Assembly (NCBI GenBank): GCA_011390065.1
Contig: JAABTD010000016.1
Coordinates: 1 to 37,345 of the forward strand
Direction: 5' to 3'
Source of the DNA: Desulfobacteraceae bacterium
GTDB taxonomy: Bacteria > Desulfobacterota > Desulfobacteria > Desulfobacterales > JAABSP01
Length of the DNA: 37,345 bases
Part shown: piece by piece, positions 1 through 37,345 of the stretch
How positions within the stretch are numbered: the first letter of the stretch is position 1
Layout: the number at the start of each line of letters is the position of its first letter
Program-made: the position numbers and the translations under genes
The notes under the pieces: generated by a model
What the model was told of the DNA's origin: nothing
Databases searched by the model: none
Seen by the model: only the letters and a program-made list of their open reading frames with translations

Positions 1-1874
1 GATCTGGCATCGGCCAGCCGGTGCTCGCGCACGCGGACATGATCGGGCAGGTAGTCCTGGAGCCGGAAATCCCACTCCCGGTGACGAAAGGCCGCATCGT
101 CGTCGTCTCCACCCTCCGGGATCGTCGGGACGCCCCAAGGCGCCAGCACCCCCGCCAGATCCGGAATAGCCGAAGCCGAGGGGGTGAGGGACGCGATTTT
201 TTCCAGGTCAAGCCGCCCGGCGTTCCGGGCCAGATGGGCGCGGATATCGGCCTTGTAAACTTTTACCCCATGTTTTTCAAGGGTTTCCTTGATGTTCCGG
301 GCCGGGGCATCCATGGATTCCCGGGCATCGCCCGGCAGGTCAAGGCCCAACCGCCGGCCAAAGGGAATGGGCAGGGGTGAAAAACCTTTCGCCTCCGCCA
401 TAGCGCCATAGGTTTCCCGGACCAGCAAAGCGCCCGCTTCCACGGGTGCATCGGGGGTCATGACCTTTGAAAACAAGGAGATGACCCTTTCCAGATCCGG
501 GGCCTGCCCGCTTATTTGCGGCAAGCCCAGGGCCAGGGCGGCGTAAAGCCGGGCCATGGGACATGCCGCGACCGCATCGGACCAGATCCGCCGGACCTCG
601 TCCCGGAGCAGGGGCCCGACCTGCCGAAGAAGCCCGGGATAGCATCCGGCCAGGGCCAACCGCAATCGACCATGTTCAAAGACGGTGAAAAGATCCCGGG
701 CCAGATCCGGACAGGGAAACGCGTCCAGAAACCGGGCCAGATCCGAACCGGGGGGACCGGCCTTCTCATGCGGCAGCGCAATGCCATAGCGATCCGCCGC
801 CCGTTCCAGGTCGAAATCAAAGGCGCCGAACTCGTACAAGGCCGATTCGAGCTTGGCGAGGCATTTATACAGGAGGCGGTTTTGCTCCCGATCGCCAAAC
901 CGATCGATCTCCTCGGGCAGATAGAGGGCTTGGCCATCCGAAAAGACCGAAACCCCGGTCTCCGGCGCCCCGGCCGAAGAACGGAGGAAACCGGGCCATT
1001 CGGAAAGGGCGCGGATCGACAGCGAAAAGCCGGTCCGGGCCCGGACGTACCGGGTTAATTCCGACTGGACCTCGGGCAGGGTCACGGACACCCGGAGCCG
1101 GTCCAGAGCCTCCAGCCCCAACCGGGAATCCAGGGAGAAAAATCGTTGCGCCAGCCGCGCGGCGGGCGTGGTCCGGTGGTGGGCCAGCCCCTCCTGGACA
1201 AACCGATGGAGGCCATCGCGGTTCAAGCGGCGGATGCCCCTTTCCAATCCCTGGAGAAAGGGATCGGCCAGGGCGATATCGACGGCGGCCACCCGGGTCA
1301 ACGCCCGGATCTGCCAGGGCCGCTTTGCGGGGGCGAATGCGAGGATCGACCGGGGCAGGTCGTGGGCGAGATGGAGGCTCCGGCCATAAGGCATCTCATG
1401 GGAAAAGACGGTCTCGAGCAGGTCCAGAAAGGCGGCGGCCGAGTCTGGATCGCCGTCCGCCAGCAGGCGGGACACCGCTTCCAGAGGGCTTTTGAGGGTA
1501 TAGGCCCCTTTTTTTCGCATCACAGCGACCGTCCTGAGGAACCGATCCGGCAGGTCGCCGGACGGCGCCGTCAGCACCGGCGGCAAATGCTCGGCCATCA
1601 GCCGGGCCAGGTGGGGACCCTCCCCGGCCGCCGCCGCCACCAGGGTCCGATATCGGTCGACAAGCGGGCCGGAACCTGTCGCCAGCAATCCGGCCCAGCC
1701 CCGGGCCGCCGCATACCCGAAGGAAACCTCCAGGGAGATCCATTGGAGGGCGGCTTCCACCAGTTCGGCCAGGTCCGCATCGGCGGCCGGGACGCCGCCG
1801 CCGGATGAAAGATCCCGGATCTCGCCGGCCAGTTCGGGATCCAGCAGGGCCAACCGTTGCAACGGGCCCTCCAT
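1..1874 (-). CDS. CbbO/NorD-type VWA partner protein, N-terminal part (runs off the window)
   Basis: Reading the minus strand from the ATG at 1874, the frame stays open for 624 codons to the window edge, so the 3' end is missing. The protein starts MEGPLQRLALLDPELAGEI and is a mostly helical, Leu/Ala/Arg-rich N-terminal region. Near the edge it has WDFRLQDYLPDHVRVREH, which resembles the segment just before the von Willebrand A domain in NorD/CbbO proteins. These proteins work with a MoxR-type ATPase to remodel or activate a target metalloenzyme (nitric oxide reductase, Rubisco); the VWA domain with its MIDAS motif should lie beyond position 1. It begins 2 nt after the CbbQ-like stop, so the two are surely co-transcribed. 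No Rubisco or nor gene is visible, so the target is unknown. The family call is good; the function is inferred. Confidence 0.8.
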   Translation of the reverse strand, partial: MEGPLQRLALLDPELAGEIRDLSSGGGVPAADADLAELVEAALQWISLEVSFGYAAARGWAGLLATGSGPLVDRYRTLVAAAAGEGPHLARLMAEHLPPVLTAPSGDLPDRFLRTVAVMRKKGAYTLKSPLEAVSRLLADGDPDSAAAFLDLLETVFSHEMPYGRSLHLAHDLPRSILAFAPAKRPWQIRALTRVAAVDIALADPFLQGLERGIRRLNRDGLHRFVQEGLAHHRTTPAARLAQRFFSLDSRLGLEALDRLRVSVTLPEVQSELTRYVRARTGFSLSIRALSEWPGFLRSSAGAPETGVSVFSDGQALYLPEEIDRFGDREQNRLLYKCLAKLESALYEFGAFDFDLERAADRYGIALPHEKAGPPGSDLARFLDAFPCPDLARDLFTVFEHGRLRLALAGCYPGLLRQVGPLLRDEVRRIWSDAVAACPMARLYAALALGLPQISGQAPDLERVISLFSKVMTPDAPVEAGALLVRETYGAMAEAKGFSPLPIPFGRRLGLDLPGDARESMDAPARNIKETLEKHGVKVYKADIRAHLARNAGRLDLEKIASLTPSASAIPDLAGVLAPWGVPTIPEGGDDDDAAFRHREWDFRLQDYLPDHVRVREHRLADAR

Positions 1875-1876
1875 TT

Positions 1877-2662
1877 TCAGAAGATGTCCCCGATCAACTC
1901 GAAAAGGGTCTCCTGGAGCCGGGAATCGTCGGTGAGGGGAAGGCAGACGGCGGAACGGCAGGCCTCAACGGCCGGGATGCCCTTTTGCATCAACTGGGCG
2001 GCATAGATGAGCAGCCGGGTGGAGGCCCCTTCGGTAAGTCCGTGCTCCCGGATGTTTCGGATCCGGTCGCCCAGACGGACCAGCTTCCGGGCCGTCTCTT
2101 CGTCAACGCCTCCCTCCCGGGCCACGATCCTGGCTTCCTTTTCCAGTTCCGGATACTGAAAAGCGATGGAGACGAACCGCTGGCGGGTGGACTGTTTCAA
2201 ATCCTTCAGCACCGACTGGTAGCCGGGATTGTAAGAAATCACCAGGAGAAAATCAGGATGGGCCTTGACGGTCTCCCCTTTTTTATCGATGGTCAGGGTG
2301 CGACGATTGTCGCTCAAAGGGTGGATGACCACGGTGGTGTCTTTCCGGGCCTCTACGATCTCGTCGAGATAGCAGACGGCCCCGGTCCTGACCGCCTTGA
2401 CCAGCGGCCCGTCCACCCAGACCGTCTCGTCCTGATGGAGCAGATACCGGCCCAGGAGATCCGATGCGAACAGATCCTCATGGCAGGCCACCGTGATCAA
2501 AGGCCGCCCCAATCGATGGGCCATGAATTCCACGAACCGGGTTTTGCCGCAGCCGGTGGGGCCTTTCAGCATCACCGGCAGACGGGCGGCATAGGCGGCG
2601 GCAAACAGGGCGATCTCGTTGCCGATTTCCAGGTAAAAAGGGCGATGATTGGGCAGGGACAT
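1877..2662 (-). CDS. CbbQ/NirQ/NorQ/GvpN-family MoxR AAA+ ATPase
   Basis: The 261-aa protein has a Walker A motif GPTGCGKT (residues 34-41), a Walker B motif CYLDEI (97-102) and a sensor-1-like SYNPGYQ further on. Its size and motif order match the CbbQ/NorQ/GvpN group of MoxR ATPases, cytoplasmic ring ATPases that use ATP hydrolysis and a VWA partner to activate a metalloenzyme. The start at 2662 is supported by AGGAG 8 nt upstream. It is followed after 2 nt by the CbbO/NorD-like gene, the standard pairing. It is divergent from the TraB-family gene, and its predicted promoter overlaps the opposing one. I cannot tell Rubisco-activase, NorQ or another role apart from this sequence. Confidence 0.9.
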
Positions 2663-2685
2663 GTCGTCAGCTCCTGTGATTTGGC

Positions 2686-2714
2686 TTGCGTTGCTGCTGA
2701 ACGCGTACTATAAA
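2686..2714 (+). promoter_or_regulatory. Predicted sigma70-type promoter for the TraB-family gene
   Basis: TTGCGT (2686-2691), a 17-nt spacer, then TATAAA (2709-2714), 36 nt before the ATG at 2751. The -10 is 5/6 and the -35 only 3/6. Its -10 overlaps the -10 of the divergent promoter. This is a match by eye. Confidence 0.4.
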
Positions 2715-2735
2715 CGTCCTTTTTACAACAATCAA
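2707..2735 (-). promoter_or_regulatory. Predicted sigma70-type promoter for the CbbQ/CbbO-like pair
   Basis: On the minus strand TTGATT (2735-2730), a 17-nt spacer and TATAGT (2712-2707) give 4/6 and 5/6 matches. The position, about 45 nt upstream of the start at 2662, is right for an mRNA with a short leader. The two -10 hexamers of this intergenic region overlap on opposite strands. Confidence 0.45.
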
Positions 2736-2750
2736 GGAACGATCACGGAA

Positions 2751-3941
2751 ATGGAAACACCAGACGCCCAAAGGGCTCAACGAAATATCACTCGGCTTCA
2801 GGTCGATAACCGGGAAGTGGTGATGGTGGGCACCGCCCACGTCTCCAGGGAAAGCGCCGAACTGGTCCGATCCGTCATCGAGGCGGAAGCGCCGGACACC
2901 GTCTGCATTGAACTATGCCCATCGCGTTACGGGGCCATCCGGCAGCAGGATCAATGGCAGGACATGGACATCATCAAGGTGATCAAGGAGAAAAAGGCGT
3001 TCCTGCTGCTCTCCAACCTTCTGCTGGCCGCCTTTCAACGGCGCATCGCCAAAAAACTGGGGGTCAAGCCGGGAGAAGAGATGATCCGGGCCATGGAAGC
3101 GGCCGACGAGATCGGGGCTCATATCCATCTGGCGGACCGGGACATCCGGATCACGCTCCTCCGCACCTGGCGCTCCATGGGGCTGTGGGGAAAAATCAAG
3201 CTCTTGTTCCAGTTGATTTATTCCGCCGCCGGCGGCATCGACGACATCAGCGAAGCGGACATCGAACGGATGAAGCAGGAGGACATCCTGCAGATGCTGC
3301 TGGCGGACGTGGAAAAATCTTTCCCGTCTCTCAAGACCATCCTCATCGATGAACGGGACCGGTACCTGGCCCATCGCATCCGCACCGCTCCCGGCGAAAA
3401 AATCGTGGCAGTGGTGGGGGCCGGCCATGTGCCGGGCATCACCCGCCACTGGGAGGAAGAGATCGACATGGCCGCACTGGAGACCGTCCCCCCTAAGGGG
3501 CGGCTGGGGGGATGGCTGAAATGGATCATCCCTCTGGCCATTGTCAGCCTTTTCGCCTTCGGATTTTTTTACGGCGGCCGAGAAACAGGCGCCCGGATGA
3601 TCACCTGGTGGGTGGCGGCCAACGGCATACTGGCCGGCCTCGGGGCCATCGCGGCCCTGGGGCACCCCTTGACCATCCTTTCCTCGGTGGTTGCAGCGCC
3701 CCTGACGTCCCTCAACCCTATGATCGCCGCGGGCTGGGTCTCCGGACTGGTGGAAGCTTTCTCGCGAAAACCCAAGGTCCGGGATTTTGAAACCCTTTAT
3801 GAAGACATTCTTTCGGTTCGGGGATTCTGGCGCAACAAGGTGACGCGGATTCTGCTGGTGGTGGTGTTCACCAACCTGGGAAGCGGGGTGGGATCGTTTG
3901 TGGCGGTGCCGCTCATGCTGAAAGTTTTCGGAGGCGTTTAG
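2751..3941 (+). CDS. TraB/GumN (PrgY) family membrane protein
   Basis: The 396-aa protein has the TraB-family motifs GTAHVS (residues 27-32), IELCPSRYG (53-61) and GAGHVPG (223-229). A C-terminal membrane part follows, with hydrophobic segments at about 257-275, 286-304, 307-332 and 366-388. The fold is related to the Tiki/EreA-like metal-dependent peptidase group; the best-known member, enterococcal PrgY/TraB, limits pheromone activity, but chromosomal bacterial and archaeal members have no settled function. The ATG at 2751 is chosen because AAGGAA precedes it by about 12 nt; an in-frame ATG at 2649 lies inside the divergent gene and adds sequence unlike the family. Its stop overlaps the convergent glgB stop by 4 nt. 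Confidence 0.88.
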   Translation: METPDAQRAQRNITRLQVDNREVVMVGTAHVSRESAELVRSVIEAEAPDTVCIELCPSRYGAIRQQDQWQDMDIIKVIKEKKAFLLLSNLLLAAFQRRIAKKLGVKPGEEMIRAMEAADEIGAHIHLADRDIRITLLRTWRSMGLWGKIKLLFQLIYSAAGGIDDISEADIERMKQEDILQMLLADVEKSFPSLKTILIDERDRYLAHRIRTAPGEKIVAVVGAGHVPGITRHWEEEIDMAALETVPPKGRLGGWLKWIIPLAIVSLFAFGFFYGGRETGARMITWWVAANGILAGLGAIAALGHPLTILSSVVAAPLTSLNPMIAAGWVSGLVEAFSRKPKVRDFETLYEDILSVRGFWRNKVTRILLVVVFTNLGSGVGSFVAVPLMLKVFGGV

Positions 3942-5980
3942 GATTTTTCCAGAACAATCCCCGTCCGCGTGGGCAGGTAAAGGCTGAGGACCGGCCGGTT
4001 CGGATCATCCGGGTCCTTCAGGGTCACATGGCCCTGTTCCGGGGCCAGGCGCCCGAATCCGCCGAAGCGGGGGGCGTCGGTGTCGAGCATCATCCGGTAT
4101 TGGCCGGGCGGGGCGTCGATGCGGTAATCGGTGTAGGAGTCTTGCGGATGGAAATTGAACACGAATACCTTCCCGGCCCGCATGAAGGCGATCACCTTGT
4201 TGTCCGTATGTTCATGGAGAAGTCCTTCCACCGGAACCGACAGCAGTTCGCTGTTTCTGGCCATGGCGATCATCTCCCGATCGAACATCCGTAAAAAACG
4301 GTATCTCAGATCAGGGTCTTCGGCCAGGCGCCACTGGCGGCGCGCGTAGAAATAGGACCAGTTGTTCCCTTCCCTCGGAAAATCGATCCATTCGGGATGG
4401 CCGAACTCATTGCCCATGAAATTGAGATATCCGTGGCCGGCCGCGGCCAGGGTGAGAAGCCGGATCATCTTGTGCAGCGCCATGCCCCGATCCACCCGGA
4501 GGTTTTCCCGGGACACGTGCATGTGATCATACATATCGGCGCCGATGAGACGGAAGATCAGGGTCTGATCCCCCACCAGGGCTTGATCGTGAGACTCGGC
4601 ATAGGAAATCGATTTCTCGTCCGCCCGTCGGTTGGTCAACTCGCGCCATAGATGACCGATGGGCCAGTCCTCGTCTGGAACTTCCCGGGTCAGGCGGGTC
4701 CAGATGTCCGGGGCCCCCATGGCAAAACGGTAGTCGAACCCCGCGCCGCCGCGGGCCTGGGGCGCCGCCAGCCCCGGCATGCCGCTGATGTCCTCGGCTA
4801 TCGTCATCGCATCGGGTTTCACGTCGTGGATCATCTGATTGGCAAGCGCCAGATAAACCAGGGCGTCTTCGTCGACATTTTCATTGAAATAGTCGTCATA
4901 AGAGGTGAACGCCTTGCCCAATCCGTGATCCATGTAAAGCATGCTGGTCACCCCGTCGAACCGGAATCCGTCCATATGGTACTCGTCCAGCCAGAAGCGG
5001 CAGTTGGAGAGCAGGAAATGAAGCACCTGGAGCTTGCCGTAGTCGAAGCACCGGGAATCCCAGGCCGGGTGTTGTCCCCGGGGACCGTCGTGGAAATACT
5101 GGTACAGGGTCCCGTCGAAGCGGCTCAATCCCTCCACTTCATTGGCCACGGCGTGGGAATGGACGATGTCCATGACGACCCGGAGCCCCATGCCGTGGGC
5201 CCGGTCCACCAGTTCTTTCAGTTCATAAGGGGTTCCATAACGGGAGGAAGCGGCGAAGAAATTGGAAACCTGGTAGCCGAAGGAGCCGTAGTAGGGGTGT
5301 TCCTGTATGGCCATCAATTGAACGGTGTTGTACCCCGCTTCAACAATGCGGGGGAGAACGTTGTCCGCAAATTCCCGGTAGGAACCGACCCCCTCGGTCT
5401 CCCGGGCCATGCCGACATGGGACTCGTAAATGAACGGCGGACCGGCAGAGGGCCTGAAATCCGGGTGCTGCCAGGCATATGGGGTCGGCGGATCCCACGC
5501 CTGGGCATTGAAGATGGCGGTATGAGGGTCCTGGACCACCCGGCGGGCATAGGCCGGAATGCGGTCCCCGGCGCCGCCCGACCAATGAATCCGCAACCGG
5601 TAGAGGTCGTTGTGGCGCATGGCGGACCCCGGCATCCGGAGTTCCCATGTTCCGTCGGGCTCGTCCCGCCGGCGGAGGGCGAAGTCGGATCGCTCTTCCC
5701 AGCCCGTCATCTCCCCGATCAGATAGATCTGCGTCGCATTGGGCGCCCATTCCCGGAAAATCCACTCGTCGTCATCCCGCCGCAGGCCGAAAAACTCGTG
5801 GCCCGAGGCGAAATCGGCCAGCCGGGCCTTGCCGCCGGTCAGCCAGTGCGCCGCCTCCGCGATCCGTTGCAGACGCCGGCGCAACACCGGTTCATGAGGG
5901 GTCAGCAGCGGATCGCGGGTCAGCAGCCGATGGATGGGGTCCTGTGCGGCCATGGGGCTGTTGGCCATGTCAAACCCCAT
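3938..5980 (-). CDS. glgB: 1,4-alpha-glucan branching enzyme, eukaryotic-type (GH13 subfamily 8-like)
   Basis: This 680-aa enzyme makes alpha-1,6 branches in glycogen. A CBM48-like N-domain (about 64-150) precedes the GH13 barrel. The nucleophile is Asp342 in GFRFDGVTSM, the acid/base Glu396 in IAEDISGMP, and the third acid Asp465 in ESHDQALVGD. The IYESHVG, FFAASSRYGTP, FRFDGVTSMLY and YLNFMGNEFGHPEW blocks are those of animal and fungal GBE1 rather than E. coli GlgB. It is the last gene of glgP-glgA-glgB. The ATG at 5980 overlaps the glgA end by 11 nt; the alternative ATG at 5968 lies 1 nt after the glgA stop and has GGGG at a workable distance, so the start is uncertain by four codons. The stop overlaps the TraB-family gene on the other strand. 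Confidence 0.95.
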   Translation of the reverse strand: MGFDMANSPMAAQDPIHRLLTRDPLLTPHEPVLRRRLQRIAEAAHWLTGGKARLADFASGHEFFGLRRDDDEWIFREWAPNATQIYLIGEMTGWEERSDFALRRRDEPDGTWELRMPGSAMRHNDLYRLRIHWSGGAGDRIPAYARRVVQDPHTAIFNAQAWDPPTPYAWQHPDFRPSAGPPFIYESHVGMARETEGVGSYREFADNVLPRIVEAGYNTVQLMAIQEHPYYGSFGYQVSNFFAASSRYGTPYELKELVDRAHGMGLRVVMDIVHSHAVANEVEGLSRFDGTLYQYFHDGPRGQHPAWDSRCFDYGKLQVLHFLLSNCRFWLDEYHMDGFRFDGVTSMLYMDHGLGKAFTSYDDYFNENVDEDALVYLALANQMIHDVKPDAMTIAEDISGMPGLAAPQARGGAGFDYRFAMGAPDIWTRLTREVPDEDWPIGHLWRELTNRRADEKSISYAESHDQALVGDQTLIFRLIGADMYDHMHVSRENLRVDRGMALHKMIRLLTLAAAGHGYLNFMGNEFGHPEWIDFPREGNNWSYFYARRQWRLAEDPDLRYRFLRMFDREMIAMARNSELLSVPVEGLLHEHTDNKVIAFMRAGKVFVFNFHPQDSYTDYRIDAPPGQYRMMLDTDAPRFGGFGRLAPEQGHVTLKDPDDPNRPVLSLYLPTRTGIVLEKS

Positions 5981-7499
5981 ACTCTGTAATTAAGGGCCGT
6001 TGCAGCATCCGTTCGTATAGTTCGATATACTGTCGCGCCGTGTTGGCGTAGGTGAAGGCGTCGGCGGCTTCCCGCATGATCCGGGCCACATGGCGCTCCC
6101 GGACGGCGGGTTCCAGGCGGTAAAACGCCATGGCCTCGGAAATGGCCCAGAACAAGCCTTCGGCGTCAAAGACCTCGAACAGGAAACCGTTGCCCGAATC
6201 GGCTGCAACGTCGAGATGGGAGATGGTGTCGTGGATGCCGCCGGTGTCGTGGGCCACCGGCAGGCTGCCGTATAAAGGCGAGATCATCTGGGGAAGACCG
6301 CAGGGTTCAAAACGGGACGGCATCAGCATGAAATCGGACGCGCCGTAGGCCAAATGCTCCAGCTTTTCGTCGAAGTCGCAGACCGCCACCCGGTTGTTGA
6401 GGCCGTGCAGGCGGGCGATATCCCGGAAGTGGCGCTGGTAGTCGCCGTTGGCCACAAAAACCACCTGAAGATTCTGATCCCAGTACTCGGCGACCATTTC
6501 GTAGAGAATATCCGCCAGCAACTGGCACCCCTTCTGGACATTGTCCAGACGGGACGGCCAGAAAAAAACCGGCGCGGTTTCGTCCACGATCAGCCCCAGC
6601 TTGTCCTGGAGAAATTGCTTGTTCCGGGCTTTGGCGGCCACATGGTCTTCCGGGCCGTAGTTGGCCTCCAGGTTGGCGTCGGTTTTCGGGTCAAAGGCCG
6701 GGTCCGGGGCATTGAGGATGCCCACGGCGCAGTCGGCCTCGTATTTCATCCGCAATTCCCGCTGGATTGCCGGCTCCACGAAATCGTGCTGCCCCACGAT
6801 GATCTCTCTTAAAAAAGTGGGGCTGACCGTGTTGGCGAAGTGGGCCGCGAAAATCGCGCTGGTCAGAAAATCGATCTCGTTGTTGTCCCAGCTCTCCTCA
6901 TAGGAAAAAGGCACCCGCTGAAAATAGAGATGCCGCCAGAAAGCGGCCGCGTCGATCCCCCGGTCTTCGATATAGGACAACGACGCCCGCATGGTGTGGA
7001 TATTGTGGATGGTGAACAGGCAGGGGATCTCCATCTCCCGGGCCATGGCCGGAATCAGGGCCGTCATCCAGTCGTTGCAGTGGATCAGGTCCGGTTTGAC
7101 CCGGGGCACGATATAATTGATCACGTCCCGCTGGAAAGTCAGGGCCAGTTTGGTGTTTTCAGAGCCGTCGCCGTAGATGCGGTTCAGGTAAAAAAAGGCC
7201 CGGTCCTCCACCAGATGGATTCGGTCCTGGGGGACAACGTCCCGGATATTGTTGAGTTCTTTTTTCAAAAAAGGGGCCAGGCGGTCGCTGAAAATGGACC
7301 GGTAATCGGGAAGGGCCAGGTGGACGTCGGCCCCCTGATCGAACAACGCGCTGATCAGCGCGGCGGAAACATCGGCCAGGCCGCCGGCTTTTGCCGTCAG
7401 ATAATGAGCGATGCTGCCCATCCGATCCGGCAGATAGGTGACTTCCGGCGTCACGATCAGTATTCGCGGGTTTTGCGTCGGTCCTGCCATCGGTTCCAC
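5970..7499 (-). CDS. glgA: Glycogen (starch) synthase, GT5 family
   Basis: The 509-aa glycosyltransferase extends alpha-1,4-glucan from a nucleotide-glucose donor. Two Rossmann domains are visible. The N-terminal one has the donor-binding KAGGLADV motif (Lys37); the C-terminal one carries MPSRFEPCGLPQM with the conserved Glu398, followed by HDTGGIHDT. The start is a GTG at 7499 preceded by AAGGAG with 6 nt spacing; the first in-frame ATG three codons later sits too far from that site. Between residues about 170 and 270 the sequence departs from the short E. coli form, as in Bacteroidetes/spirochaete-like GT5 enzymes. It lies 19 nt after glgP and overlaps glgB. No glgC is present in the window, so the donor supply is elsewhere. 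Confidence 0.93.
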   Translation of the reverse strand: MEPMAGPTQNPRILIVTPEVTYLPDRMGSIAHYLTAKAGGLADVSAALISALFDQGADVHLALPDYRSIFSDRLAPFLKKELNNIRDVVPQDRIHLVEDRAFFYLNRIYGDGSENTKLALTFQRDVINYIVPRVKPDLIHCNDWMTALIPAMAREMEIPCLFTIHNIHTMRASLSYIEDRGIDAAAFWRHLYFQRVPFSYEESWDNNEIDFLTSAIFAAHFANTVSPTFLREIIVGQHDFVEPAIQRELRMKYEADCAVGILNAPDPAFDPKTDANLEANYGPEDHVAAKARNKQFLQDKLGLIVDETAPVFFWPSRLDNVQKGCQLLADILYEMVAEYWDQNLQVVFVANGDYQRHFRDIARLHGLNNRVAVCDFDEKLEHLAYGASDFMLMPSRFEPCGLPQMISPLYGSLPVAHDTGGIHDTISHLDVAADSGNGFLFEVFDAEGLFWAISEAMAFYRLEPAVRERHVARIMREAADAFTYANTARQYIELYERMLQRPLITEYGV

Positions 7500-7505
7500 T
7501 ATTGG

Positions 7506-7511
7506 CTCCTT
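7506..7511 (-). promoter_or_regulatory. Shine-Dalgarno site that fixes the glgA GTG start
   Basis: The minus strand reads AAGGAG, then 6 nt, then GTG at 7499. This is near-perfect spacing and makes the GTG, not the ATG three codons downstream, the likely initiator. Confidence 0.75.
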
Positions 7512-7518
7512 TTTAGCA

Positions 7519-10062
7519 TTATGCCCAGGTAATCAGGCCCGGCATAGACTTGATCCACTCATCGCCCATAGGTCGAACCCGCACTGTGAAGCCGTACCGG
7601 CCCGGCCTTTGGCATTCCATAGTGCAGGAATAACGATAGTTTCCCCCACCCAGGTCCTGGTCGACTTCCATGGCTTCGGCCTGGCCTTCAATCAGGCTTT
7701 CCACCGATTTCAGCTTCCCGAAATAGAGTTGGACGCTGACCTCCTCGGGTCGAAGATCCCCCAAATGAACGTCAGCGGTCATATCGATGGTTTCCCCTAC
7801 CCGGAAAGGGCTGTCAGACGTTTTTTGAACCCCTTCGATCCGGATGTGGCGCCACAGACGTTTCAGGCGTTCGATCTGCGATCCCAGACTTCTGGCTTCC
7901 CGTCCACCATGGGCAACAAGGGAACGGTGCCGCTGGAGAGCGGGTCGATAAAACTGATGATCGTATTCGGCCACCATGCGATGACCGCAGAAATTGTGCA
8001 TGGACATCTTCATGGATTCTTTCATCATGGCGATCCAGCGGAACGGAAGTCCGCCGGTTTCACGATCGTAAAAACTTGGAATCACTTCGTTTTCCAGAAT
8101 GTTGTAAAGGGCCTGGCTCTCCACTGCATCCTGATAGGCGACGTCCGCATGCTCCTCGCCATTGCCGATCTGCCACCCGCGATCCACCGAATACCCTTCA
8201 TCCCACCAGCCATCGAGAACGCTCAGATTGAGGACGCCGTTGATGCCCGCCTTCATGCCGGAGGTGCCGCAGGCCTCGAACGGACGGCGCGGCGTGTTGA
8301 GCCAGACATCCGACCCATGGAGCAGATGGCGGGCAAGGTGGATGTCGTAATCTTCCACAAAGATCATCCGATGACGGACATCGGCCTTCCGGGCGAATTC
8401 CACGATCTGCCGGATCAACCCCTTTCCCTCATTGTCTCTGGGATGCGCCTTGCCCGCAAAAATGAACTGGACGGGGCGGGATTTGGAATTGATGAGGGCC
8501 ACCAGACGATCCGGGTCCATGAGAAGAAGATAGGCGCGCTTGTAGGTGGCGAACCGCCGAGCGAAGCCGATGGTCAGAACATCCTGATCCAATACCGATT
8601 CGGCCTCCCGCATCATCGATTTGGGGGCGTTTCGCCGGCCATACTGTTCGACCATCAGACGCCGGCAGGTCCGGATCAATCGAGACCGGCTCATTTCATG
8701 GGCGCGCCACAGCTCTTCGCCGTAAATTTCGTCGATGCGCTGCAGGATACCCGGATTGGAAGGGTGGCGCCGCCACTCCGGACCGATGTAGCGCTCACAG
8801 AGGAGGGCGTTTTCCATGGAGAGCCAGGAAGCGATATGGACGCCGTTGGTGATGTGGGCAATGGGGACCTCGTCTTCAGGCAGTTCAGGCCAGACATGAG
8901 CCCACATGCGGCGGGCCACCCGACCGTGAAGTCGGCTGACGCCGTTGCAGTATTGAGCCATCCGCACCCCCAGCACGAACATGGAAAGAGGGGCGTCCGG
9001 TCCGCTTCCCGCGGGTTGGCCCCAGGAAAGGATTTCGTCCGCCGACGCCCCCAGCCGGAGTTCCATGGGCCTGAGAAACGGACGGACCAGATCGGCGGGA
9101 AACTCGTCATGGCCCGCCGCTACCGGCGTGTGCGTCGTAAAGACGGTGGAACGGGGAACGATCTCCCGGGCGGTCTTGAGGTCCACCTTGTACCGTTTCA
9201 TGGTTTGGACCAGCCGTTCCAGCCCGGCAAAGGCCGAATGACCCTCGTTCATATGGCAGATGACGGGATGAATCCCCATGGCTTCCAGCGCCCGCATCCC
9301 CCCGATGCCCAGCAGCATCTCCTGGGCCAGCCGGATTTTCTGTTCCGCTGCATAGAGCCGGGCCGTGATGTTGCGGATCTCCGGTGGATTTTCCACCAGA
9401 TTCGTGTCCAGGAGGTAGAGGGGAATATTGCCCACCTTGATTTTCCATACATCGGCCAGGATATGCCCTTCAGGACCTTCAAGCCCGATCTGCAGGAACT
9501 GCCCCTCCTGATTCCTGGCTCGACTCATGGGAATATGGAAAAAATCGGTTTCGGGATACTGCTCCTGCTGCCATCCTTCCGCATCGAGGAACTGTCGGAA
9601 ATATCCCTGCCGGTAGAGAAGCCCCACGCCGGTCACCGGAAGGTTCATGTCGGAGGCCGCCTTGAGATGGTCTCCCGCCAGAATGCCCAGGCCGCCGGCA
9701 AACAGGGGAATGCTTTCATGGATGCCGAATTCCATGGAAAAATAGGCCACCGTCTCATCCGGTCCCAGGGCAGGGTCCGGTTCCGTTCCGGCGACTTCTT
9801 TTTCATAAAGCTCCCGCACCCGTTCCATGTGGGCGAGGTAACTGGAATCCCGAGCCAATTCTTCCAGCCGCTTCTGGGTCAGCAAGGTCGAAAACGCAAT
9901 GGGATTCCTGCCGGACTGGTTCCATAGCCTCGGGTCAATGCGTCTGAACAATTCCACTGCATCGTGGCGCCAGCACCACCAGATGTTTCGCGACAGCGTC
10001 TCCAGAAAAGAAAGGGGCTCGGGGATATTGGGAAAGACTTGAAATGTGTGCAAGTGACTCAT
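7519..10062 (-). CDS. glgP: Alpha-glucan (glycogen) phosphorylase with N-terminal DUF3417
   Basis: The 847-aa enzyme is of the shorter bacterial/archaeal phosphorylase class, which releases glucose-1-phosphate from glycogen. Residues about 10-110 look like the DUF3417 domain of this class. The catalytic core includes EFGIHESIPLFAGGLGILAG, HMNEGHSAF, TTHTPVAAGHDEF, NGVHIASW and RRPFEACGTSGMKAG, where Lys604 is the expected pyridoxal-phosphate lysine. The ATG at 10062 is preferred because AGGA precedes it at about 9 nt; an in-frame upstream start at 10101 adds 13 residues without a ribosome site. It is the first gene of glgP-glgA-glgB, with a consensus -35 upstream embedded in the terminator of the giant gene. 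Confidence 0.95.
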   Translation of the reverse strand: MSHLHTFQVFPNIPEPLSFLETLSRNIWWCWRHDAVELFRRIDPRLWNQSGRNPIAFSTLLTQKRLEELARDSSYLAHMERVRELYEKEVAGTEPDPALGPDETVAYFSMEFGIHESIPLFAGGLGILAGDHLKAASDMNLPVTGVGLLYRQGYFRQFLDAEGWQQEQYPETDFFHIPMSRARNQEGQFLQIGLEGPEGHILADVWKIKVGNIPLYLLDTNLVENPPEIRNITARLYAAEQKIRLAQEMLLGIGGMRALEAMGIHPVICHMNEGHSAFAGLERLVQTMKRYKVDLKTAREIVPRSTVFTTHTPVAAGHDEFPADLVRPFLRPMELRLGASADEILSWGQPAGSGPDAPLSMFVLGVRMAQYCNGVSRLHGRVARRMWAHVWPELPEDEVPIAHITNGVHIASWLSMENALLCERYIGPEWRRHPSNPGILQRIDEIYGEELWRAHEMSRSRLIRTCRRLMVEQYGRRNAPKSMMREAESVLDQDVLTIGFARRFATYKRAYLLLMDPDRLVALINSKSRPVQFIFAGKAHPRDNEGKGLIRQIVEFARKADVRHRMIFVEDYDIHLARHLLHGSDVWLNTPRRPFEACGTSGMKAGINGVLNLSVLDGWWDEGYSVDRGWQIGNGEEHADVAYQDAVESQALYNILENEVIPSFYDRETGGLPFRWIAMMKESMKMSMHNFCGHRMVAEYDHQFYRPALQRHRSLVAHGGREARSLGSQIERLKRLWRHIRIEGVQKTSDSPFRVGETIDMTADVHLGDLRPEEVSVQLYFGKLKSVESLIEGQAEAMEVDQDLGGGNYRYSCTMECQRPGRYGFTVRVRPMGDEWIKSMPGLITWA

Positions 10063-10118
10063 TTTACATTCCTGATTGTGTTCCAACGATGGTTTAACCA
10101 ACAGAAAAATCTAAAACT

Positions 10119-10149
10119 ATAATATGACATATAAACCGGCCCCTGTCAA
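10119..10149 (-). promoter_or_regulatory. Predicted promoter of the glgPAB operon
   Basis: The minus strand has a perfect TTGACA (10149-10144). Two -10 candidates follow: CATATT (10126-10121, 17-nt spacer, 4/6) and TATTAT (10124-10119, 19-nt spacer). The -35 shares bases with the T-tract of the upstream terminator. The leader to the glgP ATG would be about 50 nt. Confidence 0.5.
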
Positions 10150-10183
10150 AATAAAGCGGGGCGCCCGATTCCGGGCGCCCCGC
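10148..10183 (-). terminator. Intrinsic terminator of giant gene 1
   Basis: A perfect 12-bp GC-rich inverted repeat (arms 10156-10167 and 10172-10183, 4-nt loop) is followed on the minus strand by TTTATTTT. It lies 26 nt after the stop of the giant gene ending at 10210. This is a textbook rho-independent terminator. Confidence 0.88.
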
Positions 10184-10209
10184 TGTTGGGTTAAGGTTTT
10201 ACGTTTGGC

Positions 10210-13200
10210 TTAGGGGGTTGAGGCCTCCTTCATCGCATTGAGGACTTCGGCAAAGCCGATCCGGCCGTCGTTATCGATGTCGGCGCCGACAAAGAGGTTC
10301 ATCGGCTGAATGCCGGCCAGCACCTGAAGTGCGGCGATGGCGTCGCCCAGACCCACGGTTCCGTCGCCGTCGACATCGCCCGGCGCAACGCCGGCCATGT
10401 TGATGGTGAACGTCTCCTCCGCAAAGTTGGGGGCTTCACCGGAACCGGGATCCACCACGCCGCTGTTGTCCTCCACCCTGACCGTTACCTGGAAAGTGGT
10501 CTGATCGTCGGCAGTTGCCTGCGGATGCACGGTCAGCGTCCGGTTGCCGCCGATGCCGCTGTATTCGAAGTCCGCAATAGCGGGATCAGCGGTTGCGGTC
10601 ACCGTCAAATCGTCCGGCCCCTCGTCCAAGTCATCCACTTCGAACTCCAGCGCAACGGACTGGTTGAGATGAACATTCTGATTCGGAATCGTTGAAATCA
10701 TCGGCGCATCGTTTCTGTTGTGGATCGTGACGCTGAGGGCGGGCTGGGCCGCCTCTGCTTCAAAAAGACCGTTGTTCACCGCCACGATCAACCGCGTCGT
10801 GAATTCCGCCAGTTGAAAGGGCGCGTCCTTTGCCGGCCGGAAAGTCAGCCGCCAGTTGTTGGCGTTGGTGCTGTACCCCGGATCGGAGGCGCTGGTGAAA
10901 ATCGGCTCGAGGCGGATGGAACCATTGGGGATGTAATCCGTTGCACCGGAGGAAGCAAACACCTCCAGTTCCCATGGATCCTTGGTTTCATCCCACACCC
11001 AGAAGTCCACTGCGACGGACCCCGCCGGGTCCTCCATGACGTCGATGCTTTCCCTGATCCTGATCCGCGGGGGGTTCACGTCCGGAAAGACGCGGAGCGT
11101 AAAGGTAAACTCCGAGTACCCGTTCAAATCACTGGCCTGCAGGGTCACGGGCACATCGGCGAAATCCACTCCACCCCACGGCAGCGGCTTCATCGTCAGT
11201 TCGTGGGTCATGTTGTCCACCGGTTGCTGAATCCGCACCCAATCGAAACGCGACCGGTCCGTCTGGGGCAGCAAGTCGGTATTGCCCGATTCCGCGGCGA
11301 CGCTGATGTCCTGCAGCGGGTTGTCCACGTCCCGGACCTCGAAACGGAGAACATACGCTTCATCGCCCTGGGTAAAAACGATGTCGTCGGGGTTGGCGAT
11401 GGGCGCATTGATGACGGGCGGGTTGTTGACCGGCCGGACCTGAAGCTCGAAGGGCTGCGATTTGACGGGCGTCGCGCCGAGGCTGTCCTTCACCCATGGC
11501 GTGATGCGCGCATAACCGTTGTCGTATTCATCCGGCGTGATGATCACCCGGCGCTGCTCGGCCGTTCCTTCGAACCGGATCTCGCCTTCGACAAAATCGT
11601 TTTCCCTCCCCGGAACAGGCCCCCAGACGGCGCCCATGATCAGGCTGCTCAGCGGCGTATCCGGGTCATTGACTTCGACCACGTAGTTCATATCCAGGGT
11701 CGTCCCGCCTTCGTCGATGACGACCTGAGAGATCTGGTTGGGAGAATCGCCCAGCATCAGCGGGGAAATCGTGGGCGGATCCGGCACGGGGGCGACATCC
11801 AGGGTAAAGGTCAGGGGGGCGCTTTCCAGCCCGTCCGGCGCCGGCGCATCCAAGACGCGGAGGGTGACGTCCACCTTGCCCCATTCGTTATCCGCCGGTT
11901 CCAGCACCAGCCGTCGGGTGGATCCGGTAAAATCGGGATCGAAATAATAATGGTCTTCCGGAAGCAACGCGGTGTTGTCTCCGGAAATGACCGGCGATGT
12001 CAGGATCAGGTTCCCCGGGAGGGTTTCCTCGTCGCTGACGATGAACTCCACAAAATGGGGCCCGGAATCTTCCTCGATTTTTTCGACATCAAGACCGTTT
12101 TTCTTTTTGATGACCGGCGCATCATTTACCGCCAGATATTCAAGCACCGCCTGATCGGCATCCTGCTTCGGCGCATCGTTATCCCGATCCGTCACCGTCG
12201 CCTGGATAATCGCCGTCGCTTTGCCGGTGATCGGGCGACCTCCCGGCGGGGTAAACCGCAGGGTCTTTTCCGCCCCCGTACCGGTCACCAGAACGTATTC
12301 GGCATAAGGCGCCAGATCCTCTTCCTTCCCGCCCTCAATCCATTTGAGGGAATAAGAAAGGATCAGATCCGCGACAGGCGTTTCAACATCGCTCACCGTG
12401 AATGTCAATTCAACGACCGCGTCTTCGTCGACCGGCGCCTCCGGCGCGTCCGTGAAGGCCAGGGTGGGGGCATCGTTGACGAATTCCACCACCACATCGA
12501 AGTCGGCCGAAACCGTATTGGCGCCGTCGGTGGCCTGCAAACCGACAATGCCGCGACCGAAGCCGTTATCCTCCGGGGTGATCCGGATATACTTCCGGCC
12601 CCCTGCTTCTCCCAGTTCGAGGGAGACCGGCGCCGACTGGGTCGACGGCTCGATCCACGTCCAGTTCAGCGACGCCCCAACCACCTGGAGGCTGTCTGCA
12701 GGGGTGTCAGGGTCCGAAAGTTCATAATAGACAATGATGGACGTGTCCTCTTGAGTAACGACAGGGGGCGGAAGGGGCTCGGTGATCCGGAAGCTCGGCG
12801 GATCATCCACCTCTTCGACCACCAGCGGCGCCTCGAGGACGCCGGCAAGGGGGCCCTGGAATTCGACGGGCGTGTCATCTTCGGTTCTGAGGGCGATGAC
12901 GGCTTCGCCAAAAGATTGATCGGCGCCTCTCACCGTCAGCCGGCACCGCTTCCGATAGTCGGTTTCCAATTCGCAAACGGGTTCGGAGAGCGTCAGTTCC
13001 AGGTCGGTGATTCCCGGGTCATAATCCGCCTCAATGGCCATACCGGCAACCGGCGTATCCACATCCTCGATCCGGAAATCCAGGGTATAGGCGTCCCCTT
13101 CCGGGATCGTGGGCTTCGGATCCAGCGGTTTCATCGAGGTCATCGAAGGCGCGTCCGGCACGCCCTGAATATACAAATCGAGGATCACGGGCTCGGATAA

Positions 13201-16200
13201 AATGCCGTCCGGTTCCTGCACCCTCAAAACGATCCTTGCATGGGCCGGCGGGCTCAGGCGTCTCGGCCGATCCGGCGGCGGTTGAATGGTCAGCGTCGCC
13301 CGTCCCTGATCGGTGATCTCCCCGCCTGAAAAAGTCCCTTTGGGCAGATCGGCGGGATCGACCGACTGCCACTCGGTCAGCAACATCAGCTTGCTCAACC
13401 GCGCCGTTTCGGCGTCGCTGATCGACAATTCCACGCTGACATTTTCATCCTCATTCGTCTCCAGTTTCGTGCTCGAAGGAACGATCTCAGGAGGGTAATT
13501 GACCGACTGGATTCTGACGATCGCATCCTGACGATAGTCCAATCTGCCGTCGCTGACCGTCACGGTCAGGCTCAACGGACCGGATGTCATCTCGGGCGGC
13601 GTGACCACCAGATCCACCCGGCCGTCCCTGGTGACCGGCTCGGCGAGATATGGAGCATATGCGTTGTCCGGATCCACCCCCAGGGCCCATTGGGCGCTTA
13701 CGTTCAGGCTTTCAGGGGCGTTCTGGGGGTCGGGGTCATCCACGTAGAAGCGGATGGTTTTCCGCGTATCCTGCAACCACGGGGGATCCAACTCCAGTTC
13801 ACATCCCTGGCACGGATATTCCGATTTCAATCCGGTGATGACCGGAGGATCGTTTACAGGCGCGACTTTGGCGGTGACGATCCCGGAAACGGAAAACGCG
13901 TTTTCATCTCTTACAATGATTTTCACCTGCTCCTCTTGGGTTTCCGTAATGATGTTCGGATTCGGCATCAGCACCAGACCCAAAGAAAGGGTTTCGCCCT
14001 GTTGAATGCTCTCGGAAATGCTGATCGCGTTGGTGATATCGCCATTGCTGTCGATAAAATAGGTGTTTTGAGCCATGATGGGAATGACCCGTCCGGCATT
14101 GTCGATGGCGGCGCCGCAATCCGTGTTTCCAGGCGGCGCGACGCAGATGGTCAAATTTCTCTGACCATCCGGGTGACGGATCTCCAGGCCGATGGGGCTG
14201 CTTTCCGCCGTCGTCCTGTCGAGATCATCATCCATGCTGGTCGTCGATGCGGAAAGCTTCAGGATCGGATCGCTGGGCACAGGATCGACGGCAAGGTTGA
14301 TCTGTTTACTTACGGTCCTGTTGACGTCGGTGACGGACACTGCGACGGCGCCGTCGCCGAACAGCTCCGTATTCGCATAATCCGCCGGCCGAATGAACAA
14401 CCTGACTGCATTGTAATCGCCGGTTTCATCCGGCCTGAGGACATAGGAATCAGCGCTGACCCATCCCGTGTCGGAGATGGAAGCGCACGTCCCTTCACCC
14501 GTTTTTTCACAAAGCTTCAGGTTCTGGATTGTATTGGGGACCAGCGCCGTATTCGAAGAATCGATCGTCAATGTAAGGGTGTCTCCATCGGCGTCCCACA
14601 AGACGATGTCCACAAACTCGCTGCTGTTTTCCACTATTGCCAACGGATCGGCAAGACCGGGGAGGGATAGATCCGGCGGGTCGTTGACGGCATAGACCCT
14701 CAGCAGGAATGACTCGCTCCGGCTCAAGTTTTCCGGATCCGACACGGTCGAAATAATCGAGGCGTCTCCCCATTCATTGGGCGGCAGTTGTCTAGTAAAC
14801 ATGCACGCTCCGCCGCTGCATTCCACGAGAGACGTCAAGTCGCATGTATATGTGGTCGAGTTGCTGTCGAGTTTGCATTGCGTCGACGGGTCGGCGAACA
14901 GGGCCGGATTGGACACATTGGTCGCCTTTACCGTCACATTGTCATCCAGGTTGACCGGATCACCCGTCATCGGATCCGTGTCGCTGACGGTGAATTCGAA
15001 ACCGAGCGCGGCGCCCTCATTGAGCTGGATGTCGGCGATGGGAGAGATGACCGGCTTCCGGTTGAACAGGAAGCTGAAGGCGTGCTGGTCATCCGGTCCG
15101 GCGGCGGGCCCTGAGCCGGGGTCGTTATCGTCCACCGTCAGGGTAATCGTCGCGGGCCCGTCGATCAGATCCCGTTTGCTCTCGTCCGGAGGATAAATGG
15201 TCAGCGTGCAGGAAGCCGGACAGGACAAACTGAGTTTCGAGCCGGGCAGCCAGTCCTTATCGCTGGTCACAATCTTCGCAATATCAGTGATCGGGGTATC
15301 CATGTCCAGGATGTCGAACGCCACTGTTTTGCTGAAATCTCCCTCGTTCATCCGCACTTCGGTCACATCGGTGATGATTTGAGAGCTGGTGCCTTCCACC
15401 ATCAGCCGAAAGCTTTGAGAGCGAACCCCATAGGCGCCGTCCATGTCCGGCACATTGTTTTCGACCGCCGCGACAAGGGTCAGGCTTCCCGACTCGCCGG
15501 AGGCGACCGTCAAGCCGATGATTTTTTCGCCGGCAGCGCCGCCGTCTTCGACAACCGGCGGTCCCGCGAGGAGATTGGGATTGTCGCCCGGCTGTGGGTC
15601 TTCCGTGACGGTCACATTCAGGTTTTCCGGAGGGGTGGTTTCATCGCTGACCGTAAACGTGATCGGATCGGGTTGTCCATTGAGCTGGACGGAATAGCTG
15701 TTGGCAAGTCCGCCGATCGTCGGCAGGCTGTTGACGGTAAGGTTGAAATCAATCGCACTCACATTGCCCACATCATCCACAGCCGACAACGTGACCGTCG
15801 TCACGCCGGATTGGTCGGGTTCCGGTACGATCCGAAGGACGCCGGCCTCCTTATCGATGGCCAGATTGGCGTCGGGAACCAGATCCGTGTTGCCGGACCC
15901 GGCATCCAATGTCAGCGCCTCATATGCCGTTTCCGGATCGACAACGGAAAACGCCACATCCAGGGAAGAGGGGTTGTCAACCGTTCGTTCATGCATTTGT
16001 TGAGGGCCGATGGCGTCAAACACCGGCGGGCTGTTGACGGTGACGGAAAAATCGGCGTCATCCGTCGCGCCCCCTTCATCGGTTGCTCGCACCGCAACCG
16101 CGGCTGTTCCCGTTGCGGCATTGCCGGCGGGCGTAGCGATGTTGATGTCGCGGACGGCGCCGGTTCCGCTCAGGGAAATGATGATATCCGCTTCGCAATC

Positions 16201-17679
16201 GCCGTTCAAATCGATGTCGCATGACAATGGATCATCGACGGCGCCCGGATCATCCGGGCAACTCTCTGGATAGGGAGGACATATCAATTCCAGGGTCAGG
16301 GCGTCAGCCGCCGATTCGAGATCATAGATATTGAACGCGTCGACAATGCTGTCGCCTTCCAGGGCGATGGCGTAATCCTCCAATCCATACACCACCGGCG
16401 GCAGATTGTCCGCCGTATCGGATTTCGGCTGAACGAATGCATCGCCCTGTCGGGAGTTGCGTTCGCGATCCCCCCCTATGACAAAATAATCCGACACATC
16501 CGCCGAATACCCATACCCATCTCCGACGGTTTCCTTATAGGCCCACCCTGCGCCGTCGAATTCATACAGATGCGCATTGCCGTAGTGCCCCAAATCGGGT
16601 TCATTGAAATTGTCATAAGCGCCGAAAACGGCCACATCGTTTTGCAACCCCACGGAATAACCGAACCCCTTTTCGACATAGGTCCCGCCGGAAAGCGATA
16701 CCCCGGGCGATTCCAGCAAATCGGATTGCGTCCATCCGCCGCTCCCGGAAGTAAAAACATAAACGGCCCCGACATCGTCGTTTTCAGCGGAATTATAATA
16801 AGGCGCGCCCACCGCGATCCGTGATCCGGAAACGGCGACGCCGGCGCCGAATCTGTCGTTAGGCGCCCCGTTCAGGGCCGCCAGCTTCCGGATTTGCGAC
16901 CAATGGCCGGCAGCGCCCCGCTGAAAGACATAGGCCGCTCCCGTGTAGGCATTCATCTCAGGCGCGCCGATCACGGCCAAATCGTCGGATATGGAAAGAG
17001 ACGCCCCGAAAGCAGCATATTCCTGAGCGTCCGATGCAGTCAACCTGGCGGTTTCGATCATGTCCGTCCAACCGCTTTCGGGGCGCTCGAAAACGTAAAC
17101 CGCCCCGGCGTTGATCACCCTGACGCCGCCCGCGATCGGGTCGTTTTTCGGGGCGCCGACGAGAATATACCTGCCGTCAATGGCCACCGAAGCGCCGAAT
17201 TCGCTGTTGATCTGATGGTTCGCAGGGGTCAGGCGCGCCTTGAAATGCCAGGCGTCCCCTTCCTTTTGAAATACATACGCGGCCCCGGCGTCGCCGACGC
17301 CGGCCGGGTCGTCATAAGGGGCGCCCACCACTGCATAATCCCCATATACGGCAACCGCCTGTCCGAACCGGTCGTCACTGGTAAAATGACTTTGGGCGGT
17401 CGAAAAATTGGCGATATCATTGGGCAACTTCGCCATCAGCCGCCATCCGTCCGCGACGGTGTATTGATAAACGTAGGCCGCGCCGGAATCGGCGCCGTTG
17501 GGGTCGGCCCCATACGCCCCGACAATGGCGAGATTTACGAAAATAGAGGCCGACGCCCCGAACCTGTCGCCGGCTGCCGCATCATATCGGGGCAGTTCCT
17601 GCGATAAGGCCGTGCAAGGCAGAAAAAACAGCGCCAGCGCCGTCGTCAAGCAAAAAATTTTGCACCATCTCGATTTCAT
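10210..17679 (-). CDS. Giant secreted protein 1: FG-GAP-like propeller, 17 Ig/cadherin-like modules, dockerin-like C-terminus
   Basis: This 2489-aa protein starts at the ATG at 17679 after AAGGAGG with ideal spacing; the frame is open 41 codons further up but that part is not protein-like. Residues 1-26 are a Sec signal peptide. Seven repeats of the DRFGASVAV...VGAP type (about 35-410), each followed by a GAAYVF-like strand, suggest a complete seven-blade propeller. Then come 17 modules of about 100-130 aa, most opened by an N(D/N/Y)(A/P)P linker, resembling cadherin-like or Ig-like domains of bacterial surface proteins. The last 58 residues hold two EF-hand loops, DVDGDGTVG and DIDNDGRIG, like a type I dockerin. 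No membrane anchor or sorting signal is visible. A role in adhesion or matrix assembly, probably Ca2+-dependent, is inferred. It is paralogous to the gene upstream. Confidence 0.9.
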   Translation of the reverse strand: MKSRWCKIFCLTTALALFFLPCTALSQELPRYDAAAGDRFGASASIFVNLAIVGAYGADPNGADSGAAYVYQYTVADGWRLMAKLPNDIANFSTAQSHFTSDDRFGQAVAVYGDYAVVGAPYDDPAGVGDAGAAYVFQKEGDAWHFKARLTPANHQINSEFGASVAIDGRYILVGAPKNDPIAGGVRVINAGAVYVFERPESGWTDMIETARLTASDAQEYAAFGASLSISDDLAVIGAPEMNAYTGAAYVFQRGAAGHWSQIRKLAALNGAPNDRFGAGVAVSGSRIAVGAPYYNSAENDDVGAVYVFTSGSGGWTQSDLLESPGVSLSGGTYVEKGFGYSVGLQNDVAVFGAYDNFNEPDLGHYGNAHLYEFDGAGWAYKETVGDGYGYSADVSDYFVIGGDRERNSRQGDAFVQPKSDTADNLPPVVYGLEDYAIALEGDSIVDAFNIYDLESAADALTLELICPPYPESCPDDPGAVDDPLSCDIDLNGDCEADIIISLSGTGAVRDINIATPAGNAATGTAAVAVRATDEGGATDDADFSVTVNSPPVFDAIGPQQMHERTVDNPSSLDVAFSVVDPETAYEALTLDAGSGNTDLVPDANLAIDKEAGVLRIVPEPDQSGVTTVTLSAVDDVGNVSAIDFNLTVNSLPTIGGLANSYSVQLNGQPDPITFTVSDETTPPENLNVTVTEDPQPGDNPNLLAGPPVVEDGGAAGEKIIGLTVASGESGSLTLVAAVENNVPDMDGAYGVRSQSFRLMVEGTSSQIITDVTEVRMNEGDFSKTVAFDILDMDTPITDIAKIVTSDKDWLPGSKLSLSCPASCTLTIYPPDESKRDLIDGPATITLTVDDNDPGSGPAAGPDDQHAFSFLFNRKPVISPIADIQLNEGAALGFEFTVSDTDPMTGDPVNLDDNVTVKATNVSNPALFADPSTQCKLDSNSTTYTCDLTSLVECSGGACMFTRQLPPNEWGDASIISTVSDPENLSRSESFLLRVYAVNDPPDLSLPGLADPLAIVENSSEFVDIVLWDADGDTLTLTIDSSNTALVPNTIQNLKLCEKTGEGTCASISDTGWVSADSYVLRPDETGDYNAVRLFIRPADYANTELFGDGAVAVSVTDVNRTVSKQINLAVDPVPSDPILKLSASTTSMDDDLDRTTAESSPIGLEIRHPDGQRNLTICVAPPGNTDCGAAIDNAGRVIPIMAQNTYFIDSNGDITNAISISESIQQGETLSLGLVLMPNPNIITETQEEQVKIIVRDENAFSVSGIVTAKVAPVNDPPVITGLKSEYPCQGCELELDPPWLQDTRKTIRFYVDDPDPQNAPESLNVSAQWALGVDPDNAYAPYLAEPVTRDGRVDLVVTPPEMTSGPLSLTVTVSDGRLDYRQDAIVRIQSVNYPPEIVPSSTKLETNEDENVSVELSISDAETARLSKLMLLTEWQSVDPADLPKGTFSGGEITDQGRATLTIQPPPDRPRRLSPPAHARIVLRVQEPDGILSEPVILDLYIQGVPDAPSMTSMKPLDPKPTIPEGDAYTLDFRIEDVDTPVAGMAIEADYDPGITDLELTLSEPVCELETDYRKRCRLTVRGADQSFGEAVIALRTEDDTPVEFQGPLAGVLEAPLVVEEVDDPPSFRITEPLPPPVVTQEDTSIIVYYELSDPDTPADSLQVVGASLNWTWIEPSTQSAPVSLELGEAGGRKYIRITPEDNGFGRGIVGLQATDGANTVSADFDVVVEFVNDAPTLAFTDAPEAPVDEDAVVELTFTVSDVETPVADLILSYSLKWIEGGKEEDLAPYAEYVLVTGTGAEKTLRFTPPGGRPITGKATAIIQATVTDRDNDAPKQDADQAVLEYLAVNDAPVIKKKNGLDVEKIEEDSGPHFVEFIVSDEETLPGNLILTSPVISGDNTALLPEDHYYFDPDFTGSTRRLVLEPADNEWGKVDVTLRVLDAPAPDGLESAPLTFTLDVAPVPDPPTISPLMLGDSPNQISQVVIDEGGTTLDMNYVVEVNDPDTPLSSLIMGAVWGPVPGRENDFVEGEIRFEGTAEQRRVIITPDEYDNGYARITPWVKDSLGATPVKSQPFELQVRPVNNPPVINAPIANPDDIVFTQGDEAYVLRFEVRDVDNPLQDISVAAESGNTDLLPQTDRSRFDWVRIQQPVDNMTHELTMKPLPWGGVDFADVPVTLQASDLNGYSEFTFTLRVFPDVNPPRIRIRESIDVMEDPAGSVAVDFWVWDETKDPWELEVFASSGATDYIPNGSIRLEPIFTSASDPGYSTNANNWRLTFRPAKDAPFQLAEFTTRLIVAVNNGLFEAEAAQPALSVTIHNRNDAPMISTIPNQNVHLNQSVALEFEVDDLDEGPDDLTVTATADPAIADFEYSGIGGNRTLTVHPQATADDQTTFQVTVRVEDNSGVVDPGSGEAPNFAEETFTINMAGVAPGDVDGDGTVGLGDAIAALQVLAGIQPMNLFVGADIDNDGRIGFAEVLNAMKEASTP

Positions 17680-17811
17680 TCGGTTCCTCCTTGGGTTGCC
17701 GGCTTCCCCTGCCGGAACATCTGTTGCGGCGCCGGCGGTGGGCCGGCGCCTTCGCGGGCGGGAAAACCTCACTGTTGAAGGTTTTTTATGGGTAATATGC
17801 ATATTGATGAC
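17680..17811 (-). promoter_or_regulatory. Leader of giant gene 1, with conserved element and hairpins
   Basis: The 132-nt gap between the giant genes is non-coding. A 35-nt element at 17758-17792 matches the leader of giant gene 2 without gaps at about 26 positions and lies 79 nt from the start codon, against 80 nt there. A perfect 9-bp hairpin (arms 17728-17736 and 17742-17750, 5-nt loop) follows. A 5-bp hairpin, CCGGC/GCCGG, sits just before the ribosome site. A perfect 12-bp palindrome AATATGCATATT at 17794-17805 could be an operator. No clear promoter or T-tract terminator is seen, so read-through from giant gene 2 is possible. Confidence 0.5.
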
Positions 17812-20800
17812 TTATTGCGACCCGGCTTTTCTCAGCGCGTTCAGCGCCTCGGCAAAGCCGATCCGACCGTCGCCATCGATGTCGGCGCCGACAAAGCAAT
17901 TCATCGGTTCGATCCCCGCCAGCACCTGGAGCGCCGTTACGGCATCGCCGATGCCCACCACTCCGTCGCCGTCTGCATCGCCCGGCAAAACGCCTTCCAT
18001 ATGGATGGTAAAGGTTGTTTCCGCGTGGTTTTTCTCTTCGCCGCTGTCGGGGTTCACCACGCCGCTGTTGTCCGTCACCCTGACCGCAACCTGAAGGGTT
18101 CTCTGGTCGTCGGAGACCACCTTTGGAAACACCTTCAGGCTCCGGTTTCTACCGAAATCAGGCGAGAATTCAAAATCCGCGACCGAAGGATCAGCCGTCG
18201 CCGTCAACTTCAACGCATCCGGCCCCTCATCGATGTCGTCCACTGTGAAGAACACTTCAACGGGCTCATTGAGGCGGGCATTCTGATCCGGAATCGCTGA
18301 AATTTCCGGCGCGTCATTCCGATTGTGGATGGTGACGCTCAGTTCCGCGTCAACGCCGAAGAAATCGTTGCTCACCCTCACCACCAACGGCACGGTGTAC
18401 TGCTCCTGGTCAAAAGGCGCATTCTCCGCCGGCCGGAAGGTCATTCGCCAGTTGACGCTGTCTCCGGGGCCGCTGCCGGGAATCGGAGCGACGCTGATCA
18501 AACTGTTGGGGATATAACGCACATCACCCGAAAAAACGAATACATCCAGGTCCGCCGGCGCTTTTGTTTCATCCCAGACCCAGAAATTCACCAGGGTATC
18601 TTCAGATGCATCCTCCCAGATGTCAACCGCGGACCTGATGTTGATCTGGGGCGGGGTCACATCCGGAACGACCCGGAGGGTAAAGGTGAACTCCGATTGA
18701 GCGTCGCCGTCACCGGCTCTGATCGCAACCGGAACGTCCACCGGCTCCGAACCGCCCGACGGCAGCGGTTTCATCTTCAGCCAATGGGTCATATTGTCCT
18801 GGGGATCAATGATCCGGTCCCAGTCAAAGCGCGAGCTGTCCGTCTGAGGGAGCAGCGCATTATTGCCCGATGCAGCCGAAACGATCACCTGATGAAGCGG
18901 GGTGTCCACATCCCGGACCTCGAAATGAAGCACATATTCTTCATCCCATTGGGCGTAAACGATGTTGTTCGGATCGGCGATGGGCGCGTTGATGATGGGC
19001 GGATTGTTGATGGGTCTGACCCAAAGCTGGAAAGGCTGCGATTTGACGGGCGCCGCTTCGGGGCTGTCCTTCACCCAGGGGGTAATCCTGGCATAGCCGC
19101 TGTCGTAGTCATCCGGCGCAACAATCACCGTTCGCACCGATCCGGTTCCCTCGAACCGGATTTCGCCCTCGACAAAATCGTCTTCCCTTCCGGACACGGG
19201 CGCCCAGGCAGCCCCCATGATCAGTTCGTCCAGCGGCGTATCCAGATCATCGACCTCCACCACATAGCCCATGTTCTCGGTCGTCCCGCCTTCGTCGATG
19301 ACGATCTGAGACACATGGTCGGGCGAGCCCTCCTGCATGAGCGTCGAGATGGTGGGCGGATGCGGGACCGGAGCCACCCTCAAGGTAAAGGTCAGCGGAT
19401 CGCTTTCCAATTGTTGCTCGGTCGATGCATCCACCACGCTGACCGTGACGGTTGCCGCGCCGGCTGTGTTCTGCGCCGGGTTCATCACCAGTCGACGGAC
19501 GGCGTCGGTATAGTCGGGATGGTAAAAATAGCTGCCTTGCGGCAGCAGTTCGGGGTTTTCCCCGGCAATGACCGGCGCCGTGATCACCAGCGTTGCCGGA
19601 CGGCATTGAGGGTCGCTTGAAACAACGAAATCCACATAATGCTGCCCGGAATTTTCCTGAATTTCTTCAACATACAGGCCGTTTTGCTTCGTTATGAGCG
19701 GCGGATGATCCTGGGCCAGGTATTCGATCGTCACCTGGTCGGAACCCTTTTGGGGATCCGCGTCATCCTTATCCCATACCGTCGCCTTGATGGTTGCCAG
19801 GGCGCCGCTTCTCGAACACATCACAGGGGGGGTAAAGCGCAAGGTTCTTTCCGCGCCCGTGCCGATCTCCAGAAGATGGTCTCTGTTGTCGAGGATCGTC
19901 TTTTTGGCGTCCTCGAGCCATTCGACGACATACGTCGGTTCAAGCGCCTCGCTGGCCGTTTCCACGTCGCTGACCGTGAAATTCAGGTCAATGATCGTCT
20001 TTTCATCAACAGGCGCCTGGGGCGGATTGGTGAATTCCAGATGGGGAGGATTGTTGACGAACTCGATTCTCACATCGAAACCGGCTGAAACCGTATTCGT
20101 CCCATCCGTCACCTGAAGGCTGACGGCGCCGAGGCCATAACCGTTTTGCGTCGGGGTGATGATGATATATTTCCCATGCTCGACCAACTCCAGCCCGACC
20201 GGCGCCGTCGGGGTCGTCGTCTCCTTCCAGGCCCATCTCAGGGACCCCGAAACGACCTGCAGGCCGGCTTCCAGGGTGTCCGGATCCTCGATCACATAGG
20301 ACACGGTGACCGGGTCATTTTCCTGGGTAACGATGGGCGGGTTTTCGACGCGGAAGCTCGGCGGATCATCCACCTCCTGAACCACCAGCGGAACTTCCAG
20401 CGCGTCTTCAAGAAAACCGTCGTCTCTGGCCGTGATGATGAGGGTCGCTTCGCCGAAAGATTGGGAGGCGCCTTTTACCGTCAGCGTACATTGCTTTTTA
20501 TAGTCGTTTTCCGGGTCGTTCGGGGCCGGCTGGCAGCTCGTGGACAGATCGAGGGTCAAGCCGGTGGTTCCCGGATCGTAACCGGTTTCAACCGTCACGT
20601 TATTGATCAGGGTATCCACATCCTCGACCTGAAAATCCAGGGCATAGGTTCCCCCTTCCCGGATCGTGGACGGCTCTTCCGGCAACGGCCGCACCGGCGT
20701 GATCCGGGGCGGACTCGGCACGTCTTCGATCACCAGGGAAAGGATGACGGGTTCTTCGGACCGGGTCCCGTCCGGTTCCTGCACGGCCACAACGATTTCA

Positions 20801-23800
20801 GCCGTCGCGGTCTTATCCGTTCCCCTCGGCCAGTCGGCGGGTGGAAGGATGGTCAGGACCGCAAATCCGTCGCTGTCGATCAGTCCTCCCGAAAAGGTCC
20901 CATTGGGCATATCCGGGGGACTGATGGAACGCCATTCTTTCAACAACCTCAATGTGCTCAGGTCCTCCGTTTCGATGTCGCTGATCCTCAGTTCCACGTC
21001 GATGGGCTGGCCTTCTTTTGCACTGCGCTCAAGGAGGCCGGGTACGGGGTCGGTTTGGATCACCGGGGGATAATTGACCGCTTCAATGTTGATGGTCGCA
21101 TCCTGACTATATTGCGATTCACCGTCGCTGACCGTAATGGTCAGGGGCAAGGCGCCCGAAACCAGATCCGGCGGCCTGACCACAAGGTCGACCCGGCCGT
21201 CGTCGGACACCGGTGGACTCGGCGGCGTGAAGGCGCCGGTCGGATCGATGCCGCCGCCCCACCCGGCCGTCACCTTCAGACTTCCCGGAGGGTCGTGGGG
21301 GTCGGGATCATCCACATAAAACCGGATGGTTTTCTGTTCGTCCTGCAGCCACGGGGGCTCCGGCTGACAGCCGATGCACGGATAGGCCGGTTCCAATCCG
21401 ATGAAAGTCGGAAGATCGTTTACCGGCGAGATGTCGGCTTTGATGATTTGGGAAGTGGAGAGCGAAGAAGCGACATCCTCTATAATAAGGTTGAACTCCT
21501 CCACCGTTGTCGTTTCGATTACATTCGGCCTGGGAAACAAAACAAGGCCCAGAGAAAGGGTTTCACCCGGCTGACTGGTCTCTGAAATGCTGAGGGAATT
21601 GGTGATGCGGCCGGCGCTGTCGATGAAATAGACATGTTGAGCGTCAAGAGGAATGGCGCGTCCGCTGCCGTCGTCGCCTTCGGGCAATTCCACCCGGATG
21701 GTCATCTCCCGCTCGCCATCCGGATGGCGGATTTCCAGGACTGCCGGATCGCCTTCCGCTGTTTCCCTGTTTCGATCATCTTCCATGCGTTTCAGAGAGG
21801 GCGGTTGCAAGACCGGAGAATCTGCCACGGGATTGACCGTGAAATTGAGCGTTTTGGCATCGGTTTCGGCGGCGTCCGCGACCGATGCTTCGATGACGCC
21901 GGCCCCGAAGAGTTCCGTATTGGCATCGGACGTCGGCTGGATGAACAACTTGACCGTACTGCGGTAGTCGTCGGCTGCGGCCGGCGTCAGGATATAGGGT
22001 TCCGTGGCGCCGTACCATCCGGGATCAGCCGGGTTTTCAGGGCATGACGGGTCGTCGACCGTTCCCGTCTCTTCGCAGATTTTCAGGTTCTTAAACGCAT
22101 TGGGAACAAGTTCCGCGTTAAGAGATGCTATCGTCAATGTGAGCTGATCTCCATCGACATCCCGCAAGACAAGATCCACGATCCTGCTTTGATCTTCATC
22201 CATTGCAAACGGCGCCGGAACGGTCAGCTCGGGCGGGTCATTGACCGGATCGACCGTCATATTGAAGGTTCTTCGGGTGGGAAGCCCGTATATGTCGGTG
22301 ATCCTGATGGCGATTCTCGAAGTCCCGAAATCATTGAGCGTCGGCTTGATCCGGATCTGACAGTCGCCTCCCGTGCATTCCCAGCAATTCACGTCGTCTT
22401 CATCCGCGCAGCCGGGAAATGGATAAATCCCCGCGCCGTCTTCCGTCAAATCCAGGAATTCATTGCTATTGGCCGAGATCGCTTTTTCAAGCCTGCCATA
22501 ATCATTAACCGATTCAATCGAATCGTCTCCAATGACAAAGCGATATACCTGCGCATCGCTGTCTTCATCGATGACGACGCCGTCAAAAAAGGTTTCGCCC
22601 GTCTCCGGTTCGATGGTAGGGGGCGTATTGTAAGTCAGAAAAAACGACTGCTGATCGCCTTCGGTTCCGGGATCGCCGTCGGAAACGGTGATGGTGATCC
22701 GGGCGTCCAGGCTGGTGTCCGCAGACGCCGTCGGTTCATCGATGGACAATGTGCACTCATAAAAGGGCGGATTCTCATTGTTTTCGAAACAATTAAACAG
22801 CTCCAGACCGGATGCCCAGGTTCTGGTAGAACTGACCGGTTTGGTGATGTCATCGATGGCGTCGTCGCCGTCGGAGATCCCTATGGTCATGGACTTTACC
22901 CCATCTCCGAAATTCATGGCGACCGTTCTGTCCGCAAGATCCAAATCCAGGAGATTCTCAGTGGACCCCTGTTCCCATATTCCTGTAATAACCGTATCGG
23001 TGCTGTGGACCACTTTTAGGGTAAACTGGAAAGGCGTCTTTGCGCTATATTCGTCGCTCACGGAGAGGCTCAGCGCGATCTCACCGACGGCGCCGGCTTT
23101 AAGAGGGATCTCAAGGACCCTGTTGTTGTCGGTTGATTCGACAGGTTTCACACCGGGTTCTGCGGACATAATGCCGCCGGCGTCTGTATAACTTTCCACC
23201 AACACTTGCAGCTCAGAGGCCGGGGTCTCGACATCATGAACCGAAAACGGCACGTTCAGGATATAAGCGGCATCCTGTTTAATTTCCGTCCTTGTCGTGG
23301 GAAAATCTTCAACCCAGGGAAAACTGTTGATCGTGACAAGAAAGGTTTCATTTACTATGATGCCGTCAAACGTCGTGGCGGAGATGGTGATCTGCGCCCT
23401 GCCGAACGCTTGTTCATTCGGCATGATTTCAAGACGGTATTCCTTGAATGCTTCAGTGCTCTGCACAAGAGACAGTTTCAGATTGGCGTCGGGAATCACC
23501 GCCTCATTGGATGAGGTTACATCCAGATTCTGCATGGATTCCGGGGAATCCACCCTGAATTTGACGACAATCGGATCTGCCGGTTGCCCTTCGAGAATCT
23601 CATCGATGATATACGGCGCAGGGGTTTCCTCCGAAATATCGATTCCGGGAATATCGGCCACGGTCAAGCGGAAGGCGGCGGCATCGCTTTTGGGGCATGT
23701 TGCGGGATCCATGTTCGCGGTGCACTGGTCCTCAACGGTGACCGTGAAATCCGCCGTGCCTTTGGTGGTTGAAAGTGATTCAATGATAAGGACGGCGGGG

Positions 23801-25254
23801 TCCGCATCGGAAAACCTGAAAGAGATATCGACGCCTTCCGTCAGGTTATCACTGGTCATTTCCGCACGGGTCGTCAGTTCGTTGTCCGGAGTTTCCAAAT
23901 CCGAGATCACCAGGTTCAGTGGAGTGGCGTCTTCTATTCTCAAGACCTGATCGTCTATGGCATAAATTTTTGGGGGGACATTCGGTTGATTATCATCGTC
24001 CGGCGCGCTCACCTCTTGATCATCGATAAAAGCGGCGCCCCTGCTGCTGTTCCTGGCGGGCATGCCGCCAATGAACTCGTAAACGCCTCCGGCGGCCGAT
24101 ATATCGACCTCGCTGACCGAACCATTCCCGTCGGCAGGCCCAAAAGGCGTGTTAACGTCGTCGCGTTCCCAGTTTCCGGCGCCGGATTTTCGATAAATGA
24201 AAGCCGGTCCGTCTTCCGTGCCCACCGCTGCATAATTACCCTTAATGGCGACGGATGTTCCGAAGCCGAGCACGCCCGGTTCCTGAAGTTCATCCGTGAC
24301 GGTCCACTGGCCGCCGTCATAGTGAAAAATGTACGCCTTCCCGGTCCCCGTCGATATGCCCGGAGCGCCGGCGATGATAAAGTCGCCGTCTATGGCCGCC
24401 GACATGCCGAGCTTATCCTCACTTTGAAACACAAAGTTGTGGGGGTTGACCGCGCCATTGGGGAGTTTGACATGGGGTTCCCAGGAACCGTCCCCGCTTC
24501 TTTGAAAGACATACAGGGCTCCGGCCCTGTTCCCGTTTTGATCGTCCCCGTAAGCGCCTGCTGCGGCGAACTCATCCGAGACCGCCACCGATGCGCCGAA
24601 ATAATCGTGAATCGCGCGGACAGGCGCCATAATTCGCGTCGCATCTTCTTCGATCAGCACATCCGACCACCCTGTCGACGGCCGTTCATAGATGTAAGCC
24701 GCGCCCGCATCTCCGTATGCCCCGGGCGCCCCCACGATCACATATCGGCTCGACGCCCCTACCGACGATCCGTAATAGGTGTTGGCATTGGGGTCATAGG
24801 CCGTCAAGTCCGCTGCCTGCCGCCATACGCCCGATCCATCCAATTCGAATATGTACGCGGCGCCGGCGTTACTGATCAACTTACTGGTCGGATCTCTTGG
24901 AAAGGGGTCTATATCCGTGCCATCGGCCCCGACCACGGCCATATCGCCGAACATATCAACCGCTCTTCCAAAATAGTCGTTTGCACTGAAACGCAACGGC
25001 GTAAAATAAGATTGCGCCGCAGGGCCCCAGGTCGTCCCGTCGTTTCTGAAAACGTAGACTTTGCCGGCGAAGCTGTCGTCTCCGTAAGCGCCGACCATGG
25101 CCCACTCTCCGAAAACCGCCACCGACGAACCGAAATTATCGTCTGCATCGAGCAGGGTTTGAGGCTGGATCTGCGCTGCATTCACATAAGGGATCGCCGT
25201 CAGAAGAAGCAGAGCAGTAATGAACGTGGCTGTGAATCGTTTTCTAAATTTCAT
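17812..25254 (-). CDS. Giant secreted protein 2: FG-GAP-like propeller, 17 Ig/cadherin-like modules, dockerin-like C-terminus
   Basis: This 2480-aa tandem paralogue of the next gene starts at the ATG at 25254 behind AAGGAG; residues 1-26 form a signal peptide. Propeller repeats (DNFGSSVAVFGEWAMVGAYG and relatives) occupy about 33-420, the seventh being degenerate. Seventeen Ig/cadherin-like modules follow in the same order as in the paralogue. The C-terminal modules are far closer to the paralogue (for example PTIS, SQIVIDEGGTT, GYARITPWVKDS, NPPIINAPIA, MTHWLKMKPLP) than modules 1-4, which are hardly alignable by eye. It ends in two EF-hand loops, DADGDGVVG and DIDGDGRIG, plus a conserved ALQVLAGIEPMN stretch. 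An extracellular adhesive or structural role is inferred. The long leader upstream carries the most striking RNA-structure potential in the window. Confidence 0.9.
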   Translation of the reverse strand: MKFRKRFTATFITALLLLTAIPYVNAAQIQPQTLLDADDNFGSSVAVFGEWAMVGAYGDDSFAGKVYVFRNDGTTWGPAAQSYFTPLRFSANDYFGRAVDMFGDMAVVGADGTDIDPFPRDPTSKLISNAGAAYIFELDGSGVWRQAADLTAYDPNANTYYGSSVGASSRYVIVGAPGAYGDAGAAYIYERPSTGWSDVLIEEDATRIMAPVRAIHDYFGASVAVSDEFAAAGAYGDDQNGNRAGALYVFQRSGDGSWEPHVKLPNGAVNPHNFVFQSEDKLGMSAAIDGDFIIAGAPGISTGTGKAYIFHYDGGQWTVTDELQEPGVLGFGTSVAIKGNYAAVGTEDGPAFIYRKSGAGNWERDDVNTPFGPADGNGSVSEVDISAAGGVYEFIGGMPARNSSRGAAFIDDQEVSAPDDDNQPNVPPKIYAIDDQVLRIEDATPLNLVISDLETPDNELTTRAEMTSDNLTEGVDISFRFSDADPAVLIIESLSTTKGTADFTVTVEDQCTANMDPATCPKSDAAAFRLTVADIPGIDISEETPAPYIIDEILEGQPADPIVVKFRVDSPESMQNLDVTSSNEAVIPDANLKLSLVQSTEAFKEYRLEIMPNEQAFGRAQITISATTFDGIIVNETFLVTINSFPWVEDFPTTRTEIKQDAAYILNVPFSVHDVETPASELQVLVESYTDAGGIMSAEPGVKPVESTDNNRVLEIPLKAGAVGEIALSLSVSDEYSAKTPFQFTLKVVHSTDTVITGIWEQGSTENLLDLDLADRTVAMNFGDGVKSMTIGISDGDDAIDDITKPVSSTRTWASGLELFNCFENNENPPFYECTLSIDEPTASADTSLDARITITVSDGDPGTEGDQQSFFLTYNTPPTIEPETGETFFDGVVIDEDSDAQVYRFVIGDDSIESVNDYGRLEKAISANSNEFLDLTEDGAGIYPFPGCADEDDVNCWECTGGDCQIRIKPTLNDFGTSRIAIRITDIYGLPTRRTFNMTVDPVNDPPELTVPAPFAMDEDQSRIVDLVLRDVDGDQLTLTIASLNAELVPNAFKNLKICEETGTVDDPSCPENPADPGWYGATEPYILTPAAADDYRSTVKLFIQPTSDANTELFGAGVIEASVADAAETDAKTLNFTVNPVADSPVLQPPSLKRMEDDRNRETAEGDPAVLEIRHPDGEREMTIRVELPEGDDGSGRAIPLDAQHVYFIDSAGRITNSLSISETSQPGETLSLGLVLFPRPNVIETTTVEEFNLIIEDVASSLSTSQIIKADISPVNDLPTFIGLEPAYPCIGCQPEPPWLQDEQKTIRFYVDDPDPHDPPGSLKVTAGWGGGIDPTGAFTPPSPPVSDDGRVDLVVRPPDLVSGALPLTITVSDGESQYSQDATINIEAVNYPPVIQTDPVPGLLERSAKEGQPIDVELRISDIETEDLSTLRLLKEWRSISPPDMPNGTFSGGLIDSDGFAVLTILPPADWPRGTDKTATAEIVVAVQEPDGTRSEEPVILSLVIEDVPSPPRITPVRPLPEEPSTIREGGTYALDFQVEDVDTLINNVTVETGYDPGTTGLTLDLSTSCQPAPNDPENDYKKQCTLTVKGASQSFGEATLIITARDDGFLEDALEVPLVVQEVDDPPSFRVENPPIVTQENDPVTVSYVIEDPDTLEAGLQVVSGSLRWAWKETTTPTAPVGLELVEHGKYIIITPTQNGYGLGAVSLQVTDGTNTVSAGFDVRIEFVNNPPHLEFTNPPQAPVDEKTIIDLNFTVSDVETASEALEPTYVVEWLEDAKKTILDNRDHLLEIGTGAERTLRFTPPVMCSRSGALATIKATVWDKDDADPQKGSDQVTIEYLAQDHPPLITKQNGLYVEEIQENSGQHYVDFVVSSDPQCRPATLVITAPVIAGENPELLPQGSYFYHPDYTDAVRRLVMNPAQNTAGAATVTVSVVDASTEQQLESDPLTFTLRVAPVPHPPTISTLMQEGSPDHVSQIVIDEGGTTENMGYVVEVDDLDTPLDELIMGAAWAPVSGREDDFVEGEIRFEGTGSVRTVIVAPDDYDSGYARITPWVKDSPEAAPVKSQPFQLWVRPINNPPIINAPIADPNNIVYAQWDEEYVLHFEVRDVDTPLHQVIVSAASGNNALLPQTDSSRFDWDRIIDPQDNMTHWLKMKPLPSGGSEPVDVPVAIRAGDGDAQSEFTFTLRVVPDVTPPQINIRSAVDIWEDASEDTLVNFWVWDETKAPADLDVFVFSGDVRYIPNSLISVAPIPGSGPGDSVNWRMTFRPAENAPFDQEQYTVPLVVRVSNDFFGVDAELSVTIHNRNDAPEISAIPDQNARLNEPVEVFFTVDDIDEGPDALKLTATADPSVADFEFSPDFGRNRSLKVFPKVVSDDQRTLQVAVRVTDNSGVVNPDSGEEKNHAETTFTIHMEGVLPGDADGDGVVGIGDAVTALQVLAGIEPMNCFVGADIDGDGRIGFAEALNALRKAGSQ

Positions 25255-25377
25255 TGGGTTTCTCCTTGAATCCTTGACCCCCTCCTCCGATATTGCCTGT
25301 CCCAAGGTATGACCTTGCCGACGCCGCCGGGGGGCGGGAACGTCTCACTGCTGTAAGTTTTTTTGCGGGGGACAGGC
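25255..25377 (-). promoter_or_regulatory. Structured leader of giant gene 2 (riboswitch-like fold, no known class recognised)
   Basis: On the minus strand, GCCTGTCCC (25377-25369) can pair perfectly with GGGACAGGC (25303-25295), closing a region of about 65 nt. Inside are AAGGT/ACCTT with a 3-nt loop (25304-25316), a CCGCC/GGCGG hairpin, and the 35-nt element (25334-25368) shared with the leader of giant gene 1. The start codon follows about 40 nt after the outer stem. I compared it by eye with the cyclic di-GMP, TPP, ZTP, fluoride and guanidine consensus cores and recognised none. Confidence 0.45.
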
Positions 25378-25784
25378 TTACGCATTTGTGACTTCCATCA
25401 GCCTGAACTTCGGGTTTGAACAGGTATAATACCCTGGAAAAGCTATCGACATCTTCACTTCGACGCCCAAATTAGCACAAGTTTCCGGCACAATCAATTG
25501 AAAGCGGTACAATGGCGACACCCTGACCACCGGGCGTCATCCTGCCGCACCTGAATCCATGCAAACCTGAATCCATGCAAAACAGATGCCACTGATCAAT
25601 GCAACGAAGAACGCCCATCTGGATGACGACGAGATGAAGCGTCCATTATTATTTTGAATCCATTCGATCCATGAACCGTCTTCATCGACATTCACGCCAT
25701 TCAGAAACGTACGACAATGGAATGATGACAAATGGAAAGTTGACAAATAAATTAATACCCGGATTAAAATAATCTTCACACTTC
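25378..25784. other. Non-coding stretch between giant gene 2 and the cyclophilin gene
   Basis: This 407-nt region is more AT-rich than its surroundings and holds no convincing gene. It contains a near-palindrome CAGGTATAATACCCTG (about 25431-25446), which could serve as a -10 region or operator for giant gene 2, and a 16-bp tandem repeat at 25549-25580. An 80-codon frame starting with GTG at 25779 on the minus strand crosses the tandem repeat and has a poorly spaced ribosome site; I do not call it. No hairpin terminator for the cyclophilin gene is apparent. Confidence 0.55.
25549..25580. repeat. Two perfect tandem copies of a 16-bp unit
   Basis: ACCTGAATCCATGCAA occurs twice back to back with no mismatch. 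It lies in non-coding DNA and looks like a recent slippage duplication or paired binding sites. Confidence 0.9.
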
Positions 25785-26390
25785 CTATTCCGGCGATACA
25801 ATCTGCACCTCCATGGGTATGGGGTCTAACGGGCTGTTTCTCTGATCGGTTTTGCGGGAGACGATTTTATCGGCAACGTCCATCCCATCAACCACTTGGC
25901 CGAACACGGTGTACTGGCCGTCGAGATGAGGGGCGTCGGCCACGCAGATGAAAAACTGGGAGCCGGCGGAATCCGGGTGGCGGGACCGGGCCATGGAGAC
26001 CGTTCCCCGCCTGTGAGGTTTGTCGTTGAATTCGGCCTTGAGTTGATATTCCGGGCCTCCGGTTCCGTGAAGAGAACGATCCGCTTTTCTGGAGTTGGGG
26101 TCCCCGCCCTGGATCATGAAGCCGGGGATCACGCGATGGAACGTTGTGCCATCATAGAACCCTTTACGGGCAAGAACTGTGAAATTGTTCACATGATTCG
26201 GGGCTGCTTCAGGAAAAAATTCGATGGTCATGTCTCCGTGAGCCGTCCGGATGACGGCCCGGGTCTTTGCCATGGCCTTGATCTCATCCTGGCTGAATTT
26301 TCGGGATGTTGCGTCTTCGGAATGGGCGGGGGCAACGGCCAGAAGCATGAACAGAGGCAGGACGACGGCGAGGAATACTGGTTTCTGCAT
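25785..26390 (-). CDS. Periplasmic peptidyl-prolyl cis-trans isomerase, cyclophilin type
   Basis: The 201-aa protein starts with a signal peptide (cleavage probably after about residue 24, AHS). The cyclophilin domain spans about 45-200. Active-site features are FHRVIPGFMIQGGD (catalytic Arg86, Gln94), SAGSQFFI (143-149) and HLDGQYTVFG (156-165). It should catalyse prolyl isomerisation during folding of exported proteins. The Trp that makes eukaryotic CypA cyclosporin-sensitive is replaced at the expected place (HLDGQY), as is common in bacteria. AAGGAA lies 7 nt before the ATG. It is a single-gene unit, divergent from the EIIA-Ntr-like gene. Helping the nearby giant secreted proteins fold is possible but speculative. 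Confidence 0.93.
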   Translation of the reverse strand: MQKPVFLAVVLPLFMLLAVAPAHSEDATSRKFSQDEIKAMAKTRAVIRTAHGDMTIEFFPEAAPNHVNNFTVLARKGFYDGTTFHRVIPGFMIQGGDPNSRKADRSLHGTGGPEYQLKAEFNDKPHRRGTVSMARSRHPDSAGSQFFICVADAPHLDGQYTVFGQVVDGMDVADKIVSRKTDQRNSPLDPIPMEVQIVSPE

Positions 26391-26453
26391 CTAAGTGTTC
26401 CTTTTTTGTTTCAATGGCTTGTTCCATTTGATTTCCCTCAGAATCCTGTTCCC

Positions 26454-26482
26454 ATTAAAACCGAACTGCCGGCAAAAGGCAA
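26454..26482 (-). promoter_or_regulatory. Predicted promoter of the cyclophilin gene
   Basis: Minus strand: TTGCCT (26482-26477), 17-nt spacer, TTTAAT (26459-26454); 4/6 and 5/6 matches. It lies about 60 nt upstream of the ATG at 26390. Confidence 0.4.
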
Positions 26483-26495
26483 TCATATTTTTCAC

Positions 26496-26524
26496 TTGAT
26501 TTCCAGTAAAACGTGCGGGATAAA
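26496..26524 (+). promoter_or_regulatory. Predicted promoter of the EIIA-Ntr-like/PII-like pair
   Basis: TTGATT (26496-26501), 17-nt spacer, GATAAA (26519-26524); 4/6 each. It lies about 45 nt before the start at 26572 and is divergent from the cyclophilin promoter. Confidence 0.35.
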
Positions 26525-26571
26525 AGAAGAAGTCGATCTCAATCATCTTCGAAACAAGGATGACAGACACC

Positions 26572-27042
26572 ATGACGCTGGCCGAACGCCTCCATGAGGA
26601 ACATATTTTTCTGAATGTCGCGCTGCCGGACAAACCGGCCGTGCTGCGGTTTGCCGCCGACGCCTTCGCCAAAAGCGGCATCACGGCGGACGCCGACCGG
26701 CTTCTGGAAGAGTTGCAGTCCCGGGAAATGGTGATGAGCACGGGGATCGGAAACGGTCTCGCCATTCCCCACGCCTTCAGCGACCATGTCGACACCCAGA
26801 GCGTCCTCCTGATCCGACTCGCCCGCCCCATTCCCTTTGCCGCCATCGATCAACGACCCGTCGACCTGGTGCTGGCGCTGGCAGCCCCGGAATCCGACAC
26901 ATCGCTGCACCTGCAGATGCTCGCCCGGATTTCCAGAGTCTTCCGCGATGCGGATGCGTTGCGCGCCATCCGATCCGCCCAATCCCCCGAAACCCTTCTA
27001 TCCGCCGTTCGCCGGGCCGAAGAGCGGATCTCCCCCCGTTGA
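26572..27042 (+). CDS. PTS EIIA-Ntr (PtsN)-like regulatory protein
   Basis: The 156-aa protein has the PTS EIIA type 2 (mannitol/fructose/Ntr) fold signature, with the phosphorylatable His67 in GLAIPH. EIIA-Ntr proteins do not transport sugar; in other bacteria they control potassium transporters and sensor kinases according to phosphorylation state. I chose the ATG at 26572 because AAGGA lies 11 nt upstream; the ATG at 26560 overlaps that site and would add only four residues. It is the first of a two-gene unit with the PII-like gene, which begins inside its stop codon. The pair converges on an operon ending in two antiporter genes, which suggests those antiporters as targets. That link is inference. 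Confidence 0.88.
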   Translation: MTLAERLHEEHIFLNVALPDKPAVLRFAADAFAKSGITADADRLLEELQSREMVMSTGIGNGLAIPHAFSDHVDTQSVLLIRLARPIPFAAIDQRPVDLVLALAAPESDTSLHLQMLARISRVFRDADALRAIRSAQSPETLLSAVRRAEERISPR

Positions 27043-27491
27043 ATAACGCCGTCAACACCTGCGAAGCGCATCTGCTGATCGCCGTCATCAACGACGAGAG
27101 CCTTCTGGAGGAGATCATCACCGGCTGGCTTGACATGGGCATCACCGGCGCCACCGTCTTCGAGAGCACCGATCTGCTGCAGCTCATCAGCCGCCACATC
27201 CCCATCTTCGCCGGATTCCGATCCATGACCACCGGCGGCGGATATCATAATAAAACCATTTTTACCGCTATCGAAAAACAGACTCTGCTGGAAAACGCAG
27301 TAACGCATCTGGAAGCCACCTGCCGCAAGACCGGAATATCAAGCCAGGGCGTCTATTTCGTGGTCCCCCTCACGGCCTTCGGCCGGCTGGGCCTCGATAT
27401 GTCGGCCGAGCATTACCAGCGCCATATCGAAAAAAAACTGGGCCGGCCTATCCCCGGCCCTCCTCCCCCACCCGATGAAGCGCCATCTTGA
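27039..27491 (+). CDS. PII-like (GlnB-fold) small regulatory protein
   Basis: The 150-aa protein resembles small members of the PII superfamily. It opens AHLLIAVINDESLLEEI, followed by GITGATVFEST, IPIFAGFR, NKTIF and a VYFVVPL strand, matching the beta-alpha-beta repeats of the ferredoxin-like PII fold. PII-like proteins bind nucleotides and often control a neighbouring transporter. The start is a TTG at 27039 that overlaps the EIIA-Ntr-like stop (TTGA), so translation is probably coupled; no better start exists before the conserved region. The last 14 codons, a Pro-rich tail (GPPPPPDEAPS), lie in the 44-nt convergent overlap with the antiporter gene and are probably not part of the fold. 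The classical uridylylation loop Tyr is not evident. Confidence 0.75.
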   Translation: MNNAVNTCEAHLLIAVINDESLLEEIITGWLDMGITGATVFESTDLLQLISRHIPIFAGFRSMTTGGGYHNKTIFTAIEKQTLLENAVTHLEATCRKTGISSQGVYFVVPLTAFGRLGLDMSAEHYQRHIEKKLGRPIPGPPPPPDEAPS

Positions 27492-28806
27492 AAGCGATGG
27501 GTCCCACCATCTGGTTGAGACAGATCACCGCCAGCACCACCGTCGTCAAATAGGTTCCTATGACCGGAAATTCCCGCATGGCCAACTTCGCCAGGCCGAT
27601 GGCCACCCCGGCCTGGGTCAGATAGGCCATCCAGGCGGTCTGGTTGTATTGCGGCGGATCTCCGGACAAGGCGCCCGCGGCCCAGGCGGCCAGCCAGATG
27701 GCGACCGCCCTGATGACGGCCAGACAAAGCGCCAGAGGCCAGGTCAGGGCCAGAGCGGCCAAGTCCAGCGAGGCCCCCGCCAGGGAAAAAAACAAGACAA
27801 AAACAGGCAGCGACACCCGATCGAGAGCGGCCGTGAAGGCGGCCCCGCCCTGCCCCAGATTCCGAACGGAAAATCCCGCGCTCATGCAGATAATCAGCGG
27901 TTCCAGATGGAGCGATCCCCCAAAATGGCTTTCCGTGAATTGCCCCAGCCAATGGGACGCCCTGGCGACGCCGAATGCGAAAAACAACAGGAAAAACGGC
28001 AGGTCATATCCCGCCCTCCGGATATACTGATCGATCAATTTCCCCGACAACAACCCGGCGATGATGGAAACGGCGATTTCCCCGGCCAGGGCCCCGAAGA
28101 CCGCGAATTCCATTCGCCCCTCCGGCGTCAGCGCCGCCTGGACGACCGCCATGGCCAGGGTGAACAAGATAATGATAAGGACATCCATGGCGACGGTGAC
28201 GCCCAGCACGGTATCGGTGAACCTTCCCCGGGCCCGGCACTCGCTGATGATGGCGATGGCTGAAGAAGGGGACCGGGCCACCGCCGCCACGCCCAGCAGC
28301 ACCGCCAGCGATGCCGTCTGAAGCGACGACAGATCTTTCGTAAAGCTGAACCGATCCCCGAAAACCGTCCCAAAACCGGCGATCATGCTGAACACGATCA
28401 CGACCTGAAAGGCGACGTTGTAGATGATGACCCGGCGCCGCCCGGCCAGGGCGCTCAGGCCGAAATGGGCCCCGGCTGAAAGGGCAATGAAACTCAGGGC
28501 CAGATCATCCAGCAGCCGCAGCTGCCCGACCATGGACGGCGAAAGGAAACCCAAAACATGCGGGCCGGCCAGGATGCCGGCGATGATATAGCCTGACAGC
28601 AGGGGCAGCCCGACGGCGCCGGCCAGTTGTCCGCTCACGTAAGCGCCCAGCAGCAGCGCGCCCAGGAAAAAATTGGTCCGGGCTGCGGCGCCATGGGCCG
28701 GATCCGCATCCCATCCGCGCATATACGCTGCAAAAGCGCCGATGAAAACCAGGATCATCAGATGAACGGCGACGGTTGCGGCTTGCCGGCGATGATCAGA
28801 CTTCAT
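27448..28806 (-). CDS. CPA-type cation:proton antiporter (Kef/NhaP-like membrane domain)
   Basis: The 452-aa protein is almost entirely hydrophobic, with about 12-13 membrane segments. GYIIAGILAGPHVLGF (72-87) is the typical start of CPA2/Kef-family transporters. ARSPSSAIAIISE (177-189) corresponds to the unwound helix, and VAMDVLIII carries the ion-binding Asp208, preceded by Met where CPA transporters often have Asn or Asp. There is no C-terminal TrkA-N/RCK domain, so it is not a full KefB/KefC. It exchanges Na+ or K+ for H+ by family inference. It is the last gene of the CO dehydrogenase operon, overlapping the previous gene by 11 nt, and it ends 44 nt inside the convergent PII-like gene. 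Ion specificity cannot be read from the sequence. Confidence 0.85.
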   Translation of the reverse strand: MKSDHRRQAATVAVHLMILVFIGAFAAYMRGWDADPAHGAAARTNFFLGALLLGAYVSGQLAGAVGLPLLSGYIIAGILAGPHVLGFLSPSMVGQLRLLDDLALSFIALSAGAHFGLSALAGRRRVIIYNVAFQVVIVFSMIAGFGTVFGDRFSFTKDLSSLQTASLAVLLGVAAVARSPSSAIAIISECRARGRFTDTVLGVTVAMDVLIIILFTLAMAVVQAALTPEGRMEFAVFGALAGEIAVSIIAGLLSGKLIDQYIRRAGYDLPFFLLFFAFGVARASHWLGQFTESHFGGSLHLEPLIICMSAGFSVRNLGQGGAAFTAALDRVSLPVFVLFFSLAGASLDLAALALTWPLALCLAVIRAVAIWLAAWAAGALSGDPPQYNQTAWMAYLTQAGVAIGLAKLAMREFPVIGTYLTTVVLAVICLNQMVGPIAFKMALHRVGEEGRG

Positions 28807-29998
28807 GGCGCTTTTCCCCGATCACCCTCTTCAGAAGCCAGGGGCTGATCCCGTCGCTGAGCACCAGGGCGGCCAGGATGGCCCCGACGACCGTCATGGC
28901 CGCATCCCCGGTAAACCGTTTTGAAAAATCCAGAAGAAAGGCCATGCACAGACCGCTTGGCCCCAGAAGGCCCAGCCCCAGATGAGCCGGATAGCGACGG
29001 AGGCCGGGCGCAAGCCGGGTGATGATCAGCAGCGAGAGCCATTTGCCGATCGCCCGCCAGATGCCGTAAAGAACCCCGACGCCCCATACCACCGGATCAT
29101 CCACCCGCCAGGCGGCCCCTAAAAAGACCAGCAGCAGCAGATACGCCGGCTTTTCAACCGGCGCCAGAATCCGGTAGATCCGTTCCTTGTCCCGGGAAAC
29201 ATTGACCAGGCAGATGCCCACCAAAATATTGGCCAACAGCGGAGAAAACCCCGCCGCCGTCGAGAGACCGCTGGCCAGAAGGACCATGCCCGCCACTACC
29301 AAAATCAGTTCAGGTTCCGGAATCCGCCGGCTTAAAAACAGGAGAAACAACAACAGAATGCCGAGGCAGGCGCCCAGGACGCCCATTGCGCCATGGAACG
29401 TCCCGGCGATCGCCGTCGATGCATCCGGCTTGAAAACATAGGCAAGGCCGAAAATCGCCAGCGCCCCCAGGCCGTCAAGGCTCGAAATATATCGGAGCAA
29501 CGCCAGCCGGCGAGGATGGCGTCCCTTCATCGATGCGGCCATGAGGGCCAGGCCCGTCTGTCCGGAGGGTGCGGCGGCGGCCGCCATTAAAAAGGAAAGC
29601 GTGAGTCCCATGGCGGCGTATCCGGGCAGAAACCGCGGCATTGCCGTCATGGCCGCACCCCAAACAGCCAGCAGAATAAAGATCCCCTGGAAATGGGCCG
29701 CCGCCGCATATTCCAGGGGATAGGTTCGCAGTTTCCGGAATTCAAATTGAAAGCCGTAGAGAAAACCGATCCACCCCAGAACAACGGCCTGCAGCGGCGC
29801 CAGGCCCATCCGCGTGGGCGCGTCCAGCAAATTCAGAAAATCGGACCCCAGAAGCAGCCCGATGAACAGAAACTCCGTTCCGGTCAGGTAAAACTGACGC
29901 ACCAACAGGGGGAGCCGGAGCCGGAAGCCCCGGAACGTGAAATGATAACCGGTAAAGGCAAGGAAAACCACCAGGAGAAAGGCGAAAACGGATTTCAT
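28796..29998 (-). CDS. Second antiporter-like membrane protein (divergent CPA family)
   Basis: The 400-aa integral membrane protein has 11-13 hydrophobic segments. An ATG at 29998 begins MKSVFAFLLVVFLAF; the frame extends further up inside cooS but that part is not membrane-like. It looks like a divergent relative of the following antiporter: AAPSGQTGLALMAAS (141-155) occupies the place of the ATSP helix, and SSLDGLGALAIFGL retains one Asp (175) where the ion-binding acid is expected. No cytoplasmic domain is present. There is no good ribosome site directly upstream; translation may be coupled through a 9-codon reading frame that begins inside the cooS stop and ends inside this ATG. Transport activity is inferred from fold resemblance. 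Confidence 0.75.
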   Translation of the reverse strand: MKSVFAFLLVVFLAFTGYHFTFRGFRLRLPLLVRQFYLTGTEFLFIGLLLGSDFLNLLDAPTRMGLAPLQAVVLGWIGFLYGFQFEFRKLRTYPLEYAAAAHFQGIFILLAVWGAAMTAMPRFLPGYAAMGLTLSFLMAAAAAPSGQTGLALMAASMKGRHPRRLALLRYISSLDGLGALAIFGLAYVFKPDASTAIAGTFHGAMGVLGACLGILLLFLLFLSRRIPEPELILVVAGMVLLASGLSTAAGFSPLLANILVGICLVNVSRDKERIYRILAPVEKPAYLLLLVFLGAAWRVDDPVVWGVGVLYGIWRAIGKWLSLLIITRLAPGLRRYPAHLGLGLLGPSGLCMAFLLDFSKRFTGDAAMTVVGAILAALVLSDGISPWLLKRVIGEKRHEV

Positions 29999-30021
29999 GG
30001 CTTTCCCGACCCGCGCGCCAT
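29995..30021 (-). other. Possible coupling mini-ORF between cooS and the antiporter gene
   Basis: AAAGGAGG (30033-30026) lies 4 nt before an ATG (30021-30019) that overlaps the cooS stop as TGATG. This frame encodes only MARGSGKP and ends in a TGA that overlaps the antiporter start as ATGA. The strong ribosome site therefore serves this mini-frame rather than the antiporter ATG, which has none of its own. Translational coupling is the likely role; an error in the sequence that splits a longer start is the alternative. Confidence 0.4.
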
Positions 30022-31901
30022 CACACCTCCTTTGCGTCCAGCCCCAGCCTCTTCCGCTTCTCTTCGACATGTCGCCGAATCAGCACTGCCGCTTTTTCCG
30101 GATCAGGCTCCACGGCAAAGGCGGCGCCCACGGCGTCGTTCAAGCCCTCGGTGAGGAGTTTCACCACGTTCATGGATCCGGTGATGGGCGGCATGGGCCC
30201 CAGCACCGTGTAGACCCCGGAAGCCACGAAATAGCAGCCGATGGCCGCGGCCTTTTCGGAGTACCATTCAGGGGCCGCGCCGGCCATGGGCAGATCGCTG
30301 ATGTCGGTCCCCAGGGCGTCGGCCAGGGCCGAGGCCAGGACCAGGATCCGGACGTTGTCCACACAGGAGCCCATGTGGAGGACCGGCGGGATCTTGAGGG
30401 CGCCGCAGATCTCCTTAAGTCCCGGTCCGGCGTACTTTATGGCGTCGGCGACCTTGAACCCCGCCTTGGCGGTGGCCACTGCCGCGCAGCCGGTGTCCAC
30501 CACCAGGATATCGTTTTCGATCAAGCGCCGGGTCAGGGTCACATGACCGTAATCATGCTTGATCCGCGGGTTGTTGCACCCCACCACGCCGGCCGCGCCC
30601 CGGATCTTCCCCGCCTTTATGGCGTCCAGCAGCGGTTCCGGCGTACCGCCCAGGGCGCCCACGATGGCCTCCACGGAAAAGCCGCCGAGGGCCGCCACCG
30701 GCGTCACCGGCAGATAGACCTCGCCGCGCAGGTCGTAATTTTCCACCGCCTCCCGGACAATGGTCCGGGCCAGTTCCCGGGCGTTGTCCGGATGGAATTC
30801 CCGGTGCTCCATGCCCGGAAACCGGGCCTTGTCGGAAGTGGAGATCATTCGGGTGTGGTAACAACTGGCGGTCTGGCCCAGCGAGGGCATGATGCACTGG
30901 TAATCGACGATCATCATCTCCACCGCGCCGGTGGCCAGCACCAGTTCGGTGGTCAGGTGGTTGCCGGCCATGGGGATCCCGTGGCGCATGAGCAGCTCGT
31001 TGCCGGTGCAGCACAGCCCCGCCAGATTGATGCCGGCCGCGCCCTTTTCTCTGGCCAGCGCAATCAAATCTTCGGACTGGCAGGCCAGCATCACCATCTC
31101 CGACACCACCGGATTATGGCCGTGGACCACGATGTTGACCTGATCCTCCTCGAGCACTCCCATGTTGGCGCTGGTGGGCGTGGGCTTGGGCGTGCCGTAG
31201 AGAATGTCCGACACCTCCGTGGCGATCATCGAGCCGCCCCACCCGTCGGACAGGGCGTTTCGCAGGGCGTGGAGGAGCAGGCTCTGCCAGCCGTTGTCCA
31301 CCCCCATGTGGGTCCGGTGCATCATCTCCGATGTCTCCCGGTCGATGCCCCGGGGGGTGATGCCCAGTTTTTTCCAGACCTCCCGGCGCTTTTCCGGGGC
31401 CCGCCGGACCAGGGTCAGTTCGGATTTCCGGGTCCCGTAGTCCGCCTGCATGGCGGCCGCCAGGTCGCCGGCCACGGCCAGGGCGTCCCGGCCGTCGGTT
31501 GCCACGCCGTATTCCGTTGCCATGGACATCAGTTTGTCCGCATCCCGTATCCCATACCCGTCCGCCTTGCCTTCGGCCACCGCGGCCAGCACCTCCACCA
31601 GATCCCGGCCGTGGTCGGAATGGGCTGCAGCCCCGGCGGCGATCATCCGGCCCAGGTTCCGGGCCACGATAATGTCGGCATCGGCGCCGCACACGCCCCG
31701 TTGGGGCCCTTCGCCAAAGGGATCGATCCGGCACGGCCCCATGACGCAGATGCGGCAACTCAACCCCATCTCGCAATAACCGCACTGGGGCTGCTGATGC
31801 TCGAACCGGTCCCATACCGTCTCCACGCCGTCCCGGTCCGCCTTCTTCAAGAGAAGGCGGCTGTCCTGGGCAATGCTCCGCTCCTCATAACGCTTATCCA
31901 T
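30021..31901 (-). CDS. cooS: Ni-Fe carbon monoxide dehydrogenase catalytic subunit
   Basis: The 626-aa enzyme interconverts CO and CO2 and is of full monofunctional length. C-cluster ligands are recognisable: His262 (HGHNPVVSE), Cys298 (GLCCTGNE), Cys336 (DYQCIMPS), Cys442 (VGCNNPR), Cys472 (DTGCAAV) and Cys513 (HMGSCVDNVR), with Lys550 at the place of the catalytic lysine and His94/His97 in the proton-relay region. B-cluster cysteines are Cys49, 52, 57 and 71. For the D-cluster there is Cys40-x2-Cys43, and the usual second cysteine (position 48) is Ser, the pattern known from Desulfovibrio vulgaris, where D is [2Fe-2S]. AGGAGG lies 5 nt before the ATG. There are no acetyl-CoA synthase genes nearby. 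It is the third gene of FNOR - CooF-like - cooS - two antiporters. Confidence 0.96.
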   Translation of the reverse strand: MDKRYEERSIAQDSRLLLKKADRDGVETVWDRFEHQQPQCGYCEMGLSCRICVMGPCRIDPFGEGPQRGVCGADADIIVARNLGRMIAAGAAAHSDHGRDLVEVLAAVAEGKADGYGIRDADKLMSMATEYGVATDGRDALAVAGDLAAAMQADYGTRKSELTLVRRAPEKRREVWKKLGITPRGIDRETSEMMHRTHMGVDNGWQSLLLHALRNALSDGWGGSMIATEVSDILYGTPKPTPTSANMGVLEEDQVNIVVHGHNPVVSEMVMLACQSEDLIALAREKGAAGINLAGLCCTGNELLMRHGIPMAGNHLTTELVLATGAVEMMIVDYQCIMPSLGQTASCYHTRMISTSDKARFPGMEHREFHPDNARELARTIVREAVENYDLRGEVYLPVTPVAALGGFSVEAIVGALGGTPEPLLDAIKAGKIRGAAGVVGCNNPRIKHDYGHVTLTRRLIENDILVVDTGCAAVATAKAGFKVADAIKYAGPGLKEICGALKIPPVLHMGSCVDNVRILVLASALADALGTDISDLPMAGAAPEWYSEKAAAIGCYFVASGVYTVLGPMPPITGSMNVVKLLTEGLNDAVGAAFAVEPDPEKAAVLIRRHVEEKRKRLGLDAKEV

Positions 31902-31960
31902 AACGACCTCCTATGCCGATTCCCCCTTTTCAATAGGGGGGTCAGGGGCGTTTGCCCCGT
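31902..31960. repeat. Short inverted-repeat spacer between the CooF-like gene and cooS
   Basis: The 59-nt gap holds two small hairpins: CCCCC/GGGGG flanking TTTTCAATA near 31922-31940, and GGGGC-GTTT-GCCCC at 31945-31958. It resembles the C-run/G-run intergenic repeats common in deltaproteobacterial genomes. There is no T-tract, so it is not a terminator in either direction; it may affect mRNA stability between the two genes. Confidence 0.45.
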
Positions 31961-32566
31961 TCACCGTCCCGAAGCCCGCAGTTCCGCTTCGACTTTTTTA
32001 ACCGCCTTCAAAAGCTCGAATCCGGGCGACGAAGGGGCCGCCCCGACATCCGACGAAACGGTGCGCGCCACCTGGTCGGTCTTCCGCTTCATGGCGACTG
32101 AGATCTCCTCGAAAGCAAGGGCGCCGGATTTGCAAATTTCCACGCAGGCGGGAATGCGCCCCTCGGCCTGACGATCGATGCAGTTGTCGCACTTGACCGC
32201 AACCACCTTTTCCGGGGGCCCCAGGGGGTCGGCATGATACCGGATCACTCCGAAAGGACAGGCCATGGCGCAGGAAGCGCAGTTGATGCACCGGTCCGGG
32301 TCGATGAGCACCGTGCCGGTATCGGGGTCCCGGGAGATGGCCCCCGGCAGACAGGCCATCCGGCAGGGGGCCGGGTCGCAGTGGCGGCATCGATTGGGAA
32401 ACCCCTCGTTGCAAAGCCCTGCTCCCACATGAACCCGCGGCCTCGGCAGGGGCCGTTCGTGGATGGCCGAAAAAAGTGATTTCGACCGGGAGTGGGCGGT
32501 GGCGCACGCGGCCATGCACTGCATGCATCCCACGCACCGCTCCGGATGGACCACAACGGTTTTCAT
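31961..32566 (-). CDS. cooF: CooF-like 4x[4Fe-4S] ferredoxin-type electron-transfer subunit
   Basis: The 201-aa protein has 16 cysteines in four cluster sets: 11/14/17/21, 60/63/68/72, 93/96/99/103 and 126/129/141/145, the arrangement of the CooF/HycB/DmsB group. It should carry electrons between CO dehydrogenase and the flavoprotein encoded upstream. There is no signal peptide, so it is cytoplasmic. The ATG at 32566 follows AAAGGAGG by 5 nt; an in-frame GTG two codons up touches that site and is unlikely. An extra Cys52 sits before the second set. The last 40 residues (charged, Ala/Ser-rich) have no cluster ligands. It lies between the FNOR and cooS genes. Without cooS next door it could equally be called a DmsB-like subunit. 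Confidence 0.9.
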   Translation of the reverse strand: MKTVVVHPERCVGCMQCMAACATAHSRSKSLFSAIHERPLPRPRVHVGAGLCNEGFPNRCRHCDPAPCRMACLPGAISRDPDTGTVLIDPDRCINCASCAMACPFGVIRYHADPLGPPEKVVAVKCDNCIDRQAEGRIPACVEICKSGALAFEEISVAMKRKTDQVARTVSSDVGAAPSSPGFELLKAVKKVEAELRASGR

Positions 32567-32604
32567 AGACACCTCCTTTTGTTATCCATTCCGCTCCCCC
32601 CGTC

Positions 32605-33843
32605 CTATCCGGCCCGGGGGAGCAGCGTTGACCAGTTGAAAGAGGGCGCCGCCAATCGTTCCCTGGGGACGACCACCGGAGTTTCGCTTCGAATGAGCGA
32701 CAACATCACGCCGCCCTGCTCGACGGCGTTGACCAGGACAAACCCCGCCAACCTGTCTTCGCGGAACACGAGTTTCCGGTATCGCTTCCGCTTCGGGTCG
32801 TGGAAATGGATCACATCGTAAACCGAATCCGTCTCCGGGGTCACGACGCCCCCGGACATGACGTCCATGTCGAAAATCCGGATGACATTGCGGCTCAGGC
32901 TCCCCGGATAGGCCACGGCCCGACCGGCCATGTTCATACCGGCGATCCGCCCCTGATCCACGGCTTCAGGCCAGATGGCGTTGACCCATCGGGACCTCCG
33001 GGCGATGTCCGTGGATTCGGCGGCATCGCCGGCGGCGTAAATGCCCTTTGCGCCGGTTTCCTGATGCGCGTCCACCAGGACCCCCAGGTCGACGCCGATT
33101 TTGTCCCGGGGCACGAAAGAAAGCGCCGGCAGCACCCCCTTGCCGATAACCGCCATGTCGCAGGAAAGGGTCGTCCCATCGGCGAGGACGGCCCGCTCCA
33201 CCCGGCCCCGGCCCTCGAAGGCCGTCACTGACGCGCCCACCCGAACGTCGAGCCCCCGACCCATCAGGTTCTCGCGAACCAGTTCCCCGGCGGCCGCGTC
33301 CACCTGCATGGAGAGGGGGTGGCCCGACCGGATCAGCATGGTCGTCGCAATGCCCCGCCGCATAAGACCGTAGGCCGCCTTGAACCCCACCAGGCCGCCG
33401 CCCAGGACCAGCGCCTTTTGCACTTTGGGCAGGGCCGTCAGCATGGACCGGACATGGCCTTCCGTGCGCATGTAGAAGATATTTTTGAGATCCAGCCCTT
33501 CGGCCTTGATGGGGCGGGGATCGGCGCCGGAGGCGATGAGCAGCTTGTCAAAAGGAACGGTTTCGCCGTTGGCAATCTTTACCGTCCGGTTGTCCACGTC
33601 GATGTCCTCGACCCGGGATCCCAGAATCGGCGCGATGCCCAGATCGTCATAGAAGCGATCGTTGCGGATGGGCAGGGCGTCCGGTGTGACGGCGCCCTCC
33701 AGCACCAGACTGATCATGGGACGGCAGTAAGGGGGGAACAGTTCGTCTCCGATGAGGGTGATCTCCCCATCCGGATCGATCCGGCGGATGGCCTCGGCCG
33801 CGTGGACGCCCGCGACGCCGTTGCCGATAATCACATACGACAT
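32605..33843 (-). CDS. FAD/NAD(P)-dependent oxidoreductase (FNOR) of the CODH cluster
   Basis: The 412-aa flavoprotein has an N-terminal FAD-binding Rossmann motif GNGVAG (7-12), a second dinucleotide motif GGGLVG (148-153) for NAD(P)H, and the FAD-contact motif YAAGDAAES (269-277). It belongs to the NADH oxidase/nitrite reductase/rubredoxin reductase superfamily. CO dehydrogenase clusters of the CooS-CooF-FNOR type are known from Geobacter and other anaerobes and are thought to link CO oxidation to NAD(P)+ reduction. AAGGAGG lies 5 nt before the ATG at 33843; the frame is open 51 codons further up but that part is AT-rich intergenic sequence. It is the first gene of the five-gene operon. An active-site Cys40 at the position used by NADH oxidases/CoA-disulfide reductases is present (PPYCRPM) and may be redox-active. 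Confidence 0.9.
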   Translation of the reverse strand: MSYVIIGNGVAGVHAAEAIRRIDPDGEITLIGDELFPPYCRPMISLVLEGAVTPDALPIRNDRFYDDLGIAPILGSRVEDIDVDNRTVKIANGETVPFDKLLIASGADPRPIKAEGLDLKNIFYMRTEGHVRSMLTALPKVQKALVLGGGLVGFKAAYGLMRRGIATTMLIRSGHPLSMQVDAAAGELVRENLMGRGLDVRVGASVTAFEGRGRVERAVLADGTTLSCDMAVIGKGVLPALSFVPRDKIGVDLGVLVDAHQETGAKGIYAAGDAAESTDIARRSRWVNAIWPEAVDQGRIAGMNMAGRAVAYPGSLSRNVIRIFDMDVMSGGVVTPETDSVYDVIHFHDPKRKRYRKLVFREDRLAGFVLVNAVEQGGVMLSLIRSETPVVVPRERLAAPSFNWSTLLPRAG

Positions 33844-33873
33844 GGCTGCCTCCTTCGTCTTGATGGGAGCATA

Positions 33874-33885
33874 GTCTTTGAAGAC
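33874..33885. promoter_or_regulatory. 12-bp palindrome in the CODH operon leader
   Basis: GTCTTTGAAGAC is a perfect dyad 31 nt upstream of the FNOR start codon, in a divergent intergenic region. It could be an operator, but it matches neither the CooA nor the FNR consensus, and one 12-bp dyad may occur by chance. Confidence 0.25.
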
Positions 33886-33952
33886 ATACCAAAACACTGA
33901 ACGACAATCAAGCCAATGGTGAGCCCTCCGGCAAATTCTCCTTGAGAAGCGA

Positions 33953-33981
33953 TTGCGGTTGCAAAAGTCACAGATTATGAT
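33953..33981 (+). promoter_or_regulatory. Predicted promoter of the SHOCT-like/S1/gatB operon
   Basis: TTGCGG (33953-33958), 17-nt spacer, TATGAT (33976-33981); the -10 is 5/6, the -35 weak. The ATG of the first gene is about 68 nt downstream. Confidence 0.4.
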
Positions 33982-34049
33982 AAATGAAAACACCATTGAT
34001 AGATTGAAGTTATTGATTTTGCCAACTGTCGCGCAGCAAGGAGAACATC

Positions 34050-34292
34050 ATGCAAACCCTGAAACTTCATATTTACAAACCGGGAAAAGCCGATGCGGAG
34101 ACCAAGATCTCCATCCCCCTGTCGGTCCTCCATATCTCGGAAAAACTCCTGCCCAGACGGGTCAAGGAAACCCTGGAAAAGGAGGGGATAGACCTGAGCG
34201 AACTCGGCACGCTGTTCGCCAAACAGGGTCCCAAAGGCAAGCTTATCGAAGTGGAAACCCCCAACGAACGGCTGGTGATCCTGGTTGAATAA
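34050..34292 (+). CDS. Small conserved-looking protein, possibly SHOCT-like (DUF2089 C-terminal type)
   Basis: The 80-aa protein has AGGAG 6 nt before its ATG and so is a convincing gene. It has an N-terminal strand (LKLHIYKPG), a middle helix with LPRRVKETLEKEGIDLSEL (34-52) and a final strand region IEVETPNERLVILVE. This amphipathic 'LPxxVKExLEKEGIDLxEL...IEVE' layout recalls the SHOCT-like domain at the C-terminus of DUF2089/YvlB-type proteins. There are no membrane segments, cysteines or catalytic motifs. It is the first gene of a run with an S1-domain protein and gatB, which may hint at translation or RNA, but its function is unknown and the family call is tentative. Confidence 0.75.
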   Translation: MQTLKLHIYKPGKADAETKISIPLSVLHISEKLLPRRVKETLEKEGIDLSELGTLFAKQGPKGKLIEVETPNERLVILVE

Positions 34293-34342
34293 GGAGCCGC
34301 GCCGCCTGCAAACACCATCATGACACTCAGGAGCAATCGGGT

Positions 34343-35797
34343 ATGTCCGACCAGACAAACGACGCCATGAACGACACAGAAGAACGAAGCTTCTCGGAAC
34401 TGATCGACGACTACGAGGAAGGGATGCGCGAAGACATCCAGGTAGGCGAACAGGTGGAAGGAGAGATCATCGCCATCGGCCACGACACGGTTTTCGTCAA
34501 TACGGGCTCCAAGATCGACGGGGCCGTGGACCGGGAGGAACTGCTGGATGAAAACGGGGAATTGCCCTGCAAAGTGGGCGATGCGCTGACCCTGTATGTG
34601 GTTTCGGTGAACGAAAACGAAATGCGCCTCTCCCGGGCCATGTCCGGCATCGGCGGTCTCCGGATGCTCCAGGACGCCCACGAGCGCAAAATCCCGGTGG
34701 AGGGCAAGGTTAAAGAGCAGGTCAAGGGCGGCTTCCATGTGGAAGTCCTCCAGCGCCGGGCCTTCTGCCCCATCAGCCAGATCGATGTCCGTTATGTGGA
34801 AACCCCTGAAGACTATGTCGGACAGACCCTGTCTTTTCGGGTGGTCCGCCTGGAGGAAAAAGGCCGGAACATCGTGCTTTCCCGGCGGGAACTGCTGGAA
34901 GAGGAGCAGAAAGCGGCCCGGGCCGAATTTTTAAAAACGGTCGCAGCCGGCGACGTGGTGGAAGGGCGGGTGACCCGGTTGATGCCCTACGGCGCCTTTG
35001 TGGAACTGTTCCCCGGCCTGGAAGGCATGATCCATGTGTCGGAGATGAGCTGGTCCCGGGTGGAAAACCCGGCCGATGTGCTGTCGCCGGACGATCGGGT
35101 GACGGTCAAAATCCTGGATATCTCCGAAGGGCAGAAGCCCGGCGAACTCAAGTTGTCCCTTTCCATAAAAGCCGCCGTCGCCGACCCGTGGGAAACCGTG
35201 ACCGACCGGTTCTCGGAGGGGCAGAAGGTCCGCGGAAAAGTGACCCGGTGCGTTGATTTCGGCGCCTTTGTGGAGATCGCCCCCGGCATCGAAGGACTGG
35301 TCCACATCAGTGAAATGAGTTACAAAAAGCGGGTCCACAAGCCCGAGGAGATCGTCGCCGAGGGCGAAGGCGTCGATGTGATCATCAAGGAAATCGATCC
35401 GGACCGGAAGCGGATCGGACTGTCCATCCGGGAATCCGAAGGCGATCCCTGGGCCGATGTCGCCGCCAAATACGAAGTGGGCAAAACCGTGCAGGGTACG
35501 GTGGAGAAAAAGGAGAAATTCGGCATCTTCGTTTCTCTGGAACCGGGCGTGACCGGTCTTTTGCCCAAATCCAAGATCCGCAAAAGCCAGCACGCCGGTG
35601 AGATTGAAAAGCTCGGAGTGGACGCACCCATCACCGTGCTGGTGGAGGAAATCCATCCCCGGGACAGAAAGATCACCCTGGGTCCCACCGATGCCAAGGA
35701 AGAGGGCGAGTGGCGCGACTACACGCCGGAATCGAAAGACGCCGGCCTGGGAACCCTGGGAGAAAAACTGAAGCAGGCCCTTAAGGCAAAGAAGTGA
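34343..35797 (+). CDS. S1 RNA-binding domain protein (RpsA-like, five S1 domains)
   Basis: The 484-aa protein has five S1 domains at about residues 34-98, 116-182, 203-275, 292-363 and 378-447. The third and fourth are the best conserved (GAFVELFPGLEGMIHVSEMSW, shortened here to its key part GLEGMIHVSEMSW, and GIEGLVHISEMSY). An acidic N-terminal 30 residues and a Lys-rich C-terminus frame them. E. coli ribosomal protein S1 has six domains and 557 residues, so this is either a five-domain S1 homologue or an additional S1-type RNA-binding protein; which cannot be decided without the rest of the genome. AGGAG lies 9 nt before the ATG. It is 50 nt after the small SHOCT-like gene and 15 nt before gatB, so one operon is likely. 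It should bind single-stranded mRNA in the cytoplasm. Confidence 0.9.
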   Translation: MSDQTNDAMNDTEERSFSELIDDYEEGMREDIQVGEQVEGEIIAIGHDTVFVNTGSKIDGAVDREELLDENGELPCKVGDALTLYVVSVNENEMRLSRAMSGIGGLRMLQDAHERKIPVEGKVKEQVKGGFHVEVLQRRAFCPISQIDVRYVETPEDYVGQTLSFRVVRLEEKGRNIVLSRRELLEEEQKAARAEFLKTVAAGDVVEGRVTRLMPYGAFVELFPGLEGMIHVSEMSWSRVENPADVLSPDDRVTVKILDISEGQKPGELKLSLSIKAAVADPWETVTDRFSEGQKVRGKVTRCVDFGAFVEIAPGIEGLVHISEMSYKKRVHKPEEIVAEGEGVDVIIKEIDPDRKRIGLSIRESEGDPWADVAAKYEVGKTVQGTVEKKEKFGIFVSLEPGVTGLLPKSKIRKSQHAGEIEKLGVDAPITVLVEEIHPRDRKITLGPTDAKEEGEWRDYTPESKDAGLGTLGEKLKQALKAKK

Positions 35798-35812
35798 TAC
35801 AGGACGTCTTCC

Positions 35813-37243
35813 ATGGAATTTGAATCGGTTATCGGGCTGGAAGTCCACGCCCAGCTCAAGACGAACACCAAGATTTTCTGCAGCTGTTCCACCGAGTTCG
35901 GAGCGCCGCCCAACACCCACGTCTGCCCGGTCTGTCTGGGAATGCCGGGGGTTCTGCCGGTGCTCAACCGGAAAGTGGTGGACTACGCGCTGCGGATGGC
36001 CCTGGCCACCCACTGCAAGATTCAGCGGGAAAGCCGGTTCGCCCGGAAAAATTATTTCTACCCTGATCTGCCCAAGGGATATCAGATCTCCCAGTACGAA
36101 CTGCCCATCGCCCGAAACGGACGCCTCGACATCTCCGTCGCGGACGGAACCCGCCGCATCGGCATCAACCGGATTCACATGGAAGAAGACGCCGGAAAAC
36201 TGGTCCATGACCCGGATCGTCCCGTAAGCCGGGTGGACCTGAACCGGACCGGCGTCCCCCTGATGGAGATTGTCAGCGAGCCGGACATCCGGACGGCCGA
36301 AGAAGCCGGGGCCTATCTGCGTCAGCTGCGGGCCATTATCCGGTATCTGGGGATCGGCGACGGCAACATGGAAGAGGGCAGTTTCCGGTGCGACGCCAAC
36401 ATCTCCATCATGCCCAAGGGCTCCACCGTCTTCGGCATCCGGGCTGAATTGAAAAACCTCAATTCTTTCAAGCACGTGGAAAAGGCGATCCAGTATGAAA
36501 TCCAGCGTCAGAAAGAGGTGATTCTGGACGGCGGGCAGGTGGCCCAGGAAACCCGGCTGTGGAATCCCGACCGTAACCTGACCACCTCCATGCGGAGCAA
36601 AGAGGAGGCCCACGACTACCGCTATTTCCCGGATCCCGACCTGTTGCCCCTGGTGATCGACGACGACTGGATCGACGCCGTCCGCGCCGTCCTGCCCGAA
36701 CTGCCCGCGGAAAAGCGATCCCGATTTCAAACCGAGTACGGGCTGCCGGCCATGGATGCCGACGTGCTGACCGCCAACCGGGAACTGGCTGATTTCTTCG
36801 AAGACTGCGTCCGGATCTTTCCCCAGCCGAAAGCCGTGAGCAACTGGGTGATGGGACCCCTTCTGGGGCTGCTCAACGCCCGGAACCTCGGCATTGAAGC
36901 GTCGCCCGTTTCCGCCGAGCATCTGGCCGACCTGCTGACCCTGGTGGACGAGGGAACCATCAGCGGCAAAATCGCCAAAACCGTTTTCGATAAGATGGCC
37001 GACACCGGCAAGCCGCCCAAAAAGATCGTCGAGGAAAAAGGGCTGGTTCAGGTCTCCGACGCCGGGGCCCTGGAAGCAGAAGTGGATGCGGTGCTGGCGG
37101 CCAATCCGGACGAGGTGGCGGCCTATAAAGGGGGTAAGAAGAAGCTGATGGGCTTTTTCGTGGGGCAGGTGATGAAGGCGACCAGAGGCAAGGCCAATCC
37201 CAGGCTGGTCAACGAAATCCTCGGCAAAAAGCTCGACGGCTGA
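35813..37243 (+). CDS. gatB: Aspartyl/glutamyl-tRNA amidotransferase subunit B
   Basis: The 476-aa protein is full length for GatB. It has the N-terminal IGLEVHAQL motif, the zinc-binding cysteines 23, 25, 38 and 41 (FCSCS, VCPVC), [10 protein letters not shown], and the kinase-like core motifs [15 protein letters not shown] and MEEDAGK. The C-terminal YqeY-like tail ends in [11 protein letters not shown]. With GatA and GatC it phosphorylates and transamidates misacylated Glu-tRNA(Gln) or Asp-tRNA(Asn). GatA and GatC are not in the window, which is common in bacteria that do not keep gatCAB together. AGGA lies about 9 nt before the ATG. It follows the S1 gene by 15 nt and precedes an amidohydrolase by 4 nt. 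Confidence 0.97.
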
Positions 37244-37247
37244 TCCC

Positions 37248-37345
37248 ATGGACGCCGGTTTCTCCGCCATCGACGCCCACGCCCACTGCGGCGTGGGGGA
37301 CCGGTTTCCACCCCAGGCATTCGAGGATTACGTTGCCCGGGTCGA
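37248..37345 (+). CDS. Start of a metal-dependent amidohydrolase (runs off the window)
   Basis: An ATG 4 nt after the gatB stop opens a frame that stays open for 32 codons to the edge, starting MDAGFSAIDAHAHCGVGD. The DAHAHCG motif near the N-terminus is the first metal-binding HxH of TIM-barrel amidohydrolases (amidohydrolase_2 or TatD-like). Too little is visible to choose a subfamily or substrate. No strong ribosome site; coupling to gatB is likely. Confidence 0.7.
   Translation, partial: MDAGFSAIDAHAHCGVGDRFPPQAFEDYVARV

Follow-up and report, generated by a model that had tools for sequence, protein, structure and literature searches.

Genes for CooS, CooF and FNOR form a cluster which has been described in Geobacter sulfurreducens and other organisms (PMC4703632, PMC6344411), and which is also reported from sulfate reducers like Desulfobacterium autotrophicum. 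The CPA antiporter YcgO (CvrA) of E. coli is regulated through PtsN/EIIANtr (PMC7349511). Furthermore, the PII-like protein SbtB binds and controls the transporter SbtA (PMC8352866, PMC10710835).

The window, a stretch of 37,345 nucleotides from a Desulfobacteraceae bacterium (assembly GCA_011390065.1, contig JAABTD010000016.1), resembles each of these systems in part. The same three protein types as in the CooS-CooF-FNOR cluster are encoded next to each other; however, their order is FNOR-CooF-CooS, two antiporter genes follow them in the family of the window only, and neither CooC nor a CO-sensing regulator was seen beside the trio. As with YcgO and PtsN, a CPA antiporter goes together with an EIIA of the Ntr/fructose type, but in the window the EIIA gene is a neighbour of the antiporter gene, there are also a second CPA protein and a PII-like protein, and the regulation is putative. 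Similar to SbtA-SbtB, a PII-like protein accompanies a secondary transporter, and SbtB is among the Foldseek matches of the window protein, whereas the transporter is of the CPA type instead of SbtA and has an EIIA as a further partner. The locus is likely to consist of two separate modules placed end to end, namely the CO dehydrogenase (CODH) trio, and a paired CPA antiporter controlled by the EIIA and the PII-like protein.

On the minus strand, the genes for FNOR, the CooF-like protein, CooS, antiA and antiB follow one another in this order from position 33843 to 27448 (Table 1). The Pfam and TIGR01702 matches agree with the original prediction, made from the sequence of the window, in which the first three of these genes were recognised. 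The 11-nt overlap between antiA and antiB (28806-28796) was also given correctly there. The EIIA and PII-like genes were absent from that prediction; they are located on the plus strand and converge on antiB, tail to tail. The 3' end of the PII-like gene overlaps the 3' end of antiB by 44 nt (27448-27491), an overlap that is also present in the sister genome G001. Divergent from the FNOR gene, an 80-aa protein without a Pfam match is encoded at 34050-34292 (plus strand), which also adjoins the FNOR gene in genomes G002, G003, and G116.

Table 1. Features of the CODH and antiporter locus, with positions in the window, strand and basis of the assignment.
Feature	Position	Strand	Basis and remarks
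FNOR, FAD/NAD(P) oxidoreductase of the CODH trio	32605..33843	-	Pfam Pyr_redox_2 6.6e-45, Rubredoxin_C 3e-9
CooF-like 4Fe-4S electron-transfer protein	31961..32566	-	Pfam Fer4_11 8.9e-21; start ATG 32566, alternative GTG 32572
CooS, Ni-CO dehydrogenase	30021..31901	-	TIGR01702 702 bits; Prismane E=3e-184
8-codon frame (MARGSGKP and stop) from TGATG at the cooS stop	29995..30021	-	Sequence
antiA, CPA-fold membrane protein, 400 aa	28796..29998	-	hhalign against antiB, predicted fold, orthologue starts
antiB, CPA antiporter, 452 aa	27448..28806	-	Pfam Na_H_Exchanger 3.8e-15
Terminator-like hairpin and T run, at the antiB stop	27440..27460	-	7 G-C pairs and T tract
PII-like protein, 150 aa	27039..27491	+	AF2 model and Foldseek
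PTS EIIA (PTS_EIIA_2, Ntr/fructose type)	26560..27042	+	Pfam 3.8e-35

CooS matches the CODH catalytic subunit family over its full length, with a score far above the TIGR01702 cut-off of 478 bits, and its closest solved relative is PDB 6b6v (E=3.5e-237). In the alignment to this structure, inspected by eye, the Cys/His ligands of the metal clusters and the acid-base His and Lys are kept. The Cys pattern of the D-cluster is C-x2-C-x5-C, which corresponds to type III, with the CooS of D. vulgaris among the examples (PMC6344411). FNOR, CooF and CooS adjoin each other in the window and were rightly called a known trio before, this set being already described (PMC4703632, PMC6344411). An Ech-type hydrogenase, which a CODH/Ech ion pump includes, was not found among the genes identified in this cluster, so the absence reported earlier holds at the level of the gene cluster. 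Most likely, the trio functions independently, in the manner of the described CooS-CooF-FNOR unit (PMC4703632): CooS would oxidise CO, or run in reverse, CooF would carry electrons from CooS, and FNOR would exchange electrons with NAD(P). Three further genes for CODH catalytic subunits are present in the same genome (G000:C93, C414, and C235), 45-48% identical to the CooS of the window.

The conservation of the neighbourhoods was analysed from both sides of the locus. Among 146 relatives scanned, antiA was detected at E < 1e-40 in 27 genomes, counting that of the window, and the remaining relatives possess weak homologues or none. Loci from a phylum-wide profile search were added, and neighbourhoods were counted over thirty-nine antiA loci; many of the compared loci end at contig borders. 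antiB is located within 1 kb of antiA in thirty-eight out of the thirty-nine loci, the exception being L055, and an EIIA and/or PII-like gene within 8 kb in twenty-five. Fourteen antiporter loci showed no EIIA or PII-like gene, nine of which are within 3 kb of a contig end; the other five have long flanks with no such gene nearby (G106, G084, G137, G166, and G361). CooS was found within 8 kb of antiA in three loci, which belong to a single family (G000, G001, and G003).

On the CODH side, twenty orthologous loci were compared, with CooS 73-82% identical to that of the window. CooF is encoded beside cooS in all twenty and FNOR in seventeen, and the antiporters are downstream of CooS in none (0/20; 17 of these loci have >2 kb of downstream sequence). 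The genes found after the trio elsewhere are unrelated. In genome G002, of the same family as the window, the genes up to and including CooS are the same (gatB, S1, 80-aa protein, FNOR, CooF, CooS), the antiporters do not follow CooS, and there is no antiA match anywhere in the genome. In two single-contig genomes both parts are present and far apart, at 0.20 and 4.67 Mb in G116, and at 3.95 and 2.22 Mb in G118. Neither among the relatives nor among the phylum-wide loci was the five-gene order found outside G000, G001, and G003. A lack of CODH-antiporter adjacency in related genomes had been named in the original prediction as its refutation, and beyond the one family the adjacency is indeed lacking.

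These counts bear on the central proposal of the original prediction, that the five genes form a single system tying CO or redox status to ion exchange, in which CODH activity or the NAD(P)H level would drive or signal Na+/H+ or K+/H+ exchange via antiA and antiB. A single transcript is likely in G000 and G001, with a 22-nt gap and no terminator-like site in between, and the adjacency is present in G003 as well. Nonetheless, 36 of the 39 antiporter loci are without CooS within 8 kb, the adjacency is limited to one family, G002 carries the trio in a genome with no antiA, and Pfam recognised no redox- or nucleotide-binding domain in antiA or antiB, which makes such a five-gene system very improbable. 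The antiporters of G000, G001, and G003 form one clade (SH-aLRT 97 for antiA and 99 for antiB, in quick searches with SH-aLRT support and no bootstraps). In spite of a divergence of antiA to ~51% identity, the adjacency to CODH has persisted in two genera; this could mean selection, which counts against full independence of the modules.

The junction between cooS and antiA was described in the original prediction as a 1-nt link through TGATG. This is rejected as the start of antiA, because the ATG at 30021 is out of frame and opens a frame of eight codons, and at 30022 the codon in the frame of antiA is GAT. The start of antiA is the ATG at 29998, which is supported by the orthologues, so the gap is 22 nt after the cooS stop. 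The stop of the eight-codon frame overlaps the antiA start (ATGA). The out-of-frame TGATG layout is also present in G001; an AAGGAGG-like (SD-like) sequence precedes the eight-codon ATG in the window and is not kept in G001, so that a translated mini-ORF is a possibility. In G003, cooS and antiA are separated by ~95 nt.

On the minus strand, the stretch from cooS to antiA showed no terminator-like site, and a strong candidate is located after antiB (27460-27440), which makes one transcript plausible in the genus of the window. Thus the shared transcript proposed before is plausible for this genus from the gap and the positions of the terminator-like sites, and the part of its argument that relied on a 1-nt link was wrong. 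In this family, where the CODH trio is just upstream of antiA, both may share a transcript. A further explanation would stop at this level: the antiporters would be under the CODH promoter in this lineage, and CO or redox conditions would alter their level, with no physical or energetic link to CODH. The gene spacing, the position of the terminator and the retention of the adjacency across two genera despite the divergence of antiA fit this explanation. However, the wider gap in G003 leaves room for an own antiA promoter, and the EIIA and PII-like genes stay on the opposite strand in G000, so that co-regulation as the whole account is somewhat unlikely.

antiB matches Pfam Na_H_Exchanger with 56 bits against a cut-off of 26.2. 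antiA has no Pfam match even at E=10, and no NCBIfam match either. Profile comparison with hhalign relates antiA to antiB (98.8%, over 364 columns), and the AlphaFold2 model of antiA (pLDDT 86) has NapA, NhaP, SOS1, and KefC-type proteins as nearest structures in Foldseek, with E-values of 1e-6 to 1e-4 for NapA, NhaP, and KefC. antiA was assigned to the CPA type because of this profile match and the predicted fold. In agreement with the original prediction, two distinct CPA-type membrane proteins are thus encoded after CooS. For antiA, antiB, and the PII-like protein, sequence searches of the PDB gave no relatives at the chosen thresholds. antiA and the PII-like protein also have no Pfam or NCBIfam family, and predicted folds settled their identity.

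In antiB, Asp208 is kept in 24 of 24 sequences and Arg366 is also invariant; from the fold family, Asp208 is putatively the ion-site Asp of CPA antiporters. The aligned residue of antiA, Asp175, is kept in 21 of 26 sequences, and Arg315 and Lys319 of antiA in 26 of 26. The simplest reading of these patterns is a pair in which antiB would transport and antiA would be its partner, at times degenerate. The two proteins probably work as a pair, perhaps as a heterodimer. That they belong together, as had been proposed, is borne out by their adjacency in 38/39 loci, on account of which the heteromer itself is a fair guess. Alternatively, antiA would be the working transporter with antiB as an accessory, or each protein would form a homodimer alone. 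The complete conservation of Arg315 and Lys319 and the frequent retention of Asp175 in antiA speak for this alternative, as do the antiA of L055 without antiB nearby and the single antiporter gene of Candidatus Fermentibacterota described below. It is nevertheless unlikely, given the invariant Asp208 of antiB, the Na_H_Exchanger match of antiB and not of antiA, and the near-constant adjacency of both genes.

The PII-like protein of the window has no Pfam or NCBIfam match. Its AF2 model (pLDDT 76; the loop of residues 52-66 is modelled poorly) retrieved PII, SbtB, and CutA-type entries as all of the top 50 Foldseek matches, with a probability of 1.00 and a TM-score to the target of 0.57-0.82 among these fifty. 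The PII-like orthologue in the four-gene cluster L190 scores 25.6 bits with Pfam P-II, narrowly above the cut-off of 25. A paper on a PII-like protein of Borrelia proved unrelated. Regarding the EIIA, the genome encodes EI and HPr domains which adjoin each other elsewhere (G000:C249), so the EIIA can in principle be phosphorylated.

Where the gene order of the window holds, the EIIA and PII-like genes are usually convergent on the antiporters. Two cultivable species, Desulfatibacillum alkenivorans and Desulfonema magnum, carry the module. In L188 and L190, antiA, antiB, EIIA and the PII-like gene follow one another on one strand in this order, as do antiA, antiB and EIIA in L189; these loci belong to families of the phylum other than that of the window. 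Two loci of Candidatus Fermentibacterota (L146 and L151) possess a single CPA antiporter gene (Na_H_Exchanger 1e-36), overlapped by one fusion ORF, in which an EIIA domain (5.7e-27) precedes a PII-like stretch recognised by tblastn with the window protein. These loci share with the window the combination of antiporter, EIIA, and PII-like domain; they differ in having one antiporter instead of two, and EIIA and PII-like parts that are fused and on the same strand. The association in two phyla, together with the fusion, is the strongest reason to regard the EIIA and the PII-like protein as antiporter partners. EIIA/PII-like pairs also occur without these antiporters (e.g. L126, L130, and L135). 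In L143 (689-4189), the gene upstream of an EIIA and a PII-like gene encodes a chloride channel of the ClC type that includes a CBS domain; hence, the pair may serve other ion transporters too.

The conserved EIIA and PII-like partners point to a metabolically controlled ion exchange, and not to a CO-driven ion pump, as judged from gene content and conservation. antiA and antiB with the convergent EIIA and PII-like genes would form a cation/proton antiporter module, in which the EIIA would report PTS phosphorylation (PEP supply), the PII-like protein would report a small ligand, and both would bind the antiporter and thereby gate its exchange of K+ or Na+. More specifically, and tentatively, the antiporter could be heteromeric, with a catalytic antiB and a divergent antiA jointly gated by both proteins; ion exchange in sulfate-reducing bacteria would then be set by the supply of PEP together with a second metabolite signal. 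CPA antiporters are dimeric. The PII-controlled transporters in a review are trimeric (PMC10710835), a difference which is a point against PII-like control of antiA and antiB.

In the open-access literature consulted, mostly titles and abstracts, no description of the four-gene set antiA-antiB-EIIA-PII was found. The word 'antiporter' is absent from two surveys of CODH genomic context, and no cluster of the CODH-antiporter kind is evident in the titles and abstracts of the other papers listed. The comparison corrects a tempting false lead, an antiporter driven by CO; in its place stands a conserved unit that can be tested. In two phyla, antiporters are kept with two different metabolic signalling proteins, which in one of them are fused. 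If the regulation is real, CPA antiporters would join the transporters under PII-like control, and PTS state would be linked to the ion balance of anaerobes.

Elsewhere in the window, three further groups of genes are encoded on the minus strand. Two giant ORFs of 2497 aa (17812-25305) and 2530 aa (10210-17802), which adjoin each other, contain FG-GAP_2 repeats. The first one also possesses a cadherin-like domain and, at its C-terminus, an Asp/Gly-rich repeat that is dockerin-like by eye. A glycogen-type gene group is located at 3938-10101, including a carbohydrate phosphorylase with DUF3417, a starch-synthase-like glycosyltransferase, and an alpha-amylase/CBM48 branching-type enzyme. At 1877-2662, a CbbQ/NirQ/NorQ-type AAA ATPase is encoded; the ORF beside it (3-1874) is at least 623 aa long and has no Pfam match.
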